Under the pieces are notes generated by a model, which was not told where the DNA came from, did no database searches, and worked only from the letters and a program-made list of their open reading frames with translations. The position numbers and the translations under genes were made by a program. 64,000 nt of DNA, taken from contig NC_087072.1 of NCBI RefSeq assembly GCF_026151205.1, positions 12,066,169 to 12,130,168 on the forward strand, read 5' to 3'. This DNA is from Bolinopsis microptera. Taxonomy: Eukaryota; Ctenophora; Tentaculata; Lobata; Bolinopsidae. Positions within the stretch are counted from its first letter, which is position 1. Each line of letters starts with the position of its first letter. Positions 1 to 64,000 of this stretch are shown in pieces.

Positions 1-118
1 TACAAAATAATATCCTTACGTAATTTTGTCTCAAGAGATTCACCTAGAAGAGTCTGATAATCCAGAACGTTTCAGATTAAAATGTGTAAAGTATTATGTA
101 CATATAATTTATACTAAC

Positions 119-399
119 CAACATCATATGCTCGCGTCATTATTTTCCCAACATCTTGTTCACTGTAAATAACATTCCGAGCACTGGGTTTCCTCTTAGG
201 ACGCTCCGGATCGTAACTATCTCTCCTCGGAGTCGCCCTCTGATCGTCTGAAAACTGTCTTGGCACTGTGCCAATTGGTTTGTGATCGTCAGGGGTGGTC
301 TGGCGATGGTAGGTGGTAGCTTTAGGTTCGTTCTGACGTGGATTATACGCGGGGGCCTCCGTCTTGTAGCTGGGACTGTATCCAGGGTTGTAGTAACTA
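119..399 (-). CDS. CH-domain gene, exon 8 (last visible)
   Basis: Follows an 8.1-kb intron. The pyrimidine tract CCCCTCCCTCCCCTCCCAG precedes 399 and the phase-2 join from exon 7 reads through about 93 codons ([16 protein letters not shown] onward). A donor GTTAGT at 118 comes just before an in-frame TAG at 116-114, so the reading either splices on beyond the window or ends there; splicing is preferred because no Rab-binding domain has been met. Confidence 0.65.
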
Positions 400-3300
400 C
401 TGGGAGGGGAGGGAGGGGTAGACAGCACAATCTTTATAACAACTACTAGAAGTAGAGACAACTAAACGTAACTAGAGGGAGACGCACAGAACAAGTTGGT
501 CGGCACGGTAACTAGTTGTGGTAACTTGTTGTGGTAACTAGTTGTGGTAACTTGTTGTGGTAACTAGGGTTAGTGAAATGAGAGTGTGGTATTTGACTGG
601 TATTGTGGCATGTGGCTAGTGCAGTGTCACACTATTAGTGAAACGTTATTAGCTTCCATTTAGCGGCCCTGTCACTTCTGCCCTGACACTTCAGCTCACA
701 ATTTTACTCCGTAATTTGACACATTCGCCAATTCTGGCTTTAAATTCACCAATTCTGGCTTTAAATGATCAATAAGGGGTTGTTAATTGGAGACAACACT
801 TTCGCTCGAAATTACTTTTTATTAGCTACTTTTGACACCAAGAACTTCATCTCTCTCTGATTAAAATGATCCTACATGACTCCCTAATATTATATGCGCA
901 CCCACAAAAAGGAACGACTTTAAGGTCCCAAATCAGGGACAGTATATTGGCACTGTTAAGCAGGTACCTTCAAACGAACTGGTAACCGTGCATATTGAAT
1001 AAGCGCTGAAGCATCGCCTTGGCACGACGCCAGCCTTGGCACGACGCCAGCCTTGGCACGACGCCAGCCTTGGCACGACGCCAGCCTTGGCACGACGCCA
1101 GCCTTGGCACGACGCCAGCCTTGGCACGACGCCAGCCTTGGCACGACGCCAGCCTTGGCACGACGCAAGCCTTGGCACGACGAGGCTGTAAACATCAAAC
1201 ACCGGATATTTAGTGCAGGTTTGATCATGTGATCATACTTGATGTTGTCCTCAGTTCAAGTGCCACTATGTGGGCAGGGGGGGGGGGGGGAGGGGCATTG
1301 TGCGAGCTGGGAGGGTGCGAAGTGTGTATAACGTTATTAGATCACATTACATGTTAAACGTAATTAATCTTACTAGATTCATACTCTTATCTACTCCGTC
1401 ATTTCAAACAAGGAATGGTTACTATGGTTACCATGGTTACTATACAGACAAGGCATGGTTACTATGGTTACCATGGTTACTACACAAACAAGGCATGGTT
1501 ACTATGGTTACCATGGTTACTATACAGACAAGGCGTGGTTATTATGGTGACTGGCATGGTTACTACACAGACATGGCATGGTTACTATGGTTACCATGGT
1601 TACTACACAGACAAGGCATGGTTACCGTTATAAATTCTAACTTTGTTCTAAACTTGTTACGCTCTTATTATATGACTGCGCCATTTTCGAACAATAAAGC
1701 TGAGTGAAAGGTGTTAACTGTTAATATGGGCGAAATATGAGTTGTGAAGGGTGGTGCTGCTCACTGTGGTTCCATGTGGTGACTATGATAATGATCAGGT
1801 GATATGCAAGCCTCTTGATTTATAACTCGTATGTGATCTACATTCTACAATTGAGGGACCACATTCTATATTGGTATATCTGCATTTTGATGGTTTTGAG
1901 ATAATTACATTTAAATGTTTCATTCTTTACTAAATGGTATGAGAACCCAAATTTTGCATGCATGACATTTCTGGGAACAAATAACATCTACTCGGAATTC
2001 AATCTTAACATAAGCATCTTAATCCAATTAGTTAATTGGTAATTTGCATCAGATATACCACTTTACAAATACTTCAAGTGATTTTTTTCTGTAAAATTGG
2101 TATATGTGCTCATATACCATTTTGATAGAAGAAAATTATCCATTGAAATTGGTATAAGAGCAGATATACCATTTTGTTGTATATTAAGAAACTTTAGGAG
2201 TGAGTTATGAATAGGTACAACAGCTCTTGTACCAGTTATCAATTATTTCATATCGGGACCAAGAATAATATCGACACATATACCAATTGAAATCACAAAA
2301 ATGAGTGTAAAATTTAAGTTCATATAAATTAACAAGACGTTGAAAAAACCATATCACGGCAGAAACCTTCAACATAGGTGAACAATTAAATTCAATAATG
2401 AACGTGAGAATATAAAATGTTTGATCCAGAAAATTATGCGGTATGAGAATTCTTTAAAAACAAACAATTCAGTCCATGATTTATTTGGTATCACGTATAA
2501 TAATCAGATCTAATGCAACATGAAAGTTACGAGTTACAGTAACTGAAAAATATCGACTAGGTACTGCACAATATACTAAGTTATAGGTAATAAAGATTTA
2601 AACTAAGTATATTATTAACTTTATACTATGAGTATAAGCAACGTTTAGTATTTTTCTTTAGGTTCAATGAGGTAGGCTTTTATAAAATTCTTGGTAGAGT
2701 GGAGGAATAAAAACTATAAGATCTTTGGTGATGTCTTCGAACTTTCCCTTAGAAATTTTCTTTCCTGAGAGATGTTCGTATGAGAATCTAGAATAGTTTA
2801 ACATGTGATAAGGTTTTTGCAAAAAATATGTTGTTATGCATTCCGTGATTAGGTTAAGTAGAATTTAAATGGAAGCAGGCATGGAATCATCATGTAAATT
2901 CAATGCTCATTGCTAACAGTAACTGTATAGTACAGATTACAGAAACTGAAACGACATAAGTTACATTACCTGTCTCATAAATTAACTTTGGTTCTCGCTG
3001 CTGAACCTGTTGCCGGGTGGAAACAATTTTCTCCTGAAACTTCACCACATTCTCCAAGTGCTCCTCCTTGAACCCATACCGTACCTTGTAACCGACATTA
3101 TCTTCAGTTGCTTCAATACTCCTAATCTTGAACCATTTAATCTTTTCTCCAGCGGTGTCATTGATTTTGCTGACATGCAAAAAATTGATTCCCGGACCAA
3201 TTTCAGCGTGAGTGAAGTCTTTAAATGTCCCCCCTGTCATCCTTACAACCTTAAATGGCGAAGGCTTTTTTCGAGCACTCTCGATTACTTTTATATACTG

Positions 3301-6300
3301 GTCCACTGTATATATTGTTTCCAAGTTGGCCAGTTTTTTTTTTATTAAACCAAAGTCACGGTCACCAGGGACAAAAGGATTTCGCGATTATTTTGGCCAA
3401 ATTTCGCGGTACCGCGAAATTTAACAGGCTATACATTAAACTACACATAAAATTTGTCGCGGAGAATGGGAAATTTCGCGATTTCGTACATGCCGCGAAA
3501 TCCTTTTGTCCCTGACGGTCACCGGCATTATACGAATGCCCAGAGACAAAAAATTTAACCGCTACACTCTTCAGGGACGGGACGTTTTTTACTGCCCATG
3601 CCAGAAACCATGCTACAATTGAATTTCTATTCTGTGCCACTGTTGAGTCGCACCAGTAGATGAGGCGCCCATACTTTTCTATCACCTTCACCGTTTCAGG
3701 GAGCATCATGTGTTGGTGTAAAACAGAACATATCTCATGACTCCCTTTTCCAGCTTCACTTTCAAGCCAAAGAAACATGGCTGCCTCATTTGAAGTATGA
3801 TGGTGAATGCCCTCATTGTACAACCATAGCTGTCTTTTGTAGAAAACTAGGTTGTTTTCTATTTTGGGGAGAGGCATGGTACTTTGCATGTCGAAGGTAT
3901 AGGTATATTCTAACAGCTGATCGATTTTGTGCTGTTCCAGAGCCTCCTTCTGGTCCTTGTTGTGCTGTGTCTTCTCCTCTTCCGATTTTGACAAGTCGTC
4001 ACAATAGTTGCATTTGTCAGTGCTGAGAGCTTTGATCTTGACGTGAGGGAACGCTCTCTTGAAATACAATACAAATGTACCATACTTAGGTGGCCGGATG
4101 GTTGGATCCTTTTTGATTTCTTCTATCACCAGCTCATGAATCGTCTTTATAGTGATGTTGGGGGCTAGATATAGGACATTATCAGCCTCTTTCGATGTGT
4201 CAGTGTAATGGACGTTGTATTTCGGGAACCGATTAACTACTATTTCAGTGGATCTGATGACTTCAGAACTGATAGCCGTTTTCTTTCGCTTGTAGTTTCC
4301 TGAACCCTGTTTCTTACCCTGACCTTTAAGGAGACGATTTATCCTGTTATTAGTGATACTGAAAGTGCACAAAAAGGTTGTCTGACACACTGATTTACCA
4401 TTGATAGAGTATAGGATAGTGTTCTTTCTCTTGGAAGCTTTAGTGCTGTCACTCACTCTATGCTTCTCTGTCAATCTTGCATTCAGCATGAGCAGCCTAT
4501 CTTGCTCCGGCTTTCCAGCACCCCAAAATCTCTCGAAGTTTTCCTGTCTCTCTTCTTCACTGACCAGACTGCATTTGTCTTTGCATTTATTTTTGCTGCA
4601 ATCATTCAACTTTAACTTTTTTTCTGGTTTCACCTTTCCTGTCTTGGTGGTGATGTATTCTTGACCAAACTCCCGTTTTCTTTTGTTGACATTCTTTTCC
4701 CATAGTGAAGTTGTTTTACCCCGCTTCAGTCCTCGTCCCTTCTTCTCCTTCTCAGAAGCTTTGACTTGAATCTTTTCAAGACATATCTTGTGCCATTTCA
4801 GAAATGTTCCTTTGTCAAATTCAATATCATCAGTTGCGTTGTCATAAGATTCTATGACTTCTATCACCACTTCGTTCTCATTAACAGCATGCCCATGACA
4901 GGTCGTTCGTCCAGGATGGCATCTAACTTTACCGATTAACACCGAGTTCTGATAGCAATGATAAAGCGTTGGCGGCGCAGACGAAGCTACTGTCACCTGG
5001 CTCCCCTGGCCCTCAGCTAAAACCACTACAGGTTCAGATGGTGTAGCTACTGAAGTACCTGGTAGCTCACCAGCTACACCCTCTGCTGAGATACTCGGTT
5101 CAGAAGGTGTAGCTGCTGAGATGCTCGGTTCAGAGGGTGTAGTTGCTGGAATATCGGGTTCAGAAGGTGTAGCTGCTGAGTCATTCGGTTCAGGGGGAGT
5201 AGCTGGTGAGCTATCTGTTTCAGAAGGTGTAGCTGCTGAGATACTCGGTTCAGAGGGTGTAGCTGCTGGAATATCGGGTTCAGAAGGTATAGCTGGTGAG
5301 ACATTCGGTTCAGGGGGAGTAGCTGGTGAGCTATCTGTTTCAGAAGGTGAAGCTGCTGAGATGCTCGGTTCAGAAGGTGAAGCTGCTGAGATGCTCGGTT
5401 CAGAAGGTGTAGCTGCTGGAATATCGGGTTCAGAAGGTATAGCTGGTGAGACATTCGGTTCAGGAGGAGTAGCTGGTGAGCTATCTGTTTCAGAGGGTGT
5501 AGCTGCTGAGATATTCGGTTCAGAAGGTGTAGCTGCTGAGATGCTCGGTTCAGAGGCTGTAGCTGCTGGAATATCGGGTTCAGAAGGTGTAGCTGCTGAG
5601 ACATTCGGTCCAGGGGGAGTAGCTGGTGAGCTATCTGTTTCAGAGGGTGTAGCTGCTGAGATACTCGGTTCAGAAGGTGTAGCTGCTGAGATGCTCGGTT
5701 CAGAAGGTGTAGCTGCTGAGCTATCTGTTTCAGAGGGTGTAGCTGCTGAGATACTCGGTTCAGAAGGTGTAGCTGCTGAGATGCTCGGTTCAGAGGGTGA
5801 AGCTGCTGAGCTATCTGTTTCAGAAGGTATTGCCACCTGAAGTTATCAACCATTATAACTCAACAATTTTGAACAGTTCTAGGGGTTTAACTTTATATTG
5901 TACCTATCTTTATAATACAATTTGTGCATATATCTGTAAAGTCTTACGATAATTGCTGCATATGGTCCCTTAATTATAATACTGTGTTATATTGTATTCT
6001 ATGTTTTTTTGTATTGAAGTCTGAAAATGGAATAACGGTTTAGCCCGCTGCTATGCTGTTAACAGTGTTAAGTGATGGTAACATTGTATATACCTAATCT
6101 TATTCTTACTGTCTGGGATTTCCCTGTGAATTACAGTGGCTGATCTATAGCAAGCACTGGCCAGTTATCATTCTAATGTAGAATTTTAAAACATTACCTG
6201 CCATCTCCTGTATTGCTTCTGGATTACTCTCGCAGAAAAGTCCCTTTCCATTCTTTCCCAGACACCGATTGCAGTTGAAGTCGGGAGCCGTAATTTCGTC

Positions 6301-9300
6301 GCTGGTATCGGGTAAGCCTCTTTATCCTCTAAAAAGTAAACAGAGAAAACGCCTTTCTGAACTTGACGTTGGACGGTTCCGATATAAAAGGTCCTACCAT
6401 TCCCAAAGGCATTGGTTTCTACTTTATCGCCAGGTTTCCACACAGTCATTTCCTCTCTCCCACGTTTCCGTCCTGTTTTTACTCTTTCTGCTGAAGACAT
6501 TGACTGGGAAACAATAACAGCTTAATGTATTATATGATTCAAATTCTGGGACGACGATTCTTGGTGTCTTGAGCTCAAAACACGTGGTTAACCTACGTTG
6601 AACAGTGTACAAAATAAATTCTAAAATCAAGTAATATCAGACGAGTATCAAATCTACCAAAAGCTGAAAGGGTAGTAAACTACTAAACCAATACAAGTTC
6701 AAAAAACTGGTGATCATACACGTATATAGACCGACACAAAACAATCACTGCAATCCAGAACTACCCCGTACTGCTGTCAAGCACAAATAAGAAGCAATTC
6801 ACGGATGAGTGTAAGTATAGCCCTCAGTCAAACACACTATTGAGATCATTGAGATAATACACCGACGTTTTCCAAAACGAAAGTGAAGTACCAACAATTA
6901 AATCTAGCACACTCCTGCTCTTCAAATAATTTGCGATAATCATTAACTTGATAACGGATTTAACTGTCAGTTCAATGTATCAATTTACACACATTCTATG
7001 GTGATGATATATTATGTGAGAAAAATTAGTAATAATTGGACAAAACATAACGGTATATCTGTATGTTTGACTTATAAAATACAAAGAATAGGGATTGAAA
7101 CTGGTATATCATCAGATGTACCATTTATCAATTGTAAATTCAGCGGTAACAAAGTTGTGAAATTTGGTATATCAGCAGATATACCGATTTCATGAAATTC
7201 GAATGCTCATCAAATCTCACTAAAATGGTATATCTTCAGATATACCAATTTCACGGATAAGCTTAGTGAAATGATTTGGTATATGAGCTGTTGTACCAAT
7301 TTACCATAAAAATTTAAACTATTTTCGACACATGAAATTGTCGTAGAATAAAGAAACCTAGCTCAAGCGATGCAGAATTTGATGCTGATCACCGTGGTAT
7401 AATTTTCTTAAAAATGGTATATGTGCTGATATACCAATATAGAATGTGGTCCCACAATTGTAGATATATTACTTTCTACATTCTAAAAGTGTGGGGTAGG
7501 TAGATCTATCACTATGTGTAGAATGTGGGGAAGGCCGGGGGGGGGGGGTTATTTCCAGGGGGGGCAGTGGCGTTACGAAGGGCCCCGCAGATCCCGCTGT
7601 GCAGGAGGGCGCCGTCTTAGGGGGCGCCAAATCGTCGTTTGAATGTGGGATCATTTCGAAAACTTAAATAAAGTACTAGCAAAACTGCGCGTTTTGCTCT
7701 AGATACACACTTTTTTAGAGATTTTACCGGCGTATCCTCTAAAATCACCTAATTTGTTCAATTTTAGGGAGGGGCACCAAAAGGGGAGGGGGCGCCTTTT
7801 CGGCGGGGGGCGCCAACAGGCAACGTTCCGCCACTGGGGGGGGGGGGGGGGGGTGTTAAGGGGGGTGTTAATGGGGGGGGGGGGGGGGGTGTTAACAATT
7901 ATAATTCTGATTTGTAGGATGTGTCAGCAGCGTGTTGATACAAGAGTAACAACTAGTGGCAAATGTTGCATTGCAGCGACAGTGTGACACGTTTAAACTT
8001 TAAACTTGTCAAACTTGAGTGTTTTTAACTTCAGCAAATTAGTAAGATTGTCATTAGCTCCAGCAAGAACCGCTCAAGATAAGGCGAGAACAATTTGAGA
8101 ACAATATGAGAATAAGATATGAGGAACTAAAAATGGAAATGTTGGTTAGCATTGTGTTGACATGGTAACGTCTTCTTGACAGTGACATGATGACATAGTG
8201 AAACAGTTAAATAGTGAAAAAATGAAATCAGTGACAAAGTGAAATGGTGAATCAGTGACAAAGTGAAACAGTGACAAAGTGAAACGGCGAAATAGTGACA
8301 AAGTGAAATGGTGAATCAATGACAAAGTGAAATAGTGACAACGTGAAATAGTGACAAAGTAAAACAGTGACAAAGTGAAATGGTGAATCAATGACACAGT
8401 GAAACAGTAACACAGTAAACTAGTGACAAAGTGAAACAGTGACACAGTGACAAAGTGAAACAGTGACAACGTGAAATAGTGACAAAGTGAAACAGTGAAT
8501 GAGTCCAGCAGCTCTATTAATACCTCTTGTTCGTGGGGGCCCTGAGCTGATCAATGCTGCACGACACGTTTGACAATATGCTCAAATCGTAGTCTCTGAA
8601 AAACACATTTACCAATACCGCACTCAGCTGATAATTTACAAACAACACTTTTTGGGTGCACATTTAAAACCGTTACAATAATTACAAGATAAGGATACTT
8701 CTTTATAACTTTATTGGAAATTGAAACACTAAAATGCGGGAAGTCTAAAAAGTTGCATGTTTCCAGTAGGGCTTCCCACTTTAGTACGATTTGTTGCTAT
8801 AAATAACATGGTGTTGGTAACTCTTGAAAAGGACTCTATCTAGCGAGGAAGGGCTGCACTAAGCACATTTAATAGCATTTATAAAATTTATAACATTACC
8901 TACCGGAGAGTTATGATCTGAACATCTAAATAATTAAATAGACATTTTAGACAATGTATTGAAATGTAATGTAGCTACTAGAACAGATCTCTTAAATACA
9001 GTGAATAACTCAGTCTGACTCGCTGTAAGTAATGATCCTTGGTTTAAAGCGGACATGTTTATTTTACGTAACAGTAATGTTGTGTCATTACTAACGTGCT
9101 TCATTACTGCTCCTTCATAATATTTTGTGTCATTACTAACTTCATTAGTTCACATGTTAGCTAGGTTGGTATTATTAACGCTGTTCAGTGTTACTAGTGT
9201 CATGTTCATTGTCACGCAGCATCAACATGTCTCAGATGACAATTTGTCATGAATGGTTGCACTACACAATATTACATTACATATTACAGTATATATAGTG

Positions 9301-12300
9301 TATATATAATATTATATGTAATATTATACACACTATATATTACACACATTACACTATATATTATATATACTCTGGTTGGGGTGACTTTCAAATCTAATGA
9401 GATGCATAATATTGGATAATCCTAATAAATATCACATAATATGCATTATATAACCTATTTAATCATACTAAACTAACGTTACAGGAGGGGGGGGGGGTGA
9501 CATTTACCCCCGTTATACAGTTTACACATTAGTTATCACCATAATATAATCTTCGAAGAGCATTATAAAACGATGTAGACTATACACAAGATTAAATATT
9601 CAATCAAATTTGATAAAATACGAGAATAGAACTTGAAGAGAGTACCAAACACGTGGTAAAAGCACGTGGTAATGTTATCTTTACAAGCGGAGTATTACTT
9701 ACTCAGGTCTCAAGTTTGGTATCATAGATTTGTAACTGGTGTATCAAATTCCTCTAGGAATGTAATGGGAACTATAAACACATTCTTTTTGCATAACACT
9801 AGTTATATGTTAGGTAGATGTGACACTAGTTAGGTACCGCAGTCCTGGTCAGGTTACATGCAGTGTGCAGGATTTCTACTCAGTTAGGAGTAGGTCCACT
9901 AGTAGTCTGACTTTAGGTTCATTCACTACGGATATAAGTACTTGTTGTACTTGTTTAAAGTGTGTAGAACGTGTCAAGGTTTGCTCACAAGTATGAGATG
10001 AATGGTTCACGTAGTACAATACACACTAACACACCATGCCAAGTACACATAACACACACAAACACTGACAACTAAAAACGTGACGTCACAAAGACAAGCA
10101 TGACGTCACGATTCTCACGAACCTGCTGTTGCGCGGCGTGGTGGGGGAGGGCTGGTCAGTGTAACTGGCAAAGGAATGGTCCAGTACATCTAGCGAGGGC
10201 TCGTGGATACTGTTGATGATATCTTCTATATCTTGTCGGGTCTTTTCCTCCTCCATACGGTGAACTGTGCCGAACCCATTACTGGAAAAATGTGGGATAT
10301 TAGATAATTGAGTTAACACTACTAATGTATTAGTAGTGTTACACTAATATAAATATATTAATAATATATGACGTCACTATGCATTTTTCAAGCAATGGTA
10401 AGGTCATATTCCCATTATTAAAATAATCACATTCTTTAACATTCTATAACATTCTATCTCGTACTTAAGTTGACAGATCATCCTACATTTAAAATACGAC
10501 CTGTAAGTGACAGTCTGCGTGTCACCAAGTTAGACTACTAGTGACACTACTCCTCAAGTCAGACTACTAGTGACACTACTCCTCAAGTTAGACTACTAGT
10601 GACACTTCTCCTCAAGTCAGACTACTAGTGACACTACTCCTCAAGTTAGACTCCTAGTGACACTACTCCTCAAGTCAGACTCCTAGTGACACTACTCCTC
10701 AAGTCAGACTACTAGTGACACTACTCTTTAAGTCAGACTACTAGTGACACTACTCCTCAAGTCAGACTACTAGTGACACTTCTCCTCAAGTCAGACTACT
10801 AGTGACACTACTCCTCAAGTCAGACTACTAGTGACACTTCTCCTCAAGTCAGACTACTAGTGACACTACTCCTCAAGTCAGACTCCTAGTGACACTTCTC
10901 CTCAAGTCAGACTACTAGTGACACTACTCTTTAAGTCAGACTACTAGTGACACTTCTCCTCAAGTCAGACTACTAGTGACACTACTCCTCAAGTCAGACT
11001 ACTAGTGACACTACTCCTCAAGTTAGACTACTAGTGACACTACTCCTCAAGTTAGACTACTAGTGACACTACTCCTCAAGTCAGACTACTAGTTTTCCTA
11101 CCTGCCGTTTGTACTGTAGTGTGTTTGTACTGTGTTTGCACTGTGAGTGTGGTCTATAGTAGACAGACTAGTCTTCTGAACATTCTCCTCACTGCCGTGA
11201 TCTGATGACGTCATGACCCCGTCAGTCTGTATCTCCCCAGACCCCGATATCATGGTGAGGGGGGTTTTAGGAACTGTGGGACTTGGACTAGGATCCAGCA
11301 CGCTATCCTCACTGCTCACTAAGTTGTTCCAACTGTCTCGCTTCTGTTTCCGTCTGGGCGGAGCTGGAGCGGGTCGCTTTATAGAGGTGGGAGGGGTTCC
11401 TGGAGGGGTCCTGTACAGGGACGAGTTCTCACTCGTCTTCAGAGAGCTGGTGTTCAGAGAGCTGGTGTTCAGAGAGCTGGAGGTCGCACAGTCCACAGAC
11501 CGGTCCTGAGAGACGCAGTCAGACGAGCTGATGTCTTGTGTGCTGCTCCTGTAGGAATGTGAAGTTAATCACTGTCACGTGTGTTAAACACACATACCCA
11601 CCACTGTGTTAGTAGTGTTGTAGTAGTAGTGTTACAGGCTGAGTAGGGAGTAAACATTATATTTAACTACCCATTAGAACTGAATAAGGAGAACAGCTAA
11701 TTAACTAATTAACTCAGTAATTGATTGCTCCACAATTAGCACAGAAGATAAATATTAAGACAGATATTAAAATGTGTACACAGAACACACCCAGTCTGCT
11801 CTGCCAACATCGTTATTGCAGTGTAACACACTAACACATTTACACATTTACACATTTACACATTTACACACGACTACATATTACATAAGCACTTTTCATG
11901 ATCTGTATTCTGCATGATCTCTGACTATTTAACCACTTTTGGAACCACTCTGACCTTGTAATACACACTACTCCCCTGTACTCCAGCTAACTAAATCTAA
12001 CTAGGTATTGTTACTTTCACACTGCTCAATACAACCACAATTAAATTGGATTAGCTCAACCTGTACAGCAGCAGGCAACTTGGCAAAATGAGGCCCAACT
12101 TACACTACATACTTAATTTACACATCATGCATTAGCGTACACTTTTCACATATGATAAATACACAATAATTATGTACGGGGGAATACATACATGAGCAAT
12201 GAGCATATATAAGGTAAGAGGCTATATACAAGATAGCAGCGCTACATAAAATATATTTATGATGAGCGTCAGCTGATGTTTGATATGAAGTTGAGAAGTC

Positions 12301-14240
12301 AGTAATAATGGTATTCAGCTGCAGTTGCCCAAAATAAACAAATTTAGAATCTTAATGGTAGACATGTAAACATGAAAACGACGTAAAAATCTATATTCTC
12401 AAGGCGACCCAGTGACAAACATTACAAACATATACATGTAGTATATTCCTCTTATCAAGCAAGAATACCAAGACACGTGATCAAATGGATAAGAGTTACT
12501 TTCAGAGGCGGGCCTTGGCCTGGTTTCTTTGTAAAGAATACAGTTTTGAGGTTCGACAATTTAAGTTGTGATTAAAATACAATCGAAATAATCATCTTCG
12601 TAATTTTTAAGAGTATTCAAAGAGTTGCCTTTACAAAATAAAGAAAGAATCATCCGAGAACCCCTAAAAAAGAGAAGATAGTTATACAGTGTCACCTAGT
12701 CTAACATAGTACTATTAACTATTATACAGACCTGTCAGTGAGAGGGTTCTGTCTGTTGTAGTTAGAGGTAGTGGGAGTGAGGATTGGGGAGGATTGGGGG
12801 GTCACTGAGCTGTTAGTCATCCTGTCTCCAGAGCTGTTGTACTCGATAGACGAACTACTCCAGTTGTGTTTCTGTTGGGACAAGTTTGTTATATCTTATA
12901 AACTCATAATTACAAAGTATTGATTGTGTGTCATTGAATGTCTCAAAACATTGCTACCAAGATGAAATATCTTGCATACTCATCAAGCATGATTATTACA
13001 TACATATAATAACATTCCACGGTACACCTAGTCAATATAAACCATATAAAATATGTGATAATTCTGCACACCTTAGCAGCTAGAGGTCGGGGAGGAGGAG
13101 CAGGTTTCAACATGGCGTATCTGTTGGGTTCGTGTAGTCTGTAGCGGGGAGGGGAACCTTGCTGTCTTCTGTAGGCTAACATCTCGTCAGATCCCTCGTC
13201 TTCCTGTTGTTGCTGCGGGCATATACATTTGTTAACTTGACCTTTAAAGAATTGTTTATTACTACACTGAACATTTTGGTAATCATAAGATCTTTACGTA
13301 CATTGCAGCATAGAATTGAGCATCTTTCAACAAAATAGTCTTAATAATTATTATGTGAAATGTTACATCCTGGTATAAATGTACATCAAAAATATAAACA
13401 AATTAGGTAGCAAATAACACATACATCAGTGTGCTTCAAGACATACTATTTTATTAGAACATTACCAATTAGGTTTTATCTTATTTTTAGAAACTGATTG
13501 ATTACATTACATACAAATATGCAAATAGTGTTGTTGATTTTCATTTGGTTTAAATTGGCTACAGCTGTTATGTGACATAATAACCCAAAAATAATATAAA
13601 AACTCTTTTCCCTGTCTAAATATGCTTTGGAGATACTTCAGTTGAAAACTAACAAACCTCGAAGGGTATTTTATCCTTGAAGTGGTGATAATACTGTGAG
13701 AGGTATGTGATTACACTCAGCCTGTCGGGCACGTGCATCTCTACCATATCCTCAGCTTCCAACAGAGCAGGAATTCCTAACGAGTTCTCTGCTACAGTAA
13801 ACGCTAATCTGTTGTTCTCCAAGATATTTTCTGGATCCAGGGAGTAGAAATTTCTGCAAATTCGAGGTTTAGAGTCGAATTAAATCGGAAATGATGTAAC
13901 TAGGAATTATAAATAACAATCGCTTCACTAGTTCAACTCAAATGTTTTGCTTTTAGTGTTAAAAGTGTTTTAATCAAATATTTTAACACTTCTACAGTAA
14001 AGCTGCTAGTAATAAATAAACTTTCAAAGTTTTCTTGAACATTGTTATTTCTTGAACAGTTGAAGAAGATTAACAATAATCTTACATCATGTCAGGATGA
14101 AAACGATGGATGATGGCACAAAATGCCAGTCCATTCCGGAAACTGTTTGTCAAATCATTTATATTGACCCCTGGATAAGATGCGCATTGTCGAGCACACC
14201 AGTTCTGTAGAGCTTTCAGGGAAGACTTTTGATTGGACAT
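119..14240 (-). CDS. CH-domain protein, MICAL-like/EHBP1-type (partial, 8 exons)
   Basis: Eight exons on the minus strand join in frame: 14240-14086, 13853-13658, 13212-13072, 12871-12732, 11548-11102, 10281-10123, 8595-8524 and 399-119, giving about 530 residues with no stop. Residues 1-117 form a calponin-homology domain: the segments [30 protein letters not shown] and [13 protein letters not shown] match the type of CH domain found in MICAL-like and EHBP1 proteins, which bind Rab GTPases and link endosomes to actin. The rest is low complexity, rich in Ser, Pro and Gln, with basic and proline-rich patches such as [12 protein letters not shown]. The ATG at 14240 fits the usual CH start, so the N terminus is complete. 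No LIM domain is seen, and the C-terminal Rab-binding region would lie beyond the left edge. Family call from the CH domain is firm; MICALL versus EHBP1 is inferred from the N-terminal position of the domain. Confidence 0.8.
507..567 (+). repeat. 13-bp tandem repeat
   Basis: Alternating 13-bp units GGTAACTAGTTGT and GGTAACTTGTTGT, about 4.7 copies, in the last intron of the CH-domain gene. Confidence 0.85.
1017..1181 (+). repeat. 17-bp minisatellite
   Basis: About 9.7 near-perfect copies of CCTTGGCACGACGCCAG. Each carries TTGGC-N5-GCCAG, close to the palindromic NFI consensus; binding is not implied. Apparent reading frames here are by-products. Confidence 0.95.
1414..1626 (+). repeat. 40-bp minisatellite
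   Basis: About five copies of a 40-bp unit built around GGTTACCATGGTTAC, followed by an ACAGACAAGGC segment. Repeats diverge mildly in copy 4. Intronic. Confidence 0.9.
1868..2300. repeat. Left subterminal palindrome cluster
   Basis: Copies and half-copies of GGTATATCNNCAGATATACC near 1870, 2045, 2098, 2147 and 2277. The same motif clusters at the other end, so these are probably transposase-binding sites (inference). Confidence 0.75.
3366..3514. mobile_element. hAT-type MITE, copy 1
   Basis: 149 bp with inverted ends CAGGGACAAAAGGATTTCGC and its complement, flanked by the 8-bp duplication ACGGTCAC (3358-3365, 3515-3522). Length of duplication and CAGGG ends are typical of hAT elements. A second copy is at 40506-40653. 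Confidence 0.93.
5085..5830 (-). repeat. 30-bp in-frame coding minisatellite
   Basis: About 25 copies of a 30-bp unit encoding variants of ten residues, such as [30 protein letters not shown] and [10 protein letters not shown]. Variant units occur in repeated higher-order blocks. Copy number is a multiple of three throughout, so the frame is kept. Confidence 0.92.
7100..7440. repeat. Right subterminal palindrome cluster
   Basis: Five copies near 7107, 7164, 7227, 7277 and 7415, each a 20-22-bp inverted repeat centred on CAG or CTG and usually flanked by AATTT/AAAT. They mirror the left cluster. Confidence 0.8.
7537..7890 (+). repeat. Poly-G tracts around the MITE
   Basis: Runs of 7 to 18 G at about 7537-7548, 7558-7564, 7836-7853 and 7873-7889. 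G-quadruplex potential on the plus strand; also a place where the assembly may be unreliable. Confidence 0.8.
7565..7836. mobile_element. hAT-like MITE in G-rich DNA
   Basis: 272 bp bounded by CAGTGGCGTTACG and the complement of CAGTGGCGGAACG (11 of 13 match), a typical hAT terminus. Both sides are G runs, consistent with an 8-bp duplication of A/G-rich DNA but not provable. Interior is GC-rich at its ends and AT-rich in the middle. Confidence 0.65.
8185..8499 (+). repeat. 15-16-bp minisatellite beside exon 7
   Basis: About 20 imperfect copies of GTGACAAAGTGAAACA/T with variants containing GTGAATCA. It ends about 24 nt downstream (minus strand) of the exon 7 donor of the CH-domain gene. Confidence 0.85.
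8524..8595 (-). CDS. CH-domain gene, exon 7
   Basis: A 72-nt exon, phase 2 to 2, acceptor GTTTTTCAG and donor AGAG|GTATTA. Encodes [16 protein letters not shown] and neighbours. Its symmetric phase, like exons 5 and 6, would allow skipping without a frameshift. Confidence 0.65.
9288..9372. repeat. AT-rich imperfect palindrome
   Basis: TATATAGTGTATATATAATA around 9294 pairs with TAATATTATACACACTATAT near 9319. A cruciform-prone AT stretch in an intron; no gene. Confidence 0.7.
10123..10281 (-). CDS. CH-domain gene, exon 6
   Basis: Acceptor TTTTTCCAG, donor GCAG|GTTCGTGAG, phase 2 to 2. Encodes an acidic helix-like part ([20 protein letters not shown]) followed by a Ser/Pro tail. A second GT six bases on (GTGAG) could be used alternatively but would break the phase. 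Confidence 0.72.
10527..11093 (+). repeat. 29-bp minisatellite beside exon 5
   Basis: About 19.6 copies of a unit containing TCAGACTACTAGTGACACTA and ending CTCCTCAAG. It fills most of the intron between exons 5 and 6 and begins 8 nt inside the exon 5 donor. Confidence 0.95.
11102..11548 (-). CDS. CH-domain gene, exon 5
   Basis: The longest exon, 447 nt, phase 2 at both ends. Encodes a Ser-rich linker with three short internal repeats ([15 protein letters not shown]) and a polybasic/proline segment [14 protein letters not shown]. Acceptor TTCCTACAG, donor CAG|GTAGGA. A 29-bp minisatellite begins 8 nt past the donor. Confidence 0.75.
11834..11870 (+). repeat. 9-bp tandem repeat
   Basis: Four copies of CATTTACAC in the intron between exons 4 and 5. 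The remainder of that intron (11549-12731) shows nothing else recognisable. Confidence 0.8.
12732..12871 (-). CDS. CH-domain gene, exon 4
   Basis: Acceptor CCAACAG, donor AG|GTCTGT, phase 0 in and 2 out. Encodes a Ser/Thr/Asn-rich stretch with [15 protein letters not shown], dense in possible proline-directed phosphosites. Confidence 0.75.
13072..13212 (-). CDS. CH-domain gene, exon 3
   Basis: Phase 0 at both ends, 47 codons, acceptor CCGCAG and donor GTGTGC. It encodes a Gln/Glu start, [11 protein letters not shown] and a proline-rich end that could be an SH3 ligand (inference). Confidence 0.75.
13336..13537 (+). repeat. Dispersed repeat, copy 1 (intron 2)
   Basis: About 202 bp that recurs almost unchanged at 14726-14934. 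No terminal repeats or coding potential seen. Confidence 0.85.
13658..13853 (-). CDS. CH-domain gene, exon 2
   Basis: Acceptor TTTGCAG before 13853 and donor GTTTGT after 13658. It completes the CH domain ([15 protein letters not shown] through [18 protein letters not shown]). Exons 1 and 2 total 351 nt, exactly 117 codons. Confidence 0.85.
14086..14240 (-). CDS. CH-domain gene, exon 1 (start codon)
   Basis: ATG at 14240-14238 opens [19 protein letters not shown], the first helix of the CH domain. The exon ends in GACATGAT followed by donor GTAAG (14085-14081), leaving phase 2. Confidence 0.85.
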
Positions 14241-14725
14241 AAGTCTACCATGAGAATATACTTAATTATTGTGGATCTACGATATAAATTGGGGGCTCAA
14301 GAAAGCCGTGTATGCATCCTTATTTAAATGTAAATAGGATGGAATTTAAAACTTGTTTCACTAAATAAATGTGATTATTGTCATACTGCAAATACATTAT
14401 TATTATTTTAGAAATAAAAATAGCTAATAATTTAATTAATTAAGAACCGTCCCCTTCGAGTTGGCAATAACATAGGACTTAGGGAAACAAGACGCTAGGT
14501 ATATGGAGGTACCCATTATAGAGAGGCACAGCCTAGAATTTTTCCTGTATTACCTTTTTATTGCAGTACTTAGAATATACACAATTCTGATCAGATCTGC
14601 ACCATTCGAGCTTTCCATTTATAATTAAATTAAAACAAGAACCAGGTTGTGGACTGTGATAGGAAAAATGAGAATCTCGGAAATCGTCATGCAATCAACA
14701 CTTCGATTGAATGAGTAAGCAGAAT

Positions 14726-14934
14726 TAGTCATAATAATTTTATGTGAAATGTTACATCCTGGTATAAATGTACATCAACAAATATAAACAAATTAGGTAG
14801 CAAATAACAAAGACATCAGTGTGCTTCAAGAAATACTATTTTATTAGAACATTACCAATTAGGTTTTATCTTATTTTTGGAAACTGATTGATTACATTTG
14901 CATTACATACAAATATGCAAATAGTGTTGTTGAT
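14726..14934 (+). repeat. Dispersed repeat, copy 2 (5' flank)
   Basis: Same sequence as 13336-13537 with a small insertion near its end. It is bracketed by a roughly 33-bp direct repeat containing CAACACTTCGAT (14696 and 14942), which may be an insertion or duplication scar. The rest of 14241-15398, upstream of the CH-domain gene, has no other recognisable content; no promoter motif could be assigned. Confidence 0.8.
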
Positions 14935-15398
14935 CTCGGAATCAACACTTCGATAGAATGAGTAAGCAGAAGATTAGCAACTTCTGTAATTGATGTCAGT
15001 AAGCTCGATTATTTCATCTATGTAGATTATCAAATGGATCGATTTGCAGAAAAATGCAAGGAAATTTAATCTGATATTTTCAACAAAAAGAACATATAAT
15101 AAATCTCTCGACGAAAATAAATAAGTCTTGTTTAAAATCGTACATGTTAGTAGACATTTTATGACACTGAATTTGCGCAGCGCTATCGTTGGTGCGTCGC
15201 TGCTGCTTATGCAGCCAACATTACATTACATGGTACGCTAATCCCTTTACCTGGAGACCCCGACTATAATGTTTATATTTTTTCGTGATTCTTGCACCTA
15301 GTGACCTAGTGTGAGAAAAACGAGCAAGCTACATTGAGCTACATGATTACGAAAATTAAACATACTGGTACGGTAAAGAAAACAATATTCAATAGTGT

Positions 15399-17586
15399 TT
15401 AAGGACACGTTTTTTTTTAAGTGTGGTGAGTTGCTGATTTCACCTTTTTCAAAGTAGAGTGCACAAAATGAGGAAAAAGTCGCAATGCTTTTTAAAGTGC
15501 AACCATAAATTTGTACATAGGATGAAGTGAAAATATTCAGCAGTTGTGATTTGAAAAAACGAAGTGCCAGGCTCAAGCAGAATATGACTTATGAGCAATT
15601 AAACTGAGTGCCAAAAATCAGCAAACCATTTTAACCTCCAATTGACTAATTCCATTGATTTCGCCATATTTTGCTCAAATATTGTTCACATAACACTAGT
15701 AGATTGGAGCGAGTAACTGTTTTCAGCATTTTAGTCATTATTAGCAATTCCAGTAAGTGACAGAATCCAGCAAAAAGTCATTTTTATATCTGAATACGAC
15801 TGCTCTATTGATGGTTCTTGTCAAAATATTAAAAAGATCAAGGCGTGACTGTGCTATTTTCTGGATAAGATAATGTTTGGTTGTGTCTTTAAACTTATTC
15901 TTACATGTCTATGTGCGAGCCATCAGCAAAAAGTCACACATGTATCAGCTTGAAATTTATCTTTTTTTAATTGATGAAATAAGTATCGAAATTTCAGTTC
16001 TCTTTTTCAGTCACCTTATTGACTTTTAGATTGAAGGTGCCATTAATCAGTTAAAAGACGGCTTGAACTCTGTACTGCTTACACTCAATTATGTCCCGAG
16101 TGCCCAAATTCAGCATATCAGTCATATAGATAAATGATGTAAAAAGACAAAAATCGTCTATTTCTTGATCCATGGGTGTACAAGTGTTAGTTTAAGCATC
16201 TATTTCGAAAAGTAATGTGTTCATAAAGGGGTCAAAAACAGATAATAATATTAGAGTGCCACTAATCAGCTGTAGTGACTGCTGCAGCCAGCGTGGGAAT
16301 TATCAACTATTGGAAGTCAATATCAGCATTATCAATCATCTCAAACCACCAAATTGTTTATGTTGCAGATACGAATCTTAGTTTAGTTATATCCTGAAAA
16401 TTTAAACAACAAATGTGTCCTGAAAATCAGTAAAAAGTGACTTATTTGACAGAAATAGTCATTCTTACTGCTAAATGGCACTCCTTTTAGTTCAGAATAT
16501 TGTTTGAGGGAGCGGTGTGCCTTTTTTGTTTAATGTGGCACAATTTTGTTGCACTGTGTGCCATTATTCAGCTTAAAATGACTTCTTTTTCTAGGCATAT
16601 ACCAATGGTAAATCACATAAAATTTGTGCTTTGTAAGCAGTGTTGTGATAACCTGCTATAACTAACTTAAAACTGGCACAATGAACTTCAAACATCAATA
16701 GTATGTCCCAAATTTCCATGATGAACATGATATTGTTGTCAGAAATCTACTTTATCGTGCCAATAATCAGCAAAAAGTCATTTCTATGAAGATTTTAAGC
16801 TAAAAATATTATTTATAAAATGACTTTTTGCTGAATTAGAACACACAATATCGTTAGATTTTGTAAAGAATCATCTTGATGAACCTGCTTATGCTGTCAG
16901 ACATCAATTGTATAGTGCCAATATTCAGCAAAGAGTCATTTCTTTCGAATTTTTAATCGTGATGAATTTGACCTAAAAATGACTTTTTACTGAAAACTGA
17001 CACACTCTTAAGTTGATTTTCGAACAGAATGCTGTTGAGCAGACTTAATCTCGACAGTATGATTGAAAAACGTTCTAATTTGTTGCTGTCTAGCTACTGC
17101 AATGTAAAAAAACTCAATTGTAATTTTGTGAGTGAATTTTTACTGAATACAGGCACACAATAGGTTTTTCCTAGGTTACATTATTACAGACCAGCGTTTC
17201 TTGAAAGTTGTTACAGTTCATTCACAAGCTGATCGAAAGTATGGGCCTTGTACAACCCCTTCAACCAAACAAGAAATTTTACCAAACAAATGACTTTTTG
17301 CTTATTTTGAGCACAGTTCAAGTATTCCTACCCCAATCCAAATATTCTTTGAATAATTCTGAGACATAATCTGAATTTTGAACAGAAAAGTCGCAAAATT
17401 CAGTTTTTTACGGGCGTTTTAAACATTATAGTCCAAAATGCTGAAAACTGGCACTACCTTGGTACTATATTATGACATATTAACTAACTAATGGATTTTC
17501 CTTACTAGTCATTTTATTTTCATTGTCAAAAGTGTCATGGCACTCAAAGTCATTTTCACCACACTTAAAAAAAAACATGTCCTTAA
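15399..17586. mobile_element. Candidate non-coding DNA element with 30-bp inverted repeats
   Basis: TTAAGGACACGTTTTTTTTT at 15399 continues to 15428 and is matched by the complement of 17557-17586 at 29 of 30 bases. Between them a motif of the form GTGCCAATAATCAGCAAAAA followed by GTCATT recurs at least ten times in both orientations, most clearly at 15767, 15923, 16768, 16926 (forward) and 16821, 16980, 17291 (reverse). No reading frame of note. The true ends and target duplication are not resolved. The organisation is like that of the elements at 21098 and 33697. Confidence 0.6.
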
Positions 17587-17739
17587 CAATTTTTTTGATT
17601 GACGATGCCAATACAACCCTTCCAGATTGTAGTTTTGCTGTTTGCATAGCAACGTCCAACGATCTCGTCAGAAGCAAGTTAAGCACAATAACGCGCGCAG
17701 CGCCACGACGTTTAAAAAAAATGATTGTACTCAGCAGCA

Positions 17740-18612
17740 CATGATTTGAACTTCTCTATCCAGGGTTACGCCGACGATCATCAGCTGTATAAAAGTTTCA
17801 AGCCAAACGAGGAGCCCCCCGTCCTTATCAACGATGTTCCCAAATGTTTCCAAGAAATTAATGACTGGATGAAAAAAAATTATCTACAGCTCAATGCAGG
17901 AAAAACTGAGATTCTTGTCTTTGGGACACCGCTTGTTCTCCAGCAGCTGTCTATAGGGGGCGTGTTTGTTAACTCTGAGACGTGTGTCAGGCTGTCACCT
18001 GTTGCAAAGAACCTCGGATTTCGTCTCGACTCTCAACTAAACTTTGGTGAGCAAATCAAGCAACTTAAAACATCGTGTTTTCTGAAACTAAGAGACCTTG
18101 CTAAGATGAAAACATTCCTCACAACCAAACAGATGGGAACACTGACTCAAGCAATTGTAATCTCATCGCTTGACTACTGCAATGCACTTTACTATGGTTG
18201 TAGTCAAGCCTCAATTACGCAGCTGCAGAACATTCAGAACCGAGCATGTCGTCTGGTTTTTGGATTAAAGAAGAGAGACTCAGTCGAGGAGAAGCTCAAA
18301 TCCCTTCATTGGCTCAAGGTGAAGGAGAGGATTGAGTTTAAGTTATGCTTACTGATTTTCAAAGCAGTCAATGGTGTTGCTCCTGCATATCTGTGTGATC
18401 TAGTAACATTTGTTAGTTCGAGTAGCAGAAGAACTTCCTCCTTACACCTACCCGTCGGATCTACAAGATCACACCCAAGAGCGTTTCAGACTGTTGCTCC
18501 GAAAATCTGGAACCAACTACCAATTGAAATTAAGACTTGTTCCGATGTTGATCTGTTCAAAACATTATTAAAAACTCACCTGTTTAAGAAAAGTTATGGC
18601 ATGAGCGATTAA
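17740..18612 (+). pseudogene. L2/CR1-like LINE, 3' part of reverse transcriptase
   Basis: A frame of about 290 residues starts in the middle of the RT palm with NFSIQGYADDHQLYKSFKP (YADD catalytic motif), followed by WMKKNYLQLNAGKTEILVFG, LGFRLDSQLNF, SLDYCNALYYG, LKSLHWLKVKERIEFKLCLL and IWNQLPIEIKTC at the C terminus. This is the C-terminal third of an L2/CR1-type polymerase. The upstream part is missing, the usual 5' truncation of LINEs, with the break near 17740. Confidence 0.85.
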
Positions 18613-19371
18613 TTGACAATATAATAACTTTATGATTGCTCAAAACGAATGATATCTTCATGAATTCAATGCAGCATCTATACATTTATTCGAAATTAGT
18701 GATGAAACTAATAAATCATAATGAAACTAATAAATCAATGTTTTAGCTCATTTTACAAAGTCAAATATTGAAAACAATTAAAATTGTATAGTGCTCAATT
18801 TGTAAATGACTAGTTGATCTTTGCTATTGGAAGTTTGTCAAGGACTGGCAGCTAGCGGGGCAAGGAATGCACGGGCTTAGGGGCTTTTGTGCACACCAGA
18901 ACACTAGCTCGGTAGATTTTTGGAAACTAGAAGGACTGAAAACTAAAATTGTTTTTGATGGAGGCTGAGGCATGTTTTTGAGAGGGACAGTATAATAGCT
19001 TGTGGTAACAACAGGCCTTTACTTTAATAGGATGAAGTTTTAGTTTTAGGACAGGAAGAAGGCATTAAGAAGATTTGCTCTTTGTTTACAAGGCAGAATA
19101 TAAGCAATGTTGGTTATAATATGTATCAATATCTAGATCTTCGTTTATCAATTTTCACTAAATGGGTTTAAAATTTTAATAGGGAGGGAAATTCATCAAC
19201 TTTATTAAGTACCTATCAAAAATAAATCTTATATCAATGTAATATATTAAAAATCATAATCCTAAGTCTAATGATAAATCTGTTAAAAACACTTTCTCAC
19301 TACACTGCGCTCACACACGTTAGTAAGACAAAGGAAAATGCACACCCAGCTAATTTTCAATTTCAAGATAA
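18613..19371 (+). other. LINE 3' flank and unassigned DNA
   Basis: Probably contains the 3' untranslated part of the upstream LINE, with AATAAATCA repeats near 18700, and on the minus strand the tail of the next LINE. No gene seen. Confidence 0.5.
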
Positions 19372-20412
19372 TCATTTTGGATGTGTGGACCCTAGGGTAG
19401 ACTTAATGTCAAAATTTAGATTAGAGCATTCGAAATCTTTGTTTGTCCAATCAAGATCAGCATGGTTATGCTGGTTGACGAGCAGTGATTGCTTCATCCT
19501 AGACTTCAGGCAGGCCACACTTAGACAGTAGTCACGTATACCAAGCTTAGGCACAATTACGTTCCAAATACGAGTCGTTCTGCTATTGAAGTTGTCAGGG
19601 GGGTCTGCTTGGCTTAGTATAAGGGTGGGTTTCCTACTTGAGCAGGTGAAATTTTCATGGAGGGAAATCGGAGCACGGAATTTCATGATTTTATAGAGCT
19701 CAAGGAAACAATGGTAAGTGTACAGGTTTTGGACGGCAAGTATTCCGTGTTCCTTGAACAAAGGTTTCGTGTGCTCTTTCAAGAAAAATTTTTTGTTCAG
19801 ATTTTGGTTGCCAAACGGTCGAGCACAAGCACAGGTCTTAAATTTATCTAGGTATGCCTCCCTGTCGCCAAACAGTACCCTGAGACAATATTTTTGTGCT
19901 TTGAATACAGAACTTATACGAGTTTTGGCTGCCCCACCCCAAACCGTGATACAATAGGAGAGGTGTGATTCAAATAGAGTGTAATACAACTGGCGGTGTA
20001 AGAAATCTGGGAGGGAGCAGCGTAGGCGGCAGAGAGTTGATGTTGCATGGCTGAGAGAACGCCTAAGTGATTTTATATGTTCTTCCCAGGTTAGCTTTTC
20101 ATCGATGACGACTCCCAGAAACTTAGCAGATGCAACTTGTTTTACTGGAAAGTTATCAATGGTTAGAGTATATTCAGAATTATTGTCAGTCTGGGAGGAC
20201 GATGCTGGTTTAAAGTGAATGAAACAGCATTTAGACAAGTTGACATGGAGTTTGTTTGCTCGCATGTAGGAATATAAACTAGCTAAAAGAGAATTACCAC
20301 GCATATATGCCTCCTTTTTAGATTTCCCAGTCACAATATATTGGTGTCATCAGCGAAGGTGACAAATGATCCCAAACTGGAGCTGTTGGCGATATCATTA
20401 ATATTATGTTAT
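19372..20412 (-). pseudogene. CR1-like LINE, 3' part of ORF2
   Basis: Starts at YINDIANSS-like residues near 20410, then FADDTNI, a one-base deletion near 20337, and a 300-residue frame (TGKSKKEAYMRGNSL onward) with SKCCFIHF, AKFLGVVIDEKLTWEEHI, LFESHLSYCITVWGG and CARPFGNQNLNKKFFLKEHT. Its C-terminal block is closely like the LINE at 29676-36392, so the two belong to one family. 5'-truncated in the RT domain. Confidence 0.82.
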
Positions 20413-20954
20413 TTGCTTAAACTGTTTAGGATGCAACCTAATGTCATGATCTTTTTGAACTTATTAGCATTTAGACTGTTAGCTCGCTTCACAAGCATGT
20501 CATCTTCGTTCCAAAACTTTTTATGTCCTATGCATACACTCCTTGATAGTTATCTTGATCTAGTATCTTTGTTTCACACAATAGAGCATAAGTTTTGTGG
20601 TTTATCCACTGGGCTTAGAGTTTGTGTTTAAGCTACCAAATTTTATTATTATTATTATTCATTATTTTATCTTTTTGAAATTTTTATAAATTTGGTACCA
20701 AAATTTGTCCAATAATTCAAAACATAATTAAATTTAAGCTAAGTTTGTATTTATCAAAAATTGTACACCTATAGTAGAATTATAAAAAAACTCATCCATA
20801 GCGCTTGGTTACTGCACGTAGTTGTTTGCCTACAGTTTCAGTTTTTCCAGTTTTTGACCTGTAATATAACCATTAACCAATAACTGTAATGCATGTAAAA
20901 ATGTCAATCAATCTTGTGTAGTTTTTACAGCTTCATAATCAGCTTGCAGAAACA

Positions 20955-21097
20955 AAAATGTTAGTACAAACACTCTAGCAGAAGAAATTAATAACACTGA
21001 CGATTCTAGAAAGATGTTGGAAGCTTCAAGATCTTTAGCTGGAATAAAAAAGCCGGGTAACATAGTGGTCAATGATATCAACAACAACCCTATTGGT
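20955..21097 (+). pseudogene. RTE-like LINE, linker before RT (part 1)
   Basis: Encodes LAEEINNTDDSRKMLEASRS and ends NNNPIG, the linker preceding the RT of RTE-like elements. It continues in frame at 22703 if the DNA transposon 21098-22698 and one TGGT are removed. Confidence 0.7.
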
Positions 21098-22698
21098 GGG
21101 CAATTCCACCGTGACGGACACCACGATTATGCCATTTTTTAAAGTTCAAACGAATGTTGTGCTCAGGACGTTGCTTCTATATCAGCTTAAACTATTTATT
21201 AGTCCACATTTAACCTTTCTATAGGTTGTGTGAAAATTTCAGACCCCTACCATTATTACTTTCTGAGATAGCACCCCTGTGACGGACGCGACTTAAATAT
21301 GACACTTTTTTTGGGTGTCTACTCAGAAGGTACCCAAATCTATCTCAAAACGTTATCTATTATCTCTAATTTGGACATGCAGTGATAGAAAAAGGTTTAG
21401 GGATTTCTGAGATACAATTTTTTTGGAGATTGCTCAGTTTTTGTTTGCGTGGCGCCATTTTCAAATTGTGACGGACGTGACTGTGACGGACACACGTTTT
21501 TTTTCAATTTCTCCAAATCTTCTATTTGACACTTTTATCTTGTTCAGTGACCTTCATTCTATGTTTATGCCAATTTTTAGGCCGCTAGTACTTCCACGAG
21601 GTCTGCAATAGCCAAAATCGTCCATTTTGGGCATACGCGAGGGTATCAATCTAGGGGCAGCAATTATTTCTCTACTTGAACAAATTTATAACTCTGGTAA
21701 AACATTCATCTCTGTTCAACACATCACACTGTTGAGACCATCTCCCAAAAGTTTCATTACTTTAGTGTTTAAAATGTGGAAGATATTGAATTTTTACTTC
21801 AAAAATATGCGAAAATAGGGTAAAGTCCATTTTTTGTGCCTTTTACCCCTGAAAAAGGTTAAGGCAAATAAAATGGCAAAACTCAGTAAATTTAATTATT
21901 GAATTGCATATGATGTTATTTGATAGTCTAGTCAACATAGTCAAACCTTATTTGACTTTAATTTGTCTTGGTTTTAGTCAAAATAATGGAAATATGGATA
22001 AAAATGGCTAAAAGTGAGCCGTACGCCCATATATGGGCATATACAAAATTATTCATAACTCAGTCATTTTCTGTCCAATTTTCGATTTGACAACATCGTT
22101 TTGTTAAGAACGGTCTCAGCTTTAACAAAAATGCATTTAAAGTCTGTTAAAAGATTTTTTGGAGCATTTTCAAAAAAATGTGACGGACGCGACAAGTTGG
22201 GACCCCCCTTCCAAAAATTTTTTCTTAAAAGATACAAGCCTGATAATTTCTACGGTACTCCCTTACCTTCAGAAGAGATAGGTTACAGTGGTTTTTTGAA
22301 TATAAATAGCACTGTGTGGCTCTCAAAAAACTTTTTTGCTTAATTTTGTGACGGACGCGACACCATCTTTGTGGAAATTTTTTAGAAAAATTATTTGAGT
22401 AACGGTTTTGAAACTTTGCATGGCTCTCATTCTTATGCCTATGCTTAAGTGTATGGAATTTCATAGAGAAATATTCCTGCATACCCAAACTATGGCCCTT
22501 TGAAAATTTGAATGATTTTTTTCATTTCCGAGTAGTGTTCCTTTGAATAAGAAAAATCAAAAGTTAATGCAATATGAAACAAAAAACTTTTGTTGACCTG
22601 TAAGGTTAAGAGTCTAATGAACATATTTTAACCAAAATTAGGTGCCTATCTTAACATTTTTCATTTTCACCAAGTGGAACCTTACCGTGGAATTGCCC
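21098..22698. mobile_element. 1.6-kb non-coding DNA transposon, 4-bp TSD
   Basis: Inverted ends GGGCAATTCCACCG and CCGTGGAATTGCCC (13 of 14 paired), flanked by TGGT at 21094-21097 and 22699-22702. The host LINE frame is restored exactly across the insertion. Inside, GTGACGGACGCGAC or a close variant recurs at 21110, 21279, 21478, 21483, 22180 and 22348, all in the same orientation; the first overlaps the left end. No transposase frame. Confidence 0.9.
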
Positions 22699-22702
22699 TG
22701 GT

Positions 22703-22909
22703 ACTGATTTAGGGAAAGCAAACGCAGCGAAATCTTTCTTCGAAAAACAACTAACAGAAGGAGTTGAAGCTGGCCTGCAACCTTTAACCTGCGATCCAAA
22801 ACCACTTGATAACCCCATTACACCAGTTGAAGTTAAGCTTGCTGCAAGTAAACTCAAATCAAACTGTGCCAGTGGTCCAGATAATCTCCAGATTGAGTTG
22901 ATAAAGTAC
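22703..22909 (+). pseudogene. RTE-like LINE, start of RT (part 2)
   Basis: TDLGKANAAKSFFEKQL leads into ITPVEVKLAASKLKSNCASG and PDNLQIELIKYV, the first conserved RT block (normally ...GPDGIPAELIKY). Cut at about 22909 by the start of a CR1-like fragment. Confidence 0.82.
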
Positions 22910-23277
22910 GTACAAAGCCGTTGTTTAACAAGAACGGCCTTCTTACCGTCCACAACCTGTACAAATACACATGTCTATTAGAACTGTTCAAAATTGTCAG
23001 ATTAGAATCTCCAATCTCACTCCTATCTTTACTCCACAGATCACCATCTCAAAGACGTTCAGACCAGTTCATCACCCCAAACCCATCCTCCTCTTTCATT
23101 TATCAATCAACAAAAATGTGGAACGACTGTCGAAAAATTGACAGTTTGATAAGCTTTACTAAGTCAACGAACTTAGTTAAAGTAACACTGAAGAGTGAGC
23201 TACTCAAGATACAGTCAAGGTACGAAGAATTAGAATGGACAGAATTAAACTTTGATAAGAATGAGCTTGTATTTTAA
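22910..23277 (+). pseudogene. CR1-like LINE C-terminal fragment
   Basis: TKPLFNKNGLLTVHNLYKYT, then LLELFKIVRLESPISLLS, STKMWNDC and ELEWTELNFD to a stop at 23277. It matches the C-terminal block of the LINEs at 19372 and 30018. Severely 5'-truncated and inserted in the RTE-like copy. Its 3' untranslated region probably reaches about 23840, where TTGTTTGTTGTTTAGTTGTG resembles a repeated LINE tail. Confidence 0.8.
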
Positions 23278-23948
23278 AACAGAGTCCTTTGACTTTATTA
23301 TTTTGAAATTGAAGAATCGTCTGGCCACAACTCATTTCGTTCGCATTATAGATTCACATTCACTTTCATTTTCACTATCACGCACAGTACAGGGTCATAC
23401 CTCAATACCAAATTATTATAGGGCACAAGAACAAATTTGTTTACAATTATCAAAATTTGTTGAGCCCAGCAGCTTACTTCTTTTCCTCTCTTCCCCCGTC
23501 GTCTGGAGCGTGTGATTTTTGTTGATATCCGAGCTCTTGTTTTTATCTTTTGGTTAACTTTCTGTGATTGGACTCGGTAATTTCGTCCCCGCCGAGTGGG
23601 ACGATGCTTGCTCGCCAGTTAAGCTATACTTTAGATGACACTAATTTCTACAAACCACAAAATATTAAATATAAAATGTGTCCAGTATGGCGCAAATGCA
23701 TAATTTGATAATTTCTCGACGCCGTCGTCGGGGTGAGAGTTATCTGAACCAACTACATGCCCCTACGATTGCGTCACCACTGGTGAGCAAGCATTTGTTT
23801 GTTGTTTAGTTGTGTTGAAAGGGAACATTACTTGATTAATTCATCCATTCGGATTTTAATAACGATGAGCTATGATATACCGTTCATCTTAGACTATTGG
23901 ATCAATCTTATTATATGATTAGATTTTATAAACGAACTTGGCACACAA

Positions 23949-24517
23949 AAGATTATAATGCGGAGGTTGGCTGGCTCTTCTATAATAAATACGACACTTC
24001 AATTTACAGAATGCTTGCTAGAGGTAAGACAAAATATTATCAGACTATACATGCAGCATGAGTAACTGGTGGATAAGCCTTCGGTAAAAACGGATCCGGA
24101 AAAGTCAATGCGGCACTCGGGTCCTTGGTATTGTCGTTGGTATATTGTCCATTATCTACGTTCTGCTTTCATAGTTTAAACAATAGTGAGTTCTAAATAT
24201 ACAGCTTTAAACCGATTAAGTATGAATGAACAAAATACCTGACAATCCGCACTCTTATAATCCAAAAGCATGAGTAACTCGTAGTGATGTATGATTTTTA
24301 GAAACTTTAAATTAATTTTGGCGCTCACAGGTCCTCATGAATATGTGATTGCTGCATAAGGTTCTGTAAATGCGCAGGGCACCTTCAAGCTTAAATTATT
24401 CACCTTACTGAGGCAGTCAACCAACGCGTGGCTTTATTTTTATGATATGATATGTTTTGATTGTTATTAATAAATACCAAAATTTAAATTTGTTTTCCTA
24501 AAAATTTGTTTTCCTAA
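23949..24517 (+). repeat. 570-bp direct duplication, copy 1
   Basis: Starts AAGATTATAATGCGGAGGTT and recurs at 24547-25121 with only a few substitutions and one 4-bp difference (AATA). The copies are separated by 29 bp. Confidence 0.95.
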
Positions 24518-24546
24518 TCACTTTTGAGAAGTATGCTGAGGAAATC

Positions 24547-25121
24547 AAGATTATAATGCGGAGGTTGGCTGGCTCTTCTATAATAAATAAATACGACACT
24601 TCAATTTACAGAATGCTTGCTAGAGGTAAGACAAAATATTATCAGACTATACATGCAGCATGAGTAACTGGTGGATAAGCCTTCGGTAAAAACGGATCCG
24701 GAAAAGTCAATGCGGCACTCGGGTCCTTGGTATTGTCGTTGGTATATTGTCCATTATCTACGTTCTGCTTTCGTAGTTTAAACAATAGTGAGTTCTAAAT
24801 ATACAGCTTTAAACCGATTAAGTATGAATGAATGAAATACCTGACAATCCGCACTCTTATAATCCAAAAGCATGAGTAACTCGTAGTGATGTATGACTTT
24901 TAGAAACTTTAAATTAATTTTGGCGCTCACAGGTCCTCATGAATATGTGATTGCCGCATAAGGTTCTGTAAATGCGCAGGGCACCTTTAAGCTTAAATTA
25001 TTCACCTTACTGAGGCAGTCAACCAACGCGTGGCTTTATTTTTATGATATGATATGTTTTGATTGTTATTAATAAATACCAAAATTTAAATTTGTTTTCC
25101 TAAAAAAATTTGTTTTCCTAA
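24547..25121 (+). repeat. 570-bp direct duplication, copy 2
   Basis: Near-identical to 23949-24517. In this copy, a short frame from 24521 reads TFEKYAEEIKIIMRRLAGSS and on to YYQTIHAA before a stop; in copy 1 the missing AATA breaks it. Whether this is a captured exon or chance is unknown. Confidence 0.93.
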
Positions 25122-25650
25122 CGTGTCATTTAGTGGGAACAAATACATAAGTTCGATAGGACAAGGTATTGTGACTCCTCGGAAGAGTTTGAAAGTTTAC
25201 TCGGAGCCTTTCAAGGTGACTATTTATCTGGAAAGCTATTCACAATTATTCTTGCAGCAGCCTTACACCACCTCAGAGCTGTATCTGGGAGACCAAACCC
25301 ACCAGTATCAGAACTAGGTTTTCCAACTGAGTGGGAATATTCAGACGTGAGACGATTGTGACTTTCCTGACGAGGACATCGAGAAACTGAGAATTTTCCT
25401 TCCTGCAGTGAAGGAGATTCTCAAAGACTGGAACCTCCAATAAATGAAAGTAAAACTGAATTCAGTACCTTCTACCTGGCGAAAAAATCTGATAAAGACA
25501 CAAACGGTCAGCCATTAGCTAATAACGAACCCTGGCGAAGTAACGAGTCACTAGGTTCCTTACTGTGTACTGAGAAGGACATTCACCCCAGCCCAAACAG
25601 CTCTCTCTCTTTTGCTATTGAATCAGATAATTTATTCATTGGAAGATTGG
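25122..25650 (+). pseudogene. RTE-like LINE, RT core (part 3, degenerate)
   Basis: With frame changes, the translation gives GDYLSGKLFTIILAAALHHL, SELGFPTEWEYSD, and ESKTEFSTFYLAKKSDKDTN with NEPWRSNESLGSLLC. These are RT blocks B to D of an RTE-like polymerase. The YADD region has decayed to YSDVRR. Part 3 continues the element of 20955 and 22703, with roughly 80-100 residues missing between. Confidence 0.7.
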
Positions 25651-26960
25651 GGCCGAGACCTAGAATGAACTTGTTATCGGTTTTATGAAGTGATTTAAGT
25701 AGTAGAAATTTGCAAATGGACAACTTAACTTGCATGAATTGAACGAAATTAGAGATATAGCTGCATGCAACAGTAAAACAAAATTTAAGTAAAACAAAAT
25801 TTAAATTTTATTGCCATTACAATGAATAATGATATCATAATAAATATAAGTAGACATCCGATAATAAACTTGTTACATCCAGTACAACCCAAGATGTCAG
25901 CCGACGCGACTTACAAAAATAAAGAAAGCTAGCATGTTATGTCCATTGTTCATAGTTTTTCTAACGAGCATGCTTAGCACTTAGGCTGTACTACGGAAAT
26001 AGCTTTAATTCTACGTCATATTAAAAACTTTACATCATTTTTGAGATACAAAAATAAATTTTAAAATAAATAACTCTTTTGCTGTTTCATGTTTAGGCGC
26101 GGCACCGCGCTTGACCCACATGCTATACAGTGTGTAGCAACACAGCGCTGAAAACAGAAGCTGAATGAGCTATAACATATAAGCGGTGCGCGCGCCGCGC
26201 CTAAACCTAAAACCATAAACTTTAAATATTGTCAAGATATTAAACGAGTTTTGCAAAATAATATAGCATGCTGACTTCGTAGGATATTACAATTATACCA
26301 GTGCCAGTTCCAAATGTGAGTCAGCGCTTAAACCAAAAGCAGTTGGCAAAAGGAGCCAGTTGCCTGCAAGAGCTTTACTAGCACCCGATTTACCACTTTT
26401 GGAGCACAAACTCAAACCTAAAACCGGCTAAGCACAAAAATATGTTATCGCCACGATTGGGTGGATTGATTCCCAGAATATTTATCAGCACGCGGTACTA
26501 ATAGTATATGAAGTTCATTATCGAATTTTAGATATGCCCTGGATCGTTTAACACATATATAAAAGGTTATTAAAGAATAATTAATGTTTGGTTTGTATAT
26601 AAATCGATATTAATCAATTATTTAAAATAGTATTTGTGTTTGTTATTATTAACTATTGAGTTGCGTTCGATTTAAATATTAAAACACTACTACAATACAT
26701 TTCACAAAACAAAACGACGGGGACACAGAAAGGAGAAAGACAACACATCACACGTAAGGAAACTGCTGCTGTTGACGCAACAGATGTTGGGAAAATCTTT
26801 TTCAAGGGTACAGTTTACCGCATTAAGGTATTTTTAAGAATCATTTTTGTCGGTAAGATCCTGTTTTATAATAAAGATAATACAAACACTTTGAAAAATT
26901 TAGAGGAATAATAATTTATAAATTTATAAATTTGTACACAACTAGTTCGTATTTGTTCAT
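25650..26960. other. AT-rich DNA with one palindrome
   Basis: No coding signal. GTTTAGGCGCGGC at 26091-26103 pairs perfectly with GCCGCGCCTAAAC at 26194-26206, giving a 116-bp palindromic, GC-rich unit that may be a small MITE. Confidence 0.5.
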
Positions 26961-26961
26961 A

Positions 26962-27818
26962 GTAGAGGCTCTTACGGGCAAAAAGACGTGTTTTCTGCTA
27001 CGAGTTTAGAGACCTAACCGCTAATTGGACACAATAGTATGATGTCTAAGGATCGATAATATGTTAAGAAGTATAAATTTGGACTTATTAGTCACGTGCT
27101 ATACCAATGCGCGTTTTAAACTTTGACAGTCTATTACTCTAAGGCAAATAGAGTAATTATATTCATATTTTGTCAGCAATAAGATCACATTATTTTCTAT
27201 TTAGTGTGAAAATATGAGCTAGAACGGACATAATCTCGCTGAGTTATAGCTGTTTGAAATTTATGATGAACGCGCGGGTGCCAATTGATAACAACTAAAT
27301 GCTTTTGCGCGTAGTGCGCGTCGAAAATTTGGCAAAAACGCTTGCGGAGTGACAATATTCAAACTTCGATAAAGTATATGAAGTGGGTACTTCTCGGAAA
27401 GGAAAAATTTAGGCAAACACGATGTGACTATTTTTGGGTTGATTTAATACAACTGCAAAAAATTATTCAAACTTCAAGCAAAAAAGTCAAAATTTTTACC
27501 ACTTTTTTGGATTTTTACCTCAGAACAAATAGAGGGATTTGTTTTATTTTTATACAATCTTGTGCGGCTGTCTTTTAGCTATCTTTATGCAAGTTTTGCC
27601 GACATGCCAACAAAATTAACTTGCTCAAAATATCAAAAAACATGGTTTTTTGGCCTATTTTTGGCCCAAAAATCGGTTTTTTGCGATTTTACCCCAGAAC
27701 AATCAGTCCAATCATCTTGAAACCACTTTCAATCGATTCTACGGTCAAAAATACGTCTAGTAAGGTGTATCTGGGGTCCCTAACGTATCGAGCAGATAAT
27801 GCCCGTAAGAGCCTCTAC
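26962..27818. mobile_element. TA-flanked inverted-repeat element
   Basis: GTAGAGGCTCTTACGGGCA at the left and its exact complement at the right, each bordered by TA (26960-26961, 27819-27820), as in Tc1/mariner-type insertions. 857 bp, no transposase frame, so non-autonomous. Confidence 0.75.
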
Positions 27819-28380
27819 TATCAAGAAGTTACAACATTTTATATCATTTTTTGACGATTGATATTGATATTAAAAATAACTCATGCTCATTGCTCTAATA
27901 AGCGATATTGTATTGACAAAGTTACATTTAGTTTAAGCCTGAAAATTGACCATTTTACACATTTGCAACGTTGTTTTTTATTTGTAAACCAAGCGTGCCC
28001 GCAGCGGCGTGAAAGCACATGGTTATATTAAGTGAAAACGTCCAACAGAACCACGGTGGCGATTAGATTTGGACCGTTCTGTGTACATTTGTAAATGCTA
28101 ATTTTGATTTTTATGGTAAATATTAAAAGTTAAAGTGCACAAATCTGTACTTTAAATTTTTATACTATTTTTACGCGATTATTTTAAAATCAAAACTGAC
28201 TCAAATCCTAAAGCATAAACAGCCTTCGGCGCGAAAAGTGGCATGCAACGTATGTCAATGAAATATTGTTTTACAAGCTTGTCACGTGCGCGTGTCTGAC
28301 CAAAATGGTTATTAGCTCGTGACTCATTAAGTCATAATTTGTATACTAAGTAATAAGTCTTTTTTTTTAAATCAGCATAA

Positions 28381-28464
28381 AAATTACTGGGCGCGGCGCT
28401 CAGCTTGTCATTCCGCCTAATCTCTATGATTATTAACATAAATATAATAGCCTAAGGTCCCCAG
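28381..28464 (+). repeat. Dispersed repeat fragment, copy 1
   Basis: ACTGGGCGCGGCGCTCAGCT, then TTGTCATTCCGC and a block ending GGTCCCCAGG, resembles 62105-62180 (ACTGGGCGGTGCTCGGCCTG, TGTCATTCCGC, GGGGACCCAGG). Nature unknown; could be a SINE end. Confidence 0.45.
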
Positions 28465-28520
28465 GGTTACACAATTCTAGTTATTTACACAATTCTAGTT
28501 ATTTACAAATATGTAGGGAT

Positions 28521-28566
28521 AAATACTGAGATCAAACTGTAGATTGATAGTTTGATCTCAGTATTT
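28521..28566. repeat. Perfect 18-bp hairpin
   Basis: AAATACTGAGATCAAACT (28521-28538) and its exact complement (28549-28566), with a 10-nt loop. Within the outer element, near its left end. Confidence 0.9.
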
Positions 28567-29276
28567 ACAACAATTCATCTAGTTTGATTGATTCAAAGCA
28601 AAGGGAAACAAATTCCTCTGTGGGATAAAATAGAAATGTTTTATAATACTTATTTTGAGGTCCTATAGCATTATGCATTGGCCAGTATTTGAGTGAAAAT
28701 CTGGGCTCTTATAGTAGGCTGTAAATGTTCGTTCACAGAGAGAATTGAATGGATTGCTCTCGCTGTGGCAGTAAATTTTGTAGGGTCTAGTATTTTATCG
28801 GATAGCAAACCGGCTAGGTCAGTAATATTTTTGGTATATAAGCTTACTTTCACAATCCCACAGCTTATTCATATACCAAAAACGTATAAGCATATCCACA
28901 GAACGGTCCAAATCGGAGGCACATTGAAATTAAATTCCTCCATTTTCATAGGGTGTTGAACGAATTTCGCTTTATCACCAGATAGATGACAGGTGAGAGT
29001 TCTTTGTTTTAAAAGACTTGAGGGTCACCCATAAGGGCTTTGAAACCGGTTTATTCTATTGAAAACAATATAATATAAAAATAAACTGCAATAATATCAT
29101 AACATTCATGTCGATACTAACTGCAATAACATAATCTGTAGGTAAAATAATAATACAGCTGGTCACATTATTAAGATATATGATATAATAAAATAAATAT
29201 CTTTTTTATTTCCACTCTAATTCACACACCAAGCTTTAATTCACTCACCAAACTTTAAATGTTATCAGAATACATA
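28567..29276. other. Interior of the outer element, no clear gene
   Basis: A 60-residue minus-strand frame at 28671-28853 (ITDLAGLLSDKILDPTKF) is not recognised and has no supporting context. Otherwise AT-rich. Confidence 0.4.
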
Positions 29277-29305
29277 CTTGTACTTGTACTTGAAAAGGTC
29301 TCCTC

Positions 29306-29675
29306 CTAGTCGTTGGAGTGGCCTGCACCACATAGTAACTCCTTTCTCTGGTGTATTAGACCTCTCCAGTGAACCCTGTCTGTAGCTTGTTGTTCTGCAT
29401 CTTCTATCGTGATGTTATCGACACCTCTGAAGATTGCTGCATCCTCCCGGACGCATGACAACCAGTTTTTCCGAGGTCTGCCTCTTGATCTTTTACCATG
29501 CTTTGGGATCCAGTGCAGAAGATAGTTGGGTATTCTTTCTTCTGGCATCCTCACCACATGGCCAAACCATCGGAGCCTAGCTGCTCGTACGAAAGTATCA
29601 ACAGGGGCGATGTTAGCCCGCTTAAGTACGTCAGCATTAGATACGTGAAAAAACCATTTGATTTTCAGGATTCTT
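29306..29675 (-). pseudogene. Inner LINE C terminus (part 2)
   Basis: Repeats the last 116 bp of part 1 and continues as RMPEERIPNYLLHWIPKHGK, RSRGRPRKNWLSCVREDA and DRVHWRGLIHQRKELL to a stop. The GRPRK tail is the common end of this LINE type. Confidence 0.85.
29560..29675 (+). repeat. 116-bp flanking direct repeat, left
   Basis: Identical over 116 bp to 36393-36508. It flanks the AlkB-type LINE as a target duplication would. Just inside it, 29674-29719 repeats 29502-29547 (46 bp, one mismatch), a second small duplication of target sequence. Confidence 0.93.
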
Positions 29676-29719
29676 TGGGATCCAGTGCAGAAGATAGTTG
29701 GGTATCCTTTCTTCTGGCA

Positions 29720-30017
29720 TCAACAACAATTTTTTTTTCAAGAAAACAACAATTTTTTATTTAAATCAATTATAGCAACAATTTGAATAACTTTAAAGTT
29801 CTTCTATTACCATGGAATATACTACGGGTATGGTGACTTGGGCTATTGAGTTGTTAAGTAGATTAAGATTAGTAAACCTGCACTTGCATTGTATTTATAA
29901 AAACTAGAAATTAGGCTTCACGGTAAAATGGAGAAGCAGGCTGATCTTGGAGAGAGCAGACCGTGAAGTTTACGCACCCACCAGGGCTACCTACCTACCC
30001 CAGTTGTTCTTTTTGGT
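29720..30017 (-). other. 3' untranslated region of the AlkB-type LINE
   Basis: No frame. It ends with AATTGTTGTT-like repeats, a CR1-type microsatellite tail. Confidence 0.55.
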
Positions 30018-33000
30018 TCATGATGAGTCTATGGTACAATACAACGAGTATGGAGTGCGAAATTTCATAATTCGAAATATCTCAGATATACATTGGTATT
30101 TGTACAAGTTTTGAACAGTAAGCAATTTTAGTCGATTAAAAATGGGCTTGGTGTGCTCCTTTTCGAAGAAAGCAGCTCCTAACCTCTGTTTTGTATAAGG
30201 TCTGGCTCGTGCACAAGTGGCATGTTTGTCAAGGTATGCATTTAGGTCTCCAAAAAGGATTCTTATACAACGTTTCTGAGTTATGAACAGCTTATCGTTT
30301 GGTTGGTCTTTGAGGGCTGAGCCCCAAACACTTATTCCGTAAGCAATATGTGATTCCAATAATGCAGAGTATATTTTTTGGTAGTGTTCCCCTGGAACTG
30401 AATGTTTAATCCTGTTAAGTGCTCCTGTAGCGGATCTATTTTTTTTCTTAGATATTCTATATGTGGGCCCCAGCTAAGTTTTTCATCAATTACTACACCA
30501 AAAAATTTGATGTTGTTAACCTTGACAATTTTGTGTCCATTTATAAATATTCCTTGTGATTTGTCATATTCATTGGCATACCGCCTAACTCTGGCGCAGG
30601 TTTCATCAGATTCGTATGCAGGTAGAAAATGTATGTAGCAGCATTTAGACATATTTATATGTAAGAGATTACTTCTCATGAATTTGCATACGAAATCAAG
30701 AACTTTATTGGCCTTCAAGTATGTTGATTCTTTGGACGGTCCAGTGATAAATATATTTGTGTCATCAGCATAGAGCACAAATTTGCATTCATCGCCTTTG
30801 TAACAGTTTGTTATGTCGTTCATATATAATAAGAAAAGTAGAGGGCCTAGTATGGAACCTTGGGGAACTCCATATTTTACATTCATAGTCTCTGATGTAG
30901 TGTTGAGAAATGAAACATACTGTGATCTATCGGATAAATAGCTTTTTAGAAGTCCTAGAGCTAGACCTCTAACCCCATAATTTTCCAGTTTCCTCAGGAG
31001 AATGCCATGGTCAAGAGTGTCAAAAGCTTTGCTTAGGTCAATAAAGATTCCTAGAACATGGTTACCACTGGATGTTGATGTTGTGATTGAATCAACTGAT
31101 TTGTGGAGTGCATGTGAGGTTGAGTGGCCTTTTCGAAAACCAAATTGTTCATTACTGAGAATGTCATTAGCAGTGAAAAAGGTATAAAGCCGTTTGTATA
31201 TTATTTTTTCAAATATCTTACCAAAGATTGGCAATATTGACACAGGTCTATAATTTTCAATATTTTCTTTATTATCTTTTTTATGGATAGGAGTAACTTT
31301 GCCTATTTTGAATATGGATGGGAACGTGCATTTTTGAATACATGTATTATACAAATATGCTAATATGTTGGATAAGAGATAAGCCGGTTTCTTGATAACT
31401 GCTATTGGTATATCACTGGCTTTTCCGTTAACGAATTCTTGAATTATTTCAAGAATCTCCTCAGGATGAGTTTCTTCTAGATGTATTGAACTGTTGACTG
31501 ATTTCGACATAAACTCAACAAATGATTGCATTGGTTGGATAGACAGTTGGTTGTCGGACAAAACTTTCTCATTTAAATTACTAGCTAAAGATGTAAAGTA
31601 ACTATTGAATTTGTTTGCAATTGTCCGCCTACAAATTACTCTAGTTCCATCTATAATGAAGTCATCTTTTAGGTGATTCTTCTTTTTGCCACGAAGCTCG
31701 TTGATTATTTGCCATGTTTTTTTGGAGTTATGGCTATTTTTCTCAAACTTTTCAGCATAGTACCTGGTTTTGGCAGTTTTTATGGCAATTTTAAGATATT
31801 TTGAGTAGTCCTTGTAAACATTATGTCTTTCCGGATCCCCATCTGGAATTAACAATGTTTCTGTTTTTTTCCATTCAAAATAAAGTCTGGCTTTTTTCTC
31901 CACAGAGTTGATGAGGCCGTTTGTGATCCATGGATTTGTTATGTTATTTCGTTTGGTGGTTTTTGGTGAAGCCAATTTGCAAGATATATCTATCTTTTCT
32001 TGAAACAGATCCATGAAGGATTCAAAAGAGTCACATCTGTAGTAGAATGTATCTATGTCGTTTTCAATTTCTTCACAGAGCTTATCAAGGTTTGCATTAC
32101 TATAGTTATAATAAATGGTTGTTTTTTCAGGTGGTTTATTCTGTTCCGAACTAGCATCAGAATTCATTACTTGAAGGCAGAAAATGGGCTGGTGATGTGA
32201 AGCACTATCCTGAATTACTCCAGATATAGTTGATGAGTGAATGTCATTAGTGTGTATGTTATCAATGCACGTTTTTGAGCAGTGGGGCATTTGGTGTGTG
32301 GGAATGGATATTGTGGGCGTGAACCCATGACTATAAATAACTTCTTCAAATATATCTTCATCTGGGCCTGATAAATTGGTTATGTTAACATTGAAGTCCC
32401 CTAATATGTATGCTTTATGTCCTTTCAGTGCAGTAAGAACTTCTTTATACTGTGCATTGAAGTTAGCAAGTGGATTGCTTGGTGAGCGGTATACAACTCC
32501 AACTGTTACTGGTTCTGGAGCATTACTTATTGTTACAAATAGGGACTCAAAGTGCTCTGTACAAACAGATAACTTTTCAATCACACTAAAGTTAAAGGAG
32601 TTGTGAATGTAGAGAGAAACTCCACTTCCTTTCCTTTTTACCTGTTGTGTATTATTAGAAACGAAGCGTTTTTGGTAACATGAAGTATAGTCTTTAAGTT
32701 GGTACAGCTGACTATTACAGGGAACAATGTTTGTTTCTGCTAGACCTATCACAGAAAATGTGTGGTCTATGCAGGCTAATTCTAAAGCCAATTTGTCAAA
32801 GTTAGTACCATTTCCATCAATATTTCGAAAGTAGTGTGAGAAAATGCTCTTTGATGTTGTTTGAGGAATCTGCTTTATGAGGTTGTTGAAGTTTTTAGTA
32901 GAATATGATTGACAGTTCTCAAGAGTTTTTGAGATTGTACCTATTGAGTCTATATAGTCGTGAGGTTCATTGTCAAGTAGTTCGTTGTTTGAAAAGTGAG

Positions 33001-33192
33001 GTGCTTGATAGAATGGATTATAACGAATTATATCATGATTTTGAATACAATTTGAGCAGTAAGTTTTTTCTCTAAAAGTGGCAATGTTTTCCTGTGTTTT
33101 ACATCTCTTGTGAATGATGCAATCACACTTATTGCAATTTATAAATGGGTGTCCAGCACGAATAGGTTGGTGCAGCAGACACAGTTCTCACA
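30018..33192 (-). pseudogene. LINE ORF2: PHD-type finger, endonuclease, RT
   Basis: The frame opens after a TGA near 33196 with CLLHQPIRAGHPFINCNKCD and CIIHKRCK..CSNC, a PHD-like finger. Then an APE endonuclease (SVIGLAETN, YILGDFNVN), a linker, and RT: YRPVSILPIFGKIFEKIIY, IDLSKAFDTLDHGIL, VPQGSILGPLLF and YADDTNIF. A frameshift in an A8 run near 30440 passes the reading to SATGALNRIKHSVP... and the C-terminal block ends early at 30018. There is no ATG before the endonuclease in this frame, so the copy is inactive. Confidence 0.87.
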
Positions 33193-33206
33193 TATACGTT
33201 TGGCTA

Positions 33207-33692
33207 TCATGACATAACTACGGATCTACGAGAACGTGGGGAAAATCTTTTTTGGGCCTTGGTAACATCACTGAACAACCTCCCATCAACAGGGCTACCT
33301 AGGATCTTATGGGCAATTGCCCGGGAGCTGGAGAGTTTAAAGATACCGCTTGAGTCTTGACCCCAGGTGGATTGGGTCATCCGGCTTCTTGTATCTACAA
33401 AACTGCTTGTCCAGTAGACCCTCCTCATCAACAAAACTATCAAAATCTAAAGTGCCTATTCTAGTATTAGTATTACAGTACCCAAATAATAAACTATTAA
33501 ACTCCATGGCTCTGTCATTCAGCCAGGAGGACCTAGTTGGAAGGATGGGTGAAACTATAACTTTAGAGTATGGACACATATCACAAATATTCTTGAGCTT
33601 CTTTGTCAGCTCATTAGCCCAATGTTTAACATCACCCCCTCCCCTCTTGATATTATTTACACCACAGTGTACTACAACGTTCTTGTATCCTA
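33207..33692 (-). pseudogene. LINE ORF1, rest of SGNH hydrolase
   Basis: VGYKNVVVHCGVNNIK (GxN block), YSKVIVSPILPTRSSWLNDR, and DDPIHLGS (DxxH block). A one-base frameshift near 33355 moves the reading to SSGIFKLSSSRAIAHKIL, which ends at a stop at 33207. With the 36131-36392 part it gives a complete SGNH/esterase fold, as in CR1-clade ORF1 proteins. Confidence 0.82.
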
Positions 33693-33696
33693 CACA

Positions 33697-36126
33697 GGGC
33701 ATATTTCAAAACTGGTTCCACTTGGAGGAAATTTCAGAAATGCTTTTATCAATCCAATTTTGGAAATTTTAGAATGTTTGAACTTTATACTTTGAAAATC
33801 TGCAATATTGGAGACATCAATCTATTCTATCATGCAAAAATAGCTCATTCTATCATCGACACTAAAACAATCCTCAAAAGTGTGCTCTACTTCATAACGT
33901 CTCTAGATTAGGCCTTTGCTTGAACTAAACCCAAATTTTGTGTGTTAGTATATGAGATTTCATTTTTACAGACTGATATAAAGCCCAATCAAGGAGAAAG
34001 AGCTAACATGGGGAAAATGTGGTTTAAAAAATTTTGTCACTCCGTAACAAAAAAGTGTCAAAAAGTTATCTATTCTCTTAACTACACGGCTATTGCATTC
34101 CATACACTAAGATTATCCAACATTTTCGATTGATAACATTATAATTTAAGAGGAGATATGATGAGCCAAACTTTGGTCACTCCGTAACGCTGTGTTACAG
34201 AGTGACAAATTCAAGGGACATTGTCACTCCGTAACGAATTTTTTTATTGACATTTCAAGATTTACAGTTGTTATTGATCTGGTTTGTAATATTAATGCCA
34301 GATTGCATAATACCTAGCTTGTCAGCTGAAACCACCGTCAAGGGTGGTCGGTATTTCAGTACATGACGTGATCTGATCCTACGTGCTTATCAATTTAAAT
34401 GTCTGGGAATATGGGATCGGATCACATTATCATGTATTTACTATTTACCTAGGCGCTAGCTTTAATTAGGTGCACTCTATGATACGACCAACCTTGTAAT
34501 TATGTAATCACCTAATTACGCTCTACCTGGAGCATGGTGCCTGGGGCTATTGAGATATGAGCCGAAACACAAGGAAAGATCACGTATTTTTGGATAAGTT
34601 GCAGCATGACCTGATCACATCTTTACGCTATTTCAAGTGTACTATTAACTATAGTACACCATCTTAGTATATATATCAAACACACACATTGAAGTCTATT
34701 AACTATAGACTGGGTTATTAACTATAGCCTGTACTATTAACTATAGTACACCATCTTAGTTGCTAAATCAGTAGCTAATTTCTGATTTACCTTACGACAT
34801 GGCTTTGACGGGGAAAGGGAGGGCTCGTATATGTAGAGAGAAAAAGAAGATGGATCCTGTTAAGTGGGCAGACTACAAGAGGAAAGATGCTTTGAGAAAG
34901 TCAAACTATAGGAGGACAGCTGAAAGAAATGATCCAGTCCTGTTTGAAAGCATCAAGCTTAATGAACGAGCAAGACAGATTAAATCGAGGGAGAAAGTTA
35001 AGAAGCAAGAGTCAGATAATAGCAGTCCTGCTTTCTCATCAAAATCTTCGAAGGCGAGAAGCGTGGTAAGGGTATCAAGAGCACTTCCTAAGCAGTTAGA
35101 CCAACGGAAAGAGGTCGTAAGGGACTTAACTTTGGAAGCCATTGATGCGACTCCAAGAAGGAAAAGAGCTATTGCCAGGCTGTTTGGAGATTGTGGAAAC
35201 GGACTAGGAGGAAGACCTAAAGTGCTTTTAAAACCTGATGTGGCTGAGAAGGTGAGACAGTTTCTGATAAGAAATGATATCAGCTATACACTGCCAGGCA
35301 GAGACAATCAAGTATACTTGGGGAAGGATGTCAACAAAGTGAGCATTTTCGCTCCAAAGAAGTACCTCTTGTTCTTGTATAGTGAACTCTTTATCTTAGC
35401 TCAGAATGATGATGAGACTGATTTTTATGCAGTTGTTTATATTTTTCAAACAGTGATTTAAATGCGCTGTATTTTAAGGGAAATTTACAGAGTTGTAAGC
35501 TCCAGGGTTGATTTTTTATCACATGATCGTATTTTTATTCATAATTGTGATCAAGACTAATGAATTGTACCAGATTTGATTTATTTCGCATCAATAAATT
35601 TGTGTGGCTACCTTGTTTAAGTGTTATCTATCTAATTTTGAAAAGAATTCTACTATTTAGAGCCAGGAACAGGATGAAAAATTCGAGTGGAATGAGAGAC
35701 TGTTTGATGCGTCACTCTGTAACAGTCACTCCGTAACAATCCCCAAAATTTTTGAAGCCTCAAATTTTTTATTCCTTAGGCAATACACACTTTTTCTTGA
35801 TTAATTATTGAAGGAAAATGTCTGGAAAGTGCCTGGAAGCCGTCAAAATGCAACTTTCAAGAATATCTGAGATAAAAATTAGGTCAGAATATGGGTGTAC
35901 CAAAATCTGAAAATTTATCTAGTCACTCCGTAACGAAATTTCGACTTTTAATTACTCAAAAACGGATTGATTTCTCACTATTTTCTATGGCAGATATGTA
36001 AATCGTAGGTTTGAAAAGCCTTAGAAACATAATTTAACCAATAATGAACCTGTTTTCTTGGACATTTTTCGGAAAAAATGGGTAAAATTGTCACACCGTA
36101 ACATTCTATAGTTTTGAAATATGCCC
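33697..36126 (+). mobile_element. 2.4-kb DNA transposon, 4-bp TSD
   Basis: Inverted ends GGGCATATTTCAAAACT (17 bp, exact), flanked by CACA at 33693-33696 and 36127-36130. Removing it with one CACA restores the LINE ORF1 frame. GTCACTCCGTAAC recurs at 34036, 34176, 34223, 35711, 35725, 35932 and 36090 (with small changes) and once inverted at 34194. One frame, 34799-35461, on the plus strand. Its termini and TSD resemble those of the element at 21098. Confidence 0.92.
34799..35461 (+). CDS. Transposon protein fragment, basic N-terminal domain
   Basis: 220 codons from an ATG. The first 80 residues are very basic (RARICREKKKMDPVKWADYK, NYRRTAERNDP), probably nucleic-acid binding. Then FGDCGNGLGGRPKVLLKPDV, KVRQFLIRNDISYTLPGRDN and KKYLLFLYSELF, a pattern I recall from N-terminal parts of animal transposon proteins whose catalytic core follows. 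Here the frame stops with no acidic catalytic motifs, so the element is probably a non-autonomous derivative. A GTGAGC donor after NK (35338) could splice it on, but no acceptor exon was found. Confidence 0.55.
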   Translation: MALTGKGRARICREKKKMDPVKWADYKRKDALRKSNYRRTAERNDPVLFESIKLNERARQIKSREKVKKQESDNSSPAFSSKSSKARSVVRVSRALPKQLDQRKEVVRDLTLEAIDATPRRKRAIARLFGDCGNGLGGRPKVLLKPDVAEKVRQFLIRNDISYTLPGRDNQVYLGKDVNKVSIFAPKKYLLFLYSELFILAQNDDETDFYAVVYIFQTVI

Positions 36127-36130
36127 CACA

Positions 36131-36392
36131 AAGAACAGGGTCTAACTGATCTATTGTGAAACATTCAATTCTTTTCCCAGGCAGTTTGTGACCAAATGTT
36201 CCTTTTCCAGCCCCAAATTTGAGGAACCGGGTGTTTGAATCACCAATAATCAATGTCGCATTGGTGCTCCTGCTTACGTAGCGAAAGGTTATACTGTATC
36301 TCAATTCCCTCTTTTCTGTGCTCTTATCAATTCGGTGGTCCCACAGAAACTGGGACTGTTTGCTCATCACATAGAGACTACGTCCCTCTATT
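36131..36392 (-). pseudogene. LINE ORF1, AlkB C-terminal part and SGNH start
   Basis: GRSLYVMSKQSQFLWDHRID keeps the distal Fe-binding His (DHR) of an AlkB fold, then YSITFRYVS with the 2-oxoglutarate Arg. LIIGDSNTRF is the SGNH nucleophile block (GDS), followed by GHKLPGKRIECFTIDQLDPV. The HxD half of AlkB is lost by truncation. Continues at 33692 across the transposon. Confidence 0.8.
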
Positions 36393-36508
36393 GGCCAAAC
36401 CATCGGAGCCTAGCTGCTCGTACGAAAGTATCAACAGGGGCGATGTTAGCCCGCTTAAGTACGTCAGCATTAGATACGTGAAAAAACCATTTGATTTTCA
36501 GGATTCTT
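36393..36508 (+). repeat. 116-bp flanking direct repeat, right
   Basis: Identical to 29560-29675. The target LINE frame reads uninterrupted through this copy into part 1 and through the left copy into part 2. Confidence 0.93.
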
Positions 36509-36757
36509 CTCAGACATCTATGATGGAACACCTCGAATCTTTTCATCTGCGTCTGAGTGGTATTCCATACCTCACTTCCATATAGCAGTATAGTGAGGAC
36601 AGCCGCTTTGTATATCCTGATTTTAGTTGGTGTCTTGATATTGCGACTGTACCATATACTGCTAAGCTGATAGAATGCCCCAGAGGCCTTTTGAATTCGA
36701 GCTGACAGTTCTTTGTCAATTGTTCCATTCCCACTGATGATAGCACCCAAGTAAGTA
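36393..36757 (-). pseudogene. Inner LINE RT thumb region (part 1)
   Basis: Encodes YLGAIISGNGTIDKELSARI, then SSIWYSRNIKTPTKIRIYKA, LLYGSEVWNTTQTQMKRFEV, RCLRRILKIKW and VRAARLRWFG. This is the region after the RT catalytic core in RTE/I-like LINEs. It begins abruptly at about 36757 beside the 13-bp duplication, a normal 5' truncation. Confidence 0.85.
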
Positions 36758-37090
36758 AATCAGAATACATATGTTCTCATATATACAAATCCGATCTATT
36801 CATAGAAAAATAGTATTATAAAACATTGCATTTCTATTTTATCCAGGCTACACATTTGTAAATAACTAGAATTGTGTAACCTTAAATTATTTCAGAATTA
36901 TAACTATTGTGAATTCAATAAAATAATCATCACTTTTGTATCCTTGTATCCTTGTATCCTATACGTCTCTTATCTGTAGTTTAAAAGTCAGGGGTGCAGC
37001 CGTTGTAGTTTGTACTTCAATTAAAATAATTGATGTTATTTTATCAAAATCAGCCACCCGTTCAGAATTGATTGTTGAGCTCTGTGTGTA

Positions 37091-39016
<1,926 letters not shown>

Positions 39017-39205
39017 ATGAAGTTGAACAAGGCAGTAGCTATTAACAACTTGGCAACATACGACATAAAACTTATTTTCAGTGACATATCAGAACTGCCA
39101 AAGAAAGTTGGTAACTTTGTTGAGGTAAAAAGTACTGCGTTGGAGTACATGCGAAAAGTTCGCTGCTTCTTGACATCAACACATTTTATTGTTGCAAAAG
39201 AGAAG
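39017..39205 (+). CDS. RasGEF gene, exon 1 (first visible)
   Basis: 63 codons, MKLNKAVAINNLATYDIKLI onward, donor AAG|GTAAGT, phase 0. Confidence 0.62.
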
Positions 39206-42200
39206 GTAAGTTTTATCTCATAACTTTCCCTACCAAGTTCTTCTCTGTACAGACTTTTTAGTAACCATCTCAACTTTTTCAATACCATATTACTTATCAC
39301 AAAAAACTCAATTTTCAGATATGGAAATCTGCCAAAGAAACCCACCCTTACGAAGTTGATGCCATACTTAAACTATCTGACTACACTTTCTATTTCTCTG
39401 GGGAAATTCTTGTCGTTGAAAATAGACTACAGTCAGGGTCTCATTTGTGTAGATATTTTGAGTTGTGCGATGATTCAAGTGTTAACATATGGAAGCTGCT
39501 GTTTCGCCAGTGTGGTTGTTTAGGCCCCGACACTGCCGAAGATGATGGTAGCGATCTAGAACCTCGTAATACTTTCGTTATCTCTGATGACGGTTAGTGT
39601 TTTTTGAGTTTATGAAGTTTTGCATTTGATTATCAAATGTTCAGTTTTCACTGTCCATAATTGTGCATCAATCTTGGAATACCTGTTGTGACTGTAAAGA
39701 TTATCTGGTTACTGTTTTTAATCTAATATCTTGTTGAGCAGGTTTGATAGATTCGGATGAGCTACCATGTGCCCTCTCACCTCCCGCTTTCTTTGTTATT
39801 CCACCTCCTTATCAGTCTAAATCTGGCCAGTCCTCTAGTAGTATGCTGAGCGATATAAACAATACATTGGACAGGTAATTCCCCCGGATGAAGCTAATTT
39901 GCTTTATTGAATATCAATATCAAAATCATCTGTCAGAATAGCATTTTATAAATTTCTAGCACCAAGATGCTGTATTTTTAAAGCTAGCGGAAAATGCCGG
40001 TTGTATAGAGGAGCTGTGGGGATCTTCGCAAGAGGAATTGTTACCATGGTTACATGGTTAATTGTTAGGTAAACAGTCTATCGTTTCAGATCGGGGCAGG
40101 GAGATCTGATGCTGTCAAAACACTTGTGTTGTTCAGAGAGTTGCCTCCTCGACATAGCTCATGGGTAGAGTTATATAGATTATTTAGTGTAGATTAACTT
40201 TATTTTTATATTTACTAAGTGTGAAGGATCAACCATAAGTTATTGATATTGTTGAATTATTTAATGATAAATTGATATAATAAATGTTTGTAATAACCTA
40301 TTGAGGCACATGCCACCCCATCGCGGGTTTACTACTAAGTACTACTACTAGTTCTTTATTAGCTGGTCTACAACTTTCTTATCTTATCTTATCTCGATAC
40401 ATTTGCATATTACATGTTACATCTTTGCTGTGGTTTATCTACTGATAACTATTTGTTATCTCAGTGAGGTGCGACACAGTAACTATTCGTTATCTCAGTG
40501 AGGTGCAGGGACAAAAGGATTTCGCGATTATTTTGGCCAAAAATCGCGATACCGCGAATTTTAACGACTATACATTAAACAATACATAAAATTTGTCGCA
40601 AATAATGGGGAAAATCGCGATTCCGTACATGCCGCGATTTCCTTTTGTCCCTGGTGAGGTGCGACACAGTAACTATTTGTTATCTCAGTGAGGTGCGACA
40701 CAGCAACTATTTGTTATCTCAGTGAGGTGCGACACAGTAACTATTTGTTATCTCAGTGAGGTGGGACACAGTAACTATTTGTTATCTCAGTGAGGTGCGA
40801 CACAGCAACTATTTGTTATCTCAGTGAGGTGCGACACAGTAACTATTCGTTATCTCAGTGAGGTGCGACACAGCAACTATTTGTTATCTCAGTGAGGTGC
40901 GACACAGTAACTATTTGTTATCTCAGTGAGGTGCGACACAGTAACTATTTGTTATCTCAGTGAGGTGCGACACAGTAACTATTTGTTATCTCAGTGAGGT
41001 GCGACACAGTAACTATTCGTTATCTCAGTGAGGTGCGACACAGTAAGAGACGGCGAGTATCCAGCTGCACGGCCTTCACGTGGAACAACAAATTAGTTGC
41101 AACAGTCGAGAAATCAAGTAATATTCCGTTTCTTATCTGCGTTTTACTCATTTGCGGTTATATTATTTTAAAAAGTAAGGCATGCTATGTCATGTTTTGC
41201 AATTGAAAAGTAATAGAATATTAGAGGCGGGGTTTCTATAAACTGTTTACCCCCAAATTGTTTTTGGAAAGTTAATGCTACTCTGATTTAACTGTTAGTC
41301 ATCGGGTGAAATGTTATTATTATTTGTTTTGTCGCAGGTATAAAAAAGAAAGAGAAAGCATTAAAGTCAGTCAGTCTGTCATTTTCAAGAAAAGGAAAAC
41401 GAACAACTTGCAAGTATGAAAATATTTTTCAATGTAGCCCTCTGCACTCCAGGTCTTACTGTAATAGAAAGTATACTAGTATACTAGTATAGCCTGGGCC
41501 ATGAAGGGAACTCTATTACCCAGCTGGGTAATAGAGGTCCCTTTATGTCCCACGCAATTTAAAATAGTAATTAACACTGAAATGAATGTATTTTACCTTG
41601 TTCATAATTACTTCATAATTACTAGTCACATATCCAAGAAGTGGAGCCTGCTTATATCGTCATTTTTACGGGGATGAAATTTGATTTAATTGCGTTTGAT
41701 AGCACCTTCTCTTTGAATCAACACCCCGCTGTGTTTCTGCCAACGCCAAATATCGTTGGCAGAAACACAGCCAACGATATTGGCTGTGTAAAAAACAAAG
41801 AAATATTCCTTCAAACTTTCTTATCTTGTCAAAGGGCTTTAGATAGGTTTCTTTATTAAATTGTCGCTGATTGATACCGACAGCAGATTTTGTATCGTTT
41901 GTGTTTCAAAACCTTTGAAACATAATATAATTAAAAGGTTGACGATTAAGTGGTCCTAATGATAAGGTATTAGATCATTCTTGTCAGATCATGTGATACA
42001 AATCATTAAATAATTAAAATTGTAATAAGATCCGATTATTAATCTGATTTATTGATGATGACAGGACGCTGACACCATGTTCTTGCTTTTGTCTTTAATG
42101 TCATGAAATAGTGTTTATATATAATACGAAGGAATAACGTGTTTTTTAATGATGATAATAGTGATAATAGCGTGTTTTGTATTCAATTAAAAGTTCTGGC

Positions 42201-45200
42201 CCCGAGCAGTTTGAGTATTTCTATTAATCGTTTCTCTGCAATGATACAGAAGATGTACTGTCACATTTGATTTGCCATGACTATTGGTTTGCTGACTATA
42301 AATGATTCTATATTGTTCCCTGTGACGTCTTGTTTTGAGTTCCCTTTCCCTCTTGCTCATAACGCCCGGTGAATAATTTATACATTATTTCTTAGCATTC
42401 TTTTGTTAGGCTTGGCCAGTTAGGTCATTTCATGAGCATAGCTGGCAAGTTCATTATTACTGACTATTTCAACCGTTTATTTTAAAATTGTGGATAATTA
42501 CAGAATGAGATCATTTCTTTTCCTGAGACACTTAACTCGAAAAGTGTCGAGGTTGGTGATGGCATCATGGCATGTTGACCCAGTTTGCATAGAAAATCGT
42601 TTGATCCAGTTAACAGCTTGCTTTTCAGGAGAAGGTCTAAAGATGACTCAGTGGTACCGATCCTCTCCCAGTACCCCCAGTCTCCTATGTCTAAGTGAGT
42701 GCTATACAAATCAACAACTCTCTTTTCACATACCGTTAAATCAAGATTTATTTGTCTTCTTCGGTATTTCTGTTTTTCTCCACTCCCCAAATAACACCTT
42801 CCTGTCGAGGTAATTTCTAATAACACCACCTATATTTCCTAATAACACCACCTATATTTCCGGACCAACTCTTCGTATCTAGACGGGTTTCTTTCGTCAT
42901 CACCCTCTCAATCCGTTTTATCGACTAACTCCGTTTTATCGACTAACTCCTCTTTTTACCAATTTATCCGGCCCCTCCCTATTCCACAGATCCTTTTTAT
43001 TTCCCACAGGTGTCAATTAGTTGCGGCAAAATCCTTGCTTATAATACCGCATAGTTCCACATAATCTAAATTTTAAGTATGTTTACTTACTATTTGTAAT
43101 ATTGAAAGTGCCCGACCGCTTGTGAGCCAGCTTTTGAGCCAGCTTGGTAGGTGTCCAGTTCCAGCGGTTAGTAATAAATTTGTTTACAAAAACTAATCAT
43201 TCTAGAAGTGCCACCAACCCTTGAGTGAAACGTACACTTCCAAGTGCATTTGCTAGTTCCATATAATTACAGCATCGCCGCAAACAAATCAACTTTCCGT
43301 ACATTGTACCATTTTGTATAGTTGCGGTGCCGCATTATTTGCAAACGATACCGCAACTTAACCATGTCTTTGTTATTTCCGGCTAATTCCTTTACTTTCC
43401 CGACTCCATCTCCCGACTAGCTGAATCCCTGTCAGTTCCCACTCTCTACTTTCCCTCTATTACCCTCTTGTTCTCGTGACACACTGACCAACATGTCTCA
43501 CTAGGTTCCCTCTATTACCCTCTTGTTCTCGTGACACACTGACCAACATGTCTCACTAGGTTCCCTCTATTACCCTCTTGTTCTCGTGACACACTGACCA
43601 ACATGTCTCACTAGGTTCCCTCTATTACCCTCTTGTTCTCGTGACACACTGACCAACATGTCTCACTATGTTCCCTCTATTACCCTCTTGTTCTCGTGAC
43701 ACACTGACCAACATGTCTCACTAGGTTCCCTCTATTACCCTCTTGTTCTCGTGACACACTGACCAACATGTCTCACTAGGTTCCCTCTATTTCCCTCTTA
43801 TTCTCGTGACACACTGACCAACATGTCTCACTAGGTTCCCTCTATTACCCTCTTGTTCTCGTGACACACTGACCAACATGTCTCACCAGGTTCCCTCTAT
43901 TACCCTCTTGTTCTCGTGACACACTGACCAACATGTCTCACTAGGTTCCCTCAATTACCCTCTTGTTCTCGTGACACACTGACCAACATGTCTCACCAGG
44001 TTCCCTCTATTACCCTCTTGTTCTCGTGACCCACTGACCAACATGTCTCACCAGGTTCCCTCTATTACCCTCTTGTTCTCGTGACACACTGACCAACATG
44101 TCTCACTAGGTTCCCTATATTACCCTCTTGTTCTCGTGACACACTGACCAACATGTCTCACTAGGTTCCCTCTATTACCCTCTTGTTCTCGTGACACACT
44201 GACCAACATGTCTCACCAGGTTCCCTCTATTACCCTCTTGTTCTCGTGACACACTGACCAACATGTCTCACTAGGTTCCCTCTATTTCCCTCTTGTTCTC
44301 GTGACACACTGACCAACATGTCTCACCAGGTTCACTCTATTACCCTCTTGTTCTCGTGACACACTGACCAACATGTCTCACTAGGTTCCCTCTATTACCC
44401 TCTTGTTCTCGTGACACACTGACCAACATGTCTCACTAGGTTCCCTCTATTTCCCTCTTGTTCTCGTGACAAACTGACCAACATGTCTCACTAGGTTCCC
44501 TCTATTACCCTCTTGTTCTCGTGACACACTGATCAACAAGTCTCACCAGGTTCCCTCTATTACCCTCTTGTTCTCGTGACACACTGACCAACATGTCTCA
44601 CTAGGTTCCCTCTATTTCCCTCTTGTTCTCGTGACACACTGACCAACATGTCTCACTAGGTTCCCTCTATTACCCTCTTGTTCTCGTGACACACTGACCA
44701 ACATGTCTCAATAGGTTCTCGTGACACACTGACCAACATGTCTCACTAGGTTCCCTCTATTACCCTCTTGTTCTCGTGACACACTGACCAACATGTCTCA
44801 CTAGGTTCCCTATATTACCCTCTTGTTCTCGTGACACACTGACCAACATGTCTCACTAGGTTCCCTCTATTACCCTCTTGTTCTCGTGACACACTGACCA
44901 ACATGTCTCACTAGGTTCCCTCTATTTCCCTCTTGTTCTCGTGACACACTGACCAACATGTCTCACCAGGTTCCCTCTATTACCCTCTTGTTCTCGTGAC
45001 ACACTGACCAACATGTCTCACTAGGTTCCCTCTATTACCCTCTTGTTCTCGTGACACACTGACCAACATGTCTCACTAGGTTCCCTCTATTACCCTCTTG
45101 TTCTCGTGACACACTGACCAACATGTCTCACTAGGTTCCCTCTATTACCCTCTTGTTCTCGTGACACACTGACCAACATGTCTCACTAGGTTCCCTCTAT

Positions 45201-48200
45201 TACCCTCTTGTTCTCGTGACACACTGACCAACATGTCTCACTAGGTTCCCTCTATTACCCTCTTGTTCTCGTGACACACTGACCAACATGTCTCACTAGG
45301 TTCCCTCTATTACCCTCTTGTTCTCGTGACACACTGACCAACATGTCTCACCAGGTTCCCTCTATTACCCTCTTGTTCTCGTGACACACTGACCAACATG
45401 TCTCACCAGGTTCCCTCTATTACCCTCTTGTTCTCGTGACACACTGACCAACATGTCTCACTAGGTTCCCTCTATTACCCTCTTGTTCTCGTGACACACT
45501 GACCAACATGTCTCACTAGGTTCCCTCTATTACCCTCTTGTTCTCGTGACACACTGACCAACATGTCTCACTAGGTTCCCTCTATTACCCTCTTGTTCTC
45601 GTGACACACTGACCAACATGTCTCACTAGGTTCCCTCTATTACCCTCTTGTTCTCGTGACACACTGACCAACATGTCTCACTAGGTTCCCTCTATTACCC
45701 TCTTGTTCTCGTGACACACTGACCAACATGTCTCACTAGGTTCCCTCTATTACCCTCTTGTTCTCGTGACACACTGACCAACATGTCTCACTAGGTTCCC
45801 TCTATTACCCTCTTGTTCTCGTGACACACTGACCAACATGTCTCACTAGGTTCCCTCTATTACCCTCTTGTTCTCGTGACACACTGACCAACATGTCTCA
45901 CTAGGTTCCCTCTATTACCCTCTTGTTCTCGTGACACACTGACCAACATGTCTCACCAGGTTCCCTCTATTACCCTCTTGTTCTCGTGACACACTGACCA
46001 ACATGTCTCACCAGGTTCCCTCTATTACCCTCTTGTTCTCGTGACACACTGACCAACATGTCTCACTAGGTTCCCTCTATTACCCTCTTGTTCTCGTGAC
46101 ACACTGACCAACATGTCTCACTAGGTTCCCTCTATTACCCTCTTGTTCTCGTGACACACTGACCAACATGTCTCACTAGGTTCCCTCTATTACCCTCTTG
46201 TTCTCGTGACACACTGACCAACATGTCTCACTAGGTTCCCTCTATTACCCTCTTGTTCTCGTGACACACTGACCAACATGTCTCACTAGGTTCCCTCTAT
46301 TACCCTCTTGTTCTCGTGACACACTGACCAACATGTCTCACTAGGTTCCCTCTATTACCCTCTTGTTCTCGTGACACACTGACCAACATGTCTCACTAGG
46401 TTCCCTCTATTACCTCTTGTTCTCGTGACACACTGACCAACATGTCTCACTAGGTTCCCTCTATTTCCCTCTTGTTCTCGTGACACACTGACCAACATGT
46501 CTCACTAGGTTCCCTCTATTACCCTCTTGTTCTCGTGACACACTGACCAACATGTCTCACCAGGTTCCCTCTATTACCCTCTTGTTCTCGTGACACACTG
46601 ACCAACATGTCTCACTAGGTTCCCTCTATTACCCTCTTGTTCTCGTGACACACTGACCAACATGTCTCACTAGGTTCCCTCTATTACCCTCTTGTTCACG
46701 TGACACACTGACCAACATGTCTCACTAGGTTCCCTCTATTACCCTCTTGTTCTCGTGACACACTGACCAACATGTCTCACTAGGTTCCCTCTATTTCCCT
46801 CTTGTTCTCGTGACACACTGACCAACATGTCTCACTAGGTTCCCTCTATTACCCTCTTGTTCTCGTGACACACTGACCAACATGTCTCACCAGGTTCCCT
46901 CTATTACCCTCTTGTTCTCGTGACACACTGACCAACATGTCTCACCAGGTTCCCTCTATTACCCTCTTGTTCTCGTGACACACTGACCAACATGTCTCAC
47001 CAGGTTCCCTCTATTACCCTCTTGTTCTCGTGACACACTGACCAACATGTCTCACTAGGTTCCCTCTATTACCCTCTTGTTCTCGTGACACACTGACCAA
47101 CATGTCTCACCAGGTTCCCTCTATTACCCTCTTGTTCTCGTGACACACTGACCAACATGTCTCACTAGGTTCCCTCTATTACCCTCTTGTTCTCGTGACA
47201 CACTGACCAACATGTCTCACCAGGTTCCCTCTATTACCCTCTTGTTCTCGTGACACACTGACCAACATGTCTCACTAGGTTCCCTCTATTACCCTCTTGT
47301 TCTCGTGACACACTGACCAACATGTCTCACTAGGTTCCCTCTATTACCCTCTTGTTCTCGTGACACACTGACCAACATGTCTCACTAGGTTCCCTCTATT
47401 ACCCTCTTGATCTCGTGACACACTGACCAACATGTCTCACTAGGTTCCCTCTATTACCCTCTTGTTCTCGTGACACACTGACCAACATGTCTCACTAGGT
47501 TCCCTCTATTACCCTCTTGTTCTCGTGACACACTGACCAACATGTCTCACTAGGTTCCCTCTATTACCCTCTTGTTCTCGTGACACACTGACCAACATGT
47601 CTCACTAGGTTCCCTCTATTACCCTCTTGTTCTCGTGACACACTGACCAACATGTCTCACTAGGTTCCCTCTATTTCCCTCTTGTTCTCGTGACACACTG
47701 ACCAACATGTCTCACTAGGTTCCCTCTATTACCCTCTTGTTCTCGTGACACACTGACCAACATGTCTCACCAGGTTCCCTCTATTACCCTCTTGTTCTCG
47801 TGACACACTGACCAACATGTCTCACTAGGTTCCCTCTATTACCCTCTTGTTCTCGTGACACACTGACCAACATGTCTCACTAGGTTCCCTCTATTACCCT
47901 CTTGTTCTCGTGACACACTGACCAACATGTCTCACCAGGTTCCCTCTATTACCCTCTTGTTCTCGTGACACACTGACCAACATGTCTCACCAGGTTCCCT
48001 CTATTACCCTCTTGTTCTCGTGACACACTGACCAACATGTCTCACTAGGTTCCCTCTATTTCCCTCTTGTTCTCGTGACACACTGACCAACATGTCTCAC
48101 TAGGTTCCCTCTATTACCCTCTTGTTCTCGTGACACACTGACCAACATGTCTCACTAGGTTCCCTCTATTACCCTCTTGTTCTCGTGACACACTGACCAA

Positions 48201-51200
48201 CATGTCTCACTAGGTTCCCTCTATTACCCTCTTGTTCTCGTGACACACTGACCAACATGTCTCACTAGGTTCCCTCTATTACCCTCTTGTTCTCGTGACA
48301 CACTGACCAACATGTCTCACCAGGTTCCCTCTATTACCCTCTTGTTCTCGTGACACACTGACCAACATGTCTCACCTAGGTTCCCTCTATTACCCTCTTG
48401 TTCTCGTGACACACTGACCAACATGTCTCACCAGGTTCCCTCTATTACCCTCTTGTTCTCGTGACACACTGACCAACATGTCTCACCAGGTTCCCTCTAT
48501 TACCCTCTTGTTCTCGTGACACACTGACCAACATGTCTCACTAGGTTCCCTCTATTACCCTCTTGTTCTCGTGACACACTGACCAACATGTCTCACTAGG
48601 TTCCCTCTATTACCCTCTTGTTCTCGTGACACACTGACCAACATGTCTCACTAGGTTCCCTCTATTACCCTCTTGTTCTCGTGACACACTGACCAACATG
48701 TCTCACTAGGTTCCCTCTATTACCCTCTTGTTCTCGTGACACACTGACCAACATGTCTCACCAGGTTCCCTCTATTACCCTCTTGTTCTCGTGACACACT
48801 GACCAACATGTCTCACTAGGTTCCCTCTATTACCCTCTTGTTCTCGTGACACACTGACCAACATGTCTCACTAGGTTCCCTCTATTACCCTCTTGTTCTC
48901 GTGACACACTGACCAACATGTCTCACCTAGGTTCCCTCTATTACCCTCTTGTTCTCGTGACACACTGACCAACATGTCTCACTAGGTTCCCTCTATTACC
49001 CTCTTGTTCTCGTGACACACTGACCAACATGTCTCACTAGGTTCCCTCTATTACCCTCTTGTTCTCGTGACACACTGACCAACATGTCTCACTAGGTTCC
49101 CTCTATTACCCTCTTGTTCTCGTGACACACTGACCAACATGTCTCACTAGGTTCCCTCTATTACCCTCTTGTTCTCGTGACACACTGACCAACATGTCTC
49201 ACTAGGTTCCCTCTATTACCCTCTTGTTCTCGTGACACACTGACCAACATGTCTCACTAGGTTCCCTCTATTACCCTCTTGTTCTCGTGACACACTGACC
49301 AACATGTCTCACTAGGTTCCCTCTATTACCCTCTTGTTCTCGTGACACACTGACCAACATGTCTCACTAGGTTCCCTCTATTACCCTCTTGTTCTCGTGA
49401 CACACTGACCAACATGTCTCACTAGGTTCCCTCTATTACCCTCTTGTTCTCGTGACACACTGACCAACATGTCTCACTAGGTTCCCTCTATTACCCTCTT
49501 GTTCTCGTGACACACTGACCAACATGTCTCACTAGGTTCCCTCTATTACCCTCTTGTTCTCGTGACACACTGACCAACATGTCTCACTAGGTTCCCTCTA
49601 TTACCCTCTTGTTCTCGTGACACACTGACCAACATGTCTCACTAGGTTCCCTCTATTACCCTCTTGTTCTCGTGACACACTGACCAACATGTCTCACTAG
49701 GTTCCCTCTATTACCCTCTTGTTCTCGTGACACACTGACCAACATGTCTCACTAGGTTCCCTCTATTACCCTCTTGTTCTCGTGACACACTGACCAACAT
49801 GTCTCACTAGGTTCCCTCTATTACCCTCTTGTTCTCGTGACACACTGACCAACATGTCTCACTAGGTTCCCTCTATTACCCTCTTGTTCTCGTGACACAC
49901 TGACCAACATGTCTCACTAGGTTCCCTCTATTACCCTCTTGTTCTCGTGACACACTGACCAACATGTCTCACTAGGTTCCCTCTATTACCCTCTTGTTCT
50001 CGTGACACACTGACCAACATGTCTCACTAGGTTCCCTCTATTACCCTCTTGTTCTCGTGACACACTGACCAACATGTCTCACTAGGTTCCCTCTATTACC
50101 CTCTTGTTCTCGTGACACACTGACCAACATGTCTCACTAGGTTCCCTCTATTACCCTCTTGTTCTCGTGACACACTGACCAACATGTCTCACTAGGTTCC
50201 CTCTATTACCCTCTTGTTCTCGTGACACACTGACCAACATGTCTCACTAGGTTCCCTCTATTACCCTCTTGTTCTCGTGACACACTGACCAACATGTCTC
50301 ACTAGGTTCCCTCTATTACCCTCTTGTTCTCGTGACACACTGACCAACATGTCTCACTAGGTTCCCTCTATTACCCTCTTGTTCTCGTGACACACTGACC
50401 AACATGTCTCACTAGGTTCCCTCTATTACCCTCTTGTTCTCGTGACACACTGACCAACATGTCTCACTAGGTTCCCTCTATTACCCTCTTGTTCTCGTGA
50501 CACACTGACCAACATGTCTCACTACGTTCCCTCTATTACCCTCTTGTTCTCGTGACACACTGACCAACATGTCTCACTAGGTTCCCTCTATTACCCTCTT
50601 GTTCTCGTGACACACTGACCAACATGTCTCACTAGGTTCCCTCTATTACCCTCTTGTTCTCGTGACACACTGACCAACATGTCTCACTAGGTTCCCTCTA
50701 TTACCCTCTTGTTCTCGTGACACACTGACCAACATGTCTCACTAGGTTCCCTCTATTACCCTCTTGTTCTCGTGACACACTGACCAACATGTCTCACTAG
50801 GTTCCCTCTATTACCCTCTTGTTCTCGTGACACACTGACCAACATGTCTCACTAGGTTCCCTCTATTACCCTCTTGTTCTCGTGACACACTGACCAACAT
50901 GTCTCACCAGGTTCCCTCTATTTCCCTCTTGTTCTCGTGACACACTGACCAACATGTCTCACTAGGTTCCCTCTATTACCCTCTTGTTCTCGTGACACAC
51001 TGACCAACATGTCTCACTACGTTCCCTCTATTACCCTCTTGTTCTCGTGACACACTGACCAACATGTCTCACTATGTTCCCTCTATTACCCTCTTGTTCT
51101 CGTGACACACTGACCAACATGTCTCACCAGGTTCCCTCTATTACCCTCTTGTTCTCGTGACACACTGACCAACATGTCTCACTAGGTTCCCTCTATTACC

Positions 51201-52115
51201 CTCTTGTTCTCGTGACACACTGACCAACATGTCTCACTAGGTTCCCTCTATTACCCTCTTGTTCTCGTGACACACTGACCAATATGTCTCACTAGGTTCC
51301 CTCTATTACTCTCTTGTTCTCGTGACACACTGACCAACATGTCTCACTAGGTTCCCTCTATTACCCTCTTGTTCTCGTGACACACTGACCAACATGTCTC
51401 ACTAGGTTCCCTCTATTACCCTCTTGTTCTCGTGACACACTGACCAACATGTCTCACTAGGTTCCCTCTATTACCCTCTTGTTCTCGTGACACACTGACC
51501 AACATGTCTCACTAGCTCACTAGGTTCCCTCTATTACCCTCTTGTTCTCGTGACACACTGACCAACATGTCTCACTAGGTTCCCTCTATTTCCCTCTTGT
51601 TCTCGTGACACACTGACCAACATGTCTCACTAGGTTCCCTCTATTACCCTCTTGTTCTCGTGACACACTGACCAACATGTCTCACTAGGTTCCCTCTATT
51701 ACCCTCTTGTTCTCGTGACACACTGACCAACATGTCTCACTAGGTTCCCTCTATTACCCTCTTGTTCTCGTGACACACTGACCAACATGTCTCACTAGGT
51801 TCCCTCTATTAACCTCTTGTTCTCGTGACACACTGACCAACATGTCTCACTAGGTTCCCTCTATTACCCTCTTGTTCTCGTGACACACTGACCAACGTCC
51901 AACATGTCTCACTAGGTTCCCTCTATTACCCTCTTGTTCTCGTGACACACTGACCAACATGTCTCACCAGGTTTCAGAGTGGATTACAACTCAGTGTTTA
52001 CAACATCAAACCAGAACACTTTGCTCAGCAGCTCACATTCCTGGATCAGCGGTACCTGCTAGCAATGTCTCCCAGAGAGCTGCTCTACTGCGAGAAGATC
52101 AACGACGATAAAGTG
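39017..52115 (+). CDS. RasGEF-domain gene (partial, 4 exons)
   Basis: Exons 39017-39205, 39319-39592, 39742-39874 and 51971-52115 join in phases 0, 1 and 2 with no stop, about 247 residues. The N-terminal 155 residues (LATYDIKLIFSDISELPKKV, LKLSDYTFYFSGEILVVENR) form no domain I can name. Exon 3 is a Ser/Pro linker. Exon 4 reads LSVYNIKPEHFAQQLTFLDQ and YLLAMSPRELLYCEK, the opening helices of a CDC25-type Ras guanine nucleotide exchange domain (usually ...P.EIAEQLT..D..LF..I.P.EL). The product would activate a Ras-family GTPase; which subfamily is not clear. The rest of the catalytic domain must lie past 52115. A TAA two codons before the ATG at 39017 supports that start, but an earlier exon cannot be excluded. 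Confidence 0.72.
39319..39592 (+). CDS. RasGEF gene, exon 2
   Basis: Acceptor CAATTTTCAG, donor ACG|GTTAGT, phase 0 to 1. Encodes IWKSAKETHPYEVDAILKLS and an acidic end (DTAEDDGSDLEP). Confidence 0.72.
39742..39874 (+). CDS. RasGEF gene, exon 3
   Basis: Acceptor TTGTTGAGCAG, donor ACAG|GTAATT, phase 1 to 2. Encodes LPCALSPPAFFVIPPPYQSK and a Ser-rich end. Confidence 0.72.
40446..41046 (+). repeat. 34-bp minisatellite
   Basis: About 13 copies of a unit with AACTATTTGTTATCTCAGTG and AGGTGCGACACAGT, interrupted by the MITE at 40506-40653. Confidence 0.93.
40506..40653. mobile_element. hAT-type MITE, copy 2
   Basis: 148 bp, same ends as the copy at 3366 (CAGGGACAAAAGG) and about 90% alike inside, flanked by the 8-bp duplication GTGAGGTG (40498-40505, 40654-40661) made from the minisatellite unit. 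Confidence 0.95.
41504..41543. repeat. Hairpin, 18-bp arms
   Basis: AAGGGAACTCTATTACCC and its complement with one mismatch, loop AGCT. Similarity continues weakly outwards (41490-41556), so it may be a very small palindromic MITE. Confidence 0.85.
41729..41770. repeat. Hairpin, 17-bp perfect arms
   Basis: CTGTGTTTCTGCCAACG and its exact complement around an 8-nt loop, followed by a further partial copy CCAACGATATTGGC. Confidence 0.88.
43450..51970 (+). repeat. 55-bp minisatellite, about 155 copies
   Basis: Unit begins GTTCCCTCTATTACCCTCTT, continues GTTCTCGTGACACACTGACC and ends AACATGTCTCACTAG or CACCAG. Most units are identical or differ at CTAG/CCAG and TTACCC/TTTCCC. The central part (about 48950-50890) is the most uniform, suggesting recent expansion. 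The array ends exactly at the exon 4 acceptor. Confidence 0.99.
51971..52115 (+). CDS. RasGEF gene, exon 4 (start of RasGEF domain)
   Basis: The acceptor CATGTCTCACCAG is the last unit of the 55-bp minisatellite. A second AG six bases on (GTTTCAG) would shift the frame into a stop, so the first is used. Donor GTG|GTGAGT, phase 0. Confidence 0.78.
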
Positions 52116-52170
52116 GTGAGTTAAATCATGGTTATAATAGTGTAATTTCAGTTAACTTGATGAGTAGTTG

Positions 52171-53964
52171 TTCACTTACTAGGGATTCCTGGTTACTGAT
52201 TATAGTCGGTTCAAGTAATTCCTGGTCACTTATTAGCGATTCCTGGTTACTGATTAAAGATGTTTGTAATTCCTGGTAACTTATTAGGGATTCCTGGTTA
52301 CTGATTATAGTCGGTTGTAATTCCTGGTCACTTATTAGGGATTCATGGTTACTGATTATAGTCGGTTTTAATTTCTGGTCACTTATTAGGGATTCGTGGT
52401 TACTGATTATAGTCGGTTGTAATTCCTGGTCACTTATTAGGGATTCATGGTTACTGATTATAGTCGGTTGTAATTCCTGGTCACTTATTAGGGATTCGTG
52501 GTTACTGATTATAGTCGGTTGTAATTCCTGGTCACTTATTAGGGATTCTTGGTTACTGATTATAGTCGGTTGTAATTCCTGGTCACTTATTAGGGATTCT
52601 TGGTTACTGATTATAGTCGGTTGTAATTCCTGATCACTTATTAGGGATTCCTGGTTACTGATTATAGTCGGTTGTAATTCCTGGTCACTTATTAGGGATT
52701 CCTGGTTACTGATTATAGTCGGTTGTAATTCCTGGTCACTTATTAGGGATTCCTGGCTACTGATTATAGTCGGTTGTAATTCCTGGTCACTGATTAGGGA
52801 TTCCTGGTTACTGATTATAGTCGGTTGTAATTCCTGGTCACTGAATAGGGATTCCTGGTTACTGATTATAGTCGGTTGTAATTCCTGGTCACTTATTAGG
52901 GATTCGTGGTTACTGATTATAGTCGGTTGTAATTCCTGGTCACTTATTAGGGATTCGTGGTTACTGATTATAGTCGGTTGTAATTCCTGGTCACTTATTA
53001 GGGATTCATGGTTACTGATTATAGTCGGTTGTAATTCCTGGTCACTTATTAGGGATTCTTGGTTACTGATTATAGTCGGTTGTAATTCCTGGTCACTTAT
53101 TAGGGATTCCTGGTTACTGATTATAGTCGGTTGTAATTCCTGGTCACTTATTAGGGATTCATGGTTACTGATTATAGTCGGTTGTAATTCCTGGTCACTT
53201 ATTAGGGATTCGTGGTTACTGATTATAGTCGGTTGTAATTCCTGGTCACTTATTAGGGATTCGTGGTTACTGATTATAGTCGGTTGTAATTCCTGGTCAC
53301 TTATTAGGGATTCGTGGTTACTGATTATAGTCGGTTGTAATTCCTGGTCACTTATTAGGGATTCCTGGTTACTGATTATAGTCGGTTGTAATTCCTGGTC
53401 ACTTATTAGGGATTCATGGTTACTGATTATAGTCGGTTGTAATTCCTGGTCACTTATTAGGGATTCGTGGTTACTGATTATAGTCGGTTGGAATTCCTGG
53501 TCACTTATTAGGGATTCTTGGTTACTGATTATAGTCGGTTGTAATTCCTGGTCACTTATTAGGGATTCCTGGTTACTGATTATAGTCGGTTGTAATTCCT
53601 GGTCACTTATTAGGGATTCCTGGTTACTGATTATAGTCGGTTGTAATTCCTGGTCACATATTAGGGATTCCTGGTTACTGATTATAGTCGGTTGTAATTC
53701 CTGGTCACTTATTAGGGATTCCTGGTTACTGATTATAGTCGGTTGTAATTCCTGGTCACTGATTAGGGATTCCTGGTTACTGATTATAGTCGGTTGTAAT
53801 TCCTGGTCACTTATTAGGGATTCCTGGTTACTGATTATAGTCGGTTGTAATTCCTGGTCACATATTAGGGATTCCTGGTTACTGATTATAGTCGGTTGTA
53901 ATTCCTGGTCACTTATTAGGGATTCGTGGTTACTGATTATAGTCGGTTGTAATTCCTGGTCACT
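52171..53964 (+). repeat. 51-bp minisatellite, about 35 copies
   Basis: Unit contains GGTTGTAATTCCTGGTCACT, TATTAGGGATTCCTGG and TTACTGATTATAGTC. It starts about 55 nt past the exon 4 donor. Main variable position is the base in GATTCNTGG. Confidence 0.98.
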
Positions 53965-55391
53965 GTTTCCATTGGTATCTGAAAAAGGAATTTCCAGAGC
54001 GGCGTCTGTTTCGACATTATAAACCCATTTAACTTTAAAGTCTGTCTAGGCTACAGTAGTAGTGTAGCCGCTACACTACCTTAATTTAACGGTGATACTA
54101 CCTCAGTCACATGTTAAATCAAGTGTAAAGAGAAGAAATGTGAACCACACACTCCACTACACACCACTACACTACACTACCACTTTCACTTGCAACAGTT
54201 GGGTTATGAGCGTGGAAGGTGATGATGGATTTACCGCGTGTAGTTGAAATATCCCAAATATTCCATATAACATGACTGGTGAGCCCGCTAAAGGAATGCT
54301 GCATCCGCCCGATTTTAATCAGCAGCCTCGTATAATGTAGAACATTCTAAAACATTCCCAGATATTTGGGTGTTTACAACACCAAATCAACTGATGAAAA
54401 GTTTGCGGTATCTTAATTGGAGCAAACAATTATCTAACCAATTTCTTGAGGTGTTCTCAGGTTTTACGTCAGTCAGGAATTATTATGTAGCTTAATTCTT
54501 GGAGCTCTGCCAAGAAAAGGAATGTTATTAGTAGGAGAATCTGAAGGGATATGTTATTATGAGAATGTGAGCAAGCACACATCACAGTACACTGTTTACT
54601 GGAAATGTAGTGACGTCAGGCTGGCGGGATCTCTCCACCATCCCACCTGATAATATGCATGTGTGCAAATGCCAATCATCTCACGAGTTGGCTCATTAGA
54701 TGTGATGGGCGTGTAACAAACAACATTTAATTAATTAGTAACACACAGCTTCTACCTTTAATTAATTAGTTACACTTAGCTTTAAAGTATTTATACGTTA
54801 ATACTGTATTACTATTTATAACATAATAAGTTACACATACCATTCATTATATGTCCCTAGTAGGTTATTCTATTAATAGATCATAGAACTAATTTGAATC
54901 TTATTGCTGTGTAAATTTGATTCTAATTCTAATGATTCTAATATTCTAATTGCTGTGTAATTAATAAGCAAGGTTACATTAGCCAGTACACGTGGCCCCC
55001 TGCTCGCATGTAACTATACATCACTCCGTCCAGTTTGTTGGTCCGTACTAAAAGGAAATACACACCTTACCAACTACTTCTCCCAAATTTACTCCAAAAT
55101 ACACACGCGAGGTGTGCCGGAGAGTAAATACACACCCCGTCTTCCACAGACCACCCCACAGACCACCCCACTGACCACCCGTCTTCTACAGCTAGATGTA
55201 TAACGCTCAGACGGCAGCGCTTGACCCGTTAATTATTTTATATTTATATTAGACACGTGATCATCACTGAAGTAAAAACGGTTATATCAGGTGATACGTC
55301 CGTGACATGTGATGTCGCCTACTATAACACAGATTCTGTGCTCAATATCAGTTATTCTATGTAATATTTCTTATTATACATTTATGTTTAA
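53965..55391. other. No gene seen
   Basis: AT-rich, with small direct repeats such as TTAATTAATTAGT (54727, 54764) and CCACCCCACAGACCACCCCA near 55150. No RasGEF exon was recognised. Confidence 0.5.
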
Positions 55392-55899
55392 GGGGGCATA
55401 CACCAAAACAGTGGTTTGTTCCGTCCAACCCAAATGGTCTCAACCAAAATAATTATTTTCTCCATAATCCCGCTCTAACCAGGAAATGCTCGATTACAAA
55501 AATAGGTATTCTCAAAAAAAATTTTTTTGTTGGGGACCGGCCCGAAGTACCAGCCAATGTTTACTCAAAAAATAATATATATAATAAGTGTTAATTCAAA
55601 CTCAAAACTCATACAAGATTAGATCTCATTAAAACGATTAAAATGTATATAATAGAGCTTGTCGAACAAAACATAGCTGAGCACATTTAAAGTTGCCTTA
55701 AGTTGAAATTATCATATTAATATGCTTTTAGAGTTGTTAGAGTGGAAACAGGCGCATAGCTACTGCTAGCTAGCTATTCCAAAATTTTTGAAATTTAACG
55801 ACTGTTATCAGTCGCATAGCGTCATGCCGTTTTTGCTGGCGAATTGATGGCAGTGTAACTGAGATGGTATGCAGTGAAATTGATTCTGTGATGGCGTGC

Positions 55900-58800
55900 T
55901 TATGGGACAGAGTTATTATTAGCATTACGGTTGATGTTGCGCTCTGATTTCCTTAGTCCCGTAATATTGTATAACATAAAGTTAGGCCATTCGTCTGCAA
56001 TGCCCTCGTTTTGTTGATCAATGAGCATGTTTTTTATGCACCTTTTGTAGATGTTAAGGTTGAATAGACTTGGCAAGGAAGTTGCTGCGACACTATATCT
56101 GTTTATTGCTAATAGTGGACCTTTGTAGAATACTGAATTATTGTAAGGGTGTTTACCGTATTCATCTGACCATAAAGTTGTAAGACTCGAATCCGGATCG
56201 GCGACGTTAAATATTGGTGCACTGTTAGGTATTGTTTTCTTTATAGAGGGAGGCACTAGACTTGGGAAGTTTTTTAGCTTATGTATAAAAACTAATGCGT
56301 TCTTTACGATGATACTATGAACTGTCAATATTTTGTGTACATAGAAACCAGACTTGGTACTTGCTGGTGGTGTACCATCTTTGTACCAGTAATTAACAAA
56401 ACCTGGTAGTATTGCTCTAAGACCCATTTTCTGTTTAACAAATAGTGTTTCTATATGGGATTTGGCAGCAAAACCCCAGACGAGGGAGCAGTAATTAAGG
56501 TGAGACTGCACAAAGCTGTGATATATTTGTAAACGTGCTTCCAGAGGCAAATATTTTTTAAGTTTGTACATGACTCCAATGTATCTGGCCATTTTCATTT
56601 TCATGGCAGAAATATGTTGCGACCAGTTCAGTTTGTTATCTATTATAACACCTAAGAAACGGGCTTCTGTTTTTCTTTCGATTGTGACACCGGAAATTAC
56701 TACATCGCGATAAATGAGGTTTCTTTGTCGAGAAAAGATCATATAATTCGTTTTTTTAAGATTTAGAGCTAATCCGTTGCTATCTACCCATTTAACTAAG
56801 ACATCGCTAAGAATTTTGAGCTTATCATAAACCTCGTTTATATTTTCTCCCGTTAGGAAAATGTTTGCATCATCTGCGTACATGATGAAATTAGCTATTT
56901 CTGATATTTGAGGAAGATCGTTTATGTAGATTATAAAAAGGAGAGGTCCCAAAATTGAACCTTGGGGTACACCGTAAATAATTGGATTGGCTGAGGATTC
57001 AGAGGATCCAATTGATACAAACTGGTTTCTGTTCATAAGATATGATTTAAACCAGTTTAAAGCTAGACCTCTTATGCCATAGTGCTCGAGCTTATTCAGG
57101 AGTATGGAGTGATCCACAAGGTCAAATGCTTTGCTAAAGTCAATCAAAAGGAGCAAAGTAACTTGCTTTTTAGACATTGAATTGAGGATTCTGTCTTTAG
57201 CATTAAGAAGTGCATGTTCACAAGACCTACCTGGGCGGAAGCCGTATTGATTTTCACAAAGAATATTGTAGGTATCCAAGAAATTTATGACTCGATTGTG
57301 CATAAGCTTTTCGTAGACTTTTGAGAAAGTGGCAAGTAGAGATATCGGTCTGTAATTTTTGATGTCAGTTTTAGATCCACCTTTATGTACAGGAACTACT
57401 TTTGCCGTTTTCAAGGCTTGGGGAAAGACCCCTTGTTCGAACGAGCTGTTAACAACGTGGGCCAATACAGTGGTAAAATTATGACAGCTGTTGGCAATTT
57501 TGAGTGGTTGGATTTTGGTGTCAAGAGTAGCTTTATTCTTAAATAGGTTAATAACGTCTTGAACTTCGGTAGTTGTGACTGGTTTTATGTAGATACTATT
57601 TGGAGAAGGGTTACGTAGTGTCCCCTGGGCCCCACCAGGATCGAAAGTGGTCCTACTACTAATTTCAGATTTAATTTTTGGAGCGATGTTTGAGAAGTGA
57701 TCATTAAATTTTTCTGCTACTGCTGCCGGAGTGCTGACTTGTCCGTTTTCGTCCGACAGTTTTATCGATGTAGGTTTGGATGGTTTCCTATTCAGAAGTC
57801 CGTTAATCATCTGCCACTGCTTCTTAGAATTATCTTTGTGTTGTTCAAAGAATTTTTTGTAGTGTATGTTTTTGGCTTTGTCAACGTGTTTGGTGCAAAA
57901 CTTTTTCAAACGGTCATATTTTAGCTGGTTCCTATCAACTGGTTCCTTAACAAAATCATGATATGCCTGATTTTTACGTTCTATAGCTTCTTCAAGCCAG
58001 GGCAGTATCCATGGTTTGGGATTAACACGTTCATTTTGTCTGCGCTCGGACTGTCTTTTTGTCGGGTAGGCAGCGTTATAAATCCTGTTGTAAGCCGAAT
58101 TTAAACAATCAAACTGCTGGTTAGCATCAGGGGTATTTGTTAGTATTACAGACCAATTTTCTTCCATTATTAAATCTCTAAATTTATGGTTGTTGGCCTC
58201 ATTAAAACTACGTACGTTGGTTTGTGTTGGATTTTGATTATAAGATGCGGAGCGGTAACTGCTGTTGGATGTATTATCAAGATTAATTGTTGTAACTATC
58301 GCTAAGTGATCCGACAGATCTGTCGTTAATACGTTGCAGCTTATTGTATCTTCAAGATTGTTCGTGTAGATATGATCAATAAGCGTGGCACTGTGGTCTG
58401 TTATGCGAGTTGGATGTGATACAATTTGGATGAAACCGTAAGAGGATGCAATATCTATAATGCTTTGACATGCCTGGTTGCTACTGTGCTTCAGTAAATT
58501 TAGATTAAAATCTCCATGTAACGTCATATGTTTGCGAGAGTGTCTTCCCAGGTTGTGAAGCGTACTTTTAAAAATTTCAAGAAATGCTTCAGGTTTTCTA
58601 GCGGGAGAGCGATAAACATTTCCAATTATCTTTGTTCTATTATATCCTTTACACTGGTGGATCTTGATAAATTGAAATTCGCCGCTAGTATTTGAGGGTT
58701 CAGGGTTGGGATTGAAAACATCAATTTTATCAGAGTCAGCTACACGTTTGTGTATGTATATGGCAAGCCCCCCACCTTTACCCGATGTGCGGATGGGATC

Positions 58801-59385
58801 TTGGATATACGGTTCATGGAATCCATTTAATGTGATGTCGTTTATTCCGTTAGGCAATTTTTCTAGTGTGCAGTTAGTTTCGTTAAAACACAATACATCA
58901 TACTTATCATATATTTCTATATCTTCTCGTAGTTGATCAATATTTTTGAAAAGGGATCTGATATTCATGGAAAATGTTTTAAGTTGAGAGGATGTCGACC
59001 TTTTTACGTTACGTTGCTGTTTATACTGACAGTGAGTTAGGAAAGCCGAAATGTCACTCCATGTTGAATCCTGGTGCTCTTCATTGGTCATGGCGTCTCC
59101 AATAAGATTACATCGACTATTTTGAGCGTATGGATTATAAATAGCGCAATTAAGCTTATTGTAGTCATCGTAAATTTCATAGTAAGTCGCGTAAAATCCA
59201 GGAATAAGACTTTCACAACAGCTTGTACAACCTAAATTTTCCTTAAAACATTTGACGTGGACGTTGTTTTGGCACCATGAACAGCTGCGGATGTTTTTGG
59301 AAGAATAACACCAGCCGCTACAGCTACCACATTTTATTTTGATTTTATGACCAGAAGTATCAGTAACATTTCCATTCGCTGCCAT
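55900..59385 (-). CDS. LINE ORF2: PHD-type finger, endonuclease, reverse transcriptase
   Basis: 1161 codons, uninterrupted, ATG at 59385. Residues 19-56 have a C4HC3 pattern (C19, C22, C35, C38, H43, C46, C53, C56), a PHD-like finger. APE endonuclease about 138-370: FSMNIRSLFKN, LCFNETNC, GDFNLNLL near 290 and LSDHLAIV near 357. RT about 650-930: YRPISLLATFSKVYEKLMH, LIDFSKAFDLVDHSIL, VPQGSILGPLLF, and YADDANIFLTG at 834. The C-terminal part (SQHISAMKMKMARYIGVMYK, YCSLVWGFAAKSHIE) is CR1-like. All catalytic motifs look whole, so the protein could be functional. Confidence 0.92.
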   Translation of the reverse strand: MAANGNVTDTSGHKIKIKCGSCSGWCYSSKNIRSCSWCQNNVHVKCFKENLGCTSCCESLIPGFYATYYEIYDDYNKLNCAIYNPYAQNSRCNLIGDAMTNEEHQDSTWSDISAFLTHCQYKQQRNVKRSTSSQLKTFSMNIRSLFKNIDQLREDIEIYDKYDVLCFNETNCTLEKLPNGINDITLNGFHEPYIQDPIRTSGKGGGLAIYIHKRVADSDKIDVFNPNPEPSNTSGEFQFIKIHQCKGYNRTKIIGNVYRSPARKPEAFLEIFKSTLHNLGRHSRKHMTLHGDFNLNLLKHSSNQACQSIIDIASSYGFIQIVSHPTRITDHSATLIDHIYTNNLEDTISCNVLTTDLSDHLAIVTTINLDNTSNSSYRSASYNQNPTQTNVRSFNEANNHKFRDLIMEENWSVILTNTPDANQQFDCLNSAYNRIYNAAYPTKRQSERRQNERVNPKPWILPWLEEAIERKNQAYHDFVKEPVDRNQLKYDRLKKFCTKHVDKAKNIHYKKFFEQHKDNSKKQWQMINGLLNRKPSKPTSIKLSDENGQVSTPAAVAEKFNDHFSNIAPKIKSEISSRTTFDPGGAQGTLRNPSPNSIYIKPVTTTEVQDVINLFKNKATLDTKIQPLKIANSCHNFTTVLAHVVNSSFEQGVFPQALKTAKVVPVHKGGSKTDIKNYRPISLLATFSKVYEKLMHNRVINFLDTYNILCENQYGFRPGRSCEHALLNAKDRILNSMSKKQVTLLLLIDFSKAFDLVDHSILLNKLEHYGIRGLALNWFKSYLMNRNQFVSIGSSESSANPIIYGVPQGSILGPLLFIIYINDLPQISEIANFIMYADDANIFLTGENINEVYDKLKILSDVLVKWVDSNGLALNLKKTNYMIFSRQRNLIYRDVVISGVTIERKTEARFLGVIIDNKLNWSQHISAMKMKMARYIGVMYKLKKYLPLEARLQIYHSFVQSHLNYCSLVWGFAAKSHIETLFVKQKMGLRAILPGFVNYWYKDGTPPASTKSGFYVHKILTVHSIIVKNALVFIHKLKNFPSLVPPSIKKTIPNSAPIFNVADPDSSLTTLWSDEYGKHPYNNSVFYKGPLLAINRYSVAATSLPSLFNLNIYKRCIKNMLIDQQNEGIADEWPNFMLYNITGLRKSERNINRNANNNSVP

Positions 59386-60134
59386 TTTAAGTTAACTCTT
59401 ATGCTTGTGGAGGAATTAGAGAATAAAAAATGTATAAATTTATAAATAACGTAAAATATATCTATACTAGTGCAAATCAGATTCTTTCACGAGAACCGGA
59501 GGTCCTGTATGCTACAGAATCGTGATCTGAGTCTTATCTACTTATTTGTTAAAAATATTCGCTAAATCAAATGTTACAATATAGTGCCCTTATCTCGATT
59601 TTCGGGCTTATCAGTATGATAATATGACTTTACCTAAAGTGTATATTAAGTCGTTGTGATTTGTATGTTGTTGTGTGAAATTGTTTCGTTGTGTAGTTTT
59701 GTGTGGTGATTTTTGCTATTTAGTTGTTTGTGAAGTTTTCGAAAATACTGTTGCACTGAACTTTGACTGAGGAAACGTGCTTGATGCTGATTTACCAGAG
59801 AAGCTTCTATGATTATTAAATAAAATGTGCACAGTTTTGTTTGGTAATGTGAAAATGTTTTAGGAAATGTATGGTGGGATGATAAGAGACAAAAATGCTT
59901 GATAGTTAAAGAATGTTCATCAGTTCATCTGATAAGCTTAAGAAGATAAGCATTTTCGACCAATCAGATCATTTCTTCAAAAATCGATCGTGGTAGCAAT
60001 CAAATGATGAATTTGGATGAGGAGTGAGGATGTACTGAAAAAGATATGAAAATACTTGATGATATGCATAATTTAAGGGCTTGACAGAAAAGGTTGATTT
60101 TTATATAATTATTAATTCATTTATGGATTAGTGC
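59386..60134 (-). other. Spacer between LINE ORF1 and ORF2
   Basis: About 750 bp without a frame, long for this LINE type, where the two frames usually lie close together. No insertion signature seen. Confidence 0.5.
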
Positions 60135-61562
60135 TCAACCACGGTGATATCTGAAAGGACTGTTAGGCTCATGGTGGTAGAGCCACGCACAGTTCCTGTG
60201 GCGTGGCAGTTCTGATCCACATAACTTGCCAACGCAGTTGACAAGTTCATATGCAACAGCCCTTCTGACATCGTGATGTAAAAGGATGCCATGCTTATCA
60301 TTGCGGTCCCATACGTAGTATGAATGAACCCGCTTGATAACGGCATGGGCATCGTAAAATGTCAGATTGGGAATCACCCTGGCGAGATTCACCATACATA
60401 GATTAAAATCATCAATTTCTCTGTTCAACCAACCAATTCTAGTTAAAGACAAAGCACAAAAAACAAACTGTGTGCTTTTGTTGCTCTTACAGCTTTCGAC
60501 AAGGCGGGGACAAAAGTTATCAGCCAGACTCTTGGCAGATTTTCCATACCGTGAAAGATCGTTTATGCCACATGAGATGATCACAGTTTTGGCATGTTTG
60601 AGGTCATGATCTAAAGAGTCTATGAGCTGGTAGTTCAAACGCTTCTGACAGCGGTGGCCGGGTATCTGATCGAACAACCATTCAGGTGTTTCACGATGAA
60701 TAGAGTCATGAATGAATAGGACCCTGGAGTGACGAGACTGAGAGGAGGAGTTCTGAGCTGGAGGGGCAACAGGTGGTATCCGATGGAGAGCTGGAGGTGC
60801 AGGCACAGTGCATGACTCTTGTTGTTTCAGTTTGCGGAAAGTCAGTGAAATGCGTGGAAACCTTGCCGAGATATCGCGGTCAATGCCGTGGCGCCAGTTG
60901 TCCTGATCTGCTCGTGACATGACGTAAAGTGAACCGTGCACAAGTGGAATGTTACGCTCGACAAAGGGGCCTACTGTACTTGATATCCTAAGGTTTCTAG
61001 GTGCTCCAATCGACACTGTATAAATTTGACTATCCTCCATTATGCTAGGTTCGCTGTCTTTATGCATCGGTATGCCGACCGATCCGTCCTTGTATAAAGT
61101 GCAAAGGCAAGTGTAGTTCTCTGGGGTTATGTCAGCGTCCAGTTTTTGCAGTTGCTCGTACACACGTTCCAGAGTGGGTGGAAGTGGCCCAACAGAGACA
61201 GGATGTGAGGTTCTGCCGTACGTGTAGGGGACGGAGCCATAATAAGTTGTGATACGGCCTCCAGGGTGGTGCATGTCGAAGTTTTGCTCACTTGAAACTT
61301 TATCAAAAGTTAACTCGGAAAGATCGCACTCTAAAAGTCTTACCGGCGAATGAGGCATACTTGTAACTTCTCTGGAAGTGTCGAGGTTCTGCGAGGGGGC
61401 TTCAGAGATGAGAGTTGCAGTCTGCTGTGTGATGAGGGTGGTCTGTTTCTTCGTTTCATCAGAGACTTCTTCGATCGCCGTCAGAGCACGTTCTGTTAGA
61501 TGTTTCACCGCCTTCTCGCACTCCCCATTATCAAATAATTTGTTTTCTGTGGAAACGGTGCG
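60135..61562 (-). CDS. LINE ORF1: AlkB-like dioxygenase + SGNH hydrolase
   Basis: Open from after a TAG at 61565; counted from the GTG codon at 61508 it has 457 residues. No ATG precedes the first Met at about residue 51, so the start is lost or non-ATG. Residues 85-226 are AlkB-like: RITTYYGSVPYTYGR, NYTCLCTLYKDGSVGIPMHK with Fe ligands H149 and D151, VSIGAPRNLRI, HGSLYVMS, H207 in NWRHGI, and R219/R225 in PRISLTFR for 2-oxoglutarate. All key residues are present. A Pro/Ser linker (232-260) leads to an SGNH hydrolase: FIHDSIHRE (block I, HDS for usual GDS), ISCGINDLSR (GxND), and LLHHD at the end. Known AlkB proteins remove alkyl groups from nucleic acid; SGNH domains are known in CR1 ORF1. 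The combined role here is inference. Confidence 0.85.
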   Translation of the reverse strand, partial: RTVSTENKLFDNGECEKAVKHLTERALTAIEEVSDETKKQTTLITQQTATLISEAPSQNLDTSREVTSMPHSPVRLLECDLSELTFDKVSSEQNFDMHHPGGRITTYYGSVPYTYGRTSHPVSVGPLPPTLERVYEQLQKLDADITPENYTCLCTLYKDGSVGIPMHKDSEPSIMEDSQIYTVSIGAPRNLRISSTVGPFVERNIPLVHGSLYVMSRADQDNWRHGIDRDISARFPRISLTFRKLKQQESCTVPAPPALHRIPPVAPPAQNSSSQSRHSRVLFIHDSIHRETPEWLFDQIPGHRCQKRLNYQLIDSLDHDLKHAKTVIISCGINDLSRYGKSAKSLADNFCPRLVESCKSNKSTQFVFCALSLTRIGWLNREIDDFNLCMVNLARVIPNLTFYDAHAVIKRVHSYYVWDRNDKHGILLHHDVRRAVAYELVNCVGKLCGSELPRHRNCAWLYHHEPNSPFRYHRG

Positions 61563-61639
61563 CTAGATGGTCACTGAACTGCCTATGAGGTCATTTGGGT
61601 TGGACAGGTTCGGTGTATACCCCCGTAAGTGCAACCGGG

Positions 61640-62880
61640 TTAAGCTAGGTCTGCTAGCTAGTGTCACTACATGTTCATGTCAAGAGATCGGCTATTTTTT
61701 CCCGATCCATGACTCGAAGTGCCGAAGGCACAAAAGAGTCAAGGACAAGGGTTAGCGATCGAGGTTTTTTTTGATATGTAGCTTTGCGACCGTGCGTGCG
61801 AGCATGCGTGCCCGCGCGAGCGTACGTGCCCGCGCGCCTATGCCCTATATGTCGCCCACGTTCTTGCCTGCGCAAAGTTATTTTGCGAGATATTCTGAAT
61901 TAAATAATTGTTGTCGCGCGGCACTGAACTGACCAACTAAACTGTAAATTTCACCATGATATGTACGTATCCCACTAGGCACTTATTATAATAGCATATT
62001 GTTATTATTGTTAGTATTACTATTTTGCACAGATCCGTGTCAGGTTGCATAAACAATAAAGTCAAACAATAAACATACAGTTACACGATTTTCAAATTCA
62101 ATATGGAATTAACTGGGCGGTGCTCGGCCTGTCATTCCGCTATATCTGCACACTTATAAACAGCAAAGACTGGGGACCCAGGTCATATTGAATATAATAA
62201 AATAAGCCATCACGGATCGGGAAATTGAGCGGCCATCCACAAAATAAAAGCGGCCACATTTCTTGTTATCTCACAACCCAACTCTAAACATAATCCTATG
62301 TATATAGTTAACGTGGTTGATAGATTGTCTCCAAAACCTCCAGACTAGGCTCCTACTCCAAACTCCAGTTTTTAATTAAATTTCATCCTCTGGAATAACA
62401 GAGAGGAGTTGAAAGGACTAAAATATTTTAGAATAGTAATTTCGAGATCGCAGCGTTATGTCTGTTTGATCGAACAAATGAAACTCAAAGTTCAATTACA
62501 AATATGAATATTTGCATTAAAAAGTTAAAACATTTAGATATAAAAATAATACCAGGAGTTAGAGCTTGATACACAGTTCGACACATAACATAGCTCTATA
62601 CTATAAAATGTACTATCAAGTTACAAAGTTAAAATATCATGTACAAATTTTAACGTCAGAACTAAGAAATAAGAATGTATTATACAATATTTTGTTATCG
62701 ATATTAGAAAAAGACAAAAGATAAAAATAGCATATGATTGGTTAAATACTATAAATCCCACTAGCCAGTCAAAATATTGTATCAATGGTTTTAACAGATC
62801 ATCAAATAAGTAAAGATTAATTGTAAAAACAGATTATTATGTAAGACACAAAACTTGCAGTTACTCCCCGTATCTCAGTA
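61640..62880. other. Unassigned DNA
   Basis: An alternating purine-pyrimidine GC stretch (61785-61845, GTGCGTGCGAGCATGCGTGC...) could adopt Z-DNA. 62105-62180 is the second copy of the dispersed repeat seen at 28381. No gene. Confidence 0.5.
62105..62180 (+). repeat. Dispersed repeat fragment, copy 2
   Basis: Similar to 28381-28464, sharing the blocks ACTGGGCG, TGTCATTCCGC and a GGGACC-containing end. Type unknown. Confidence 0.45.
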
Positions 62881-62889
62881 CAAGCAGTA

Positions 62890-63967
62890 AACGTATAACT
62901 ACACGTATAACTACACGTATAACTACACGTATAACTACACGTATAACTACACGTATAACTACACGTATAACTACACGTATAACTACACGTATAACTACAC
63001 GTATAACTACACGTATAACTACACGTATAACTACACGTATAACTACACGTATAACTACACGTATAACTACACGTATAACTACACGTATAACTACACGTAT
63101 AACTACACGTATAACTACACGTATAACTACACGTATAACTACACGTATAACTACACGTATAACTACACGTATAACTACACGTATAAGTACACGTATAAGT
63201 ACACGTATAACTACACGTATAACTACACGTATAACTACACGTATAACTACACGTATAACTACACGTATAACTACACGTATAACTACACGTATAACTACAC
63301 GTATAAGTACACGTATAACTACACGTATAACTACACGTATAACTACACGTATAACTACACGTATAAGTACACGTATAACTACACGTATAACTACACGTAT
63401 AACTACACGTATAACTACACGTATAACTACACGTATAACTACACGTATAACTACACGTATAAGTACACGTATAACTACACGTATAACTACACGTGTAACT
63501 ACACGTATAACTACACGTATAACTACACGTGTAACTACACGTATAACTACACGTATAACTACACGTATAACTACACGTATAACTACACGTATAACTACAC
63601 GTATAACTACACGTATAACTACACGTATAACTACACGTATAACTACACGTATAACTACACGTATAACTACACGTATAACTACACGTATAACTACACGTAT
63701 AACTACACGTATAACTACACGTATAACTACACGTATAACTACACGTATAACTACACGTATAACTACACGTATAACTACACGTATAACTACACGTATAACT
63801 ACACGTATAACTACACGTATAACTACACGTATAACTACACGTATAACTACACGTATAACTACACGTATAACTACACGTATAACTACACGTATAACTACAC
63901 GTATAACTACACGTATAACTACACGTATAACTACACGTATAACTACACGTATAACTACACGTATAAC
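62890..63967 (+). repeat. 12-bp minisatellite, about 90 copies
   Basis: Tandem ACGTATAACTAC with rare variants ACGTATAAGTAC and ACGTGTAACTAC. Since 12 is a multiple of three, it gives a long artefact frame on the minus strand. Confidence 0.99.
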
Positions 63968-64000
63968 CAGAGTAAAGGCGATTGTCACAGAGGGAGTTTA

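Follow-up and report, generated by a model that had tools for sequence, protein, structure and literature searches.

The window analysed here, a stretch of 64,000 nucleotides from the ctenophore Bolinopsis microptera (assembly GCF_026151205.1, contig NC_087072.1, forward-strand positions 12,066,169 to 12,130,168), contains a LINE, that is, a non-LTR retrotransposon with an ORF1 followed, about 750 bp downstream, by an ORF2 carrying an EEP endonuclease and a reverse transcriptase, and occurring in 5'-truncated copies (Table 1). A Cys/His-rich finger was read by eye at the N-terminus of ORF2. Because the match to another copy of the family, L009 (L numbers denote loci of this genome), ends at 61533, and the longer copies L010, L011, L012 and L014 have 6.45-6.54 kb in common with L009 (L013 only 2.7 kb), the window copy is a 5'-truncated LINE insertion, which keeps about 6.0 kb of the element's length of roughly 6.5 kb and has lost about 0.5 kb at its 5' end. 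Other copies match at 97.5-99.2%. In the longer copies the ORF1 frame has 607 codons, and the window frame, which the initial annotation had delimited exactly, leaving out its strand, is a fragment thereof, with non-element sequence in its first 11 residues. No clear target-site duplication was found at the window copy, the longest flank-to-flank repeat being of six bases, a size expected by chance.

Table 1. Features of the LINE copy in the window (positions are those of the 64,000-nucleotide stretch).
Feature	Position	Strand	Evidence or remark
LINE copy, 5'-truncated	55522..61533	-	99.25% identity to L009 over 6015 columns
ORF1 fragment, 475 codons stop to stop	60135-61562	-	match to the element begins at 61533; earliest in-frame ATG at 61358
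AlkB domain (2OG-FeII_Oxy_2), P0001 residues 110-243	60834..61235	-	PF13532 E=3.5e-17
Fe-ligand motif H-x-D, here HKD (H167, D169)	61056..61064	-	
Distal Fe-ligand His (H225, in W-R-H)	60888..60890	-	
R-I-S-L-T-F-R block, two conserved Arg (R237, R243)	60834..60854	-	
SGNH-like domain, weak on its own	60138..60734	-	PF13472 E=0.02, below cut-off
Conserved SGNH His position, Leu in the window copy	60282..60284	-	HGILLHH in the window, HGIHLHH in 6/6 longer copies
ORF2, 1161 aa: EEP endonuclease, reverse transcriptase (YADD)	55900..59385	-	RVT_1 8e-38, Exo_endo_phos 1.1e-5, both above cut-off
EEP endonuclease domain of ORF2	58306..58965	-	PF03372, 25.8 bits, cut-off 24.5
Reverse transcriptase domain of ORF2	56641..57372	-	PF00078 E=8e-38

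Elsewhere in the window there are another LINE reverse transcriptase frame of 951 aa (30335-33187, minus strand; RVT_1 3.7e-39) and a fragment of a LINE reverse transcriptase frame (17725-18609, plus strand; RVT_1 0.0036), together with tandem arrays of 155 copies of 55 bp (43451-51973), 35 copies of 51 bp (52172-53964), 90 copies of 12 bp (62891-63967) and 11.6 copies of 34 bp (40654-41046), and a 660-bp TG run (37083-37742). The matches to DUF5483 and DUF7632 at 52135-54045 coincide with the array of 51-bp repeats, so that they are likely to be spurious, and an open frame of 826 codons on the minus strand (3363-5842) gave no Pfam match at E<=0.01.

The AlkB family identity of the ORF1 domain is, from its sequence, nearly certain. 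The initial annotation had named the residues H149, D151, H207, R219 and R225 of a 457-residue numbering as the AlkB signature, and these were all found in place, as residues 167, 169, 225, 237 and 243 of P0001; the profile match likewise bore out the assignment, with 63.7 bits against a curated Pfam cut-off of 31.2. By phmmer, the window ORF1 matched human ALKBH3 (8.7e-17) and ALKBH2 (about 1e-12), with alignments spanning the whole domain, and a profile of 14 element AlkB domains found in the PDB the same ALKBH3 (2.8e-30) and ALKBH2 (5.1e-25), then E. coli AlkB (4.6e-11) and, as a weak match, a DNA N6-methyladenine demethylase (5.4e-4); neither ALKBH5 nor FTO was among the 39 PDB sequences matched at E<=0.01. 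The H-x-D motif, the distal His and both Arg are invariant in 14/14 of these domains, and all five catalytic positions lie within the 17 invariant columns of an alignment with a mean column identity of 38%, the probability of which by chance is 6.9e-6 on the assumption of exchangeable columns. Moreover, the full motif is intact in 35 of the 35 loci holding the R-x-S/N-x-T-x-R block, a count that omits the loci without the block, L043 (frame not recovered), L051 (truncated) and the duplicates L001-L008.

Two positions of the domain that we take to correspond to the Asn positions of the 2-oxoglutarate (2OG) pocket of E. coli AlkB are changed, the first being Thr in families a-e, h and j and the second Ser in 14/14 element domains. 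These changes count against the reading of the domain as a demethylase and, this equivalence being granted, speak for a non-catalytic fold that would serve as the nucleic-acid-binding part of an ORF1 protein lacking an RRM or a zinc knuckle; neither an RRM nor a CCHC profile was found in the scanned ORF1s, and esterase ORF1 proteins are described, in the available text of PMC3905857, as devoid of structural RNA-binding domains. However, the iron ligands and both Arg, invariant throughout the 14 domains, would be needless for pure binding, and the unbroken motif of the 35 loci (the block-less ones lying outside this count) points in the same direction, and we hold such a binding role to be improbable.

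The claimed fusion of the AlkB domain, here to an SGNH-like domain, within a LINE ORF1 proved real and recurrent, but its SGNH half is weak, with a sub-threshold Pfam match and the late His replaced by Leu in the window copy. The SGNH profile of the window family matched a single GDSL lipase in the PDB (E=0.28), and hhalign of the family with the clearer SGNH domains of its sister families gave E=9.7e-5 at a probability of only 58%. A PDB search with L009:3900-4805, which includes no more of the AlkB domain than its end, returned no match for the SGNH part. Asp-Ser, Gly-Ile-Asn-Asp and a late Gly are invariant in ten of ten window-family rows, and the late His is present in nine of them, the exception being the window copy, which keeps the Ser block. 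When the SGNH domains of L029, L030, L031, L032, L035 and L036 were combined into one profile, its top PDB match was the esterase of ZfL2-1 ORF1 (4c1b, 1e-8). PF13472 or PF00657 was matched at E<0.05 in nine of 13 further element frames, and no SGNH match reached the curated Pfam cut-off among these 13 and the window frame. As to the remaining four, the SGNH blocks of L019 and L027 align with the window family, those of L030 were seen by eye, and the stretch of L037 stops inside the domain. Thus, being truncated and deprived of the SGNH His, the window ORF1 should not be working, and the window copy is probably inert, unlike its family.

The family itself has many copies, was active in recent times and evolves under purifying selection. 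The window ORF1 protein has at least 94 matches in the assembly of 264.65 Mb (93 of 787 candidates scored), whose identities fall in steps near 96-100%, 65-74%, 35-38% and 30%, with fragments between. In 20 regions of 10 kb fetched around such matches an ORF1 frame of 592-660 codons was present every time, followed in 14 by an unbroken same-strand ORF2 frame of 1156-1231 codons with Y/FADD; in L012, L013, L017, L018, L019 and L022 the ORF2 frame is interrupted, short or absent. Among the 37 ORF1 rows of the window family that include a 3' end, at least 26 are followed by a listed ORF2 row at a distance of 0.64-2.3 kb, which is a lower bound, as 40 of 7134 ORF2 candidates were scored. In another type, that of L032, there are 23 ORF1 rows of full length with identities of 96-100%, which reach 99-100% in 18 cases and speak in favour of a recent spread. 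Between L009 and L015, dN/dS was 0.10 in AlkB, 0.089 in SGNH, 0.244 in the N-terminal portion and 0.08 in ORF2, and between L031 and L035 it was 0.125 in AlkB, all by the Nei-Gojobori method in our own script and rough because of synonymous sites near saturation (pS 0.65-0.72); the very close pairs L009/L014 and L027/L028 (AlkB 0.93 and 0.592) differ by a handful of changes and are uninformative.

The Pfam AlkB profile PF13532 has at least 151 matches in the genome, all listed ones above its cut-off (150 of 587 candidates scored), and L033, L038 and L039 are probable single-copy host ALKBH-like genes. The notion that a host ALKBH gene or pseudogene has come by chance to lie beside or inside one LINE copy, without being part of the element, is refuted by copy number and linkage and left with a negligible probability: it is opposed by the match counts of ORF1 and PF13532, by the presence of AlkB and SGNH in one frame, by the ORF2 linkage and the selection, and by a branch that divides 18 of 20 element AlkBs from the host genes with a support of 99/98.

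AlkB was found by Pfam in all 13 further element frames (L009, L015, L019, L023, L025, L027, L030, L031, L032, L035, L036, L037, L029), and at least ten ORF1 types of the genome have the AlkB and SGNH pair, alongside ORF2s of more than one kind; the ORF2 was read for types a-f, g and h and located by coordinates for the types of L035 and L052. In L036:534-2399 and L037:727-2400 a PHD-like finger (PF00628, 0.0044 and 2.6e-4, respectively, both below the curated cut-off) is joined to AlkB and SGNH in one frame, the SGNH of L037 being cut off; judged by their ORF1, L036 and L037 are putative LINEs. A LINE family with an ORF2 of 55-56% identity had been considered as one bearing SGNH without AlkB: its first copy, L051, has SGNH alone, and none of its eight rows has an AlkB row upstream (72 of 151 AlkB rows entered). 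This candidate was dropped, since a single frame of another copy, L052, encodes AlkB together with SGNH, in view of which L051 looks 5'-truncated, and among the families examined in the genome there was none with an SGNH ORF1 lacking AlkB. At L018:5459-8467 a frame of 1003 codons runs from the start of a type a2 ORF2 into an L037-like AlkB domain, apparently a nested insertion or a chimera.

The pair was also found in a Helitron. Six of 41 genome matches to Helitron_like_N lie on the same contig and strand as an AlkB match, in the same reading frame and with an equal length of the open frame, and the one of them that was read, L029, encodes within a frame of 3388 codons, in this order, SGNH (8e-6), AlkB (4.4e-21), DUF6570 (9.1e-14) and Helitron_like_N (3.1e-22). 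A separate short frame upstream of it (L029:2835-3335, contig C10) has near its end GDVETNPGP, presumably a 2A-like peptide.

Lesions such as m1A and m3C block polymerases. Taken together with ALKBH3 and ALKBH2 as the nearest relatives, this points to m1A- or m3C-like substrates in single strands, and it is likely that an ALKBH2/3-type demethylase is directed here to single-stranded transposition intermediates. The data suggest that the AlkB-bearing elements would repair or edit their own nucleic acid during copying. Accordingly worded, our reading of the window frame is that of a truncated LINE ORF1 copy, whose protein has an AlkB-type demethylase domain of the Fe(II)/2-oxoglutarate kind, closest to ALKBH3 and ALKBH2, and after it an SGNH-like domain, the former clearing Watson-Crick-face methyls off the element RNA and cDNA, and we give it about an even chance of being correct in full. 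In such a mechanism ORF1p would coat the element RNA and the first-strand cDNA, and the AlkB domain would strip m1A, m3C and similar groups, which would otherwise halt reverse transcription or second-strand synthesis; in the Helitrons it would protect the ssDNA intermediate. Helitrons transit through ssDNA, a substrate of such enzymes, which would explain the same domain pair in two unrelated modes of transposition. The SGNH part may contribute membrane or RNP localisation, as proposed for the ORF1p of ZfL2-1 (PMC3905857).

The initial annotation had allowed both protection of the LINE nucleic acid from alkylation and the removal of host m6A or m1A marks. It is reasonable to deduce that the element repairs or demethylates nucleic acid of its own, and the ranking of ALKBH3 and ALKBH2 as nearest, with ALKBH5 and FTO missing from the listed PDB sequences, favours m1A/m3C-type repair over m6A erasure. 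The weak match of the DNA N6-methyladenine demethylase leaves room for other substrates, and hence for a counter-defence eraser, by which AlkB would remove restraining marks of the host, either m6A on the element RNA or N6-methyladenine on DNA. PHD fingers are readers of chromatin marks in other proteins, and the presence of such a finger, if below the curated cut-off, in the L036 and L037 ORF1s also agrees with an eraser, as does the AlkB of an orchid Gypsy element, which demethylates m6A RNA in vitro according to the available text of PMC9289625. However, apart from the missing ALKBH5 and FTO, transposition of human L1 is, in the accessible portion of PMC7873242, suppressed by ALKBH5 and promoted by METTL3, so that erasure of m6A need not benefit a LINE. 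We regard the eraser as rather doubtful and retain the clearing of m1A/m3C-like lesions as the preferred function.

The ORF1 proteins of L031 and L035 are 55% identical, whereas their ORF2s (C5:18136053 and C3:20036211) are 98% identical; both ORF1 types, with frames of 606-646 codons, recur above ORF2s of this kind, and of 46 such ORF2 rows at least 26 stand downstream of an AlkB row, the distance being no more than 1.4 kb in 18 cases. Therefore, ORF1 has been exchanged, replaced or recombined as a unit. An exchange of ORF1 between the CR1 and L2 lineages was inferred in the survey PMC4120745, as far as its available text goes, while here the exchange is between near-identical ORF2s. The AlkB tree comprised 27 domains, of which 20 were from elements, three from host genes and four from phages (four of eight distant AlkB records obtained by tblastn against phages), and had no ALKBH3 row. 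The 18 element rows set apart from the host genes include that of the Helitron; L030 and L042 group away from them with two phage AlkBs (89/79), and a single clade of all 20 element AlkBs was not rejected (p-AU 0.342). In the reverse transcriptase tree, restricted to rows of this genome, L030 lies on a long branch far from the others, and long branches meet in it, so that L030 and the second LINE of the window are insecurely placed. Thus, the L030-type AlkB may be a separate acquisition, and the simplest reading is that of one or two acquisitions of AlkB and a transfer between LINE and Helitron in either direction.

A more general view would be that AlkB and SGNH form a module that is portable between transposons, taken up on one or two occasions, swapped among LINE ORF1s and Helitrons within one animal lineage (probably ctenophores), and retained by selection for clearing methyl lesions or host-placed methyl marks off single-stranded transposition intermediates. 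We advance it only tentatively, the balance of probability being somewhat against the statement taken as a whole; if true, animals would have a system of repair or counter-defence that is borne by transposons. Of all parts of LINEs, ORF1 is understood least, and if many families keep a nucleic-acid demethylase domain under selection, transposition would be limited by the chemical state of RNA, cDNA or ssDNA, which is testable. The presence of AlkB in both LINEs and Helitrons points to a bottleneck common to two unrelated mechanisms, and the exchange of ORF1 over near-identical ORF2s shows that these elements evolve in modular fashion over short range. In a genome of this sort, transposons may inflate the number of AlkB repair genes that is counted automatically.

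Among the literature matches listed, which were confined to open-access sources and included the orchid Gypsy paper, none described AlkB in either a LINE or a Helitron, and papers on krill and Diplonema name AlkB, in their available text, as host genes only. The ORF1 with AlkB and SGNH and its Helitron counterpart thus appear to be new, esterase and PHD ORF1s and AlkB in an LTR element being already known. In the zebrafish ZfL2-1, with the esterase, type IV ORF1 of CR1/L2 (PDB 4c1b), the SGNH domain lies on the C-terminal side of ORF1 and ORF2 downstream, as here, but it is not preceded by AlkB; the SGNH of the window family is itself too divergent to find 4c1b, unlike the six-domain profile from the same genome. 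The esterase ORF1 is placed by the available text of PMC4120745 in two exclusively vertebrate groups only. The Ty3/Gypsy elements of the orchid Phalaenopsis also bear AlkB in many copies, however, these are LTR elements with an ALKBH5-like, m6A-active domain in a separate ORF2, as given in the available text of PMC9289625, whereas the elements described here are non-LTR and have an ALKBH2/3-like AlkB fused to SGNH. Similarly, the Flexiviridae, RNA viruses of plants, have AlkB in a mobile RNA genome, with a proposed protection of RNA from methylation (PMC544882, available text), as a part of the viral replicase polyprotein, and are likened here by description, not by sequence. The nearest solved relatives, human ALKBH3 and ALKBH2, have H-x-D, His and RxxxxxR in common with the element AlkBs, but are host repair enzymes with no SGNH fusion. 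In the last AlkB block the host-like genes of this genome have Asn, in contrast to Ser in the elements, and Ser is also found in two of the four phage AlkBs. Finally, the L029 Helitron has Helitron_like_N in common with Helitrons, with SGNH and AlkB added N-terminal to it in an order that is the reverse of that in the LINE ORF1.
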